This document shows, piece by piece, positions 1 to 45,093 of a stretch of 45,093 bases of DNA. Every line of letters begins with the position of its first letter. The first letter of the stretch is position 1. Source of the stretch: a virus. A program made the translations under genes and the position numbers. Location: positions 1-45,093 of the IMG/VR virus record IMGVR_UViG_3300020020_000073, one strand, 5' to 3'. A model generated the notes under the pieces. That model was not told the origin of the DNA. It saw only the letters and a program-made list of their open reading frames with translations, and ran no database searches.

Positions 1-95
1 CAATGAAGGCTACGATCAATATTTACCGCTTCGCATTGCAAAGGAGTTTTTAAATCGCCTAATCTTATTGGGAATGGTTTGTTATCTGTAAGCAT
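1..95 (-). CDS. 5' part of the 55-aa leftward protein (duplicate of 44894-45061)
   Basis: This is the start-proximal part of the small leftward gene that is complete at the right end of the window. The ATG is the complement of 93-95 and the reading frame runs off the left edge. It appears twice only because of the terminal repeat; in the circular genome it is one gene. It faces the rightward gene at 181 across an 85-bp AT-rich divergent spacer (96-180). Confidence 0.7.
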   Translation of the reverse strand, partial: MLTDNKPFPIRLGDLKTPLQCEAVNIDRSLH

Positions 96-127
96 ATACA
101 CAAATATACAGCAATATACTTTGTATA
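1..127. repeat. Terminal direct repeat, left copy
   Basis: Bases 1-127 are identical to 44967-45093. The repeat cuts through a small leftward gene that is complete only in the right copy, so it is not a boundary between genes. An exact repeat of 127 bases is what an assembler with k=127 leaves when it closes a circle, so it most likely marks a circular or circularly permuted genome of 44,966 bp. A true 127-bp terminal redundancy cannot be excluded from sequence alone. Confidence 0.95.
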
Positions 128-180
128 AACTTAATAGCAAAACAAAACTTAATATTTATTTTTAATCTTTAATTACGTTT

Positions 181-426
181 ATGGCTATACGCAAAATTGA
201 CGAAGGACAAATTCTCATCAAATCTCCAATCACTTCCAACGGGCGCGACCTGGTAATGGGTGAGGACGGAAGGATACAATACAAAGAAACTATCGCAATG
301 GCTGCGGCTCGTGCGGGTATCGAAAGGATCAACACGAAACTGCCTTCAGCATTGAAGCATATCATTGAAGATATTAAGCCGGAAAAACCGGCCGCTGAAA
401 AACCAAAGACCGATGATAAAAAATAA
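181..426 (+). CDS. Small hypothetical protein upstream of the scaffold
   Basis: An 81-residue protein, predicted soluble, with a short hydrophilic tail rich in Lys, Pro and Asp. I do not recognise a domain. It is the first gene of the rightward head cluster and lies 98 bp before the putative scaffold gene, so a minor role in head assembly is possible. The ATG at 181 follows an AT-rich leader without a clear Shine-Dalgarno sequence, as is usual in Bacteroidota. A TATACTTTG stretch at 116-124 resembles a -7 element but has the wrong internal spacing, so no promoter is claimed. Confidence 0.6.
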   Translation: MAIRKIDEGQILIKSPITSNGRDLVMGEDGRIQYKETIAMAAARAGIERINTKLPSALKHIIEDIKPEKPAAEKPKTDDKK

Positions 427-524
427 TCCGGTTTACTGCTGCGGCAGACCAACGAAACCAAAAAGACCAAAACCAAAAAGATAATAACCGGGTGGCCTAA
501 CCGCTGCCGTCAACTTACAACTTT

Positions 525-1415
525 ATGCCATTAATCGGGGAATTAATAAACAACTTAGCACAGAAAGCCGGAATCGCGGCAGATAGCCCAGAATTAAAAT
601 CCTTGCTGGCTTCGCCTGAACTTGCGACTATCAACGTGCCGGATGAGTTGAGTACCCTGATTGATAAAAACCTGTTAAGCCTGGAAGCGGCTAAAAATAA
701 TCATCCTGACATCCGCAATAAATACGCGGCTGACTTCTACGACGGGATTGATAAGCAATTAATGACATTGATTGCTACCGATACTTTTGACCAGGCCGAC
801 CTTGATGAAATAAAGGCCGAAAAATCTACTACCAAAAAGCAGGAAATTATTATATCCAAACTAAAAGCGGCTAAGTCAAAAGCGAAGGGTGCCGATAAAG
901 AGGAAATAAACCAACAACTTGCCGCAGCTCACGAAGCTGCCAGGCTGGCAAAGGAAGAGGTTAATACGGTTCGTACACAGTACGAAGGCCAGATTAAAGA
1001 CATCCGCAAAAAGACTGCCCTTAGCGCGGTTCTTAGCGGCTACAAAACTATTTATGATGAGCTTCCCGGCACCGTTAAGTTAACGGGGATGGAAGCCTTA
1101 ATCAATACTGCACTTCAGGATAAAAAAGCGGATTTACTTGTTGATGAGAATGGAAATCTTCAGCTGGTATCTAAAGACGGCACAAATGTATTTGGGAGCA
1201 ACAATGTGCAACTTACCCCGCAAAGCTTTTTCGATCAAACCTTTGCTCCGATACTAAAAGTTAGTGACAATAAAAAGTCAGACGCAAACCAACAACAAAG
1301 GCAAACCACAACCGTAGACACTTCTACCAAAGGGGATGCGTCAATTTCTCCGATCAGAAATCACAATGCCCAGGTAATTGCTGACTTAGCAAGGCCGAGC
1401 AACGCGCTGATTTAA
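525..1415 (+). CDS. Putative capsid scaffolding protein
   Basis: A 296-residue, highly charged, Ala/Lys/Glu-rich protein that sits 35 bp before the major capsid gene, the usual place of a scaffold. Residues ~100-170 look like a long coiled coil (many Lys/Glu/Ala heptads), followed by a more compact part (~180-245) and a polar, Gln/Thr/Ser-rich tail. No protease motif is visible, so it is not obviously a fused protease-scaffold. It contains no cysteine, in contrast with the Cys-rich virion proteins downstream, which fits a protein that is not retained in the particle. The assignment rests on position and composition only. Confidence 0.6.
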   Translation: MPLIGELINNLAQKAGIAADSPELKSLLASPELATINVPDELSTLIDKNLLSLEAAKNNHPDIRNKYAADFYDGIDKQLMTLIATDTFDQADLDEIKAEKSTTKKQEIIISKLKAAKSKAKGADKEEINQQLAAAHEAARLAKEEVNTVRTQYEGQIKDIRKKTALSAVLSGYKTIYDELPGTVKLTGMEALINTALQDKKADLLVDENGNLQLVSKDGTNVFGSNNVQLTPQSFFDQTFAPILKVSDNKKSDANQQQRQTTTVDTSTKGDASISPIRNHNAQVIADLARPSNALI

Positions 1416-1450
1416 GGTCAAACCTTTTTCACATTTCTAAATTTATTATT

Positions 1451-2554
1451 ATGCCCTCAGGATATTGCCCTGCGTTGCTAACCTCTATTGAGGCTATAGC
1501 CGGGGAAAACGCGCCCTCTAAAAAGCTACATGTGGCCGGATTTCTTGCATCATTATTTTGTTGCCAGAACTCATCCGTTAGCCCCATCAATGACGGCTTT
1601 GAAGACTGGCATCAAAGAACATTAACGGTTTCTTATTCTCAACGTCCGGTTGTATCTCAGGTACAGGATGAGGATGATTGCGATATTAACCGTATTCCGG
1701 TAATCAGCGAATGGGATCTGGGTGCAATGCGCCGGAAATCTCACAGCTTTTATATCAGCGATGATACCATGTCACGGTATTGCGCAGACGCAGCCGCTAC
1801 GGTTAGCGCCGGTCAGCCAGCTACTCCGTTAATGCGCAGGCATTATGACGAGGTACTTGCTTCTGCAAACGTTGTTTTGAAAGCAATCAATACTGACCTG
1901 GTTACACTTGCTGTAACTCAGTTTGGTGAAAACGCTGTTACAGGATCAACTGCAGTTCGTACACTTAACATCGCACCAACGCCAACCGTTGACCTGAATG
2001 CAGGCATCTTGAGGCTGTTGCAGGATATTGAGTACAACGAAATCTGCGGCGAACCTTGCATCGTTGGTGACGGTAACATCGTTGCCTTCCAAATGGCACA
2101 ACAAATTGCATGTTGCAATAGCGCCGGTATGAATTTCGGTAACCTGGGTACGCCTCGCGTATTCCGCGACAAAGACACGCAAACAATCTGGGGCGCAAAT
2201 CAGTTCGCTGTTATTGCTCCAGGTGCGGTTAAGTTCATCGGAAGGAATCTTTATTCAGGTACACAAGCCGGCACAAGAGGCGGTTCAACATTCTTTACCC
2301 TGCGTTTGCCGGTTAATGAATTTGGTTGCGCTCCTGAGTGTTTGGATGACCTGGTATTTGATGTGCAAATGCGTTACTTCGATTGCCCTGAAACGGTAAC
2401 GATCAACGGTTCTGCAACTACCCTACCTCGTGGATGGCAGTTTATCATCAGCAAGTCTTACAGCCTGTGGGTTCAGCCTACAACGGCTTACGCTGCTACT
2501 GATCCGCTGGCTGATACTAACGGGTTCCTTCGTTACGCATTAACTAATGCTTAA
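1451..2554 (+). CDS. Major capsid protein (putative)
   Basis: A 367-residue protein placed after the putative scaffold and before connector-type genes. Its composition and length fit an HK97-fold major capsid protein: a long central helix region (~130-170), Gly-rich beta segments and a C-terminal beta-rich part. No clear HK97-type prodomain or cleavage site is visible. It has 12 cysteines, including CC pairs near residues 37 and 225 and CxxxC near 295, which is very high for a cytoplasmically made capsid protein. The stop codon overlaps the start of the next gene by one base (TAATG), pointing to coupled translation. Identification is by context rather than by a diagnostic motif. Confidence 0.75.
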   Translation: MPSGYCPALLTSIEAIAGENAPSKKLHVAGFLASLFCCQNSSVSPINDGFEDWHQRTLTVSYSQRPVVSQVQDEDDCDINRIPVISEWDLGAMRRKSHSFYISDDTMSRYCADAAATVSAGQPATPLMRRHYDEVLASANVVLKAINTDLVTLAVTQFGENAVTGSTAVRTLNIAPTPTVDLNAGILRLLQDIEYNEICGEPCIVGDGNIVAFQMAQQIACCNSAGMNFGNLGTPRVFRDKDTQTIWGANQFAVIAPGAVKFIGRNLYSGTQAGTRGGSTFFTLRLPVNEFGCAPECLDDLVFDVQMRYFDCPETVTINGSATTLPRGWQFIISKSYSLWVQPTTAYAATDPLADTNGFLRYALTNA

Positions 2555-3063
2555 TGAACTGCTTTTTAGATTATATAGGATTGTCGTTCTGTGCAGGGGT
2601 GTATGAATCCCCTGCCAGCGGCATCTATATAAACTCCCTGCCAGGGATCAGCATCGAAAGCATTGATAAGACCGCAGACCAGGAACAAATAAACTACCTC
2701 GGGGTATGGACCGACGTTCAAACGAATGCCCTTGCTCAGTTTCGTATCGATGTTATTGCCGAAATAAACAAATGCTATTCCCTTAACTGTGACTGCGATT
2801 ACGATGCTTTGATATGTGAAAACATTGAGGTACTTACCCAGGCGTGGAAATATGTACTAGGGATATGGCTATTGGTGTTTCGGATAAATAGCAACAGGCT
2901 GAACAGGTACACAACATTGGACGTTACGCAGGCGAAGGAGTTGACGGGGTGGTATCAATCGGAATACGAGAAGTTTTTATCATCATCGGTAAAATGTATG
3001 GACGTTTCAAGCTGTGAATTATGCTGCGGAAATAATCCAACAATAGTCACATGGCTACCGTAA
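2554..3063 (+). CDS. Head-tail connector-type protein, cysteine-rich
   Basis: A 169-residue protein directly coupled to the capsid gene by a 1-base overlap. Its position (first gene after the capsid) and helical character suggest a head completion or adaptor protein of the gp6/gp15 type. It carries 10 cysteines (about 6%), grouped as CDC near residue 80 and CxxCC near the C-terminus, a pattern that could hold disulfides in the mature virion or a metal. It overlaps the next gene by 13 bases in another frame. The function is inferred from order only. Confidence 0.55.
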   Translation: MNCFLDYIGLSFCAGVYESPASGIYINSLPGISIESIDKTADQEQINYLGVWTDVQTNALAQFRIDVIAEINKCYSLNCDCDYDALICENIEVLTQAWKYVLGIWLLVFRINSNRLNRYTTLDVTQAKELTGWYQSEYEKFLSSSVKCMDVSSCELCCGNNPTIVTWLP

Positions 3064-3494
3064 CCACAAACCTTGCCGCTGTAATCAATAAGCTGAAAAG
3101 CAACTTTGAGTTACTCGCAGACAAAGAGTACCTCTTGCGGCCATTAGCCATTGAAACTATCCCGAATATGAAGGCGCGGATACATAAGCAAGGCGAGGCT
3201 TCGGACGGGGCGCCAATAGGCCAATATGCAACCTCGTACATGCGTACCCGGGAAAAGAATAAACGCGGGGCAGATACAAAAATAATTGTATCGCTTACCC
3301 GCCAACTGGAAAACGATTGGGCTGTACTGGCAACGAATAACGGTTACGGCATCGGATTTAATAACCCGTTGAACCGGCAGAAAGCAAAGTGGGTAGAGGA
3401 GAACAAAGGTAAAATCATTTTTAATCTATCGGAAGCGGAACGTACCTACATACGCGAACGGTTACAGGAGTTAGTTAGCGGTGCGGTTAAATGA
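3051..3494 (+). CDS. Virion morphogenesis / HK97 gp10-like tail completion protein
   Basis: A 147-residue basic protein. The segment around residues 30-70 (conserved-looking Arg/Lys residues, DGAPIGQY-type turn, then charged Lys/Arg stretch) resembles the gpG/gp10-type phage virion morphogenesis proteins that complete the neck or the tail top. It follows the connector gene and precedes the tail terminator candidate, the expected slot for such a protein. Weak similarity only; it has no cysteine. Confidence 0.5.
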   Translation: MATVTTNLAAVINKLKSNFELLADKEYLLRPLAIETIPNMKARIHKQGEASDGAPIGQYATSYMRTREKNKRGADTKIIVSLTRQLENDWAVLATNNGYGIGFNNPLNRQKAKWVEENKGKIIFNLSEAERTYIRERLQELVSGAVK

Positions 3495-3632
3495 ATTTAA
3501 TATTAAACGGTAGCAAATTATAAGGCACTCAATAAGTTCAATAGGATCGTATCTCATATACTTGTTTTTTATGCAATATAATAATTATTTACCGTTAACA
3601 AAATTAGGCACTATGAAAACCATATTTAGTTA
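3495..3632. other. Short intergenic stretch with a possible 20-aa leader ORF
   Basis: This 138-bp AT-rich gap sits between two tail/neck genes. The only coding possibility is a 20-codon ORF (ATG at 3571, TAA at 3631-3633) whose stop overlaps the ATG of the next gene in the TAATG manner seen elsewhere in this genome, so it could couple translation of the next gene. I see no hairpin with a T-run and no convincing -7 box (the best match, TATACTTG near 3559, deviates from TAnnTTTG). Confidence 0.3.
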
Positions 3633-4172
3633 ATGGCGCAATCAATACGTAATATAATAACGGAGATTAACGCAGGCTTTGCCGGGTATTTAAATAACGC
3701 AGTTTATTACGGTGTGGCGCAACCTGTGGAACGTGAAGGCAAGTCGCAGCCCGTAGTAAATGAAAGGCCAGTATCCTTCGATGATTCTTACGGCATCATG
3801 ATATACCATAAACTAAACTCCGTGAACATTACCCGCCGCGCCGGTATGGGGCGAAAGGAAAACACGGTTAACACTTTTGCGGTAAGCGCAATAGTATTCA
3901 ACAACGAAAGAAAATCTGTTCTAAAAACCGATGAGATTGCAATGATCATGCAGTCGGCAATAGAACAGCTCGAAATAACTTCTGTAAAGATATTACCTGT
4001 AAGAGCTATCCTGAACACGCAGATAATTTTCGGAACAGAATACCGAGGCCATACGTACTCCCTACCGGAATACGCCAGCCTGATGCAGTTAGATTATACG
4101 GTTGAGGTGACCTTTAAAGCGGGCTGCTTTGACCTTTGTCCTGAAGATTTTTCACAATGTAAAATAAATTAA
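3633..4172 (+). CDS. Putative tail terminator / tail completion protein
   Basis: A 179-residue protein with mixed alpha/beta character. It sits immediately (2 bp) upstream of the tail tube gene, the normal site of the tail terminator (lambda gpU-like) protein. Its middle (residues ~60-120) has alternating beta strands and one helix, consistent with that fold, but no diagnostic motif is visible. The C-terminus is Cys-rich (three Cys in the last ~17 residues), matching its neighbours. Confidence 0.5.
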   Translation: MAQSIRNIITEINAGFAGYLNNAVYYGVAQPVEREGKSQPVVNERPVSFDDSYGIMIYHKLNSVNITRRAGMGRKENTVNTFAVSAIVFNNERKSVLKTDEIAMIMQSAIEQLEITSVKILPVRAILNTQIIFGTEYRGHTYSLPEYASLMQLDYTVEVTFKAGCFDLCPEDFSQCKIN

Positions 4173-4174
4173 TC

Positions 4175-4720
4175 ATGTCAGTTTATTATCCAACCGGATG
4201 CGATACGGATGTCCCAGCGCATATATGTGATATGTGCGAATCGCCAGAGCTTGGCAGGGTTTCCAGTATCGCGTTCATTAAAAACACATTCACTTTTACC
4301 GACCCCAGCAACCCGGTTGAGTGGCAAACAGGTTTCGCCGCTGGCGATATCATACTGATCCCTCAAACAAAGGGTACGTTTGATGGAGGTTCAGAGGTAG
4401 AAACGCCTGGTTATGGCCGTCAGGCTACGCGCCTGGTAGGTTATAACTTCCAGTTGCAGTACCAGGATCCGAATTACCGTGAGAACTGTAACTTCTACAA
4501 CGCCATTAAGCGTTCAAGGGCTTACAAGGTGGCTTATGCTACCGAAACACAGATTCATATTTCAGATACCGTTGTATCTGTTATCCCTAAAAACCCCGTT
4601 CAGGATGATGTTAACTCCGAGGTGGTTTGGGACGTTCTTGTTAAATGGGCTGGAGCAGATTTGCCATGTCCGTTTGATCTGCCCGAAGGCATCTTTGATG
4701 AGTGTGTGGCAGTAGTTTAG
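4175..4720 (+). CDS. Putative tail tube protein (major tail protein)
   Basis: A 181-residue beta-rich protein with six cysteines (residues ~9, 18, 21, 110, 165 and 176). The alternating hydrophobic pattern and its location after the tail terminator candidate and before a strong terminator support a tail tube protein. In most siphoviruses the tail chaperones and tape measure follow directly; here they lie 20 kb away, at 25.5-30 kb, so the tail genes are split into two blocks. Assignment is by context. Confidence 0.6.
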   Translation: MSVYYPTGCDTDVPAHICDMCESPELGRVSSIAFIKNTFTFTDPSNPVEWQTGFAAGDIILIPQTKGTFDGGSEVETPGYGRQATRLVGYNFQLQYQDPNYRENCNFYNAIKRSRAYKVAYATETQIHISDTVVSVIPKNPVQDDVNSEVVWDVLVKWAGADLPCPFDLPEGIFDECVAVV

Positions 4721-4737
4721 TAAATAATAAAAACATG

Positions 4738-4760
4738 GCGGGTGAAATGCCCGCTTTTTT
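4738..4760 (+). terminator. Intrinsic terminator after the head/tail-tube genes
   Basis: Inverted repeat GCGGG (4738-4742) and CCCGC (4750-4754) with a 7-base loop, followed directly by six T. It closes the head/tail-tube transcription unit and separates it from the three exported proteins that follow. Confidence 0.8.
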
Positions 4761-4763
4761 AAT

Positions 4764-6278
4764 ATGAAAAAGATATTAATATTATTGTTTATGATGGCTG
4801 GCTTCGCTGGCTATGCGCAAACGGTTGGGCAGTTTCGTTATGATACCACTAAGTTTCTGAAAGTTGGAGGGATAAACCATTTGGTTATTGACAGCATTTT
4901 AAGAACAACGGACACCACATTGTTTAAACCATTGGTTATTGATGCCGGTGGGCGTATTAGGGAGAGCAATTATTGGTTCGGTGGTGGCGGTGGTTCTGGT
5001 GCCTACTACCCCTCGCTTAACGTTGCAACAAATTATATACCGGTAATAAATGATTCAACAATAGGTTTCGATTCATGCTTGGTTGCCGTAGATATTACAA
5101 GGATTGGCGACAGTTTAAAATTAATATCCGGTTGCGGCGCTAGGCTAGGGGCGGTTTACGCTCCGGTTGGCGGTGGCGGTGGTACACCGGCTGGGAGTAC
5201 TGGAGAAATACAATACAATAACGCAGGAGCATTTGGAGCAAGCTCAAATTTTGTTTGGGATAACTCAAATAAAAGAATAGGTATAGGCACTACGCCTAGT
5301 TACATGATAGACGGTTTAGCGAGTACAAACGGAGCTATCAGGTATAACTTAAAAAATTCCAATTCGGGTAACTCTGCACAAGCGTTATATCAAGTGGAAA
5401 ACGATGAAGGCAACGCTTTACAAATGGGTTTTGCGAGTTCTGCGTATACCACGGTCGGATTAAATACTGCAAGGTTAGCATATATTCAATCTAATGGAGG
5501 AAGAATATTATTTAAAAGCAATTCAAGAGGGGCTTTAGCCGCAGCACAAGATTCTAGGCTAACACTTGCCGTAGATACTACAGACGCGCTTACAGTCTAC
5601 TGGAACGGTAATGTAAGAATAGGCCCTACGGTTGATAGTAGTGCAAAGTTAGTTGTAGGGGGCGATGTTAAAATAGGTGTTACAGGCGCTGGGTCTACCG
5701 GAGGTGTTTTAAATATAAACTCGGAAGCTACAGGAGCAGCAGGAACTTTTTACTATCAGAACGGAACGCTAAGGGGGTTATTCGGCCTGGCTGGAGTAGC
5801 AAACCAACTGATTGCTGGCTCGGCAACAGGTGATTTTTGTATAAGAAATTCTCAAAAAGTTATAATGAGTGCTGACGGGGGAGTGACTGGTCAATTGGTT
5901 ATGAGTACTGCCGGTGCGTTAAAGCTAGGCTCTTACGGCGCGGGTACGCTTACAACGGACGCAAGCGGTAACGTAACTGCTACTTCAGATATAACGCTAA
6001 AGAAAAATATCAAACCGTTTAAAGCCGGACTTGCAGAGGTGTTAAGGCTTAACCCGATAATGTACTCATGGAATGAAAAAAGCGGTAATGAAACAAAAGG
6101 TACTTACGCTGGATTCTCCGCACAAAACGTAAAAGCTGCAATACCATTCGCAACAGGTGTTATGCCGGACGGTACATTGACTTTACAGGATAGGGCTATA
6201 ATGGCTGCAATGGTTAATGCAATACAGGAACTATCGGCAGAGGTTGATAAACTTAAAAAAATCATTGCTACAAAATGA
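4764..6278 (+). CDS. Exported S74-type tail fibre/spike with C-terminal auto-chaperone domain
   Basis: A 504-residue protein. Residues 1-19 form a Sec signal peptide ending in a YAQ-type cleavage site common in Bacteroidota. The middle is beta-rich and low in charge, with Gly-rich linkers near residues 74-80 and 138-143 and a phrase (GIGTTP near residue 175) typical of fibre modules. The C-terminal ~100 residues match the peptidase S74 intramolecular chaperone: SDITLKKNI begins at Ser408, the self-cleavage residue, with the catalytic Lys downstream and a helical tail. S74 domains trimerise fibres and spikes and then cut themselves off. A signal peptide on such a protein is odd for a virion component. 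It overlaps the next gene by ATGA. Confidence 0.8.
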   Translation: MKKILILLFMMAGFAGYAQTVGQFRYDTTKFLKVGGINHLVIDSILRTTDTTLFKPLVIDAGGRIRESNYWFGGGGGSGAYYPSLNVATNYIPVINDSTIGFDSCLVAVDITRIGDSLKLISGCGARLGAVYAPVGGGGGTPAGSTGEIQYNNAGAFGASSNFVWDNSNKRIGIGTTPSYMIDGLASTNGAIRYNLKNSNSGNSAQALYQVENDEGNALQMGFASSAYTTVGLNTARLAYIQSNGGRILFKSNSRGALAAAQDSRLTLAVDTTDALTVYWNGNVRIGPTVDSSAKLVVGGDVKIGVTGAGSTGGVLNINSEATGAAGTFYYQNGTLRGLFGLAGVANQLIAGSATGDFCIRNSQKVIMSADGGVTGQLVMSTAGALKLGSYGAGTLTTDASGNVTATSDITLKKNIKPFKAGLAEVLRLNPIMYSWNEKSGNETKGTYAGFSAQNVKAAIPFATGVMPDGTLTLQDRAIMAAMVNAIQELSAEVDKLKKIIATK

Positions 6279-8212
6279 GGTTACTAATTATAATACTGTT
6301 TTTTAGCTGTAAAGCAAACGCCACCACTTACTACGTCAGCAATTCAGGTAGCGATGCAGCCGCAGGTACATCAACAGCAACGGCATGGCAGACTATCGCA
6401 AAGGTTAACGCTACGGTAACGAGTGGGGATATAGTTTATTTTAAGGCCGGTGGCTCATGGAACGAAAGGTTAAATGTACCCGCTTCTAATATTACATTCG
6501 GGGCTTACGGCACAGGCGCAAAGCCTTTAATAACCGGACTGCAAACCCTTACAGGATGGACGGACACAGGCGGGAATATTTGGAAAAAATACTTCCATAA
6601 AGACAGTTTGAAAGTTGTTTTAGTTGGCGGAGCAATAAGGGCAAAAGCAAGAACGCCAAACACAGGTTACTCAACCGTTTTAAGTTATAGCGGTTCTCCT
6701 AATATCACATCAGTTGTAACAGGTCTTTCAGGTACTCCAAATTACACAGGCGGGGAATTTGTTGGCAGGGATGCAAGGTGGTTATTAGACGTTGTTCCTA
6801 TTTCTTCACAATCAACAGGTACATTAAACTTTTCCTCAGGACTTACTTACGATCAGTTTTATTTCGGTACAAATGGTTATTTCATACAAAACCATATTTC
6901 CGCTTTAGATATAGCGGGTGAATGGGTTTACCAGAACGACACGCTTTATGTTTACGCTACATCAACGCCAAATGTACAGGCTTCCAGCATTGATACTCTT
7001 GTACATATTGACAATAGGGATAACATAACTTTTACCGGGTTAAGTTTTGAGGGAGCCAACAAAGTTGCATTTCAGTTAGACACAACAGAAAATATATTAA
7101 TTAATAACTGTAAAATAAATAACATCGGGCAAAACGCTATAACTGCATTGGCGGCAGATACCACAACGATTAGCAACGATTCAATTACCAACTGTTTAAG
7201 CGGAGCGTTATTCCTTAGGAATTTAGACCCGTATGATGGAGTTACAAACGCTTGTAATAATTCATTAGTTGAAAACAATTACTTTAAAAATATAGGGCAT
7301 CTTTCAGGGATGGGAATGAGCGCACAATTAAAGTATTCGGCTATCGTATCATCAGGACATAACAGCGTTTTTCAGTATAATAGGTTTGATAGTATCGGAT
7401 ACATTGGGATATTTTTTAACGGGAAAACAACGGTTTACAGAAACCACTTTACAAACTTCTGTTTTACTCTTGATGATGGAGCAGCTGTTTACACCGGGCA
7501 GGCTTCCGTTCCTTACAACTACACAGATAGTTCAATTATAAGATCAAATATTATTGTTAATCCTGTCGGAGTTTCAGCGGGTACATCAACCGGTGAGAGA
7601 TACGCCGCAACCGTTTATTTAGATTACCTGACAAGGAGGGTGACAATAGATTCTGTTTTCGGGTACGGTGGGCAACACGGCAGTTTATATACTCTTGAGG
7701 CAGATTCAAACATTATAAAAAACAGCACATTTATTTCAGCTAACGATGAGGTGTACAGGTATGCGGGTAATAATACAGATGTTTCAGCCTTTGGGAATAC
7801 AGTTACAAATAATATATTTTATTCCTCATCATCCACAGCGGAATTAATTTACCGTTACCAGGGAACAAACGTAGGCGGTTTGGATAGTAATTTTTATTCA
7901 AGACCGTTAGACGAAACCAACACTTTTGATTTAAACGGCACATCTTATTCGCTTGCAGGGTGGAAAACAGCAACAGGTAAAGATGCTCATTCGGTTATTG
8001 GACCTTCCAACAGAACTTCGGATACGCCAGTAATACATTACAATGCAACTACTTCAGACAGCACAATAGTATTATCAGGGTGGTATACAGATTTGAAGGG
8101 TAACATTTACGGAGACGGTATAACGCTCACACCTTTTACATCGGCAATTCTTTTTCCAATTGCAGCGCCGGTAAGGTTAGCGGTTAAAGTTAGGAGGGTG
8201 CAAAATTTGTAA
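6275..8212 (+). CDS. Exported right-handed beta-helix protein (polysaccharide-active spike or secreted enzyme)
   Basis: A 645-residue protein translated from an ATGA overlap with the fibre gene. Residues 1-17 are a signal peptide (AxA-type site after KANA). The mature N-terminus (TTYYVSNSG, then a Gly/Ala-rich turn and a W) is the hallmark of Bacteroidota pectate-lyase-like beta-helix proteins, and residues ~230-560 show short repeating coils with Asn/Ile/Val ladders as in PbH1 repeats. Such folds cut or bind acidic polysaccharides. It may be the depolymerase spike of the virion or an exported enzyme that helps released phage move through capsule. No catalytic residues can be assigned by eye. 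Confidence 0.75.
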   Translation: MRLLIIILFFSCKANATTYYVSNSGSDAAAGTSTATAWQTIAKVNATVTSGDIVYFKAGGSWNERLNVPASNITFGAYGTGAKPLITGLQTLTGWTDTGGNIWKKYFHKDSLKVVLVGGAIRAKARTPNTGYSTVLSYSGSPNITSVVTGLSGTPNYTGGEFVGRDARWLLDVVPISSQSTGTLNFSSGLTYDQFYFGTNGYFIQNHISALDIAGEWVYQNDTLYVYATSTPNVQASSIDTLVHIDNRDNITFTGLSFEGANKVAFQLDTTENILINNCKINNIGQNAITALAADTTTISNDSITNCLSGALFLRNLDPYDGVTNACNNSLVENNYFKNIGHLSGMGMSAQLKYSAIVSSGHNSVFQYNRFDSIGYIGIFFNGKTTVYRNHFTNFCFTLDDGAAVYTGQASVPYNYTDSSIIRSNIIVNPVGVSAGTSTGERYAATVYLDYLTRRVTIDSVFGYGGQHGSLYTLEADSNIIKNSTFISANDEVYRYAGNNTDVSAFGNTVTNNIFYSSSSTAELIYRYQGTNVGGLDSNFYSRPLDETNTFDLNGTSYSLAGWKTATGKDAHSVIGPSNRTSDTPVIHYNATTSDSTIVLSGWYTDLKGNIYGDGITLTPFTSAILFPIAAPVRLAVKVRRVQNL

Positions 8213-8228
8213 CAATAAACTCCCAATA

Positions 8229-9050
8229 ATGAAAAAACTATTACTCATCTTAATCTTAGCATCATGCAGTAAGCGGGAAGCGCCAACGGAAGCGGTACAG
8301 CCTAAGTACGAGCTGGCCGTATGTACACTTGCGCCACCTACTGATAATATGAAAGGTAAAGCTACAGCGCCTGGCCAGAACAAACCGCCAAAGCCAACAC
8401 CAACGCCGGACCCTGATCCAGTACCACCTCCGCCACCGCCAATAGTTATACCGCCGGATCCAAATGTACCGGCAACCTGTCTTTACTACGACTTTGACGG
8501 CGATGTAAACAATGATCCTAATTGGATGATGTCTAACAATAATCAGCCGATTGTGGTTGCTGCATCAAATTTAACCGATGCCCAAAAGCAAGAGGCAATG
8601 AACGTAACTAAATACGATTACAGGCAATTCAGGGTTTTAGTTACAGATGACGAAGCGGTTTACAATGCGTTCGCGTTTGCTAAGACTAAAATCGTAGTTA
8701 CATCTACCCGGCATTGGACCTCTGTAAATACTACCGGCCTTGCTTACCCGTTCTCAATTACAGCACCTAATTCCACCTGTTACGTATTTGAAGCACCGTT
8801 AGCTAACCGGGCCGAATGGGTGGGTAAAATAGGTACGCATGAAAGCGGTCACACCTTTGGACTGCATCATCAAAAACTGTATTCAGCCACAGGGGAGTTA
8901 TTAAACGGATACCGGGACGGATGTAATATGGGGCAATGTTTTTACACACAAGGATATTGGATTTACGGTATATGGTGGTGGGGGCAAGGTGAGCAACCGA
9001 TTTACCAGGATGATAACGCGATAATTGCGGGTACTGCCGGTTATCGCTAA
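8229..9050 (+). CDS. Lipoprotein metzincin-type metalloprotease
   Basis: A 273-residue protein. It begins with a lipoprotein signal peptide (lipobox LASC, Cys13), followed by a Pro-rich linker (residues ~50-78) that would span from the outer membrane. The catalytic zinc motif HESGHTFGLHH (residues 204-214) fits HExxHxxGxxH exactly: His204, Glu205, His208 and His214, with Gly211. A Met in the CNMGQC segment about 20 residues later could be the Met-turn. Metzincins cut proteins outside the cytoplasm. It sits 17 bp after the beta-helix gene and just before the lysis cassette, so it may act on surface proteins during infection or lysis. Its length and export signal look host-derived. Confidence 0.8.
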   Translation: MKKLLLILILASCSKREAPTEAVQPKYELAVCTLAPPTDNMKGKATAPGQNKPPKPTPTPDPDPVPPPPPPIVIPPDPNVPATCLYYDFDGDVNNDPNWMMSNNNQPIVVAASNLTDAQKQEAMNVTKYDYRQFRVLVTDDEAVYNAFAFAKTKIVVTSTRHWTSVNTTGLAYPFSITAPNSTCYVFEAPLANRAEWVGKIGTHESGHTFGLHHQKLYSATGELLNGYRDGCNMGQCFYTQGYWIYGIWWWGQGEQPIYQDDNAIIAGTAGYR

Positions 9051-9081
9051 CGGTTAGGAATAAATGATTATATTTAGCATG

Positions 9082-9119
9082 TTGTTTGATTGATTAAACC
9101 ATATAGTTTATAATCAATC
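9082..9119 (+). promoter_or_regulatory. Possible promoter/hairpin before the lysis cassette
   Basis: In the 84-bp gap before the first holin gene, TTG (9082-9084), 19 bases and TAGTTTAT (9104-9111) resemble a Bacteroidota -33/-7 pair with two mismatches in the -7 box. The same stretch holds a 9-bp inverted repeat, GATTGATTA (9088-9096) and TAATCAATC (9111-9119), with a 14-base loop. There is no T-run, so it is more likely an operator or mRNA fold than a terminator. Confidence 0.3.
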
Positions 9120-9134
9120 TAAAATTAATATTTT

Positions 9135-9344
9135 ATGCCTCACAAAATGCAAGAAATGGAAAACACCAGTTTAGGTGCTTCAGTATATGCTCTCATTAGC
9201 TTATCGGTTTGGTTTAGCTCGACGTTTATAACCGTAAGTATTGGAACTATTCAAACCGTAGTTTCTATTTTAGGAGGCTTGATTGCTGCAATATCCGGCG
9301 CTATAAGTATTTATAAAAACCTTAATAAAGACAAACCAAAATAA
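9135..9344 (+). CDS. Small holin-like membrane protein
   Basis: A 69-residue protein with two predicted membrane spans (residues ~14-34 and ~40-60) separated by a short turn, a short polar N-terminus and a Lys-rich C-terminus, the layout of class II holins. It opens a cassette of holin, second membrane protein, u-spanin and muramidase. An internal ATG at 9147 is an alternative start; the ATG at 9135 was kept because dual starts are common in holin genes. Confidence 0.65.
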   Translation: MPHKMQEMENTSLGASVYALISLSVWFSSTFITVSIGTIQTVVSILGGLIAAISGAISIYKNLNKDKPK

Positions 9345-9350
9345 ACTGTT

Positions 9351-9749
9351 ATGAAAAAAGAAACCATTTTAAAATGGCTTACCGGTATAGCGGTCGCGCT
9401 CGGTAGTATTCAGTTACTTGTTCCCACAATGCCGGTGCAGGATCCTTCTACCCTGAAATGGGTATCGGCTATCCTTTTATTTCTTACTGCAGGGGTAACT
9501 ATCTGGAAGCAATACCTATCCGAACTTATCAGTAATGCCGCTGCAACTGTTACATGGGTGATTGCTGCACTTGCTACCGCTGGCGCCATTAACGAACTTA
9601 TTGACCAGGTGGAAATAAATAACGCCGTGGCGCAATGGGTGAGGTTTGGAGTTACCGCCGCTACTGTTGTTTTAAATATCTATTCTAAAATATGGTTTCC
9701 TTCAGAACAGCAGAAAGATATTGTCGCATACGAAAAACGCAACCCATGA
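9351..9749 (+). CDS. Second holin-like / lysis-associated membrane protein
   Basis: A 132-residue protein with three to four hydrophobic segments (residues ~8-26, ~37-52, ~62-82 and ~95-112) and a charged C-terminal tail. It lies between the small holin and the u-spanin, and its stop codon overlaps the spanin start (ATGA). It could be the main holin, with the shorter upstream protein as antiholin or partner. No family is recognised with certainty. Confidence 0.6.
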   Translation: MKKETILKWLTGIAVALGSIQLLVPTMPVQDPSTLKWVSAILLFLTAGVTIWKQYLSELISNAAATVTWVIAALATAGAINELIDQVEINNAVAQWVRFGVTAATVVLNIYSKIWFPSEQQKDIVAYEKRNP

Positions 9750-10216
9750 AGGCAATATTTTACATCATCCTGGCGGTCGTTGGATTAGCCGGGTGCCGTA
9801 CAGCGGAACAGCTAACGCATAAAGCTATTGCAAAGGATGCGGGTAAGGTTCAGGCCATTACCCGCGCCTTATGGCCTTGCATAACCGTTGAGCAGGACAG
9901 CACCGTTAAGACCGATACGCTGTATGATATTATCTCTGTTGAATGCCCTCCTGATACGATCTGGGGTACTGATACGCTGGAAATATCAGAGGTGCGAATA
10001 AAGCCGGGTAAGGTGGTTTATAAAGAAGTCCCGCGCATACGGGAAACCGTAACGCATACCGTCCGCATAAAGGATACTATTGACCAGGAGCAGCTAATAC
10101 GCGAACAGGAACGCACAAAGGCGCTGAAAGCCGGTAATAGAATATGGAAGGCGTTTGCTGTTATAGGGTGGATACTGGCTATACTATTGTTTCTAATATT
10201 AATTAAACGCAAATGA
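9746..10216 (+). CDS. Unimolecular spanin (u-spanin)
   Basis: A 156-residue protein starting at the ATG at 9746, which overlaps the previous stop; this start was chosen because it yields a perfect lipoprotein signal (LAGC lipobox, Cys17). The C-terminus carries a single membrane span (~132-153) ending in KRK. An outer-membrane lipoprotein anchor at one end and an inner-membrane span at the other, joined by a periplasmic stretch of ~110 residues with alternating charges and beta-like repeats, is the u-spanin layout (as in T1 gp11). It would fuse the two membranes as the last step of lysis. The next gene overlaps by ATGA. Confidence 0.8.
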   Translation: MKAIFYIILAVVGLAGCRTAEQLTHKAIAKDAGKVQAITRALWPCITVEQDSTVKTDTLYDIISVECPPDTIWGTDTLEISEVRIKPGKVVYKEVPRIRETVTHTVRIKDTIDQEQLIREQERTKALKAGNRIWKAFAVIGWILAILLFLILIKRK

Positions 10217-10785
10217 TAACTGAGCAAGGTTTCACGGATAGCGCAGCGCGTATAGGCTGCACCGTTGCTGCCATTAAAGCGGTGGCAGAGGTAGAATCAG
10301 GTGGAAGCGGGTTTCTGTCCTCAGGCGCGCCCGTTATCCTGTTTGAGCCGCATATCTTTTGGAAGCGGCTAAAAGCTCACGGGGTTAACCCGGCATCAAT
10401 AGCTGGAGCGGCGGATATTTTATACCCGACCTGGAAACCCGGCGCTTATGGTCCATCATCTAAACAACACGGCAGGCTTGAACGTGCAGCGGCAATACAC
10501 CGTGATGCAGCACTTGAATCCGCTTCGTGGGGCAAGTTCCAGATACTAGGCATGAACTGGCGGTCCTGCGGCGTAGAATCGCTTCAGGCGTTTATAAATG
10601 CCATGTACCAATCGGAAGACGAACATCTGAAACTATTTACCGGCTATATTATCCGCACAGGCCTCGATGACGAACTTCGGGAGCTTGACTGGAAAGGATT
10701 CGCGCGCGCTTATAACGGTCCGCTGTACTGGAAAAATCAGTACGATGTGAAGCTGAAGAAAGCCTACGTAAAATTTACTGGATAA
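10213..10785 (+). CDS. Endolysin: N-acetylmuramidase (DUF3380 type)
   Basis: A 190-residue single-domain enzyme with the features of the phage N-acetylmuramidase family: AAIKAVAEVESGGSGF near residues 19-34 with the likely catalytic Glu, then LFEPHIFW, a SWGKFQILGMNW block near residue 105, and the C-terminal FARAYNGP block. It hydrolyses the glycan strands of peptidoglycan. There is no signal peptide or membrane anchor, so it needs the upstream holins for access. Its end overlaps the last gene of the leftward small-protein operon by 11 bases, tail to tail. Confidence 0.85.
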   Translation: MITEQGFTDSAARIGCTVAAIKAVAEVESGGSGFLSSGAPVILFEPHIFWKRLKAHGVNPASIAGAADILYPTWKPGAYGPSSKQHGRLERAAAIHRDAALESASWGKFQILGMNWRSCGVESLQAFINAMYQSEDEHLKLFTGYIIRTGLDDELRELDWKGFARAYNGPLYWKNQYDVKLKKAYVKFTG

Positions 10786-10969
10786 CTTTCTCGCTGTATT
10801 CAATAATCTCTTTCATTACTAAAGCTAAAACGTTAATAGCAGCGGCCTGATAACCTAAATAAGTTGCAACTGTTTTACCGTTAAAGGGCTGCCCATCAAA
10901 CTCTCTAGCATCCTTTTCCATGTCAGCCATAACTTGACTGCATATTTTTATTTGTTTCGACTTTTCCAT
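10775..10969 (-). CDS. Small hypothetical protein, end of leftward early operon
   Basis: A 64-residue, largely helical protein (charged N-terminal half, hydrophobic helix at ~43-55). No domain is recognised. It is the last gene of the leftward cluster and converges with the endolysin gene; no terminator hairpin is visible between them, so transcription probably runs on antisense into the lysis genes or ends without a hairpin. Confidence 0.55.
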   Translation of the reverse strand: MEKSKQIKICSQVMADMEKDAREFDGQPFNGKTVATYLGYQAAAINVLALVMKEIIEYSEKVIQ

Positions 10970-10981
10970 ACTTATATATTT

Positions 10982-11173
10982 TTACTGGCTAATCTTAGTC
11001 ATGTGTACCCGATGCCCGGGCTTTAGCGTATCAACTGGCAGGGTAACGTATTTATCATACCCTTTGAACTTTACCTGGTAGCCTTTGGATTCCTCAACCT
11101 CGTACCATCCGGTTTTGGTGATCATACGGGGCGCGGTGCAGGAAACAATAAGTAGTAGTAGAATGTATTTCAT
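10982..11173 (-). CDS. Small lipoprotein
   Basis: A 63-residue protein with a short hydrophobic N-terminus and a lipobox-like IVSC (Cys12), followed by a small polar beta-rich domain of ~50 residues. It would be exported and lipid-anchored. Phage-encoded small lipoproteins often act in superinfection exclusion by blocking receptors, which is possible here but not shown. It lies in a group of otherwise cytoplasmic small proteins. Confidence 0.6.
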   Translation of the reverse strand: MKYILLLLIVSCTAPRMITKTGWYEVEESKGYQVKFKGYDKYVTLPVDTLKPGHRVHMTKISQ

Positions 11174-11184
11174 AAATTATAGTT

Positions 11185-12003
11185 TTATAAATATTTGTCA
11201 ATAAGTTCAGTACTTTCAATTTCATCATGCGGTAAGGTTTCTTTTGTCATGCTTGCATAAACTTTGCCGTCAAACCTTAGCAGGTACCTTTTTTCGTGGT
11301 TGTAGAACTTTACTAAGTAGTAGCCTTTTACCTCCCCGCTTTCCTTTTCCTTTACAGGCGGCAAAGTGGATTGAGAGGCGGCCATATATCCGGCTTTAAA
11401 TAAATCTTTCGGGAAATTAAAGTAATCTATTTCGGTTAAAGCGTTATCTGCTAAAATTTCAAGTTGTTCATCTGTTATTCCTTCAGAAATTGTTGGCGTA
11501 TTGGATTTAGCAGCCTCCCACTCATCATATTTTAAAACCCTGTATCTAAATAATTCCGTTTCCTTATCGTCAAAATCCATTGGGTGAGGTCTGCGACCAA
11601 AACAGGCGTAAGGGTTCTCTACTTCCTTTTCGATAGGCGGCAAAGTGGATTGTAAATATTCCGCTTCCTTGCTTAGCCATAAATCTATTTCCTCTTTATT
11701 AAAATGGGTTTTTAGCGAATTATGATGCCGGTTGTTTATCATTTCAATCATTTCCTGCATTGGTGATTTGTTACCCGTTCTACCTGAATACTCTTTAGAC
11801 CATTCGGATACTTCCTTTTCAGGGGTTGGTGTGGATGAGTGCTTATATTTCGGGTTTGGCGGCTTTACAGGATTACACATGTTATAGCAATCTATATGAG
11901 CCGGTTTACCGCTTACAAGCAACGTCTTTTCGTTGTTTATAGGTTTGTCGCATACTTGGCAAATAATATTTTCTGTTGTTTTTTTAATTTCTGACATAAT
12001 CAT
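11185..12003 (-). CDS. Modular early protein with N-terminal zinc ribbon
   Basis: A 272-residue protein. Residues ~15-45 hold CQVC and CYNMC, a likely zinc-binding LIM/ribbon-like unit. The rest is several short charged modules joined by repeated STLPP linkers, seen twice (near residues 120 and 213) and supported at DNA level by an 18-bp exact repeat. The C-terminus (STELIDKYL) matches the C-termini of two other proteins of this operon. No enzyme motif is visible. The ATG at 12003 is followed by a second at 11997 that is equally possible. It looks like a protein built by duplication and shuffling of small phage domains. Confidence 0.6.
   Translation of the reverse strand: MIMSEIKKTTENIICQVCDKPINNEKTLLVSGKPAHIDCYNMCNPVKPPNPKYKHSSTPTPEKEVSEWSKEYSGRTGNKSPMQEMIEMINNRHHNSLKTHFNKEEIDLWLSKEAEYLQSTLPPIEKEVENPYACFGRRPHPMDFDDKETELFRYRVLKYDEWEAAKSNTPTISEGITDEQLEILADNALTEIDYFNFPKDLFKAGYMAASQSTLPPVKEKESGEVKGYYLVKFYNHEKRYLLRFDGKVYASMTKETLPHDEIESTELIDKYL
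11356..11373. repeat. 18-bp direct repeat, copy 1 (STLPP linker)
   Basis: AGGCGGCAAAGTGGATTG occurs here and again at 11635-11652 in the same gene. It encodes the repeated linker STLPP on the minus strand. Confidence 0.9.
11635..11652. repeat. 18-bp direct repeat, copy 2 (STLPP linker)
   Basis: Identical to 11356-11373, 279 bp away. Recombination between the two would delete 93 codons in frame, so the gene could vary in length. Confidence 0.9.
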
Positions 12004-12009
12004 TTTTTT

Positions 12010-12513
12010 TTATCTGTTTAAATATTTATTTACTATTTCATTTGTGGTAAACATGCCACCTGTAAGATTGCCTACCCTTACCCACATACGAGTACCGTTT
12101 TTCGCTGTAAATCCTGTTTGCCATCCTTCTTTATCTAACCATTCAGCAAATTCTTCTAACCCATTTTCTACAGCATCTTCACACTCCCATAGTGCATCCT
12201 CTGCCTCATCATCTTCAATTATAGAATGAATTTGGGATTCGGTTAGTTTTTCTCCCCCCCCCTTAAAGAAATCATCAAGAGGTATGGGGGTTAGGCCGGT
12301 GGGGAGAGAGTCGGAGTAAGTCCAATATAATCCGGTGTTGCTTTTTTTTACTGAATAATACCCGTAATACCCTGATGGGGTAAACTCATAACTAGGCAAA
12401 ATCGCTTTTGTTAGCCTTTGTAGAAGATATATTTTTTTAGGCTCACTCTCTGTATTATCAATACACGCTTTCCCTTCCTGTACCTGTGTTACTAACTTTT
12501 CGTTTATGTTCAT
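12010..12513 (-). CDS. Hypothetical early protein with G9 tract
   Basis: A 167-residue acidic protein with an N-terminal charged part, an aromatic middle (GYYGYYS) and a C-terminal module (WLDKEGW, then TTNEIVNKYL) that resembles the 78-residue protein encoded at 13406-13642. The coding strand contains nine consecutive G (complement of 12254-12262) encoding GGG at about residue 86. Such a tract is prone to slippage and would switch the C-terminal module on or off. No biochemical function is recognised. Confidence 0.6.
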   Translation of the reverse strand: MNINEKLVTQVQEGKACIDNTESEPKKIYLLQRLTKAILPSYEFTPSGYYGYYSVKKSNTGLYWTYSDSLPTGLTPIPLDDFFKGGGEKLTESQIHSIIEDDEAEDALWECEDAVENGLEEFAEWLDKEGWQTGFTAKNGTRMWVRVGNLTGGMFTTNEIVNKYLNR

Positions 12514-12710
12514 TATCCATAGATTTTAGCTGATAAAAGATTTTGTACCCTGTATGCTCTAGCTTTGTGATCTATCCAAATACTGCGGCAGTTTATATGG
12601 TTAATTTCATCGCCATACACGTTGCGTTTTGGTTTTAACCCTAACTCTAACGCTTTCTTATTTGATAAGACTTTGAAGTTTCGATAGTACCACATTTTTA
12701 TTATGTTCAT
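12513..12710 (-). CDS. Small basic hypothetical protein
   Basis: A 65-residue basic protein rich in Lys, Arg, Asn and Tyr. No domain is recognised; the charge would permit nucleic-acid binding. Its ATG overlaps the stop of the zinc-finger gene upstream (ATGA) and its stop overlaps the start of the next gene by one base, so it is embedded in a translationally coupled leftward string. Confidence 0.55.
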   Translation of the reverse strand: MNIIKMWYYRNFKVLSNKKALELGLKPKRNVYGDEINHINCRSIWIDHKARAYRVQNLLSAKIYG

Positions 12711-12877
12711 GTTTTTTTATTAAAAGATTTACGAACTATTTCGATAAGATGATTAGATATTCTATCTGCGGTACATGGAACACATTCTTCATCTTTAATC
12801 AAAGGATTCCATGATTTTAATGGCTTTTTACACACCGAACAATTAGGACGCTCACCTGATGCAATTATTATGTTCAT
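12707..12877 (-). CDS. Small zinc-ribbon protein (56 aa)
   Basis: Read from ATG at 12877 to TGA at 12709-12707. The protein has CSVC near residue 13 and CVPC near residue 35, two CxxC pairs 18 residues apart, the layout of a zinc ribbon, followed by a basic helix. The stop overlaps the next start by ATGA, which supports it as a real gene despite its small size. It may be a small regulator or a nucleic-acid-binding accessory. Confidence 0.65.
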   Translation of the reverse strand: MNIIIASGERPNCSVCKKPLKSWNPLIKDEECVPCTADRISNHLIEIVRKSFNKKT

Positions 12878-12887
12878 GGTTGTTGGT

Positions 12888-13070
12888 TTAATCTATGTTT
12901 GCAATAATGTTTTTAACTGATTCGTAAGTATTCAAAACGCTGAATGCTTCGTAATCGCTCATAACAAGCATACACCTATTATCTTTCGCGGGGAAAAAGT
13001 TGAGTAGTTTTTCAACATTTACCGAGATAGGCTCGTTTTCTTTAAGTTGCAATTCGATAAAATATTTCAT
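12888..13070 (-). CDS. Small hypothetical protein
   Basis: A 60-residue acidic protein with alternating beta and helical stretches. Its ATG overlaps the stop of the XRE regulator gene upstream (ATGA). No domain is recognised; a small partner of the regulator is conceivable from the coupling. Confidence 0.55.
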   Translation of the reverse strand: MKYFIELQLKENEPISVNVEKLLNFFPAKDNRCMLVMSDYEAFSVLNTYESVKNIIANID

Positions 13071-13399
13071 GGTTGTTGGTTTTGAGTGTTAGGTGTCCAT
13101 AGATAACTTGCATCCATTGTTTTATACGGCACAGGTTCTGGAATAATAAACTTTTCGGTAAGTTCAACTGTAGGGGTAATCGGTAAAATATCTAAAGGGC
13201 TACATTTTAATACGGCACAAGCCATAAGCAGGTTTTCAATAGTTAACCCTTGCTTACCACTCTCTAAATTACAAACAGAAGTCCTTGTAAGTGATAACGC
13301 CCCCGCTAATTCGTCTTGCGATAGACCGGATTTCTTTCTAAACTCTTTTATCTTAACTCCGCAATGGATATTAATTATATTTAGCTGCTTCATCTTCAT
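13067..13399 (-). CDS. XRE-family (Cro/CI-like) transcription regulator
   Basis: A 110-residue protein. Residues ~15-70 form the five-helix HTH_3 domain: FRKKSGLSQDELAGAL, then the recognition helix region (TRTSVCNLESGKQ) and LLMACAVLKCSPLDIL. The C-terminal 40 residues are Pro-rich and look like a flexible tail; there is no CI-type self-cleavage domain. It is the only clear HTH repressor in the phage and the third gene of the leftward early operon. It may control the divergent promoters at ~13810-13871 and possibly the palindromic operator at 26361-26380. Confidence 0.85.
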   Translation of the reverse strand: MKMKQLNIINIHCGVKIKEFRKKSGLSQDELAGALSLTRTSVCNLESGKQGLTIENLLMACAVLKCSPLDILPITPTVELTEKFIIPEPVPYKTMDASYLWTPNTQNQQP

Positions 13400-13405
13400 T
13401 ACTAT

Positions 13406-13642
13406 TTATTTAAGTGATTCAAAATACTTGGTTAAAAGTTCGTGGGTGGTAGCTTCATATTCAAGATTATACCATACTCCTTTTTCGCCTAATTGCGTCC
13501 AGCCTTCTCTGTCAATATACTCCAATGCTGCCCCTATATGGGAGAGGGTAATAGCGGCTGCACGTTCTTTTAATACTATAGGCGCATGACTAACAATCGC
13601 CTGCAAATGCTCCTTTACTAGTATCTCTGGTATAGTATTCAT
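13406..13642 (-). CDS. Small hypothetical protein with shared EGW/TKY module
   Basis: A 78-residue protein, 6 bp upstream of the XRE gene. Its C-terminal half (YIDREGW, then WYNLEY, then TTHELLTKYF) is similar to the C-terminal module of the 167-residue protein at 12010-12513, and the last motif also ends the 272-residue protein at 11185. The shared module suggests that these small proteins act on related targets. No function is recognised. Confidence 0.6.
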   Translation of the reverse strand: MNTIPEILVKEHLQAIVSHAPIVLKERAAAITLSHIGAALEYIDREGWTQLGEKGVWYNLEYEATTHELLTKYFESLK

Positions 13643-13654
13643 TTTTTATTTAAT

Positions 13655-13804
13655 TTAATCAAGGTTTTCGTATTCAGCCTCTATTTTTAGAATTTTTATA
13701 GTTGCTTCTTTAGCATACTTTTTTTTAACCCATATCTTTATAGGCACTTTAATTTCGTTTGCTGGCTTGGGTTTTGGCCCTCTTTTTAATGGTAGCTTTT
13801 TCAT
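13655..13804 (-). CDS. Small basic protein, first gene of leftward early operon
   Basis: A 49-residue very basic protein (Lys-rich, with a VPIKIWVKKKY segment), read from ATG at 13804. It is first in the leftward operon and lies almost directly behind a perfect -7 box, so its mRNA may be close to leaderless. The start of the protein is a run of Lys and Pro. No family is recognised. Confidence 0.6.
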   Translation of the reverse strand: MKKLPLKRGPKPKPANEIKVPIKIWVKKKYAKEATIKILKIEAEYENLD

Positions 13805-13809
13805 AAAAA

Positions 13810-13817
13810 CAAAGATA
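13810..13817 (-). promoter_or_regulatory. Leftward early promoter (-7 box TATCTTTG)
   Basis: On the minus strand TATCTTTG is an exact TAnnTTTG match. A weak -33 candidate (TTTC) lies 17 bases upstream. Five bases separate the box from the ATG at 13804, so the predicted transcript start is within a few bases of the start codon. Confidence 0.6.
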
Positions 13818-13863
13818 AATAAAAATAATTAAAAGAAAGTTAGTTTATTTAAAAAAGATTGTT

Positions 13864-13871
13864 TTACTTTG
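13864..13871 (+). promoter_or_regulatory. Rightward early promoter candidate (TTACTTTG)
   Basis: TTACTTTG matches the -7 consensus with one mismatch and lies 22 bases before the ATG at 13893. It is divergent from the leftward box at 13810-13817 across ~50 bp of A/T-rich DNA, a likely place for the XRE regulator to act. Confidence 0.45.
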
Positions 13872-13892
13872 CTATACACTAAACGAACAACA

Positions 13893-14102
13893 ATGACCAC
13901 AGCAGGAAAAGAACTTCTACGGGTTCAAAAGAAACAGTTTGAACTCGGCTTATTATGGATAAGCGTTATCAACAATCCAGAAACAACACCGGAAGATTTA
14001 AAGATAGCAATCGGGCAGTATGTCGAGTTGCTGGCAATGATCTCGAAGGTGCAGTTTGAAACCCTCAATATTGACGTTACTAAACTCATTTTAGAATGTT
14101 AG
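13893..14102 (+). CDS. Small helical protein, first rightward early gene
   Basis: A 69-residue, mostly helical protein. The ATG at 13893 was chosen over an in-frame TTG at 13869 because the latter lies inside the -7 box. No domain is recognised. The stop overlaps the start of the next gene (7 bases). Confidence 0.6.
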   Translation: MTTAGKELLRVQKKQFELGLLWISVINNPETTPEDLKIAIGQYVELLAMISKVQFETLNIDVTKLILEC

Positions 14103-14299
14103 AAACCCTAATACTTACCGCCATAGCCAGCGGGTTGTTATACTTCGCCTGGTATATTATCGTAAAAAAACCAGTACAAGATGAAATGCAAAAAGAAAAA
14201 CTTCGTGAAGATAATGCGGCTGCTGCTCGCATTGCCCGCTTCGAAGCGGAACTTAGTGATCACGATTATTTTTTCAATTCAGAAAACAACATTAACTAA
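14096..14299 (+). CDS. Small membrane protein
   Basis: A 67-residue protein with one N-terminal membrane span (~4-23) and a charged, helical cytoplasmic tail rich in Glu, Lys and Ala. It belongs to the rightward early unit. The layout resembles small phage inhibitors or anchors of host membrane complexes, but no family is recognised. Confidence 0.55.
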   Translation: MLETLILTAIASGLLYFAWYIIVKKPVQDEMQKEKLREDNAAAARIARFEAELSDHDYFFNSENNIN

Positions 14300-14314
14300 A
14301 AACTATCCAAAGCC

Positions 14315-14527
14315 ATGAACTATACATACCCAGATAAAGACGCAACAGGATTAACTATCAGGCAATACTTTGCAGTAATAGCAATGCAGGGGTTACTTAG
14401 CAACTCTACTTATGCAAAGATGCTTATGGAGAAAGTAAAAATGGAAGATCAAGCCGATTTTTTAAGTGCCGTATCTGTAGAGCAGGCCGATTCATTAATT
14501 AACGAGCTAAACAAAGCCACTTTATGA
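14315..14527 (+). CDS. Small AMQG-type phage protein, copy 1
   Basis: A 70-residue protein with the motif GLTIRQYFAVIAMQG, followed after ~30 residues by a helix with an ADSLINELN end. The same layout occurs in the leftward gene at 44619-44891 (GLSKREYFAAKAMQG ... ADALIKQLN), so the phage has two divergent copies of one family. Proteins of this type are widespread in phage early regions; their function is unknown to me. Confidence 0.65.
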   Translation: MNYTYPDKDATGLTIRQYFAVIAMQGLLSNSTYAKMLMEKVKMEDQADFLSAVSVEQADSLINELNKATL

Positions 14528-14748
14528 ACCTCAACTCCACAGCCTTCGACTATTGGGTATTTGAAAACCTGGAACCGGATCTGATTATACATGGGAACGG
14601 TAAAAGGTATAAAGAGGAATCACCATACATGCAGGATTATAAAAAGCGTGAAATGATAGCCCATATCGGGCAGGCTATCTGGGAGCAGAAAACAAAGGAG
14701 GAGCAGGATAGGTCATGGCATATTTGGGAAAGTACACATAGGAAATAA
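14524..14748 (+). CDS. Small hypothetical protein
   Basis: A 74-residue hydrophilic protein rich in aromatic and charged residues, coupled to the upstream gene by ATGA. No domain is recognised. Confidence 0.55.
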   Translation: MNLNSTAFDYWVFENLEPDLIIHGNGKRYKEESPYMQDYKKREMIAHIGQAIWEQKTKEEQDRSWHIWESTHRK

Positions 14749-14762
14749 AAAAAACTTATATT

Positions 14763-14975
14763 ATGGCAAAGGCAAACGATACGGCAATCGAGCAGCTATA
14801 CAAGGCGCTGCACAACACTCATCCGTCACAATGGAACGACTTGTTATTGCACGACAAGGATAGGTTATTAAGCACGGAGCGCGAACAAATAGAAGCCGCT
14901 TACAGAACAGGCAGGAAAAAGTATTACATAGACGAAACTCATTACTTCTTTATGGAATACATAGACAACGATTAG
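14763..14975 (+). CDS. Small hypothetical protein
   Basis: A 70-residue hydrophilic, helical protein with a Tyr/Asp-rich C-terminus. No domain is recognised. A 92-bp gap follows before the recombinase gene; it holds only a doubtful 21-codon ORF from 14999. Confidence 0.5.
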   Translation: MAKANDTAIEQLYKALHNTHPSQWNDLLLHDKDRLLSTEREQIEAAYRTGRKKYYIDETHYFFMEYIDND

Positions 14976-15067
14976 TTACCTCCATACACACAAGACTTAT
15001 GAGAAGCCAACACCCCGTAAGGCGTTCGTTTTTAAACCACGTTTTATCACTAAAAACAAAATAGAAA

Positions 15068-15778
15068 ATGAGTACAGAAATTCAAAAACATCAAATGTCC
15101 TTTGCTGATATGCAGCAGATGGGCAAAGTATTTGCAGAATCAGGAATGTTTGCAGATGCTAAATCGGCTGCACAAGCCATAGTTAAAATACAGGCAGGGC
15201 AGGAAATATCTATTCCTCCGTTTGCTGCTATGAGTGGTATCCATATCATTCAAGGTAAGGTTACAATGGGGGCTGGCCTTATGGCATCCGCTGTTAAAGG
15301 TTCGGGTAAATACGATTACAAAGTGGTTAAGCATGATAAAAAAATATGTGAGATTGATTTTTACCAGGGCGCGGACAAAATCGGAACTTCTACATTTACC
15401 CTTGAGGATGCCAAAGCAGCAGGAACTAAAAACATGGATAAGTTTCCGCAAAATATGCTGTTCGCCCGCGCAATGAGCAACGGCGCGAAATGGTACACGC
15501 CTGATGTATTCGCCGGTCCTGTTTACACGCCAGAGGAAATGGGGAGCGTGGTTACAGAAGATGTGGAGCACACTATTGTAGATATTGCAAACGCGCCTAA
15601 AGTTGATCATGCCGAGGAACTTGCTTCATGGGTAGGCGGTTTGGATCAATGCGAAAACAAAAAGGATTTACAGGATTATAAAAAAATAGTACCGGCCTAC
15701 ATCGTTTCCGATGCAACATTTATAGATGCAGCAAAGAAACGTTATGAGCTGGTTATGGCAACCGCGCCAATCAAATAG
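15068..15778 (+). CDS. RecT-like single-strand annealing recombinase
   Basis: A 236-residue protein with the conserved series of the RecT-type family: AIVKIQAGQEISIPPFAAM (~residues 40-58), GIHIIQGKVTMGAGLMA, a KYDYKVVKHD beta stretch, FTLEDAKAAG, KFPQNMLFARAMSNGAKW and the GPVYTPEEMG block near residue 155. These proteins anneal complementary single strands and promote phage recombination. The DUF3127 single-strand-binding-like protein and nuclease nearby fit that role. No separate RecE-type exonuclease is visible; the nuclease at 18878 could serve. Confidence 0.85.
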   Translation: MSTEIQKHQMSFADMQQMGKVFAESGMFADAKSAAQAIVKIQAGQEISIPPFAAMSGIHIIQGKVTMGAGLMASAVKGSGKYDYKVVKHDKKICEIDFYQGADKIGTSTFTLEDAKAAGTKNMDKFPQNMLFARAMSNGAKWYTPDVFAGPVYTPEEMGSVVTEDVEHTIVDIANAPKVDHAEELASWVGGLDQCENKKDLQDYKKIVPAYIVSDATFIDAAKKRYELVMATAPIK

Positions 15779-15799
15779 TTCTTTAGTGGTACACCCGCT

Positions 15800-15828
15800 G
15801 GCAGACCGGCTAATGTCTGCCAATTTTT
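15800..15828 (+). terminator. Intrinsic terminator / attenuator after the recombinase
   Basis: Stem GGCAGAC (15800-15806) and GTCTGCC (15815-15821), loop of 8 bases, then AATTTTT. The T-run touches the ATG of the next gene at 15829, leaving no room for a promoter, so it may act as a leaky terminator that lowers expression of the genes downstream. Confidence 0.75.
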
Positions 15829-16089
15829 ATGCAAACCTCAGAAGCTATAAAGAAATACCAGAAAGAGTACCATAGCCGGTACAGACTGGAACGTAAGGCT
15901 GATAGGCTTGAGAGGGAACGCTTAAAAAAAGAACCTCCACTTGTTGAGGTAGTACGCCAGATAGATTATAACCCGCATATTTACAGAGGCAGCGGATCAA
16001 TAACCTGCTCCCATTTCGGATGCGGGCGCGAACTATCAATAACAGAACAACTATTCGGCAAAAAATGTATTCATCATTCAATTAAATAA
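15829..16089 (+). CDS. Small basic protein with Cys/His C-terminus
   Basis: An 86-residue protein: a strongly basic helix (residues ~8-38, Arg/Lys/Glu-rich) followed by CSHFGCGRELS and CIHH near the C-terminus, which could bind zinc. The start lies directly behind a terminator hairpin and has no visible ribosome-binding site. A DNA- or RNA-binding accessory to replication is plausible. Confidence 0.55.
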   Translation: MQTSEAIKKYQKEYHSRYRLERKADRLERERLKKEPPLVEVVRQIDYNPHIYRGSGSITCSHFGCGRELSITEQLFGKKCIHHSIK

Positions 16090-16094
16090 ACACA

Positions 16095-16436
16095 ATGGAA
16101 CTAATCGCAAAGTTTAAAAAGCAACTTGAAATAGTTGAACGCAGTAATTTTAAATCCCGTAAGGTATGGGTGGTAACTGAAGATAACCCACAATACCCGC
16201 AAACCGTTGAACTGGAAACATCAGGCGATAAATGCGGCCTGTTTGATAACATCGCTGAAGGTGCGCCGGTAAAGGTTTACGTGAACCTTAGAGGCCGGGA
16301 ATGGACCGGAACTGATAACGTTACCAAAGTATTCAACACCCTGCAAGCATGGAAAGTTGAAGCGTTACCAGGTGCAGAGAAAGCAACGCCGGTAAAAGCT
16401 GCGGAGCCGGATGAAATTTCTGACTTGCCGTTTTAA
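16095..16436 (+). CDS. Single-strand-binding-like protein (DUF3127)
   Basis: A 113-residue OB-fold-like protein. TEDNPQYPQTVELE and NLRGREW, followed by FNTLQAWKVE, are the signature blocks of the Bacteroidota DUF3127 family. The C-terminus is acidic and ends in DEISDLPF, closely like the DDLPF tail by which SSB proteins recruit partners. It most likely coats single-stranded DNA or works with the RecT-like protein encoded just upstream. Confidence 0.8.
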   Translation: MELIAKFKKQLEIVERSNFKSRKVWVVTEDNPQYPQTVELETSGDKCGLFDNIAEGAPVKVYVNLRGREWTGTDNVTKVFNTLQAWKVEALPGAEKATPVKAAEPDEISDLPF

Positions 16437-16439
16437 AAT

Positions 16440-16461
16440 GGTAGTTTTTTAAACTGCCTTT
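16440..16461 (+). terminator. Weak hairpin after the DUF3127 gene
   Basis: GGTAGTTT (16440-16447) pairs with AAACTGCC (16451-16458) with one G-T wobble and a 3-base loop, followed by TTT. It could be a weak terminator or a transcript-stabilising hairpin. Confidence 0.4.
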
Positions 16462-16495
16462 CTAACATTCACCACTAAAGAACAAATAAAACAAA

Positions 16496-17890
16496 ATGAA
16501 AAAACAACAACAATTATTTGAGGATAAAATAGAGTTTATCCATGTACCAACGGTAATAGGGTCAGGTTATGAGGACGATGTGGCAAAGCTGGCCATTGAA
16601 GATAAAGTAGCATACAGGGCAGCCCGTAAAAACATGCAGATACATTCTGCCATCATCCTAAAAATAAATGACGAGTTTGCCGGGTTCTTTACATTCCAGG
16701 TTAACCACCATGCAAAAGAGTTTTGCCTGTTGCAGTCAGCAATGGATCTGAACCGGATGGATAAGGAAATCTACAAACAAATGGTAGGTGAGATTATAAA
16801 ACAAAACACCTACGGCTACCCGATGATAATGACCGTTTCCACTAAACACGCCCTTGAAAATCCAAAGGTTTTTGAATCTATTGGCTTTCATAAATACCTT
16901 GATTTATCCGGATACGCTTACATGGTTTACGGTAAGGATGAAGATGTGCGGATGAAACGACTTTGCCATGCAACAATGACTAACGCATGGATCACTACCC
17001 GCGCCGATTGGTTAAAGATGAAAAAAGAGTGGAACGAAAAGATTGAAGCCGCCGGGGTTAAACATGGTATTGAAAATCCAAAGTTCGCCTCCCGTGATGG
17101 TTGCTGGCAGGGCAAAAACGGTATGTCTAATGTTATCCTTGCATCAAAATCTATTGGCGACGATGGCGAGATAGTTCACACTAAAGGGAAATCGTTTAAC
17201 GGTAATGCTTCTGTTTTGGATCCTGTTGCCTGCGAGGTAATCTTAAGAATGTTTATGCCTACCAACGGCTGCAGGGTTTACAATCCTTTTGGCGGTGGCG
17301 TTCAGTTTGGTTTCGTTACCGGGGCGTCTGGGTTTGAATACACAGCCTCGGAAATAAGGCAAAACCAATGCGACGCGAATAATGCTTTATGCCAGGATTT
17401 CGTTAACGTAAAGTGGATTCAATCCGATAGCTCAAAGTTTACACCAAAACAGAAATACGATCTGATGTTTACTTGCCCGCCTTACTACCAGGTTGAGGAA
17501 TACATAGATTACGAGGGCGTAATTCCTGAAGGCGAGTTAAACAACCTGCCAACATACGAACAGTTTAGGGATACTTTGTTTCAAGGGTATAAGAATGCTA
17601 TTTCAATGTTGAACGATAACTGTTTTTTCGTTGTAATGACTGGCGATAGCCGGGATAAAAACGGTGCTTATTATGGCTGCGAGGCCGAACACGAACTATT
17701 TTTTAAAGAACAGGGTTTGCACATCTATAATAAAATTGTTTACTTGGAATGTGAGTTTACCCGTCTTGCCCATGCAAAGGTTACTTTGAACTATCGTAAG
17801 TTCCCGAAACGCGAGCAAAAAATACTCGTTTTCTACAAAGGGGATATAAGCAAAATTAAAGACCTCTATCCGCCAATTGGCCGATTGTGA
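16496..17890 (+). CDS. GNAT-like domain fused to a DNA methyltransferase
   Basis: A 464-residue protein with two parts. Residues ~45-155 resemble a GNAT acyltransferase fold (beta strands around HSAIILKIN and GFFTFQV, then IMTVS, then the VFESIGFHKY end typical of GNATs). The C-terminal half is a SAM-dependent DNA methyltransferase: NPFGGG SAM loop at ~263 and catalytic TCPPYY at ~326, followed by GDSRDKNGAYYG and a late KILVFYKGD strand. The TCPPYY motif points to amino-group methylation (N6-adenine or N4-cytosine). Mu Mom is also a GNAT, so the fused domain might add an acyl-type mark, but this is inference. No restriction enzyme is nearby. It overlaps the next gene by GTGA. Confidence 0.7.
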   Translation: MKKQQQLFEDKIEFIHVPTVIGSGYEDDVAKLAIEDKVAYRAARKNMQIHSAIILKINDEFAGFFTFQVNHHAKEFCLLQSAMDLNRMDKEIYKQMVGEIIKQNTYGYPMIMTVSTKHALENPKVFESIGFHKYLDLSGYAYMVYGKDEDVRMKRLCHATMTNAWITTRADWLKMKKEWNEKIEAAGVKHGIENPKFASRDGCWQGKNGMSNVILASKSIGDDGEIVHTKGKSFNGNASVLDPVACEVILRMFMPTNGCRVYNPFGGGVQFGFVTGASGFEYTASEIRQNQCDANNALCQDFVNVKWIQSDSSKFTPKQKYDLMFTCPPYYQVEEYIDYEGVIPEGELNNLPTYEQFRDTLFQGYKNAISMLNDNCFFVVMTGDSRDKNGAYYGCEAEHELFFKEQGLHIYNKIVYLECEFTRLAHAKVTLNYRKFPKREQKILVFYKGDISKIKDLYPPIGRL

Positions 17891-18705
17891 AAACTTACTC
17901 ACCCATTATATCATTAATCAGAAATTCAAGAGGTATCTACGGTTTAGATACCTCTATTGGGTGTGCTTCTGGCATGCAGCATGAAGGCGGCTGCTATGGT
18001 GATTGCTATGCTGCTAAATCAGCAAAACTATACGGTTATGATTTCAGCAAAACGGTACTAAGGGATTTTGAAAGCGAAGCCCATAAAAGAAAAATACTGG
18101 CAGGTATTAATAAAATAAAACTTCCGTTTGTTCGTATCGGGTGCAGCGGCGACCCTTCCGAAAATTGGGAGCATTGTTTTAAGATACTAAAAACCGTTGC
18201 CATGTGCAACAAAGAAATAGTAATCATTACAAAGCATTGGACGCTGTTAAATGCTGAGCAGCTGAAACAACTTAGCCTGATGAATATTTGTATCAATACT
18301 TCGGTTTCGGCATTGGATAACCCAGATCAGCTTAGTAAATGTTTGGAGCAATACCGGTTAATAAAACAGTATTGTAAATCCATCCTGCGTATTGTTTCAT
18401 GCGACTTCAACCTCGATAATGAAACCGGGTTCCAGTTGGCAATGATTCAAAAATCATTATTTCAAAACGAATCAACATTAGATACTGTTTTCAGGCCATC
18501 TAAAAACAGCCCGTATATTACAGATGGGATTATAAATGTTTCAAAGGGCAAATTCAACGGCAACATTCAGTTAATGAGTAAACATAGCCGTAAGACTTAT
18601 ACCGGTAAATGTTCAACATGCCATGAAATGTGCGGGGTAACGATAAAAACAGATGATCATTACCCAGAAAAACCGGGAATAATTAAACAGCTAAAACTGC
18701 TATGA
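17887..18705 (+). CDS. Radical-SAM-like protein with CYA-type cysteine cluster
   Basis: A 272-residue protein starting with GTG inside the stop codon of the methyltransferase gene. Near residues 22-38 it has C-x9-C-x3-C followed by YAAK, reminiscent of the cluster in phage Gp37/Gp68-type radical SAM proteins. Strands RIGCSGDPSENW, IVIITKHW, ICINTSVSALDN and ILRIVSCDF fit a TIM-barrel radical SAM core. A second group, CSTCHEMC, near residue 237 may hold another cluster or zinc. Tight coupling with the GNAT-methyltransferase suggests a joint reaction, perhaps DNA base modification. The spacing of the cysteines is not the textbook CxxxCxxC, so the family call is tentative. Confidence 0.55.
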   Translation: MKTYSPIISLIRNSRGIYGLDTSIGCASGMQHEGGCYGDCYAAKSAKLYGYDFSKTVLRDFESEAHKRKILAGINKIKLPFVRIGCSGDPSENWEHCFKILKTVAMCNKEIVIITKHWTLLNAEQLKQLSLMNICINTSVSALDNPDQLSKCLEQYRLIKQYCKSILRIVSCDFNLDNETGFQLAMIQKSLFQNESTLDTVFRPSKNSPYITDGIINVSKGKFNGNIQLMSKHSRKTYTGKCSTCHEMCGVTIKTDDHYPEKPGIIKQLKLL

Positions 18706-18881
18706 AACCAAAACCAGGATACAGGGAACGGGTAGATAAAAAACATTCCCGCATCATCGAACTAAAAGAACAGGGTTTATCCCTTAACAGGATTGCCAGG
18801 GAGGTTAACGCCACATACGGCAGCGTTCTTTATGTTCTGTATCGTAAAAACAATAACGGCTTATGGAAAAAAACTGCATGA
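18702..18881 (+). CDS. Small helix-turn-helix protein (59 aa)
   Basis: Read from ATG at 18702 (ATGA overlap with the radical-SAM-like gene) to TGA at 18879-18881. Residues ~18-48 (IIELKEQGLSLNRIAREV, then a second helix) form a resolvase/Hin-type helix-turn-helix. It probably binds DNA as a small regulator. Both ends are coupled by ATGA overlaps to its neighbours, which supports it as a real gene. Confidence 0.7.
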   Translation: MKPKPGYRERVDKKHSRIIELKEQGLSLNRIAREVNATYGSVLYVLYRKNNNGLWKKTA

Positions 18882-19327
18882 CATGGAATGAACGTTATCG
18901 CCAAAGACATGCCGAGTACTGCCGGGAAAAATACCCGGTAGCATTTGAAGCCAGCGGCGGTATGACAATGAAGGTTAATTTCCCTTGTGTTACTAAGGCC
19001 AACGGTTTAACCCTGGCAATAGAAAACTACCTGTTATGGTCCGGTTATCGGTGTACGCGTATAAACGTTCACGGTAGGGTTATTAATGGCAAACATGTGT
19101 TTTCGTCTACCCGTAAAGGTTCTGCAGATTTAAGCAGTACAATCCGTGGCCGTTCGGTGATGTGGGAGATAAAAATAGGGAATGATAAACCTTCCGAACA
19201 TCAACTGAAAGAGCAACGCCTGGAACGTGCTGCCGGTGGGGAATACTTCTTTGTGAAAACGATACATGAGTTTTTTGAACTTTTAGATGTATTTATTTTA
19301 TCTATCTCTAATGCATATACGAAATAA
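18878..19327 (+). CDS. VRR-NUC-like nuclease (PD-(D/E)XK fold)
   Basis: A 149-residue protein. The ATG at 18878 was chosen because it overlaps the previous stop (ATGA); an ATG at 18863 would add five residues. The core KGSADLSSTIRG ... WEIKIGND ... S..Q ... AAGGEYFFVKT follows the VRR-NUC pattern, with Asp and the E-x-K pair as metal-binding catalytic residues. Small phage VRR-NUC proteins are structure-specific nucleases, used for Holliday junctions or branched DNA. It closes the recombination/replication block before the primase. Confidence 0.75.
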   Translation: MTWNERYRQRHAEYCREKYPVAFEASGGMTMKVNFPCVTKANGLTLAIENYLLWSGYRCTRINVHGRVINGKHVFSSTRKGSADLSSTIRGRSVMWEIKIGNDKPSEHQLKEQRLERAAGGEYFFVKTIHEFFELLDVFILSISNAYTK

Positions 19328-19332
19328 TTTAT

Positions 19333-19340
19333 TATCTTTG
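19333..19340 (+). promoter_or_regulatory. Promoter -7 box TATCTTTG of the candidate small RNA
   Basis: An exact TAnnTTTG match just behind the nuclease stop codon. No TTG/TTTG is visible at the -33 distance. With the usual spacing, transcription would begin near 19344, right before the first hairpin of the downstream RNA. Confidence 0.5.
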
Positions 19341-19343
19341 AAA

Positions 19344-19423
19344 CAGCATCCGACAATGCTATTTAAAACCTATTTACTGACCCTGAGAGGGCGGCTGTCG
19401 GGCCAATCTCCCAGGGTCTTTTT
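19344..19423 (+). ncRNA. Candidate ~80-nt structured RNA with terminator and kissing loops
   Basis: Between the nuclease and primase operons, a -7 box is followed by hairpin 1 (AGCAT 19345-19349 / ATGCT 19356-19360, loop CCGACA) and hairpin 2 (GACCCTG 19379-19385 / CAGGGTC 19412-19418, with inner GAG/CTC pairs) that ends in TTTTT at 19419-19423 as an intrinsic terminator. Loop 1 (CCGACA, 19350-19355) is exactly complementary to TGTCGG (19396-19401) in the apical part of hairpin 2, so the two can form a kissing complex or an alternative fold. It could be a free small RNA or a transcription attenuator for the primase operon. No known RNA family is recognised. Confidence 0.5.
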
Positions 19424-19432
19424 ATTTTGCTT

Positions 19433-19645
19433 ATGGAACAAACATTTTTTTGTACATCAGTTAAAAGAACTGTTAAGGTTAAATTTGAAGATCCGTTTAT
19501 ACTTTTTAGTTTCGTTTATCCGGAAAATGAAGATGAATTTTACGATTTTTACATTGAAGATTTGGAGCAAATTAAACCGCATTTTGTAGAGAAAACATGG
19601 GTTAATGAGGATATGGTCACGTTTATAAACGACCATGTTAAATGA
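19433..19645 (+). CDS. Small acidic protein upstream of the primase-helicase
   Basis: A 70-residue acidic protein. The ATG at 19433 was chosen over an in-frame TTG at 19427. It begins 10 bases after the terminator hairpin of the candidate RNA and its stop overlaps the primase start (ATGA), so it is the leading gene of the replication unit. No domain is recognised. Confidence 0.6.
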   Translation: MEQTFFCTSVKRTVKVKFEDPFILFSFVYPENEDEFYDFYIEDLEQIKPHFVEKTWVNEDMVTFINDHVK

Positions 19646-21876
19646 TAAAAAATGCTTACGAGGACTACAAGGCTTTAGGTTTATGTGTAATACCGATAGA
19701 ATGGGATGTTGAAAAAAAACTAGCTGTTTCTCACCGATACTGGAGCGATACAAAAGAGCTGCCGTTATTAAAAAAGCACAATGCTTTGATGATAAAAACG
19801 GATGGGGATGTCGCTGCTATAGATTTTGATCTGAAAAATACAGAGCGAAAATCTATTTTTAAAGAGTGGCAAGATATTATATTGTATAACCGTCCTGATA
19901 TTTGGGATAAAATATACATAGAGGAAACCCGTAATAAAGGTTACCATGTTTGGATAAAATATAAAAAGCTTGAAAAAAAGTTATCCCTGGCAGATAGCGA
20001 TCAGGGCAGCGAGGTTATTGCTTTGTATGCCAAAGGACCTTTGGTTTATACTTTTCCTACACCCGGGTATACTGAAATATCTGGATCAATGGCAGATATT
20101 GATTACCTAACAGATGATCAATACGAATACCTTATTAGTACCTCTCAATTATTTAATGAGTATAAACCGGATTATAACCCCGAATTAAAAGCGGTTTCTT
20201 ACCCTGCGGGTCATGAGGCAATGTTATCTCAGTTTGATAAATTATTGCCTGACGAATATTGGGAGCAAATACTTGCCGACGTCGGACTAACAAAGATTAT
20301 AAATTACCGGTACCACGCAAAAGATAAGTTTGCCGCGTTTAAACGCGCCGGATCCGATAGCTCCGCAATATCTGCAAAGGTTTATTACCACACAAAAAGG
20401 GTAATGATTTTTAGCGCATCATTGCACAAGTTTCCAAACTGGCATAATAAGCACGATTACCCAGTGTGGAGCTTACCGCCGAGCTTCGTCCTGTTTTACC
20501 ATATTAACCGGGACTGGGCCGGAACAATTGAATATATATCTTCTATTATTGAATCCGCCGGCATTGATATAAAAGCCGAATCTGAAATTACAACCGATTA
20601 CCCATTGCATGTTTTCCCTGATGAAATACGAAGATCAATTATTGAAGTATCTGAGGCGCGAAGCCTGGCACCTCAATTTGTAGCTACTGCCGGGTTATGG
20701 ACCATTAGCAGCCTTGCCGGCACAATGTTTAAATCTGAGTTTAACGGGGACGGTAAAAATATTTTATTCTGCTTAATGATTGCCCCGGTTTCAGTTGGTA
20801 AAACTCCTGCTTTTAAAGTTATGTGCGAAACGCCTTTAAAAGAAGCGCAGGAAAATATGGATGAAACGTATATTAAAAAAATAACTGAATGGCAAAAAGC
20901 GAAGGACGAGGATAGTAAAAAGTTTAAAGAAAAACGCCCCGTTCGTTATATACCTATAGCCGTTGATGGAACTACCGAGGGTTATATTGCAAAATCAATG
21001 GTGCAGCCTAACGGCATCGGGGTTTACCAGGATGAAGCCGAAACCATTTTAAATGCCGGCAGCTTTAAATCAAATAATGATGCTATCAGTTTTTTTACTC
21101 AGGCTTTCAGCGGCGGCCGTATCTCCCAAATAAGGGCAGATGATACAAAAGAGCGAGTTGTTCCAAACCTTAACCTTAACCTTTTGATGGGCACACAGCC
21201 TACCCGGGTAAAAAACATTTTTACTGAGGACCGGTTAAGCAGCGGATTTGCATCAAGGTTTTTAATGGTTTCGGCAGATTATAAAGAACTTAATATTGAA
21301 TCGGATCCATTCAGCCCGGGTAAAGAAATGTGCCAGCAATGGAAGGATATCGTAACTGAGCTTTATTACTCAGGAATGCATTTTAACGAAGCTGGCGGGC
21401 AACGTTCAATATCAATAACCGATAAGGCAAAAGAAACTTACCGGACGTATTATAAAACATTATTACAGGATGCAAACAGTCGTATAAGCTCACAGGCCGA
21501 ATCTTATATTATCGGCACCGAGGCTAAAATGAGCGCATACTTCCCGCGCCTTATTCAGATACTTGCCATAATGCACGATCCTAAAAGCCCGATAATAACT
21601 GAAGATACTGTACACCATGGATGGACACTGTATAGGTATTACGCAACGAGTACAATTAATATCATATCTAAACTTCATGGTGAAATAGAAACGGGCCTAC
21701 CTAATGACCTGGAACTATTATATCAATCTCTGCCGGATGAGTTTACCAGAAAAGAGGCAGTTGATGTTTGTGTCCGGATAAATGAAAAAGATAGGCGCTT
21801 TGATGTCGCCATGAGAAGGAAGGATTTTTCATCACTTTTTAGAAAAGAGGGGCAGGGAAAATACAGGAAGGTGTAA
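19642..21876 (+). CDS. Primase-polymerase fused to a DUF3987-type helicase
   Basis: A 744-residue replication protein. Residues ~1-190 match the bifunctional primase/polymerase (AEP) N-terminal domain, with AIDFDLKN near residue 59 giving the metal-binding Asp pair, and a later HVWIKY strand. Residues ~310-640 match DUF3987, a P-loop helicase-like family: APVSVGKTPAF near 382 as Walker A, YQDEAE near 457 as Walker B, and a LMGTQPTR sensor-like stretch. The C-terminus is basic and may bind DNA. It would prime and unwind at the phage origin. The iteron-like repeats begin at its stop codon. Confidence 0.8.
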   Translation: MIKNAYEDYKALGLCVIPIEWDVEKKLAVSHRYWSDTKELPLLKKHNALMIKTDGDVAAIDFDLKNTERKSIFKEWQDIILYNRPDIWDKIYIEETRNKGYHVWIKYKKLEKKLSLADSDQGSEVIALYAKGPLVYTFPTPGYTEISGSMADIDYLTDDQYEYLISTSQLFNEYKPDYNPELKAVSYPAGHEAMLSQFDKLLPDEYWEQILADVGLTKIINYRYHAKDKFAAFKRAGSDSSAISAKVYYHTKRVMIFSASLHKFPNWHNKHDYPVWSLPPSFVLFYHINRDWAGTIEYISSIIESAGIDIKAESEITTDYPLHVFPDEIRRSIIEVSEARSLAPQFVATAGLWTISSLAGTMFKSEFNGDGKNILFCLMIAPVSVGKTPAFKVMCETPLKEAQENMDETYIKKITEWQKAKDEDSKKFKEKRPVRYIPIAVDGTTEGYIAKSMVQPNGIGVYQDEAETILNAGSFKSNNDAISFFTQAFSGGRISQIRADDTKERVVPNLNLNLLMGTQPTRVKNIFTEDRLSSGFASRFLMVSADYKELNIESDPFSPGKEMCQQWKDIVTELYYSGMHFNEAGGQRSISITDKAKETYRTYYKTLLQDANSRISSQAESYIIGTEAKMSAYFPRLIQILAIMHDPKSPIITEDTVHHGWTLYRYYATSTINIISKLHGEIETGLPNDLELLYQSLPDEFTRKEAVDVCVRINEKDRRFDVAMRRKDFSSLFRKEGQGKYRKV

Positions 21877-22161
21877 ATGCACTGCCGTTTTACACCTGTT
21901 TTGCACCGTCCAAACTCAATGCCATGGCTGATTTGCACCGTTTACACCTTTTTGGCGGAAATATAGTATAAGGGGGTATAGTATATACTAAATAAGAGTT
22001 TATTATTATTATCCGTAGGTTTTGCACTGTAAACGGTGTAAATGTAGTAAAGACGGCACTTTCAACGGTGCAAAAGTAGTGTAAACGAGGTGTAATTATA
22101 ATAAAACGTGATATGTTAGATTAATTAATATAATATATATTTACTCCACAAATTGTGTAAA
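21870..22161. other. Iteron-like repeat region: candidate replication origin or terminase site
   Basis: A noncoding gap (286 bp plus the primase stop) with at least eight copies of GGTG(T/C)AAA or close variants. Left half, mostly inverted: 21889 TTTACACC, 21900 TTTGCACC, 21932 TTTGCACC, 21941 TTTACACC (one forward copy at 21870). Right half, mostly forward: 22035 GGTGTAAA, 22067 GGTGCAAA, variants at 22078 and 22089 (TTTGCACT at 22021 is inverted). Between them lies AT-rich DNA with TATAGTATA twice (21962, 21977) and the palindrome TAGTATATACTA (21979-21990). Mirrored repeats around an AT-rich core next to a primase suggest an origin; the next gene being terminase, a pac/cos site is the alternative. 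Confidence 0.6.
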
Positions 22162-22162
22162 A

Positions 22163-22429
22163 TTGGCAAAAAAATTAATAACTAAGGAAAATAGGGATCA
22201 GATGCCGGCAAGAGGCCCCGGCAAGCTAACCAAGACCGTAAAGGAAACGGTGCTTGCTGTGTTCAACACTTTGCAGGACGATCCTAAAAACAACCTTACT
22301 GCGTTTGCAGAGAAGCACCCTCGTGATTTTTACGCAATCGCAGCCAAACTAATTCCTACCGAGCTTGCCGGTAAAGTAGATGCTAAAATAACTCTGAACA
22401 TTGTCCGAGGTAAATCTTCAACTGAATAA
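22163..22429 (+). CDS. Putative terminase small subunit
   Basis: An 88-residue basic protein upstream of, and overlapping, the large terminase. It has a helical core (TKTVKETVLAVFNTL, then a FYAIAAKLIP segment) of the type found in small terminase-like proteins of Bacteroidota phages. It starts with TTG at 22163; an in-frame ATG at 22202 would lose the first 13 residues, which look native (KLITKENRDQ). It would recognise packaging DNA; the repeat cluster just upstream is a candidate target. Confidence 0.6.
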   Translation: MAKKLITKENRDQMPARGPGKLTKTVKETVLAVFNTLQDDPKNNLTAFAEKHPRDFYAIAAKLIPTELAGKVDAKITLNIVRGKSSTE

Positions 22430-23654
22430 ACTACACGCTGCCCAGGCAGATGTATTGGCAACGGCTTTGCGCTTCAATGTGCTTTGCTGTGGCAGGCGTT
22501 GGGGTAAGACTACCCTGGCTGAAGAGTTGTTACTGGAACCGGATGGAAACATGGGAGCATTAACCGGCAACCCGGTTGCATACTTCGCCCCAACTTACAA
22601 GATGCTAATGGAGGTTTGGCGGACTTTACTCGAAACGTGTTCGGATATAATCAGCAAAAAATCTGAGCAGGAACGGAGGATTGAACTTTATGGCGGAGGT
22701 ATCATTGACTTCTGGTCACTGGATGATCCTGATAGTTGCCGGGGCAGAAAATACAAACGCGCGGTTATTGATGAAGCTGCAAAGGTGCTGCACCTGAAAG
22801 AAGCATGGACCAAAGTTATCAGGCCAACGCTTACGGATTTAAAAGGCGATGGCTGGTTTCTGTCAACACCGCGCGGTAAGAACGATTACTTCTACGACCT
22901 GTTTAAAAACCAGGAGCTTTACCCGGAAGCATGGCGGTCTTTTCAACTGCCAACGGTATCGAATCCGCATATTGATCCTGAGGAAGTGGAACATGCCAGG
23001 CTTCAATTGGACCCGTTAACATTCGCGCAGGAATATCTGGCATCGTTCGTAACGGAAAACAATAACGCTTTTTGTTATACGTTTTCATCGGCAAAGCATG
23101 TACGGACGACCGTTATCAATGAGAAATGGGAGGTTAAACTTTCGTTTGACTTTAACCGGGATCCGATAACGTGCCTTGTATCCCAGGATGACGGCATTAA
23201 GGTCAAAAACTACATTGAGCAGATAAAGCTCCAAAATTCCAATATTTACGACATGTGCGACTACATCAAGGCGAAGTACGGTAAATACCTGCTATTGGTC
23301 ACAGGTGATGCCACAGGACGTAATTCCTCCGCGCTCGTGAATGACAACCTGAACTATTTTAAAATCATTCGCTCACAGTTAGGGCTAGGTGACAGGCAGA
23401 TGCGCCAGCCGGTAAGTAATCCAACGCTGAAAGAAAACCGGGTGCTTGTTAACTCGGCCTTTCATCATCTGGATATTTCCATTGATCCGCAGAATTGCAA
23501 GGCTTTGATATTCGACCTGGAACATGCGGCGGTACTTCCGGACGGCTCGCTGGATAAGACTGACCGTAACGACCCCACGAAGCAACTTGATGCATTGGAT
23601 TGCCTTCGCTATGACTTAAATACTTTTTTCAAACATATCTTAAAAATTACTTAG
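22401..23654 (+). CDS. terL: Terminase large subunit
   Basis: A 417-residue packaging motor. Residues 30-37 (CGRRWGKT) are Walker A, VIDEA near 122-126 is Walker B, and LSTPRG near 156 is the coupling motif. The C-terminal nuclease has SFDFNRDP near 250, TGDATG near 300 and a final Asp in QLDALDCLRYD. The start is a TTG at 22401, overlapping the small subunit by 29 bases; no ATG is available near the N-terminus. It pumps DNA into the prohead and cuts it at the end of packaging. Confidence 0.93.
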   Translation: MSEVNLQLNKLHAAQADVLATALRFNVLCCGRRWGKTTLAEELLLEPDGNMGALTGNPVAYFAPTYKMLMEVWRTLLETCSDIISKKSEQERRIELYGGGIIDFWSLDDPDSCRGRKYKRAVIDEAAKVLHLKEAWTKVIRPTLTDLKGDGWFLSTPRGKNDYFYDLFKNQELYPEAWRSFQLPTVSNPHIDPEEVEHARLQLDPLTFAQEYLASFVTENNNAFCYTFSSAKHVRTTVINEKWEVKLSFDFNRDPITCLVSQDDGIKVKNYIEQIKLQNSNIYDMCDYIKAKYGKYLLLVTGDATGRNSSALVNDNLNYFKIIRSQLGLGDRQMRQPVSNPTLKENRVLVNSAFHHLDISIDPQNCKALIFDLEHAAVLPDGSLDKTDRNDPTKQLDALDCLRYDLNTFFKHILKIT

Positions 23655-23663
23655 CTTTAAAAA

Positions 23664-23789
23664 ATGGAACACGTAATGGCAACAAGAGCGGGCAGGGTTA
23701 AGGTATCGGTTCACGCATCGCTATACGTTCGTGATGTTGCTGCTTGTTTCGGAGGATTCCTATTCACCCTTAACTTCTCAGCAAACTAA
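23664..23789 (+). CDS. Small hypothetical protein (41 aa)
   Basis: A 41-residue protein between terminase and a Cys-rich virion gene. Its stop TAA shares a base with the next ATG (TAATG), the coupling style of this genome, which is the main evidence for it. No domain is recognised. Confidence 0.4.
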   Translation: MEHVMATRAGRVKVSVHASLYVRDVAACFGGFLFTLNFSAN

Positions 23790-24388
23790 TGAGCTGTAAT
23801 ACCTGCTATAAAGACTGGATTTCATGCGGAGAAACCGCTATCAGCGTGTATGCAACCCTGTTACCGGAAACTAATTACACATGGATACTTACCACAGCGC
23901 AGGGCGCGAAGTACATGGGCGCGGTTACTACGGATGAAGACGGGCAGTTTATCCTGGCAGTTAGTGAACTGCCCGAGGGCCTATTAAACCCTTACGCAGG
24001 GTTGTTTACGCTCGAAGTACAGGCAGGACATTGCAACCCCGCAACGTGGAACGATTCAGCTTACTGCACACCTTACACCTGCATTGAGTTTGAAGTACGC
24101 AACGGCAACGGAGGTAAAAACATTATCGGCTGCCCATGCCTCGAAGAAGTTGAGGGCTGTTGCTACCCTACGGTGGTAGAGTTTACCGATGTGGCTACAT
24201 TGGAAATTCCTTACACCGCGCAGATGGCTTTGAAGTACGGAGAGGTTCCAACGGTGCAAACCTGGGTATACGATGAGCTTGGCCGACTGGTTTACATGGG
24301 TATTAGTGCCTCATTCGATGATGTGCCGGTAACATTAATTTCATTAGACTTCGGGGGCGTTGCTTCCGGTATTGTTGTTATAAAATAG
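23789..24388 (+). CDS. Cys-rich virion protein with C-terminal beta domain, copy 1
   Basis: A 199-residue beta-rich protein with 10 cysteines. The N-terminal part (residues ~1-110) looks like an Ig-like or beta-sandwich module. Residues ~125-199 form a second module: P-T-V-V-E-F, PYTAQ, VPTVQTWVYDELG, then LDFGGVASGIVV. This C-terminal module recurs in the proteins at 24535-24753 and 32547-33284. It resembles the HNL-type beta domains of phage tail proteins. A structural tail or adhesion role is likely. Confidence 0.6.
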   Translation: MSCNTCYKDWISCGETAISVYATLLPETNYTWILTTAQGAKYMGAVTTDEDGQFILAVSELPEGLLNPYAGLFTLEVQAGHCNPATWNDSAYCTPYTCIEFEVRNGNGGKNIIGCPCLEEVEGCCYPTVVEFTDVATLEIPYTAQMALKYGEVPTVQTWVYDELGRLVYMGISASFDDVPVTLISLDFGGVASGIVVIK

Positions 24389-24394
24389 ATTGAT

Positions 24395-24538
24395 ATGATT
24401 ACGGATAATAATGCTTTTACGGTTAACGAATGGGATTTCAGAAATGAAATTGAATATCAAAAAGATGTTAACGGTAAACGAACTAGCTGCGTAATATTTA
24501 CCAGATACTTTACATTCATAATCAAGATTAAACCATGA
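24395..24538 (+). CDS. Small hypothetical protein (47 aa)
   Basis: A 47-residue protein with alternating charged and hydrophobic residues; its TGA overlaps the next ATG (ATGA). No domain is recognised. Probably a small insertion between two copies of the beta-domain proteins. Confidence 0.45.
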   Translation: MITDNNAFTVNEWDFRNEIEYQKDVNGKRTSCVIFTRYFTFIIKIKP

Positions 24539-24753
24539 TCTGCTGCACACCAACAACGCATACCTTCGTGGGCGAACCTGAAACAACGGTATCGTACACG
24601 GGTAACCGTCCGATAGTGGAGGTGATATACTTGCAGCCTGACGGCACCATGCATCAGGCAGGAATATTTACCCATATCGAAATAACGGCAACACAGGTTA
24701 TCGTTACACATTCGGATCCGTTAGCTAGTGGGATTATAAAATTGTTACAATGA
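24535..24753 (+). CDS. Small virion protein: stand-alone beta domain, copy 2
   Basis: A 72-residue protein consisting of one beta domain. RPIVEVIYLQPDG, GIFTHIEI and DPLASGIIKL line up with VPTVQTWVYDELG, GISASFDD and GVASGIVVIK at the end of the 199-residue protein just upstream, so it is a duplicate of that domain alone. It begins with CC and is coupled on both sides by ATGA overlaps. Confidence 0.55.
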   Translation: MICCTPTTHTFVGEPETTVSYTGNRPIVEVIYLQPDGTMHQAGIFTHIEITATQVIVTHSDPLASGIIKLLQ

Positions 24754-24911
24754 TGAACAGATATTTATTCGAGTACCAGTATAATTATCAGGACTTAATG
24801 GTTACTGTTGAAGCTAAAAGTCTGAATATTGCATTGATAAAGTTTGCAACCAATTACCATGATGTGCAACAAATTTATAAGATTACTAAAAACGTTCCTG
24901 TCTATTCATGA
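24750..24911 (+). CDS. Small hypothetical protein (53 aa)
   Basis: A 53-residue protein (ATG at 24750, a second ATG directly behind) coupled by ATGA to both neighbours. Its N-terminal YLFEYQYNY...VTVEAKS resembles the YTVYFELFG...YEVNADS start of the protein at 25177, suggesting two diverged copies of a small beta-alpha module. Confidence 0.5.
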   Translation: MMNRYLFEYQYNYQDLMVTVEAKSLNIALIKFATNYHDVQQIYKITKNVPVYS

Positions 24912-25174
24912 ACCACCTCGCCCACATATTCATAATGTTTCTCGCTACAATGGCAATCTGCTGCACGCTATGGGAGGAAATGATATTCGAGCGTCTCGGC
25001 GATATGATCGAAGAAACCCTCGGCGACAAATGGGCGAAGCCATTCGGGAAGTGCTACATCTGCACATCGTTCTGGGTGGCGCTGATAATTACCCTTTTCA
25101 TGTGGTGGCCATGGTGGTATCCCTTCGCAACGCTGGGCATGGCAGCTGCTTATTCAAAACTGACAAATGATTGA
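24908..25174 (+). CDS. Small membrane protein with CYIC motif
   Basis: An 88-residue protein with an N-terminal hydrophobic helix (~4-22) and a C-terminal Trp-rich membrane segment (~57-82). KCYICTSFW, with a CxxC pair, sits at the start of the second segment. It is embedded in the tail gene cluster but has no virion hallmarks; such small membrane proteins may act in superinfection exclusion or lysis timing. Family not recognised with certainty. Confidence 0.55.
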   Translation: MNHLAHIFIMFLATMAICCTLWEEMIFERLGDMIEETLGDKWAKPFGKCYICTSFWVALIITLFMWWPWWYPFATLGMAAAYSKLTND

Positions 25175-25176
25175 TA

Positions 25177-25368
25177 ATGAAAACATACACAGTTTACTTT
25201 GAATTATTTGGTAAAAAGATGAAGTATGAAGTTAATGCAGATTCTGAAAGAGACGCAATGGAGAAAATTAAATCAAAGATTATTTTTTATAAAGTAAAAG
25301 AGGTTTCAAGGTTTACAGGGGATAAGGAAATTGATGACATTATGGAGAAACTATTTAAATTCCTTTAA
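25177..25368 (+). CDS. Small hypothetical protein (63 aa)
   Basis: A 63-residue Lys/Glu-rich protein. The ATG at 25177 was preferred over an in-frame TTG at 25171. Its N-terminus resembles that of the 53-residue protein at 24750. The stop overlaps the next start by one base (TAATG). Confidence 0.5.
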   Translation: MKTYTVYFELFGKKMKYEVNADSERDAMEKIKSKIIFYKVKEVSRFTGDKEIDDIMEKLFKFL

Positions 25369-25622
25369 TGACCCTTACCATCCCAACCCCGACCGGCACC
25401 GTCCAATGCGATGCATACGCGGGGAAATGTTCATGCGGGGGTACAACAAATTTAAAATACCAGGTATCGAAATACATCATTTACTACCTTCCAAAAAAGA
25501 AGGCATACCACATCAAAGAGGGCAATCAATATCTCGTAAAATCTCAACCAATAGCAACCTTATGCCAGAAATTAGAATCCCTTGGACTGACCGCCTGCGT
25601 AGAATCTTCAAACGCCAATTAA
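25368..25622 (+). CDS. Small Cys-rich protein before the tail chaperones
   Basis: An 84-residue protein with four Cys; CDAYAGKCSC near residues 14-23 could bind a metal. It precedes and partly overlaps (61 bases) the tail chaperone gene in another frame. No family is recognised. Confidence 0.5.
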   Translation: MTLTIPTPTGTVQCDAYAGKCSCGGTTNLKYQVSKYIIYYLPKKKAYHIKEGNQYLVKSQPIATLCQKLESLGLTACVESSNAN

Positions 25623-26167
25623 GGCCTTACCTGGTAGAAGGTAAATACAAAGTTATTCCCGCATTCTCGATAGGTGGCAAAGATTACTGGATGTTCGATT
25701 CAACAAACGAAGTACCTACGGGCAGGTTCTTTGCTGCTATGGGCGTATATGCTGAAATGGAAATGAACTGCAATAAGGAATATCTCGAAACGCATGTGAA
25801 GGCAATGGATAAGATACTGAGTGATCCTAAGAAAATATCCATGAAGCATATTGTCCAACTGAACATCAACCTCAAGGAACGTTTGGACCTGATGCCGTTC
25901 CCTGAATTTATTTACAAGCTGGCCTCAGTTATATTTTTTGATGATACCGAAAGCCTGTACAGTTACGATTACGACTACAACAAATTAAAAATAGAGAAAT
26001 GGAAAGCGGCTGGAGGTACGCTCGATTTTTTTTCCGCGACGCCGTTAGCCGAACTCGTGCCGTCACTGAATATGCCAGCAAAAGATACCCAGACCTATTT
26101 GACAGTAAGCAAGTTCATAAGCGAAACACACCAGGCACTTCTTACCGAAACATTGTCGGAAAGTTAA
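25562..26167 (+). CDS. Tail assembly chaperone, short product (G-like)
   Basis: A 201-residue protein two small genes upstream of the tape measure. It resembles the Bacteroidota phage G-like chaperones: KVIPAFSIGGKDYWMF near residue 31, a long helical middle (NLKERLDLMPFPEFIYKLASVIFF near 100-125) and a YDYDYNKLKIEKWK block. The start at 25562 is the only ATG upstream of the conserved part and overlaps the previous gene by 61 bases, so it is less certain. At residue 157 the mRNA slips -1 to make a longer product (see 26026-26334). The short protein would coat the tape measure protein during tail assembly. Confidence 0.65.
   Translation: MPEIRIPWTDRLRRIFKRQLRPYLVEGKYKVIPAFSIGGKDYWMFDSTNEVPTGRFFAAMGVYAEMEMNCNKEYLETHVKAMDKILSDPKKISMKHIVQLNINLKERLDLMPFPEFIYKLASVIFFDDTESLYSYDYDYNKLKIEKWKAAGGTLDFFSATPLAELVPSLNMPAKDTQTYLTVSKFISETHQALLTETLSES
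26026..26032 (+). promoter_or_regulatory. -1 ribosomal frameshift site (T TTT TTT)
   Basis: In the frame of the chaperone the codons are GAT TTT TTT TCC, so the heptamer T TTT TTT fits the X XXY YYZ rule exactly, inside a run of eight T (26026-26033). Slippage by -1 continues into a frame that stays open to 26334. The same type of event makes GT from G in lambda and its relatives. Confidence 0.7.
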
Positions 26168-26334
26168 TCAACGACCGATACGAGCAGCTTTGCCACTTGG
26201 CCGAATATAACCCCGGCAAGATTGAGCAATACGAGCGCGCGCCCATAATGGAGTATTACATGATACTCAACAGCCGGGTGCAGGCTGCTGCTAAGGCGAA
26301 GGCTGCGAACGCGAAGGCGGGTAGAAAAAAATAA
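26032..26334 (+). CDS. Frameshift extension of the tail chaperone (GT-like, T part)
   Basis: After the -1 slip at 26026-26032 this frame adds 100 residues to the first 157 of the chaperone, giving a fusion of ~257 residues. The extension looks like genuine protein: FRDAVSRTRAVTEYASKRYP, then YRNIVGKLINDRYEQL, then an Ala/Lys-rich basic tail. It has no good start codon of its own at the conserved part (the ATG at 25999 merely reads through the slippery run). In lambda the T part binds the tail tube protein while G binds the tape measure, and the gene order here supports the same roles. Confidence 0.65.
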   Translation, partial: FRDAVSRTRAVTEYASKRYPDLFDSKQVHKRNTPGTSYRNIVGKLINDRYEQLCHLAEYNPGKIEQYERAPIMEYYMILNSRVQAAAKAKAANAKAGRKK

Positions 26335-26356
26335 TTTAAAAATAGTTTGCTTTTTA

Positions 26357-26388
26357 TTTGGTGTAACGAAAAGGTTACACTATGTTTG
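26357..26388 (+). promoter_or_regulatory. Promoter with palindromic operator in its spacer
   Basis: TTTG (26357-26360), 20 bases and TATGTTTG (26381-26388) form a near-ideal Bacteroidota promoter. The 20-base spacer is filled by an inverted repeat, GTGTAAC (26361-26367) and GTTACAC (26374-26380), with the 6-base centre GAAAAG. A repressor bound there would cover both promoter boxes. Predicted start near 26392, 16 bases before the ATG at 26408. Confidence 0.75.
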
Positions 26389-26407
26389 TGATACAAAAGC
26401 AAACAAC

Positions 26408-27136
26408 ATGACAATTCAATCTGTTTTTTCTAAAGCTGGATACACCGTTAAAGGGTTAGATAATCGTAACAGGGCTATTAAAAGCCTGAACGAAGTATTT
26501 AGTAACTCGGCTATTACGATGGATATTTGTGAAAGCGGCAGGGTATGGGTTGGTAAAGATCAGTTTAAATACAATGTGCGTATTCAGTTGCCAGGTGTTG
26601 CTACAACGCGATTTAACACTAAAGACGTTACGCCTTACAGCCTTTTAAAAATGATGGGTAAATTCCTTAGAAGGGATGAGGTGAGGGTTAAAATTTACGC
26701 TGAAACAGAAGTGCCTCACAAATGCGATAAATGTGATGGAGCCGGTATCTTGCCAGCTTTCATGTATTATGCTGATGGGGTTTGTTTTGACTGCTTAGGG
26801 GTAGGTATTGTTGGTAAACTAAGCGTAAAAAACGTATGTATAAGGACTGAAAAAGAAAAGACCGGATTTCACTACCTAAACACCTTTCGTATCACCGGCA
26901 ATTATTCCGAATCTTTCCCTCAGGGTGTTGAGAATATCCATCCTGTTACCCATTTTAACCACCCTACAGCAATAGTTTTTTTAGGCAAGAAAGATAATGA
27001 TTATTACATTCACGCTCCTATATGCCAAAGGAACGATTGGTATAAAATACCCGAATCTGATTTTGAGAAGTTTACCGAACAATGGAATAAGTACACACCA
27101 GAAGGGAACCCGCTAAAATCGCATTATGATATTTAA
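26408..27136 (+). CDS. DnaJ-type zinc-finger protein, separately regulated
   Basis: A 242-residue protein with CDKCDGAG near residues 106-113 and CFDCLGVG near 127-134, two CxxCxGxG units that form a DnaJ-like zinc finger. The parts on either side (N-terminal ~100, C-terminal ~100 residues) have no recognised domain. It lies between the tail chaperones and the tape measure but has its own promoter with an operator, so it is probably not a simple tail gene. It could be a folding helper or a separately controlled accessory gene. Its stop overlaps the next gene in another frame. Confidence 0.6.
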   Translation: MTIQSVFSKAGYTVKGLDNRNRAIKSLNEVFSNSAITMDICESGRVWVGKDQFKYNVRIQLPGVATTRFNTKDVTPYSLLKMMGKFLRRDEVRVKIYAETEVPHKCDKCDGAGILPAFMYYADGVCFDCLGVGIVGKLSVKNVCIRTEKEKTGFHYLNTFRITGNYSESFPQGVENIHPVTHFNHPTAIVFLGKKDNDYYIHAPICQRNDWYKIPESDFEKFTEQWNKYTPEGNPLKSHYDI

Positions 27137-27308
27137 CTACATCAAAGCAGATAGTTTCTTCCGGGACTATCTGCCCCACATCAAATGCTACAAGCATAAG
27201 ATAAGGGGTAAGAACGGACGCTGCAACCCGGTAACCTTCACCGAGGATGAAACCCGGCAAATAAAAGCCGCGTTTAACCGTATGGGTAAGGATTTATTTT
27301 CGTATTAA
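27126..27308 (+). CDS. Small basic protein before the tape measure
   Basis: A 60-residue basic protein with a few aromatic residues and two Cys, overlapping the preceding gene by 11 bases. It could be a small tail accessory or part of the operon of the zinc-finger protein. No family is recognised. Confidence 0.5.
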   Translation: MIFNYIKADSFFRDYLPHIKCYKHKIRGKNGRCNPVTFTEDETRQIKAAFNRMGKDLFSY

Positions 27309-27329
27309 ATAAATCTTTACCTTTAATGC

Positions 27330-30083
27330 ATGCCTGAAGACGTCATAATAAATTTCACGATTGGTGAGAATGAAGTTACTCCCGCATTGGAGAAACTATC
27401 AAAGACCGGTGTTGACATCAAAGGGTTTACTAACTTATCCAAAAACATAAAGCAGGCGGGTAACGACACCAAAGGACTGGTCGCTGAATTTAAGAAAGTT
27501 GCAACCACGGCAACGGCTATGGGTAAAACCGTAGAGGCTGCTTTCGGGGCCGGCGTTCAGGACGCGCTCGACGAAGCTGGCGTATCTGCGGAGGAGTTTA
27601 GCGCAGCACTTACCAAAGCAAATGCCCCGGCAAAAACATTAAAACAGGAACTAAAGGAATTAAAAGAAGCACTTGCCCTGGCGAAAGTTAACGGCACCGA
27701 TGTTGGTAAAACCTTCGATGATATGCGCGCGCGTGCGGGTGCGTTATCCGATGCTATTGCTGATGCGAGTGCCGAGATTAAGAATGCAGGGAGTGATACC
27801 CGTACCTTCGATAATATTGCCGGATCCGTTTCAGCCCTTGCCGGTGGGTTCTCTGCCGTTCAGGGTGCAGCCGCTTTATTTGGCGACGAATCCGAGGACC
27901 TGCAAAAAGCCTTACTGAAAGTTAACGCTGCTATGGCGCTGGCTACCGGGTTACAACAGATACAAACCGCCGTACAAAAAGAGGGATCGCTGGCAAAGCT
28001 GGCTGATTCGATTGCCACAGGCGCACAAGTAGCCGTTCAGCGTATATACACAGCCGTTACAGGACAGGCAACAGCGGCAACGGTAGCGTTCAAAGTTGCT
28101 CTTGCTGCCACAGGTATCGGTTTGTTTGTTGTTGCCGTCCTTGCGCTTGTGAGTGCGTTAAGCGATACAGAAACATCATTGGAAGATGTTAACCGGTTAT
28201 TGGAGCAACAGGGCGCGCTACTGGAATCGAATACCGGGCTTATTGACCGCCAAACGGAACTATCCATTGCCCGGGCGAAAACCGCCGGGGCTGCTGAAAC
28301 GGACTTGATAAAAATACGGGCGCAAGGTTTATCCCGCCAATTCGATGCGATAACCGCCGTTAACGAGGGGCTGGCTAAAGAAAGGGATGCCGCTAAAAAA
28401 ACATCTAAGCAATACGCTGAACTGAATAAAGCGATTGAAACGAATAGGGAAAGGCAAGTTCAGATTAACCAGGAACTTTTATTATCACAAGAAGCATTCC
28501 GCCAGGCTGCACAGGACGAAGCAAAGGAACGCCGCGAAGCTGCAGAAGATGCCGCCAAAAAAGCAAAGGAACTTTCTGATAAGGCGCTTGCCGCTCGCAA
28601 GGCCGCTGCACTCGCTGCCCTCAACGATGAGCTTGCAATACTTGAACGCCGTCTGTTATTTGCCGAGAAAGCCAGCGCCGAGGAGCTGGATTTACAAAAA
28701 CAGATCATCAATAAAAAGCGGGATATTGATTTACAGGGTGAGAAATTAACTTTAAACCAGGTACGATTAATCCGCGCTAAAGCATACGATGAGCGCCTGA
28801 AACTTGATGAGGCTTTTAATAAACGTGCTACGGAGGAACAGTTAACCGCGCAGATACAAACCAATGATGCTATACTTGCCGGCATCGGGGTATCCAACGA
28901 GAAACGCCTGCAACTTCAGATTGAAAACCTAAACACCGCGGCACAACTTGAGATTAACGCGGCCGAGGGGAATGCCACCAAGATATTACTCATAGAGGCT
29001 AAGAAGCTGGCAGATATTCGCGCGCTGAAAAACGCGTCTATTGATGCGGACCTTCAGGCCGAGATTGAGGGTAGCCAAAAGAATAACGATATTATAAAGG
29101 CCGGGTTAACTAAGGTTATCGCTGATACAAAAGCTGCCGTTGCCGTTCGTATAGCCGCTGCCGAGGGGATCGGACGGCAGGAACTAATTAACGTCGATAA
29201 GGCTATCGCTGCCAACAATGCGAAAGAGCAATCGGATGAGGATTACCAAAAGAACTACAAGCGGCTTGCAGAGGAACGTGCCGCCATTGAGCAAGGGGTA
29301 ACGGATAAGATTGCCGAGATACATAAGACCGCAAACGAGCAGCGCAATATGGACTGGCAAGAAGCTGCTGGACTTGCCATTGAAATAGGCCAGCAAGCTG
29401 CTGATTTCTTTGCTAACCTTTCATCCCTTGCATCCTCTCAGGAGCAGCAAAGAATCGAACAGCAGAAACGCCAATTAGATGAACTTGTTGAAGCGGGAGC
29501 AATCACGGCAAAGCAGGCTGAAATACGTGCGAAGCAGATTGAAATATTAGAGCGCAAAGCAAAGCAGGCGCAGGCGCAAAGAGAAAAGCAAGCGGCTGTA
29601 TTTAACGCATTGCTATCTATACCTTCCGCAGCTCTTAAAGGCTTAGTTCAAGGCGGTCCGGTACTAGCTGCTATTTACGGCGCACTTGCCGCAGCGCAGG
29701 CCGCACTTGTTATTGCGCGTCCTGTTCCTAAGTTCTTCCGTGGTAAGCAACCGGGTACGCATGAGGGTAAGGGTATTGTAGCTGATATGGGTGCGGAGAT
29801 AGTGGAACGTAACGGGCGCATGTTCCTGTACACCAAACCAACTGAAACACATTTAGGCCGGTACGATAAGGTTCATACAGCCGCTCAAACGAGAGCGATA
29901 CTACATAGCACAAGTATAAATACTACACAGGTGCAGCCGCAACAAGTGCAGCCGGTTGAAATAGATTACGATAAGATGCCGAAAAGCAATGTGAATATAA
30001 ATATCGAAAAGGATTTCATATCCGAGGCCGTTGCTGAAGGGTTGCAGATGAATAGGTATTTTAATAAACGATATAAATTCTGA
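27330..30083 (+). CDS. Tail tape measure protein
   Basis: A 917-residue protein, the longest gene in the window. It is mostly alpha-helical with long coiled coils (~280-470, Ala/Lys/Glu-rich, and ~500-700) and one membrane-like segment (~254-277, GIGLFVVAVLALVSAL), as in other tape measure proteins. The end (FFRGKQPGTHEGKGIVADMGAEIV near residue 805) is the Gly-rich block usual in tape measures of this phage group. By the usual rule of ~1.5 Angstrom per residue it would give a tail of roughly 140 nm. It sets tail length and threads into the host envelope. Confidence 0.85.
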   Translation: MPEDVIINFTIGENEVTPALEKLSKTGVDIKGFTNLSKNIKQAGNDTKGLVAEFKKVATTATAMGKTVEAAFGAGVQDALDEAGVSAEEFSAALTKANAPAKTLKQELKELKEALALAKVNGTDVGKTFDDMRARAGALSDAIADASAEIKNAGSDTRTFDNIAGSVSALAGGFSAVQGAAALFGDESEDLQKALLKVNAAMALATGLQQIQTAVQKEGSLAKLADSIATGAQVAVQRIYTAVTGQATAATVAFKVALAATGIGLFVVAVLALVSALSDTETSLEDVNRLLEQQGALLESNTGLIDRQTELSIARAKTAGAAETDLIKIRAQGLSRQFDAITAVNEGLAKERDAAKKTSKQYAELNKAIETNRERQVQINQELLLSQEAFRQAAQDEAKERREAAEDAAKKAKELSDKALAARKAAALAALNDELAILERRLLFAEKASAEELDLQKQIINKKRDIDLQGEKLTLNQVRLIRAKAYDERLKLDEAFNKRATEEQLTAQIQTNDAILAGIGVSNEKRLQLQIENLNTAAQLEINAAEGNATKILLIEAKKLADIRALKNASIDADLQAEIEGSQKNNDIIKAGLTKVIADTKAAVAVRIAAAEGIGRQELINVDKAIAANNAKEQSDEDYQKNYKRLAEERAAIEQGVTDKIAEIHKTANEQRNMDWQEAAGLAIEIGQQAADFFANLSSLASSQEQQRIEQQKRQLDELVEAGAITAKQAEIRAKQIEILERKAKQAQAQREKQAAVFNALLSIPSAALKGLVQGGPVLAAIYGALAAAQAALVIARPVPKFFRGKQPGTHEGKGIVADMGAEIVERNGRMFLYTKPTETHLGRYDKVHTAAQTRAILHSTSINTTQVQPQQVQPVEIDYDKMPKSNVNINIEKDFISEAVAEGLQMNRYFNKRYKF

Positions 30084-30085
30084 TC

Positions 30086-30217
30086 ATGGATTTAATTATA
30101 GGAATATTTTTTATTTTATTCTCAATAGCTGCTATCTGTTTGTACGTTTATGAACTTGCTACTGATACTACTGGTCAGGAAGAAATAGACAATCTTTTAA
30201 AAGACTTGGACAATTAA
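30086..30217 (+). CDS. Small single-span membrane protein (43 aa)
   Basis: A 43-residue protein with one N-terminal hydrophobic span (~3-22) and an acidic tail. The stop shares a base with the next ATG (TAATG). Its place between the tape measure and the distal tail gene is unusual for a membrane protein; function unknown. Confidence 0.5.
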   Translation: MDLIIGIFFILFSIAAICLYVYELATDTTGQEEIDNLLKDLDN

Positions 30218-32397
30218 TGGAGTGGCAATTTACCTTAAACGGAACCGAAATTGAAGAGCCGATCAGCTTTAGCGATATTGCCTTTAATGTTATGCGGGAT
30301 GAACGATGGCATGGTGTATTCATAGAGGCTTCTACCACGGTACTCGGTTTCTACGGTGAGGCGTACACGATATTAAAGACAGCGAAGGATTCCTACGGCT
30401 TCGATGCTGAAGTAATTTTCATAGCCTCATCCCGCTGCGAAGGGCAGGCCGAATACGAGGAAGTGATTAACGGTAAGTTGGATTTCGGTGATGCCGTGGA
30501 GTTATGCGGGCGCGAGTGCCTTATGCGTATGCGCGTGGAGCAGGATAGTTGCGCCATGGTTTTTAAAAACCGTTTCGATCAGAAGGTAAACTTCGATTCA
30601 AATATTGCCTTCGATAAAACAACGATACTCGCAGATTATACCGGCCTCGGTTTTGACATGGAACTTGCAACGCAGGAAATACCGATAAGCGCAGACGCCC
30701 AGGTGAGTGAGGATAGCGATATTGTGGAGTTGCTGGAGCCGTTTGAATTTTTAGCGGGATTCGAAAGAGCGTTATACATTCGGCCTATTTACACCCGCGT
30801 TGCAGATAACTCTATAATCACAGGTAACCTCGATGAGGGTACTTTCTTCCAAGATCCGGAAAATACGTTTTTCATGTCTCCTCAAGTTTTATTAGAGGAG
30901 GTTTCCGGTTGCATAAACAGCGAATTTACCTACAACATAAGAACCAAAGGGCGCGCTCGTACACACGTAGGCGATACTTCCGATAGTTATACTTTGTACT
31001 TAGTTATGGATTTATGGGATGGCGAAGGGCATCATTATATTAACGGAACAGATATACACGCTGTTATTGTAACCAGCAACCCTGATAACGATGTGTTTTA
31101 CGAGTTTGATGAAACATGGACTGGAACGGTTGCTATTCCCGAGGGGATGGGAGTATATGTTTACCTTCAATACACCTACAATGAGGACGGCGGACCGATA
31201 AGCAGTTTGACAAACACCGTTGCCGAGTTCGATCCCGAAACAAGTTTTTTTCTAAGCAACTCTAAAGCCTGCCCTCCAACTAACGCGGAGGTGTACATGA
31301 TTAACGAAACCCTTGCAAGGGCAACAGAGGCGATTACAGACAGGTGCTTAACGATTGAGTCAGATTACTACGGGCGCACCGATTCCGAACCCTATTCGGC
31401 AGATGCGGACGGCTGCGGTAGTTTACGCATACTTACACCTGGGTTAAAGATTCGCCAGGCAACCGACAAGCAGTTTTTTGCCTCGATGAAGGAAATAATG
31501 GAAGGACTGCGGGCCGTTGATAATATCGGGATGGGTATGCAGTCCGACCGGGTAAGGATAGAACCTGCTGAATGGTTTTACCAGGACGTGAAAATAATGG
31601 ACTTGCCATTGGTACCATCTGCCCGGTATAATTCAGAGGACGGGCTGGCCTACTCCAACATAAAATACGGGTACAACAAATGGGAAATAAAATCCATTAA
31701 AGGTATTGATGAATATAATTCGTACAAAGAGCGCAGGACGGGTATAAAGTCAGTAAATAACGAACTGGATATTACCAGTAACTTAATTGCTTCCGGTTAC
31801 ATCATCGAGGACCTGCGGACGAAAACCTTACTCGGCACCGGCAACACCGATACCACTTACGATAACGATGTTTTTATAATCTGCGTTGAGCGGGATGGGT
31901 ATTCATACCACGTTGAGCAGGGAGTGACCGAGAACGCGGCTAATTTTTTCAGTCCTGCAACGGCCTACAATTGGCGCATACGCCCGATGTATAACCTGAT
32001 GCGGTGGTTCAAGTCCATTGCACAAACGTATGTGAACACAGTAAACACAGCCAGCAAGTTGTTTTTCACTTCCGGTAAAGGTAACTACGAGGCCGAGGGT
32101 AACCTGTGGGCATACGATCCCTGCCGGATGGAAAATAAAGTGTTGGCTGAGAATGATGATCTTCACGCGACCGATTTTGAAAATAGCGTACAAGCTACAC
32201 CGATATATAAGCCGGAAACTGTTATATTTGAATATCCGCTATCTGTTGCTGATTACCGGACAATAAAAAGCAACCCTTACGGATACTTTAATGTGCAATG
32301 CGGTAACGGAATATTCTTTAAGGCGTACATTAAAAATTTAAGTTATAAACCCGCTGAAGGTATGGCGGATTTTACATTGATAAAACGATGGGTATGA
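30217..32397 (+). CDS. Distal tail / baseplate protein (putative)
   Basis: A 726-residue beta-rich protein directly after the tape measure, the place of Dit/Tal-type baseplate proteins. No enzymatic motif is visible. It has about 11 cysteines, including a CGREC cluster near residue 93. The N-terminus (a WQFTLNG start with a beta sheet) and the segment near residues 400-560 look like separate modules, perhaps a hub and an arm. Its TGA overlaps the next ATG. Confidence 0.6.
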   Translation: MEWQFTLNGTEIEEPISFSDIAFNVMRDERWHGVFIEASTTVLGFYGEAYTILKTAKDSYGFDAEVIFIASSRCEGQAEYEEVINGKLDFGDAVELCGRECLMRMRVEQDSCAMVFKNRFDQKVNFDSNIAFDKTTILADYTGLGFDMELATQEIPISADAQVSEDSDIVELLEPFEFLAGFERALYIRPIYTRVADNSIITGNLDEGTFFQDPENTFFMSPQVLLEEVSGCINSEFTYNIRTKGRARTHVGDTSDSYTLYLVMDLWDGEGHHYINGTDIHAVIVTSNPDNDVFYEFDETWTGTVAIPEGMGVYVYLQYTYNEDGGPISSLTNTVAEFDPETSFFLSNSKACPPTNAEVYMINETLARATEAITDRCLTIESDYYGRTDSEPYSADADGCGSLRILTPGLKIRQATDKQFFASMKEIMEGLRAVDNIGMGMQSDRVRIEPAEWFYQDVKIMDLPLVPSARYNSEDGLAYSNIKYGYNKWEIKSIKGIDEYNSYKERRTGIKSVNNELDITSNLIASGYIIEDLRTKTLLGTGNTDTTYDNDVFIICVERDGYSYHVEQGVTENAANFFSPATAYNWRIRPMYNLMRWFKSIAQTYVNTVNTASKLFFTSGKGNYEAEGNLWAYDPCRMENKVLAENDDLHATDFENSVQATPIYKPETVIFEYPLSVADYRTIKSNPYGYFNVQCGNGIFFKAYIKNLSYKPAEGMADFTLIKRWV

Positions 32398-32546
32398 AAG
32401 AAGATATAGTACAACTTGCTACCAATGAAATATGGGATAAATTTTCAACAATAATTGATGATGATCCTTCAAATAGAGTTATCACCAAAGAAGATTTGTA
32501 CGACGTAATAGCGTACTTAAATCCAATTCTTAACCTCGAATCCTAA
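32394..32546 (+). CDS. Small acidic protein (50 aa)
   Basis: A 50-residue acidic helical protein coupled on the left by ATGA and ending directly before the ATG at 32547. No domain is recognised; it is supported by its tight packing between two virion genes. Confidence 0.5.
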   Translation: MKEDIVQLATNEIWDKFSTIIDDDPSNRVITKEDLYDVIAYLNPILNLES

Positions 32547-33284
32547 ATGGCAATAACAATCATTAACCCCACAAACGCATTTATCCGCTTCAATGAATCG
32601 GAGGCTGAACCTGACTGTATATGGGGTGATATTTCTTTTTGCCTGCCGGTTTACGAGGCTTCCGATGTGGCGTTTCAATTCGTGGTGCAGGGTACCGAGG
32701 CCGAGATAGATGCCCTTTGCGATCAGCAAGCCGATGAGGTGAGCGTTGCCATTATAGCCGACTGTGACGAAGCGCCGTTGCTAACCTTCCCGCAAAAACC
32801 GGATCGCTTCCGGTTATCATTAACGCAGATGCTTTACAACTGGGAGCATGGCGTACCCAACTTTCAATCGGTTATAAGTATTGCAGAGTGTTTTCGCATA
32901 CAGGTTTCCGTTGGAGGTACTAGCTTTTGCTCAAACTGTTTTGAGCGCATAGCAGATACCTGTTATACTTCAGTAGTTGAGTACGGCAATGATGAAGATG
33001 CATTTGGGTTTAAATACTGTTATGCCGGAAACCTGGATGAAGATACAACGGTATCATGTGAGCCAACGATAGTGCAGTTTATAAACGTGCCTACATTGGC
33101 AATACCTTATACAGCGGCCTTGCAAAATGCTTACGGTTCGTTTCCAACTGTTCAGGTATGGATTTATGACGGCATGGGTCAGCTTGTAAATATGGGTATA
33201 ACGGTTGCGTTTGATAGCTATCCGCCTACGATGATAAATTTGGATTTTGGGGGGAATGCAACTGGGATAATCGTGCTGAGATAA
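32547..33284 (+). CDS. Cys-rich virion protein with C-terminal beta domain, copy 3
   Basis: A 245-residue beta-rich protein with 10 cysteines. Residues ~170-245 repeat the beta domain of the proteins at 23789 and 24535: PTIVQF, IPYTAA, FPTVQVWIYDGMG and NLDFGGNATGIIVL. Its N-terminal ~165 residues differ from copy 1, so the domain is used as a plug-in at the end of different tail proteins. A minor tail or receptor-contact role is likely. Confidence 0.6.
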   Translation: MAITIINPTNAFIRFNESEAEPDCIWGDISFCLPVYEASDVAFQFVVQGTEAEIDALCDQQADEVSVAIIADCDEAPLLTFPQKPDRFRLSLTQMLYNWEHGVPNFQSVISIAECFRIQVSVGGTSFCSNCFERIADTCYTSVVEYGNDEDAFGFKYCYAGNLDEDTTVSCEPTIVQFINVPTLAIPYTAALQNAYGSFPTVQVWIYDGMGQLVNMGITVAFDSYPPTMINLDFGGNATGIIVLR

Positions 33285-33287
33285 AAG

Positions 33288-33311
33288 AAGCCCGTGTAAA
33301 AACACAGGCTT
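33288..33311 (-). terminator. Leftward terminator-like hairpin 1
   Basis: Arms 33288-33297 and 33302-33311, loop of 4. Read on the minus strand the pairing is complete with one G-U, and CTTTTAT follows; on the plus strand it has a mismatch and no T-run. It follows a rightward gene but is oriented for leftward transcription. Confidence 0.5.
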
Positions 33312-33366
33312 GATCTCTTAATACCTTAAATTCTATGGATGAGTAAATATAATAATTAATTCGATA

Positions 33367-33393
33367 TAAAAAAAGCCACGTAGAAACGCGGCT
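33367..33393 (-). terminator. Leftward terminator-like hairpin 2
   Basis: Arms AGCCACGT (33374-33381) and ACGCGGCT (33386-33393) with a 4-base loop; on the minus strand all pairs form (one G-U) and seven T follow (complement of 33368-33374). Strong leftward terminator in front of a rightward gene. Confidence 0.65.
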
Positions 33394-33440
33394 CGTATGA
33401 TTACAATATCCTATTGAAAAACCAATCAAATATAAAGTAA

Positions 33441-34607
33441 ATGTTCCTTAACCGCGTAAGATTACCACTTTATTTTTCTAAACCACAATTCCCCATAGAA
33501 AGGAGTGTGTTCAAACGCGCTGACGGCAGCCGTAAGGTACTATCAGCCGTGGTGAGCAATACATACGAGGGCAAGACCGATGATATCCCAAAGGAGTGGC
33601 ATCAGCGTCTAGCCATTGCATTAAGTCATGACGTTGTGAACATCGAATCAGACCGCCTGCTAACGGAGGTGGTAATGGAATCTGAATACGGCATAGACTG
33701 GCAGGAGTTTCTGGACTTTCCCATAGCTAAAGCGAACTTCACGGTAAATGTTACGCCGTTCAACGCATCGAACAGCAACTGCCAGACGTGCGATGAAATA
33801 ACCCAACTGGAATTGGTTGATGATACAACGGAGGATTGCTTTGAAGAAGGCACTACAAATGAATTTCCTTTCTCGGTTCTACTGAACGATTCTATCTGCT
33901 GCTATCCCTTCACGTTAGAGATAGTTAGTTTTAATACAACTTATTTCAGCGCGGTATCTATAACGGATGCTGGTATAGTAACATTTACCTTACAGGATGA
34001 AACCCCGTCAATATCGAACGTACTACTTGCCACGTACCGGGTAACATGTCCGAACGGAGCATACGATGAAGCGAATATTTACGTTTGCATTGAGGGTACT
34101 TCTACCGAGTGCGTTGCGCCGCAAAATGTAATTCTTCCGGTATTGCCTAATGGTGATAACGCTACTATTTCATGGGACGCCGTTATACCTACGCCAGCCG
34201 GTTATAATTGGGCGCTGTATGATGCCGATGATATTTACACTATCCTGCAATCAGGATCAACTACCGATACTTTTATAACCGTTACAGGACTAACCCCTGG
34301 CGAAACTTATGTATTTGCTGTTCAAACTGATTGCGGTGACGGTACCTCATCATGGTCAACGGTTGAGTTTACTATTACGGATTTACCAGAAAATTTATGC
34401 GGAAACTTCATGGTAAGTTACGACCCGACCGATAGACCTTACACCGGTTCATATACCTACATGGATTGCTCGGGCGAAATTCAAAACGGCACTTTGATTT
34501 CATTCGATGCTCAACCGGTTTGCATGCTGATCAACGAAGGAGAAACGAACCCGATATTATTTACCGCCGACCCTGGCATATCAATTTCATACATAGGACT
34601 ATGCTAA
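33441..34607 (+). CDS. Cys-rich virion protein with fibronectin type III domain
   Basis: A 388-residue protein with 13 cysteines. Residues ~228-318 form a fibronectin type III domain: NATISWDAV, then YNWALYDAD, VTGLTPGETYVFAVQTDC, and SWSTVEFTI. FN3 domains on phage virions bind surface glycans and are often on tails or capsid decorations. The first ~100 residues may anchor it to the tail. It precedes the glycosyltransferase and portal genes, overlapping the former by 7 bases (ATGCTAA). Confidence 0.7.
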   Translation: MFLNRVRLPLYFSKPQFPIERSVFKRADGSRKVLSAVVSNTYEGKTDDIPKEWHQRLAIALSHDVVNIESDRLLTEVVMESEYGIDWQEFLDFPIAKANFTVNVTPFNASNSNCQTCDEITQLELVDDTTEDCFEEGTTNEFPFSVLLNDSICCYPFTLEIVSFNTTYFSAVSITDAGIVTFTLQDETPSISNVLLATYRVTCPNGAYDEANIYVCIEGTSTECVAPQNVILPVLPNGDNATISWDAVIPTPAGYNWALYDADDIYTILQSGSTTDTFITVTGLTPGETYVFAVQTDCGDGTSSWSTVEFTITDLPENLCGNFMVSYDPTDRPYTGSYTYMDCSGEIQNGTLISFDAQPVCMLINEGETNPILFTADPGISISYIGLC

Positions 34608-35431
34608 AACAAGGGATCATATTAATTGCAACCGGACACGGCAATTACGGCAAAATGGCCTATAACTTAGCGTTGACCATTAAGAACGTTGAACCGGAAA
34701 CGCAAATAGCGGTTATCCATGACGGTTTGGATCACCTGACCGAGATACAAAAAGAGATATTTGATTTTAGGATAGAGCTGCCCGAAGGTTTCCGCCAGGG
34801 GTTCGGTGCGAAGCTGCACCTTGATCAACTTACCCCGTTTGAAAAAACTTTGTTTCTTGATGCGGATATGTTATGGCTGGGTAAAAAACCTTCCGAACTA
34901 TTTGCCGAGTTAAATGGTACGGGGTTCACTTCAATAACTGAAGGTCATAGCGAGGCCATAAATTACAAGTACTATTTTTGGGCAGACCCGCAGGAAATAA
35001 AAGACGCATACAAAGTTGATAAGGTTTGGCAGATCAGGTCCGAGGTAATGTACTTTGAAAAAGGCACAAAGGTATTTGATAAAGCCCGAAGCCTGAAGCC
35101 GGAGAAGAAACTGAAAACAATCAGGAAGTTTGGTGAGCATATACCGGACGAACTGTATTTTAATATTGCAACGGCGATTCTGGGTATTGACCCGCATCTG
35201 CCGTCATGGATGCCAGCGTATTGGGCGCGTTTACACGGTGAGGTTATGCCGCCCTTGAAGGACCTGCATCAATCGTATTATTTGCTTAGTTTTGGAAGCA
35301 ACGCAGCTTCACCTATCATGAAAAAAACTTATGATACTGTGATGACCGTTGCAACGTACAAACTAGGGTTGCCGTATCTGTTCAAATTAAAATCAAAAAA
35401 AGAATGGGCGCCAGGGCGACTAAAAATATAA
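34601..35431 (+). CDS. Glycosyltransferase (GT-A fold, GT8-like)
   Basis: A 276-residue protein starting at ATG 34601, which overlaps the end of the FN3 gene; an upstream in-frame start at 34466 would run inside that gene. The LFLDADMLWL segment carries the metal-binding D87-x-D89 of GT-A enzymes, and the N-terminus (ILIATGHGNYG) fits a nucleotide-sugar fold. It transfers a sugar from a nucleotide donor. It stands alone among rightward virion genes between the FN3 protein and the portal, so it may glycosylate a virion protein. Confidence 0.75.
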   Translation: MLKQGIILIATGHGNYGKMAYNLALTIKNVEPETQIAVIHDGLDHLTEIQKEIFDFRIELPEGFRQGFGAKLHLDQLTPFEKTLFLDADMLWLGKKPSELFAELNGTGFTSITEGHSEAINYKYYFWADPQEIKDAYKVDKVWQIRSEVMYFEKGTKVFDKARSLKPEKKLKTIRKFGEHIPDELYFNIATAILGIDPHLPSWMPAYWARLHGEVMPPLKDLHQSYYLLSFGSNAASPIMKKTYDTVMTVATYKLGLPYLFKLKSKKEWAPGRLKI

Positions 35432-35435
35432 CGAC

Positions 35436-37214
35436 ATGCCAAAACTAATATTTACACCGGCTGAACTGAAAGCATACTTCGCTGATAAGGACGAGAATAA
35501 ACCGCTGTACCATTACGCGGAAAAAAGCCGCGAACTGGAAAAGGAAATGCGGGTACACGCTGACGGTACGTTTCCGGAAAAACTTATCAACGAGCGCCGG
35601 CCGAACGAACCGGAAACGGTGCTGGAATATCGTAAAAGTATCTTCGTACCTAAGACAAAACCGTTTTTTAGTAAGATTGAATCTACCCTGCAGAAGATAC
35701 GGCGTAGCTCGGACTGGAGTATTAAATATCCTGAAGGCGCTTTTGATCGTATCGTTGAGGGCGAAAAGCTGAACGATTACACCGAAGATAATTACCCGGT
35801 GTTCAGGTCCGTAACTAACTGGGCGTTCTCTCTGCTGCTGCGGTCCTACCTGGTAGACGCGAATGCCTTGTTATTGGTGGCACCTTTGGAAATACCGGAT
35901 GAGGAAAACAAGTATGTAAAACCCGTTGTAACCATATTCAATTCCTGCGATGTTATTGACTTCGTGGAGGATGATTATGCTGTGGTGCGAAATAAGGTAG
36001 GGGCAACATACATGCAGGGAGGTAGAGAGCAGCAAGGGGAAAGCTATTACATCGTTACAACTGATTCGATTACCCGCTACGACCAGGTAAGCACTAAACG
36101 GGCGTTCGCAGTTGGTTGGTACTGGGAGCATGGACTTGACGAACTGCCCATGTTTAAACTTGGCGGTATTGTTATTGATGTTTACGGTTACAACACCTTG
36201 TACGAATCTCGTATATCCGGTATCGTTCCCGAGTTCAACGAAGCGTTACGGGAGTATAGCGATCTGCAAGCCGCTAAGGTTTTGCACTTATATCCTGAAA
36301 GGTGGGAGTACACGCAGAATGAATGTAAGGCATGTAATACAACCGGGCGCGTTATGCAAGGCACCGGTGAATCTGCTTGCCAGGTAACTTGTAACACTTG
36401 TGCGGGGCAGGGGTATATTGCCACAGGCCCATACAGTAAAATGATTATTAAGCCACCACAGGCGAATATGGGGGAGATGACAATTCCAACACCGCCCGCC
36501 GGTTTCGTTGAGAAAGATGTGGAGATTATTAAGGTGCAGGAAACTTCGATTAGTGATCATATTTACCACGGCTTATCTGCTATTAACTTTGAGTTCCTTG
36601 CTTCCTCTCCGCTCAATCAATCCGGTACTGCAAAAGAGGTAGATAAGGACGAACTAAATACAACCGTTCACGCCATTGCTGAAGACCTTGTCCGGATCAT
36701 TGATAAGACGTATTATTTCATTGCCCGTTACAGGTATTCAACCCAGTACACCGTTGAGCAGATTATTCAAATGATACCCGATATTGCAGTTCCTGAAAAG
36801 TTCGATATCCTATCAACTAAGTACTTTGATGAGCAGTTGACAAGTGCTAAGGCGAACAAGTTAAACCCGGCCATCATGAATGCTATGGAAGTGGCTTATG
36901 CTACTAAGGCGTTTAATAATGATCTGGATATTGCGGAGCATGTGCAACTTATATTGAAATTGGATCCTCTTGCCGGTATTGCTGAAGATGATAAAATGAG
37001 CAGGCTAAGTAATAAAGGCATTTTGCAAATAGATTACATAGTGAGCAGTAACATTAATAAGTTTGTAGATTTAGCAATGGAGAAAAATAAAGGCTTCGCT
37101 GAAATGGATACTACCCGGCAGCGGGATATTATTTACGCAATGGCTGCTGAACAGGAAGCTGAGGAAGTAACTAGCCTGATACCAACGGATGAAGAAGTAA
37201 TATTTGAGGAATAA
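35436..37214 (+). CDS. Portal protein, with inserted zinc finger
   Basis: A 592-residue protein in the size range of phage portals, with the layout of portals of Bacteroidota phages: N-terminal helical part, central mixed region with an FEFLASSPLNQSG loop near residue 385, and C-terminal helices with an acidic end (EEVIFEE). Residues ~297-330 carry CKACNTTG and CNTCAGQG, a DnaJ-type zinc finger inserted between the portal's two halves. It would form the dodecameric vertex for DNA passage. It sits before the minor head protein but 13 kb from terminase. Confidence 0.75.
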   Translation: MPKLIFTPAELKAYFADKDENKPLYHYAEKSRELEKEMRVHADGTFPEKLINERRPNEPETVLEYRKSIFVPKTKPFFSKIESTLQKIRRSSDWSIKYPEGAFDRIVEGEKLNDYTEDNYPVFRSVTNWAFSLLLRSYLVDANALLLVAPLEIPDEENKYVKPVVTIFNSCDVIDFVEDDYAVVRNKVGATYMQGGREQQGESYYIVTTDSITRYDQVSTKRAFAVGWYWEHGLDELPMFKLGGIVIDVYGYNTLYESRISGIVPEFNEALREYSDLQAAKVLHLYPERWEYTQNECKACNTTGRVMQGTGESACQVTCNTCAGQGYIATGPYSKMIIKPPQANMGEMTIPTPPAGFVEKDVEIIKVQETSISDHIYHGLSAINFEFLASSPLNQSGTAKEVDKDELNTTVHAIAEDLVRIIDKTYYFIARYRYSTQYTVEQIIQMIPDIAVPEKFDILSTKYFDEQLTSAKANKLNPAIMNAMEVAYATKAFNNDLDIAEHVQLILKLDPLAGIAEDDKMSRLSNKGILQIDYIVSSNINKFVDLAMEKNKGFAEMDTTRQRDIIYAMAAEQEAEEVTSLIPTDEEVIFEE

Positions 37215-37252
37215 AAAAACCTCCCTGCTGCTAATGCAAACCAAAGGGAGGT
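37213..37252 (-). terminator. Leftward terminator of the moron at 37276-37659
   Basis: ACCTCCCT (37219-37226) and AGGGAGGT (37245-37252) form an 8-bp stem with an 18-base loop; on the minus strand seven T follow (complement of 37213-37219). It lies just downstream of the leftward gene's stop. Confidence 0.75.
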
Positions 37253-37275
37253 AAGTCGTAGAAATTTACGGAAAA

Positions 37276-37659
37276 CTACGACTGTTCGTTTATGGCATCG
37301 TATAATTTACGGATGGCTTCAAATTCAAAAGTCTGGCAGCCGACTAATACAACGCCGTCTTTGATTATTGCATTGTAGTTATCATTTAATTTAATCTCAA
37401 TATCTTTTATTTTATTCCAGTTGTCGCAATACTCAAAGAATTTTTCGTAGTTTATCCATGTGCAACTATCCCGGTCTGTACTTTTATTTGGGGTTAAGTG
37501 ATAACATGAAAAAGAAATATTCGGGTATTCTTCATAATCCCGTTTACTGGTATCGTGATAAATCGGAACGCCTTTGCTTCTTGCATAATCAAAAAGCGCA
37601 ATGTATAGCGTGTCATTAGGAATGTTTCTTAAAACATCGTTGTAGGAAAATGTTTTCAT
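37276..37659 (-). CDS. Leftward moron, hypothetical
   Basis: A 127-residue acidic protein with mixed alpha/beta character and several Tyr/Asn. No domain is recognised. It is the only leftward gene within the 22-38 kb rightward block, between portal and minor head gene, and it has its own -7 box (37691-37698) and its own terminator (37213-37252). That is the definition of a moron, expressed independently of the late genes, often to benefit the host cell or block other phages. Confidence 0.7.
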   Translation of the reverse strand: MKTFSYNDVLRNIPNDTLYIALFDYARSKGVPIYHDTSKRDYEEYPNISFSCYHLTPNKSTDRDSCTWINYEKFFEYCDNWNKIKDIEIKLNDNYNAIIKDGVVLVGCQTFEFEAIRKLYDAINEQS

Positions 37660-37690
37660 TGTCGTAAATTTTTTAATGATTAATAATAAG

Positions 37691-37698
37691 CAAACCTA
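37691..37698 (-). promoter_or_regulatory. Promoter -7 box of the leftward moron
   Basis: TAGGTTTG on the minus strand is an exact TAnnTTTG match, 31 bases upstream of the ATG at 37659. No clear TTG at the -33 distance. Confidence 0.55.
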
Positions 37699-37721
37699 AC
37701 AAACAGCAACCGATAAAAAAA

Positions 37722-37735
37722 GAGTAAAAGTACTC
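37722..37735. promoter_or_regulatory. Palindrome between the divergent moron and head gene
   Basis: GAGTA (37722-37726) and TACTC (37731-37735) with a 4-base centre, about 24 bases upstream of the moron -7 box. On the minus strand seven T follow, so it might also act as a leftward terminator, but no leftward gene lies upstream. More likely an operator. Confidence 0.4.
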
Positions 37736-37761
37736 GATTATTTATATTAGTATATTTACAC

Positions 37762-38736
37762 ATGCCATCCCAACAAAAAATACTTAAGGAAATTAAACGC
37801 GCTCTTGCCCGGTTCGATAAGAAGATACCGGCAATGCAGAGCGAGTTATATAAGCTGATGCTGGCCGAGATTAAGCGGCTGGATACGTCAGGCGATACCG
37901 TGAAGGTTACGGTTAAAAACCTTAGCATCCTTGCCAGCATTAAGAACAAGCTAAACCGGCTTATTTTAAACCCCGAATACCGCGCAGAGGTGAAGGAATT
38001 TGCAAAGGCGTTTAACAGCGTTTACGCCTTGCAGTTCGATTACTGGAAGGAGGCCGATAAAACATTTAAGCCCCGGCCATTATTAAAAGCCGTCCGCAAC
38101 CAGGCAATAACCGATGTTGTTGGTCAGCTCACTACGCAGGGTATATCGGCTAACGTATCGGATAACCTTATACAGATACTCCGCACCAATATAACGGCAG
38201 GAGGGAGCTATAAAGACCTGGCAGAGCAGTTACGGCAGAGCTTGACCAATACACCGGAAAGTAAGGGTATTTTGGATAGGTATGTAAAGACCGTGGCAAC
38301 GGATTCGATAACGCAATTTAACCGCGCCTATACAAATATCGTTTCATCGGATCTCGGTTACGAGTGGTATTCATACGGTAATACCGAGATAGAAACATCA
38401 AGGCCGTTTTGTCAATCAATGGTTGAACGGCATAACTTTTTTCACGTTTCCCAGGTTCCAGATATGCTCAAAGGCTTATGGCTAGGTGCAAGGATGCGGT
38501 ATGACAGCAATGTAAAAGGTGAAGGAGAAAAGACCGTTGATATTTACGATAAGACCGGGCTTCCTTACGGGTTTATAGCGGGAACGAATGCAGAGAATTT
38601 CTTTGTGCGCTGTGGTGGATATCAATGTAAGCACTCATTAGACCCCGTCAATGTAAGACAAGTGCCCGCCGATCTTGTAGAAGCTGTAAAAGAAACTGCT
38701 AAATACAAAGCATGGGTTAAGGTAAATCAGAAGTAA
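37762..38736 (+). CDS. Minor head morphogenesis protein (Mu gpF-like)
   Basis: A 324-residue protein downstream of the portal. The C-terminal half has the family signature: ATDSITQFNRAYTN near residue 180, SRPFCQSMVERH near 215, and GYQCKHSLDPV near 295, the last two resembling the C-x-n-C-x-H pattern of SPP1 gp7/Mu F proteins. They join the prohead and help DNA leave the capsid. The first half is a basic coiled coil. Its last 20 bases overlap the HNH gene on the other strand. Confidence 0.75.
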   Translation: MPSQQKILKEIKRALARFDKKIPAMQSELYKLMLAEIKRLDTSGDTVKVTVKNLSILASIKNKLNRLILNPEYRAEVKEFAKAFNSVYALQFDYWKEADKTFKPRPLLKAVRNQAITDVVGQLTTQGISANVSDNLIQILRTNITAGGSYKDLAEQLRQSLTNTPESKGILDRYVKTVATDSITQFNRAYTNIVSSDLGYEWYSYGNTEIETSRPFCQSMVERHNFFHVSQVPDMLKGLWLGARMRYDSNVKGEGEKTVDIYDKTGLPYGFIAGTNAENFFVRCGGYQCKHSLDPVNVRQVPADLVEAVKETAKYKAWVKVNQK

Positions 38737-39277
38737 TATGCTGCCATGCTTTGCCGTTTAAAATATCTCCAAATTGCCTACGGGAAATATTAAATCGTTT
38801 GCATTCCCGCGTTTGATTTACGGCACTATTTCGCATTGAATATATTTCTACCACTTGCTCATTTGTTAGTTTGCTTTGCCCATGTATTTCACCAACGGCG
38901 TTGCATAATCCGGTTTTCCTTGCATGGGCGCAATTTTCACGGTAAGAAATATATTCTAAATTTGTATAGTGGTTATTTAATTTATTGCCGTCCTTGTGAT
39001 TCCATGCCATCCAATCATCACTTTTTACCATTTCGCAAAAGTGTTCACCAACTAATTGATGCATACGGCATACTCTTTTATATGTTACATTTCGCATTGT
39101 AACTGAAGTGTAACCCATAGTATCTTTGCCGCCGGCAACTAAATAAAAGCTATTACCCCTGATAGAAATTAATCTACCGTGATCGCTAATTAAAAACCTC
39201 CCCCTAAAATTGTTTACTGGTAAAAACCTTTCTGAATTAAAGGCAATAGCTTGGATAAAACTTTGTAGATTTGCCAT
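38717..39277 (-). CDS. HNH homing endonuclease
   Basis: A 186-residue protein with a NUMOD4-like N-terminus (residues ~28-60), an HNH core (MHQLVGEHF ... WNHKDGNKLNNHYTNLEY, residues ~72-110) and a C-terminal DNA-binding part (GEIHGQSKLTNEQVVEIY, a NUMOD/AP2-like helix). Such freestanding endonucleases nick DNA in related phages lacking the gene and copy themselves in. It sits between the minor head gene, with which it overlaps by 20 bases at the 3' ends, and the terminator of the tRNA operon. Confidence 0.85.
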   Translation of the reverse strand: MANLQSFIQAIAFNSERFLPVNNFRGRFLISDHGRLISIRGNSFYLVAGGKDTMGYTSVTMRNVTYKRVCRMHQLVGEHFCEMVKSDDWMAWNHKDGNKLNNHYTNLEYISYRENCAHARKTGLCNAVGEIHGQSKLTNEQVVEIYSMRNSAVNQTRECKRFNISRRQFGDILNGKAWQHITSDLP

Positions 39278-39308
39278 GTATTTCGTTTTTTAGTCATTAC
39301 GAATATAC

Positions 39309-39341
39309 AAAAAACCCCGCAGATTAAACGTTTGCGGGGTT
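39309..39341 (-). terminator. Strong leftward terminator after the tRNA
   Basis: AACCCCGCA (39313-39321) pairs perfectly with TGCGGGGTT (39333-39341); on the minus strand six T (complement of 39309-39314) partly overlap the stem base. It ends the long leftward operon of glycosyltransferases and the tRNA, 9 bases after the tRNA. Confidence 0.9.
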
Positions 39342-39350
39342 CCTTTTTAG

Positions 39351-39425
39351 AGGGCAATACAGGATTCAAACCTGTGGTTGTTCGGCTTTGCAGGCCGCTG
39401 CATTGGATCACTCTGCCAATTGCCC
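39351..39425 (-). tRNA. tRNA-Cys (GCA)
   Basis: On the minus strand a full cloverleaf of 75 nt is seen without encoded CCA. Acceptor GGGCAAT pairs with ATTGCCC; discriminator is T (U73, the main Cys identity base). The anticodon arm CGGC / GCCG holds the loop CTGCAAA, anticodon GCA. The T arm ACAGG / CCTGT holds loop TTTGAAT. The D arm has three pairs (GCA/TGC) and a GTGATCC loop. The usual G19-C56 tertiary pair is replaced by A19-U56. The 27-43 pair is a G-A mismatch. It lies at the end of the leftward operon, just before a strong terminator. Cys is abundant in this phage's virion proteins. Confidence 0.88.
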
Positions 39426-39517
39426 GTTTAAAAATCCCCATTATTTTACATCATCCGTTTTTAGGACGTCCAAAAATACCCGTTAGGATACCCGATGTAT
39501 ATTCCAGGGGATTGTAT

Positions 39518-39745
39518 TTATATCAGCACCTTCTTACTCAACTTAAAACTGTACGTCCTGCCGGATGCGTCCGAGGTGCAGTAGGCGTACTTGCCCTGTA
39601 CGGTATTGATTTCATACCACGGACCGCGCGGGTTAATCTTAAACTTTTGTTCATCCTTTAATTGCCGAAGTGTAGTTAGTGTCATATGATTGTTGATTTT
39701 AATTTCGTCAGTTGATCGGTACAGAGGTGATACATCATAGCTCAT
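39518..39745 (-). CDS. Small hypothetical protein (75 aa)
   Basis: A 75-residue basic protein read from the ATG at 39745, which overlaps the stop of the upstream 34-aa gene (ATGA). A longer in-frame start at 39853 was rejected because it would overlap that gene and part of the one before. A stretch near residue 21 (MTLTTLRQLKDEQKF) could be a shorter conserved start. The ending (GRTYSFKLSKK) is basic. No function is recognised. It is the last protein gene before the tRNA. Confidence 0.6.
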   Translation of the reverse strand: MSYDVSPLYRSTDEIKINNHMTLTTLRQLKDEQKFKINPRGPWYEINTVQGKYAYCTSDASGRTYSFKLSKKVLI

Positions 39746-39846
39746 AATTGTATAATTATTGTGATGATAAAACAGATTATAAATATAGCTACACCTGCCA
39801 TAGACGAAGCTAGTTTTTTCTCGTGGGCGGTAAGTGGGTGGCTCAT
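39742..39846 (-). CDS. Tiny membrane protein (34 aa)
   Basis: A 34-residue protein with one membrane span (~15-33, Ile-rich) after a short polar N-terminus. Both ends overlap neighbouring genes by ATGA, which supports it as real. It may anchor the glycan machinery or a neighbour to the membrane. Confidence 0.55.
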   Translation of the reverse strand: MSHPLTAHEKKLASSMAGVAIFIICFIITIIIQL

Positions 39847-40112
39847 AAATCAAACCTCCCTTTAACTGGAATGATTTTAGTTGGGTCCGTTAATATGATA
39901 GCAGGATCAACATTATTACTCCATGAATGCACCTGCAAAGTAAAGTCCGGCGGCGGTTCTGGCATATCCCATTGCAAGCCATCCCACAAAGCAAAACCCC
40001 AATCGTAAGTATTGCCACCTTCAGCATCGGTTATCTGGAATAATACGTACTTCATCCCCTGGTTTTTTTCGCTGGGGTTAGTGCGGTAAAATAGTAGTTC
40101 AACTTTTTTCAT
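39843..40112 (-). CDS. Small hypothetical protein (89 aa)
   Basis: An 89-residue beta-rich protein with several Trp and Pro, coupled by ATGA to both neighbours. No domain is recognised. Belongs to the leftward operon behind the methyltransferases. Confidence 0.6.
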   Translation of the reverse strand: MKKVELLFYRTNPSEKNQGMKYVLFQITDAEGGNTYDWGFALWDGLQWDMPEPPPDFTLQVHSWSNNVDPAIILTDPTKIIPVKGRFDL

Positions 40113-40249
40113 ACTCTTATTGGTTTTTTAAGTGCCATTTCATAGGCTTTATCGAATCCGTATTTTTTAATCATGTACTTACTCGGGGCTTTAAAAAAGT
40201 ATATAGCCTTAATGTTCCCCATTTCTGCACTGCATTTAGGAAGTTTCAT
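40109..40249 (-). CDS. Small basic protein (46 aa)
   Basis: A 46-residue protein, basic with a short hydrophobic middle, read from ATG at 40249 to TGA at 40111-40109. ATGA overlaps on both sides place it firmly in the operon. No family is recognised. Confidence 0.6.
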   Translation of the reverse strand: MKLPKCSAEMGNIKAIYFFKAPSKYMIKKYGFDKAYEMALKKPIRV

Positions 40250-40857
40250 ATACAGTAAATTAAATTTTCGCCGTTCTTATGTAATAACCTATACCCCTGC
40301 GGCACAACAATAGCATCGTACAAATGTTTATCCTTGCCGTTATACTCCACGCAAAGCAGTGAGCAGCCGAGGGCGCGAAGGTCCATTTGTGGAAGTACGG
40401 ATAATTCCGCACCTTCAATATCCATCGAAATAAAATCGAATGTTTTATGCCTGGTTAAGCCGAGCAAGGTATTAAAATTAACCGAAGGCACTTCTACTTC
40501 GGTAAACGTTTCTTTTTTCCAGCGGCTTTTTTCCTCTGCGATTACCGAGCTTAATAATGACACGTCGCCTTTACCTAAATGCTCACCGGATTCGTGCAGG
40601 ATTATAGTGCCGTTGCTAGTCCATACTGCAGCGTGTATAAAATCAAGCGTTTGATTGTCCGCGTAATTCTGCAACATCTTCCGGTATGCCTTAGGCGATG
40701 CCTCACACAAGCAGCCTTGCCAGCCATCTAACGCCAATGCATAAGTGTTGGATAGTGTTACCCCGTCATTACTTCCCATGTCCAGGAACGTGCCACGGAA
40801 TGATCTTCCAAAGTATCTGTAAATTACTTGCTGTTCGTCGTTTTGACTATGTATCAT
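40246..40857 (-). CDS. FkbM-family methyltransferase
   Basis: A 203-residue protein starting at ATG 40857, which overlaps the upstream stop by ATGA; a longer in-frame start at 40923 would overlap that gene. FLDMGSNDGVTLSNTYAL near residue 24 is the SAM-binding motif of the FkbM family (PF05050), followed by GWQGCLCEA and the FDFISMDIEGAELSVL block near 150. FkbM enzymes O-methylate sugars in polysaccharides and natural products. Between glycosyltransferase genes it probably methylates the sugar chain, perhaps to cap it. Confidence 0.82.
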   Translation of the reverse strand: MIHSQNDEQQVIYRYFGRSFRGTFLDMGSNDGVTLSNTYALALDGWQGCLCEASPKAYRKMLQNYADNQTLDFIHAAVWTSNGTIILHESGEHLGKGDVSLLSSVIAEEKSRWKKETFTEVEVPSVNFNTLLGLTRHKTFDFISMDIEGAELSVLPQMDLRALGCSLLCVEYNGKDKHLYDAIVVPQGYRLLHKNGENLIYCI

Positions 40858-41477
40858 ATCTTTCTTAAATGAATTATTAAATCCCTGTGTTCTGGTATCA
40901 TGTTGCTGTTTACAATTTCCCATCCTTCACCAACGATAAAACCTAGCGTTCTTTCATCCTGGCAGAAATGCCCGAATGGTAAAAGCTCACCTAAGTTATA
41001 ATCTTTATCAACCTGTTTTTTACTATGCTCCCAATTAGCCAACATGAAAAGAAAATCGCCGCCGGTTTTTAATGCAGCCTGAACAGCGATTAAGTATTCC
41101 CGTAATGCATCATTTGAAAGGTGGCAAAAACAGTTGTAAGAAAACGCGAAATCGAAACGATTATTAGCAAGGTTAGGGCTGTAGCATTTATCAGGCAGTT
41201 CGATGTAGCTAAACTTGTAATGGCTATACTTCGCAAACTTATCAGGCATTTGTATAACATCTATTGCCGTGGTATGCGCAAACCTCGGTACCATCTTTTC
41301 GGTAAACACTCCGCCGCCTGAACCGACCTCTAAAGCGGTCTTGCTGATGGCAAAGAACGGAACTAAACATCGTTGTACAACTGCATCGAAACCTACGCCG
41401 TAACTGAACTGCTCGTAATAGCCATCGGGTCCCCACGAACGTTGAAAAAACTCTTTGTCAAAATCAAATGTCTCCAT
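40854..41477 (-). CDS. SAM-dependent methyltransferase (class I)
   Basis: A 207-residue protein with ALEVGSGGGVFTEKM (~48-62) as motif I, AIDVIQ near 72 as motif II, a FDFAFSYNCFCHL block near 108 and a LKTGGDFLFML strand near 136. It overlaps its neighbours on both sides (14 bases upstream, ATGA downstream). Its substrate is probably a sugar or lipid-linked glycan made by the adjacent glycosyltransferases. Confidence 0.78.
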   Translation of the reverse strand: METFDFDKEFFQRSWGPDGYYEQFSYGVGFDAVVQRCLVPFFAISKTALEVGSGGGVFTEKMVPRFAHTTAIDVIQMPDKFAKYSHYKFSYIELPDKCYSPNLANNRFDFAFSYNCFCHLSNDALREYLIAVQAALKTGGDFLFMLANWEHSKKQVDKDYNLGELLPFGHFCQDERTLGFIVGEGWEIVNSNMIPEHRDLIIHLRKI

Positions 41478-42753
41478 ATATCAATTTATAATTTTTACCA
41501 TATTCAAATGGTTCCTTTGCGTGTACCGAACTTACTATTTCACCATAAGGTAGCAATTTTATTTTATGCTTCCATAGGATAACGCTTATAACGGCCTGAT
41601 CGTGCCGGTGTGCTACAAAACCCGTCCTTCTACTTCCGCCATCCTCAAAACTACCGTTCATTGAGTGCGCGCATATTTCCTCAAATACCTCACATGCTTT
41701 ATCCTTTGTGAAATCAAAACCTAAAGCACCTCCCCACGTTTGCGGGATCATCTTTATTTCAGCATCGCCGACGTTTAAATTAGCTGCAGCCTTATCTGAA
41801 ATATATTTCCATAACGGATGCCCGAGGTTATCGAATACAATTACGCCGGATTCGTTAAACAGGTTCGCGAATGAAGGACCGTCTGCTAACCGTATTGAGC
41901 TATCCAGCCAGTACACTTGTTTGTAACCGTCCTCCCTTGCTTTGCGAATTAAGTCGTATTTGAACTTGTAAGGTATTACACTATTAGGAGTGCAGTATTC
42001 AGGATAAGACTTATACAGCCTTGTATCCCATATCCATTCTTTTGCAATGGACCTTTCTAAGTTTTCAGATTTATCAACATAGTTTTCCCGGCCATTAACG
42101 GCTAAAGAAATTAATACTTTTGTTTGCGCTTCATGTGTTGCAGTATCGCCCCTTACTATCCTATCTGCCTCACTTCCTGCTTCGCTGTGGTTATATTGGG
42201 TTAGTATCATATCCGTATGGGCTTCGGTTTTTAGGTAAGGTAATACACGCTCCATCCAGGTCCAGTCCTCGTTATGATTAAGGGCAATAAACGGGATGCC
42301 TACAACTAGCTTACGCAGCACCGGGCACACATGCCAGGGAGTTCTTTTAATAACATTGTTCGGGTTCACTTCCTCATTCACATCATGGGCAAGGCTCATA
42401 TTTATAAGGCTCCAGTAATAATCATTTTTTACCAGGCACCGGAAGGTTACAATATCATTCCCCTCGCTGCACATTCTTACAAGCTGCTCAATATAATTTG
42501 GCGTAGGTTTATCATCATCATCTAAAAAGCAAACGTACTCCCCCGATGCCCGTTTCAGTAATGCGTTGCGTTTTTCGCCAATGGATAAACCGCCTTCAGT
42601 GAATCTTTTACTGTCATCGATTACAAGTTCAACGCTTCCCAAAGAAGGATGAACGGTTTGCAGGGCGAGTATCTGCCTGTATAACTCATTGGTTAATGAG
42701 ATTAGTTTGTCCCGGCGATCTGGGATTGAGGGGATCATTATACTCAGGATCAT
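41464..42753 (-). CDS. Two-domain glycosyltransferase (GT2 plus second GT-like domain)
   Basis: A 429-residue protein. Residues ~1-220 are a GT2 domain: LSIMIPSIPDR, KRNALLKRASGEYVCFLDDDD with D78-D81 as metal-binding motif, and a NHNEDWTWM block near 160 with the likely catalytic acid. Residues ~235-429 look like a second glycosyltransferase-like domain with VYWLDSSIRL (DxS) near 282. Two-domain enzymes of this kind add two sugars in a row. It is the largest gene of the leftward operon and overlaps both neighbours. Confidence 0.75.
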   Translation of the reverse strand: MILSIMIPSIPDRRDKLISLTNELYRQILALQTVHPSLGSVELVIDDSKRFTEGGLSIGEKRNALLKRASGEYVCFLDDDDKPTPNYIEQLVRMCSEGNDIVTFRCLVKNDYYWSLINMSLAHDVNEEVNPNNVIKRTPWHVCPVLRKLVVGIPFIALNHNEDWTWMERVLPYLKTEAHTDMILTQYNHSEAGSEADRIVRGDTATHEAQTKVLISLAVNGRENYVDKSENLERSIAKEWIWDTRLYKSYPEYCTPNSVIPYKFKYDLIRKAREDGYKQVYWLDSSIRLADGPSFANLFNESGVIVFDNLGHPLWKYISDKAAANLNVGDAEIKMIPQTWGGALGFDFTKDKACEVFEEICAHSMNGSFEDGGSRRTGFVAHRHDQAVISVILWKHKIKLLPYGEIVSSVHAKEPFEYGKNYKLIYGDI

Positions 42754-43307
42754 TTATACTCTTTATTATGGGTGGAAAATCTGTAATGATACATTGGTTT
42801 CTCAATGGTGTATTCAGTTTTTAGGTAAGGTTTCAGCCTATCCGAATACGCCTTATCCTCCGCGTTGCTTATATCAGGGAAACCCGCTTGCAAAGCCAGT
42901 TCACGCTTAACGGCTGTGATGTGGTTAGTGGTGCGAAGGTAAACGCCGTTACGGGTAACGTTTGGGTTATCCTTAGATAGATACCAGTTGATGCGGTTCT
43001 TGCCGTTGGTGGTTATCCATCCATTGATAGCAAAGCAATCCGCATCTGATTCGGCAGCTTTTAAAAGCTCTTCAATGTAGTAAGGTTCTATCCAGTCATC
43101 ATCATCTATGAAGATAATGTACTTGCCGGTAGCAGCATGAAGTAGCTTGTTACGTTTGTATCCGGTGGTATGTTGTTTATTGTCGCCGAATACTAATATC
43201 TGCACCTTTGGGTTGCCGTTAGATTGACTAATTAACTCGTCATAAAGAACACTAAAAACCTTCTCCCTGCTATCAATAGTGCATATCAATACAGACAATA
43301 ATATCAT
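42750..43307 (-). CDS. Family 2 glycosyltransferase
   Basis: A 185-residue single-domain GT2: LLSVLICTIDSR at the start, YKRNKLLHAATGKYIIFIDDDDW at ~50-72 with D68-D71, and an EDKAYSDRLKPYL block near 149 with the catalytic Glu/Asp. Its ending strongly resembles the ending of the first domain of the next gene (LPYLKTE), so the two are probably related by duplication. Coupled by ATGA to both neighbours. Confidence 0.8.
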   Translation of the reverse strand: MILLSVLICTIDSREKVFSVLYDELISQSNGNPKVQILVFGDNKQHTTGYKRNKLLHAATGKYIIFIDDDDWIEPYYIEELLKAAESDADCFAINGWITTNGKNRINWYLSKDNPNVTRNGVYLRTTNHITAVKRELALQAGFPDISNAEDKAYSDRLKPYLKTEYTIEKPMYHYRFSTHNKEYK

Positions 43308-43960
43308 ATCCCAAAATTTATAGATTTCCTTCTTTCAAACGTTGCTTTATCCTCCATGTGAAACGACTCCGTATGTTTCAGCAGGGCGTCCGGTGTACCA
43401 TGCCCCCATGCCGGGTGCAGGTGGTTAAACAACCTAGTTTTTTTATAAACGTACCGGCCGCGTAACTTCGCTACGGCTTGCTGCTCGTTATCACAAAATA
43501 GAGATTTATATTCAGGATTGTAAATATATCCATCCCGGTCAAAGTACGTGCGCCCCATGATAGCCATTGTTATCAATGCAGGGCCCGCTGCCTGGTCAGG
43601 GAAGTGCATTAAACAATCGAGGCCGTGCAACTGGAACGCGTTAACGATAATAGAATCGAAACCGGGTGCAATAAACTGCATATCATCGGACATGTTGATG
43701 AGGATATCCCATGAATCGTAGAAAACAAGGTCCCTGTTTATTGCGTCTACCTTCGATAATGATGTACCATACAATAAATCCACATTCCTATAAGTATTGA
43801 TATTATCCCTTACTTCCGGGTTCATCATTGACTTGTCATCTATATCCGCGGTAATAGCTATCTGGTAATTATCATGGGTAGATAATTGTTGGATGTTGTC
43901 GAGGGCTGCAAACAACTTGCTAGGCCGAGAACGAGTAGGAAATTTATATAAAATTCTCAT
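43304..43960 (-). CDS. Glycosyltransferase (GT2-like)
   Basis: A 218-residue protein with KFPTRSRPSKLF at the start and INMSDDMQF (~88-96), in which D92-D93 would bind the metal and nucleotide sugar. A HLHPAWGHG block near 183 may be in the acceptor site. It lies 8 bp behind the upstream transferase. Such SDD-motif enzymes are known from phage and capsule loci. Confidence 0.7.
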   Translation of the reverse strand: MRILYKFPTRSRPSKLFAALDNIQQLSTHDNYQIAITADIDDKSMMNPEVRDNINTYRNVDLLYGTSLSKVDAINRDLVFYDSWDILINMSDDMQFIAPGFDSIIVNAFQLHGLDCLMHFPDQAAGPALITMAIMGRTYFDRDGYIYNPEYKSLFCDNEQQAVAKLRGRYVYKKTRLFNHLHPAWGHGTPDALLKHTESFHMEDKATFERRKSINFGI

Positions 43961-43968
43961 AATTAGTT

Positions 43969-44622
43969 TTAATTTACATGCCTCCCGTTATCCCCGATAT
44001 GCCTTATATACGGATCAACTAAAATTGCCGCCTTATACCCCAGCCTGTTATACAACTGCGAAATAGCTGCCTCCGCCTTCCACGGCCGGTGCCGTTCAAA
44101 GGTGGTATGCCTTCCGTATGAGCCAATGGCTTTATAATCTGCTAACCTCTTCAACGAAGGGCTAAACTGAAACCCTGCCCACATACCCGGCGCACTCTTA
44201 AGTATGCCGTAATCATCGCCCCATGTTATCGGGTGAGAAACCAAGTCGCTGCGATCACGAAGCCATACATGCGCAACGCGGGGCAATGCTTCCATAATAG
44301 CCATTGATGCCTCGATAAAACCGGGGCGGATGAATAACCAGTCATCCTCTTGCATGAAGGCATACGGCGTTGTACAGGCTTGAAACAACGTATCCAGCGC
44401 AACTATCTGCCCGGTACGTTCCTTTGGTTCTATCCAGCGAATAAACGGGTATTTTATTTTCAGCCGGTCGTTAATGCCCTCAATGCCGCTATCCTCGTAA
44501 ACTATGAAATCATGCAGGGGGTAAGTATTCATCTTAATAAATGAATCTATTGTGCGTTCCAGTAAGTCCTGACGCCCGCATGAGGTAAGCAGGGCGGTTA
44601 CTTCGGGTGGGTTAGAGGTCAA
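43969..44622 (-). CDS. Family 2 glycosyltransferase
   Basis: A 217-residue protein starting with TTG at 44622 inside the stop codon of the upstream gene (TTGA). VTALLTSCGRQDLLERTIDSF is the N-terminal GT2 block (given in part) and FMQEDDWLF carries E92-D93-D94. DPYIRHIGDNGRH at the end may bind the diphosphate. It is the first glycosyltransferase in the operon as transcribed. Confidence 0.78.
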   Translation of the reverse strand: MTSNPPEVTALLTSCGRQDLLERTIDSFIKMNTYPLHDFIVYEDSGIEGINDRLKIKYPFIRWIEPKERTGQIVALDTLFQACTTPYAFMQEDDWLFIRPGFIEASMAIMEALPRVAHVWLRDRSDLVSHPITWGDDYGILKSAPGMWAGFQFSPSLKRLADYKAIGSYGRHTTFERHRPWKAEAAISQLYNRLGYKAAILVDPYIRHIGDNGRHVN

Positions 44623-44891
44623 AATTTAGTCTCTTTAGTTTCGTTTAACTGTTTTATTAAAGCGTCTGCTAAGTCCACAGACCACGCAACAATATTTTTA
44701 TAATCTATCATGCCGTGTCCGATAGCATCTACAGACCCGGCTAAATAACCTTGCATTGCTTTAGCTGCAAAATACTCCCTTTTAGATAGTCCATATGAAT
44801 TACGATGAACTATTACAGGCATATCTAAAAAGTCTTTACCGCCTTCTGTAAATTCTTTTTCACTTGGGAATGCTGGTTCGTTTCCGTGCAT
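44619..44891 (-). CDS. Small AMQG-type phage protein, copy 2
   Basis: A 90-residue protein with GLSKREYFAAKAMQG (~43-57) and an ADALIKQLN helix near the end, the same layout as the 70-residue protein at 14315-14527. It has an extra ~40-residue N-terminus. It sits second in the leftward operon, before the first glycosyltransferase. Its function is unknown. Confidence 0.65.
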   Translation of the reverse strand: MHGNEPAFPSEKEFTEGGKDFLDMPVIVHRNSYGLSKREYFAAKAMQGYLAGSVDAIGHGMIDYKNIVAWSVDLADALIKQLNETKETKF

Positions 44892-44893
44892 AA

Positions 44894-45061
44894 CTATTTA
44901 TTTACAGGTTTACAATCGCGTATATTTTTACTATCAACATACTCAGTTAATATTTTTTTAATAAGCCAATGAAGGCTACGATCAATATTTACCGCTTCGC
45001 ATTGCAAAGGAGTTTTTAAATCGCCTAATCTTATTGGGAATGGTTTGTTATCTGTAAGCAT
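44894..45061 (-). CDS. Small protein (55 aa), first gene of the leftward glycan operon
   Basis: Read from ATG at 45061 to TAG at 44896-44894, two bases before the next gene. It is a mixed alpha/beta, slightly basic protein with two Cys. The first 95 bases of the window repeat its 5' part. It lies 5 bases behind a perfect -7 box, so its mRNA may start almost at the ATG. No family is recognised. Confidence 0.6.
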   Translation of the reverse strand: MLTDNKPFPIRLGDLKTPLQCEAVNIDRSLHWLIKKILTEYVDSKNIRDCKPVNK

Positions 45062-45093
45062 ATACACAAATATACAGCAATATACTTTGTATA
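44967..45093. repeat. Terminal direct repeat, right copy
   Basis: Identical to 1-127. In the circular genome only one copy exists. It contains most of the 55-aa leftward gene and its -7 box. Confidence 0.95.
45067..45074 (-). promoter_or_regulatory. Leftward promoter of the glycan operon (-7 box TATATTTG)
   Basis: TATATTTG on the minus strand is an exact TAnnTTTG match (same bases at 101-108). Exactly five bases separate it from the ATG at 45061, the same spacing as at the other leftward operon (13810-13817 and ATG at 13804). No clear -33 box is visible. Confidence 0.5.

Follow-up and report, generated by a model that had tools for sequence, protein, structure and literature searches.

A variable glycan gene cassette in the virion module of an uncultured, probably Bacteroidota-infecting phage and its possible role in virion glycosylation

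According to PMC12363180, the virions of mycobacteriophage Che8 and of phages Corndog and Myrna are glycosylated, and gp110 of Che8 or gp38 of Corndog is named there (citing Freeman 2023) as the transferase essential for capsid glycosylation. The reports of virion glycosylation found in this analysis concern actinobacteriophages. The locus described here lies in a viral sequence of 45,093 nt (IMG/VR record IMGVR_UViG_3300020020_000073, analysed in full and hereafter called the window). The product of one of its genes, e, matches the N-terminal half of Che8 gp108 (32%, 5e-27), the N-terminal half of the product of gene f also matches gp108 (4e-22), and both are homologous to LittleE gp15 and Forza gp93. 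No homologs of Che8 gp109 or gp110 were found in the window, where gp110 gave only chance-level matches.

The window represents a whole genome; with its direct terminal repeat of 127 nt, it closes to a circle of about 44,966 bp. The source phage is uncultured, its host is probably a member of Bacteroidota, and no DNA-level relatives of the window were found among phage records. A preliminary description of this DNA had reported tightly packed leftward genes between positions 45061 and 39518, and these were recovered as 11 ORFs (genes a–k). The distances between neighbouring genes (negative values are overlaps) are 2 nt (a–b), −4 (b–c), 8 (c–d), −4 (d–e), −4 (e–f), −14 (f–g), about −4 (g–h), −4 (h–i), −4 (i–j) and −11 nt (j–k), and gene k is separated from a downstream tRNA gene by 92 nt. 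The g–h value uses an internal ATG of gene h at 40857, while with the longest frame, which starts at 40923, it would be −70. Because the genome is closed, the upstream neighbour of gene a is the divergent gene starting at 181, 85 bp away across the junction. The leftward unit makes up about 12.8% of the genome, or ~14.6% together with a rightward transferase gene at 34601–35431. No Bacteroidota-type promoter (TTTG-N17-22-TAnnTTTG) was found upstream of gene a, and the count of sigma-70-type sites was not above that in shuffled DNA.

Five transferase domains had been claimed for the unit; four are backed by profile matches, whereas we infer the fifth, which is likely represented by the C-terminal half of the gene f product. 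The products of genes c, e and the N-terminal half of f have Pfam GT2 matches, all above the curated cut-off. Gene c (43969–44622, minus strand; 217 aa) matches PF00535 with 27.5 bits (cut-off, 23.3), has homologs at 46–57% identity and is common to the type I cassettes of related genomes (L182, G005, G002). The sole family match of gene d (43304–43960, minus strand; 218 aa) is the glycosyltransferase family PHROG 14945 (E-value, 4e-11), and at least 80 relatives of it occur in viral contigs. Gene e (42750–43307, minus strand; 185 aa) encodes a GT2 glycosyltransferase (Pfam, 44.8 bits; PHROG 14775, 1e-35). The product of gene f (41464–42753, minus strand; 429 aa) is a two-part protein, in which a GT2 domain (residues 1 to about 208; PF00535, 36.4 bits) is fused to an unclassified domain (about 209–429); in G004, L129, L132–L135 and L104 the two halves are separate genes. 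The C-terminal half has no profile match in any library searched. Its WLDSS motif differs from the canonical DxD, and W-D-[SACT] and HR-D motifs are conserved. The structure model of the gene f product is confident in the N-terminal half and partly confident in the C-terminal one, and the Foldseek matches of the whole model to GT2 proteins may stem from the N-terminal half alone. An IMG/VR scan with the gene f product as a single sequence returned no relative; relatives of its halves were reached only via G004 and gene d. Searching solved structures by sequence with the products of genes c, d and h and with the C-terminal half of f gave nothing convincing.

One class I and one FkbM methyltransferase had also been noticed, and both are matched by Pfam. 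Gene g (40854–41477, minus strand; 207 aa) encodes a class I SAM methyltransferase (Methyltransf_23/11/25), and gene h (40246–40857, minus strand; 203 aa from the internal ATG) an FkbM methyltransferase (PF05050, 1.3e-14; 55.2 bits against a curated cut-off of 22.7) with 40% identity to its G004 homolog. The remaining genes, all on the same strand, encode small proteins of unknown function. Gene a (44894–45061; 55 aa), the first of the unit, begins within the terminal repeat and has no homolog among the relatives' loci compared, gene b (44619–44891; 90 aa) belongs to phrog_2201 (2e-13), and gene i (40109–40249; 46 aa) is an ORF overlapping its neighbours by 4 nt on each side. Gene j (39843–40112; 89 aa) has homologs in L182, G001, G005 and G002; it is the conserved final protein gene of type I cassettes, and its homologs adjoin the head-morphogenesis gene. 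No relative of gene k (39518–39853; 111 aa), also identified as an ORF, was found among the loci compared. The reported lack of nucleotide-sugar synthesis genes holds for the scanned window proteins, a set covering part of the small ORFs. The gene content supports the view that the cassette would build and methylate a glycan with donors made elsewhere. No membrane segment is predicted in the products of genes a–k, the maximal 19-residue hydropathy being 1.48 compared with 1.8–2.1 in membrane proteins of the window.

As described previously, the unit ends in a tRNA-Cys gene (gca; 39350–39425, minus strand; ARAGORN; Rfam, 55 bits) followed by a strong intrinsic terminator (39313–39341, minus strand), a hairpin with a 12-pair stem and a loop of 5 that precedes a T run on the minus strand. 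The assignment of the tRNA to the unit is supported indirectly by G001 and G005, where a tRNA-Cys with the same anticodon and at the same site overlaps the gene j homolog by one base, its first nucleotide being the final base of that gene's stop codon. Cysteine demand was rejected as the reason for its presence, as Cys codons amount to 1.83% in virion genes and 1.85% in replication and other genes. The tRNA may be a passenger that is cut out of the 3′ end of a putative single cassette transcript.

The cassette occupies a hotspot between a rightward head-morphogenesis gene (37762–38736; assigned by synteny and by the match of its G014 homolog to a head morphogenesis PHROG) and, across the circle junction, a small rightward late gene (181–426; conserved order). 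In the 17 genomes with both hotspot edges visible, the window included, the gap between these genes ranges from 20 bp to 7.6 kb; glycan genes of differing content are found in nine of them, the window among these, and none were recognised in the other eight. In most relatives, as well as in the window, the cassette runs on the strand opposite to that of the late genes, and its expression along with virion genes therefore cannot be taken for granted. The set of the window looks chimeric, the outer genes c and j being of one cassette type found in relatives and the inner genes d, e, f and h of another. The hotspot also contains a homing-type endonuclease gene of the HNH/NUMOD4 kind (38717–39277, minus strand; weak Pfam matches to HNH_3 and NUMOD4, both below the cut-off), relatives of which occupy this gap in L192, L194 and L204 as well. 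Beyond the junction, a scaffold-like gene (525–1415) and a capsid-position gene (1451–2554), both rightward, were assigned by position and synteny only. Neither has a family match, and the gene at the capsid position of Polaribacter phage P12002L, the isolate with the nearest portal protein, has no homology to that of the window.

The rightward transferase mentioned above (34601–35431; 276 aa), which the preliminary description had counted with the unit, is indeed a transferase with a GT8/glycogenin fold, but it is a conserved late gene outside the cassette, located just upstream of the portal protein gene (35436–37214, rightward; PHROG 7376). In an alignment of 24 sequences, its DAD (DxD) motif is invariant, and the best Foldseek matches of its predicted structure (pLDDT, 93) are to glycogenin (E-value, 2e-10). 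A profile search of the PDB gave a marginal match to glycogenin (0.04), and neither this protein nor its L082 homolog has a Pfam match. Cassette-free relatives retain this core transferase, and thus it need not act together with the cassette; G014 has a cassette and no core transferase.

The acceptor had been left open between virion proteins, host surface polysaccharide and modified DNA. The fixed site in the virion module, the constant GT8-fold gene, the homology to actinobacteriophage proteins and the lack of membrane enzymes favour virion proteins, and, judging from these sequence features, we lean towards regarding the unit as an exchangeable virion-glycosylation cassette. The glycogenin-like fold class includes protein-glycosylating enzymes. 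In this scheme, the constant core transferase would start the glycan on a virion protein, using a host nucleotide sugar as donor. The products of c, d, e and f would then lengthen it, again with host nucleotide sugars, and the class I and FkbM enzymes would methylate it. The particle would carry a sugar surface specific to the phage, altered whenever cassettes are exchanged. More tentatively, the coat system may consist of two parts: a constant portal-side, glycogenin-like enzyme would prime a virion protein, and the glycan would be set by an exchangeable cassette moved by recombination, possibly with the help of homing endonucleases. Phages alike in other respects would then differ in the type of their surface glycan. 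The C-terminal tails of the capsid protein were considered as acceptor sites and rejected, being alike in cassette-bearing and cassette-free relatives.

The main rival to virion glycosylation is modification of the host surface, in which a capsular or O-antigen unit would be altered at the cytoplasmic stage by added sugars and methyl capping, changing the receptor and thereby excluding other phages or reducing the loss of progeny to debris. Host loci for polysaccharides often contain members of the GT2, GT11, GT25 and FkbM families, cytoplasmic lipid-linked precursors are accessible to soluble transferases, and variation of the cassette among close relatives is expected if it tracks the host surface type. 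On the other hand, the unit has no flippase, polymerase or membrane transferase, it sits inside the virion module, and its homologs occur in phages reported to glycosylate their own virions. Seroconversion, moreover, pays mostly in lysogeny, of which there is no sign, since no integrase was found in the window. We regard this rival as rather doubtful.

The same location weighs against an improbable variant in which a host protein (a pilus, an S-layer-like protein or an adhesin of the gliding machinery) is glycosylated to block receptor use. Phage-encoded pilin glycosylation has precedent and the transferases are soluble and of the protein type, but nothing specific points to a host target, and five transferase domains plus two methyltransferases seem more than a blocking tag would need. 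Decoration of modified phage DNA against restriction is very improbable: phage transferases of such kind exist and a DNA methyltransferase-like protein is encoded at 16496–17890, but no hydroxymethylase, TET/JBP-type enzyme or known base-glucosyltransferase was found among the scanned window proteins, and the cassette is missing from relatives.

Similar phage glycan gene sets are already known; we found no description in the literature of this swap site or of its constant portal-side transferase. They would give a whole uncultured, probably Bacteroidota-infecting lineage a fixed site for swapping glycan sets and a constant protein-glycosyltransferase-like gene by the portal gene. If virion glycosylation is the correct reading, it would point to sugar coats as a feature that varies among environmental phages and bears on their adsorption, stability and recognition, and a direct test would be possible by asking what a single small, soluble enzyme glycosylates.

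Among known systems, gp108–gp110 of mycobacteriophage Che8 are likewise clustered phage transferases, and the GT2 domain of gp108 is homologous to e and the N-terminal half of f, its second half being methyltransferase-like. In Che8 they are found at the genome's right end, whereas the cassette of the window lies between head genes; the window also has a larger number of transferases, together with a GT8-fold core gene and an FkbM enzyme. In mycobacteriophage LittleE, gp15–gp21 contain an e homolog (36%) and are located between the gene for the major capsid protein and those for the head-tail connector, but on the late-gene strand, and their kinase and other transferases are unrelated to those of the window. 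Contigs L132–L135, L129 and L104 share five domains with the window, mutually adjacent (d, h, f N-terminal, e, f C-terminal) and upstream of the terminase gene, in another phage lineage, in another gene order and with the halves of f as separate genes; d/e-type cassettes are found directly upstream of terminase genes in the unrelated contigs L132, L135, L104 and L100. The core transferase agrees with the GT8 family (glycogenin, Skp1 galactosyltransferase) in its fold and in having a DxD motif, but with about 15% identity, a TM-score of 0.55–0.6, no Pfam match and no glycogen context. As in gtrABC seroconversion, sugar transfer is encoded by the phage, but the cassette is without a flippase (GtrA) or membrane transferases and lies outside any lysogeny module. 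The T4-type DNA glucosyltransferases are also phage-encoded and use a host-supplied UDP-sugar, as the enzymes of the window presumably do, but no genes for hydroxymethyl-base synthesis were found among the scanned proteins of the window, and its enzymes belong to different families.

The window, an entire virus record, begins and ends with the same 127 bases, so that the genome is closed and about 44,966 bp long; across the junction, the leftward unit at the right end adjoins the gene at 181. The main new result is a hotspot at this site. In the lineage, the gene order is fixed, namely 30217-type gene, 33441-type gene, core transferase, portal, head-morphogenesis gene, gap, gene 181, scaffold-like gene and capsid-position gene (capsid and scaffold names are based on position). 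Among the relatives compared, mostly fragments, the gap is 20–38 bp in L199, L200 and L202 and 0.3–1.2 kb with no recognised glycan genes in L198, L201, L204, L207 and L208; nine genomes, the window among them, have a gap of 1.6–7.6 kb that holds glycan genes. Of these loci, L199, L200, L204 and L202, the last with the gap layout of L200, are near-copies. Homing-type endonucleases (HNH or NUMOD) repeatedly lie inside the same gap: at 38717–39277 in the window, L191:16615–17304, L192:18948–19706, L194:16445–17035 and 19409–19996, and L204:13499–14011, where the gene stands alone in an otherwise empty site. That they drive cassette exchange is only a suggestion.

The gene list of the preliminary description was borne out: eleven leftward ORFs, spaced by −14 to +8 nt (the internal ATG at 40857 being used for gene h), are followed by tRNA-Cys(gca) and a 12-pair hairpin with a T run after it. 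In three genomes (window 39350–39425, L082:1827–1898 and L091:2751–2822), a tRNA-Cys is found at this position despite sequence divergence; the G001/G005 copies overlap the preceding gene at its stop codon. Five transferase domains had been proposed for the unit. Genes c, e and the N-half of f (f-N) exceed the GT2 Pfam cut-off, and d is recognised by PHROG 14945 only, whereas the C-half of f (f-C) has no profile match. The latter, a putative transferase, carries conserved W-D-S/T and HR-D motifs and is a stand-alone gene in G004 and contigs L129, L132–L135 and L104, with relatives of d, e, f-N and h as neighbours. Profile searches identified g as a class I methyltransferase and h as FkbM. In L142 and L157, a d-like domain is fused to an f-N-like domain, suggesting that these proteins work together.

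Three main cassette types, named with Pfam-annotated representatives, were distinguished. Type I (L182, G002 and the available part of G005) comprises j, GT7, a methyltransferase or unknown gene, Methyltransf_24 and c; type II (G003, L192, L194, L215 and available parts of L186, L187, L191 and L196) comprises GT7, GT47, FkbM, Methyltransf_24, GT11 and GT2; type III (G004) comprises d, e, f-N, f-C, GDP-mannose dehydratase, FdtA-like cupin and h. The cassette of G014 consists of a methyltransferase and GT25, and no core transferase was found in this genome. The outer genes of the window are of type I, with c nearest the promoter and with j and tRNA-Cys at the opposite end (as in G001/G005), and enclose type III d-e-f-h; g is additional. 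In the portal tree, the window groups with L181, L182 and L183 (support 100/100), and type I G002 (L193) pairs with type III G004 (L195; 100/99). The simplest account would be that the inner genes were replaced in the window and the whole set in G004. As the G004 cassette encodes GDP-mannose 4,6-dehydratase and the FdtA-like cupin (L088:12419–13679), some members make part of their own donor pathway. The dehydratase and type II GT11 tentatively suggest that members of the lineage use GDP-deoxysugars as donors.

The rightward transferase at 34601–35431, previously counted together with the unit, is real but different in kind. In the lineage's members, cassette-free ones included, it has a tail-type gene on one side and the portal on the other, and is thus a conserved late gene outside the cassette, although the hotspot set was mostly gathered by core-transferase search, so that its presence there reflects selection. 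A model built from an alignment of 24 relatives (mean pLDDT 93) best matches glycogenin and other GT8 structures; no convincing relative was found among 50,697 phage records.

Bacterial genomes yielded a single close match, a contig of 27.5 kb from a MAG named Taibaiella (Chitinophagaceae). This contig shares the layout and carries a type II cassette; it may be of phage origin and have been binned with the MAG. Among isolates, the nearest portal is that of Polaribacter phages (30% over 108 residues), and sequences upstream of genes are A-rich, with Shine-Dalgarno motifs mostly absent. The host is likely a member of Bacteroidota. No integrase was recognised in the window; a leftward small-gene set (10775–13804) contains a Cro/C1-type HTH protein (13067–13399). 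The gene at 8229–9050, adjoining tail fibre and beta-helix genes, has a weak reprolysin-type metallopeptidase match. Late proteins 23789–24388 and 32547–33284 match the same relatives and have a related C-terminal stretch of ~75 residues, suggesting a module shared by two virion proteins.

Virion glycosylation is favoured over host-surface or DNA modification, because of homologs in phages reported to be glycosylated, cassette placement and the lack of enzymes suited to the alternatives: hydropathy of predicted proteins revealed no membrane enzymes in genes a–k, and no base-hydroxylating enzymes were found among the scanned window proteins. In phage records, e and f-N find their nearest homologs among transferases of Mycobacterium and Gordonia phages. 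One of these is Che8 gp108; its second half is methyltransferase-like as judged by eye. Capsid and tail-tube proteins are glycosylated in Che8, Corndog and Myrna, according to PMC12363180, which cites Freeman 2023. In unrelated contigs, related cassettes directly precede terminase genes; an example from another phage group is the d-h-fN-e-fC set of L133:7340–11819 and L135:228–5920, extended by GT4-like, GT7-like and MptE-like (PF01973) genes. In mycobacteriophage LittleE, such a cassette is placed between head genes.
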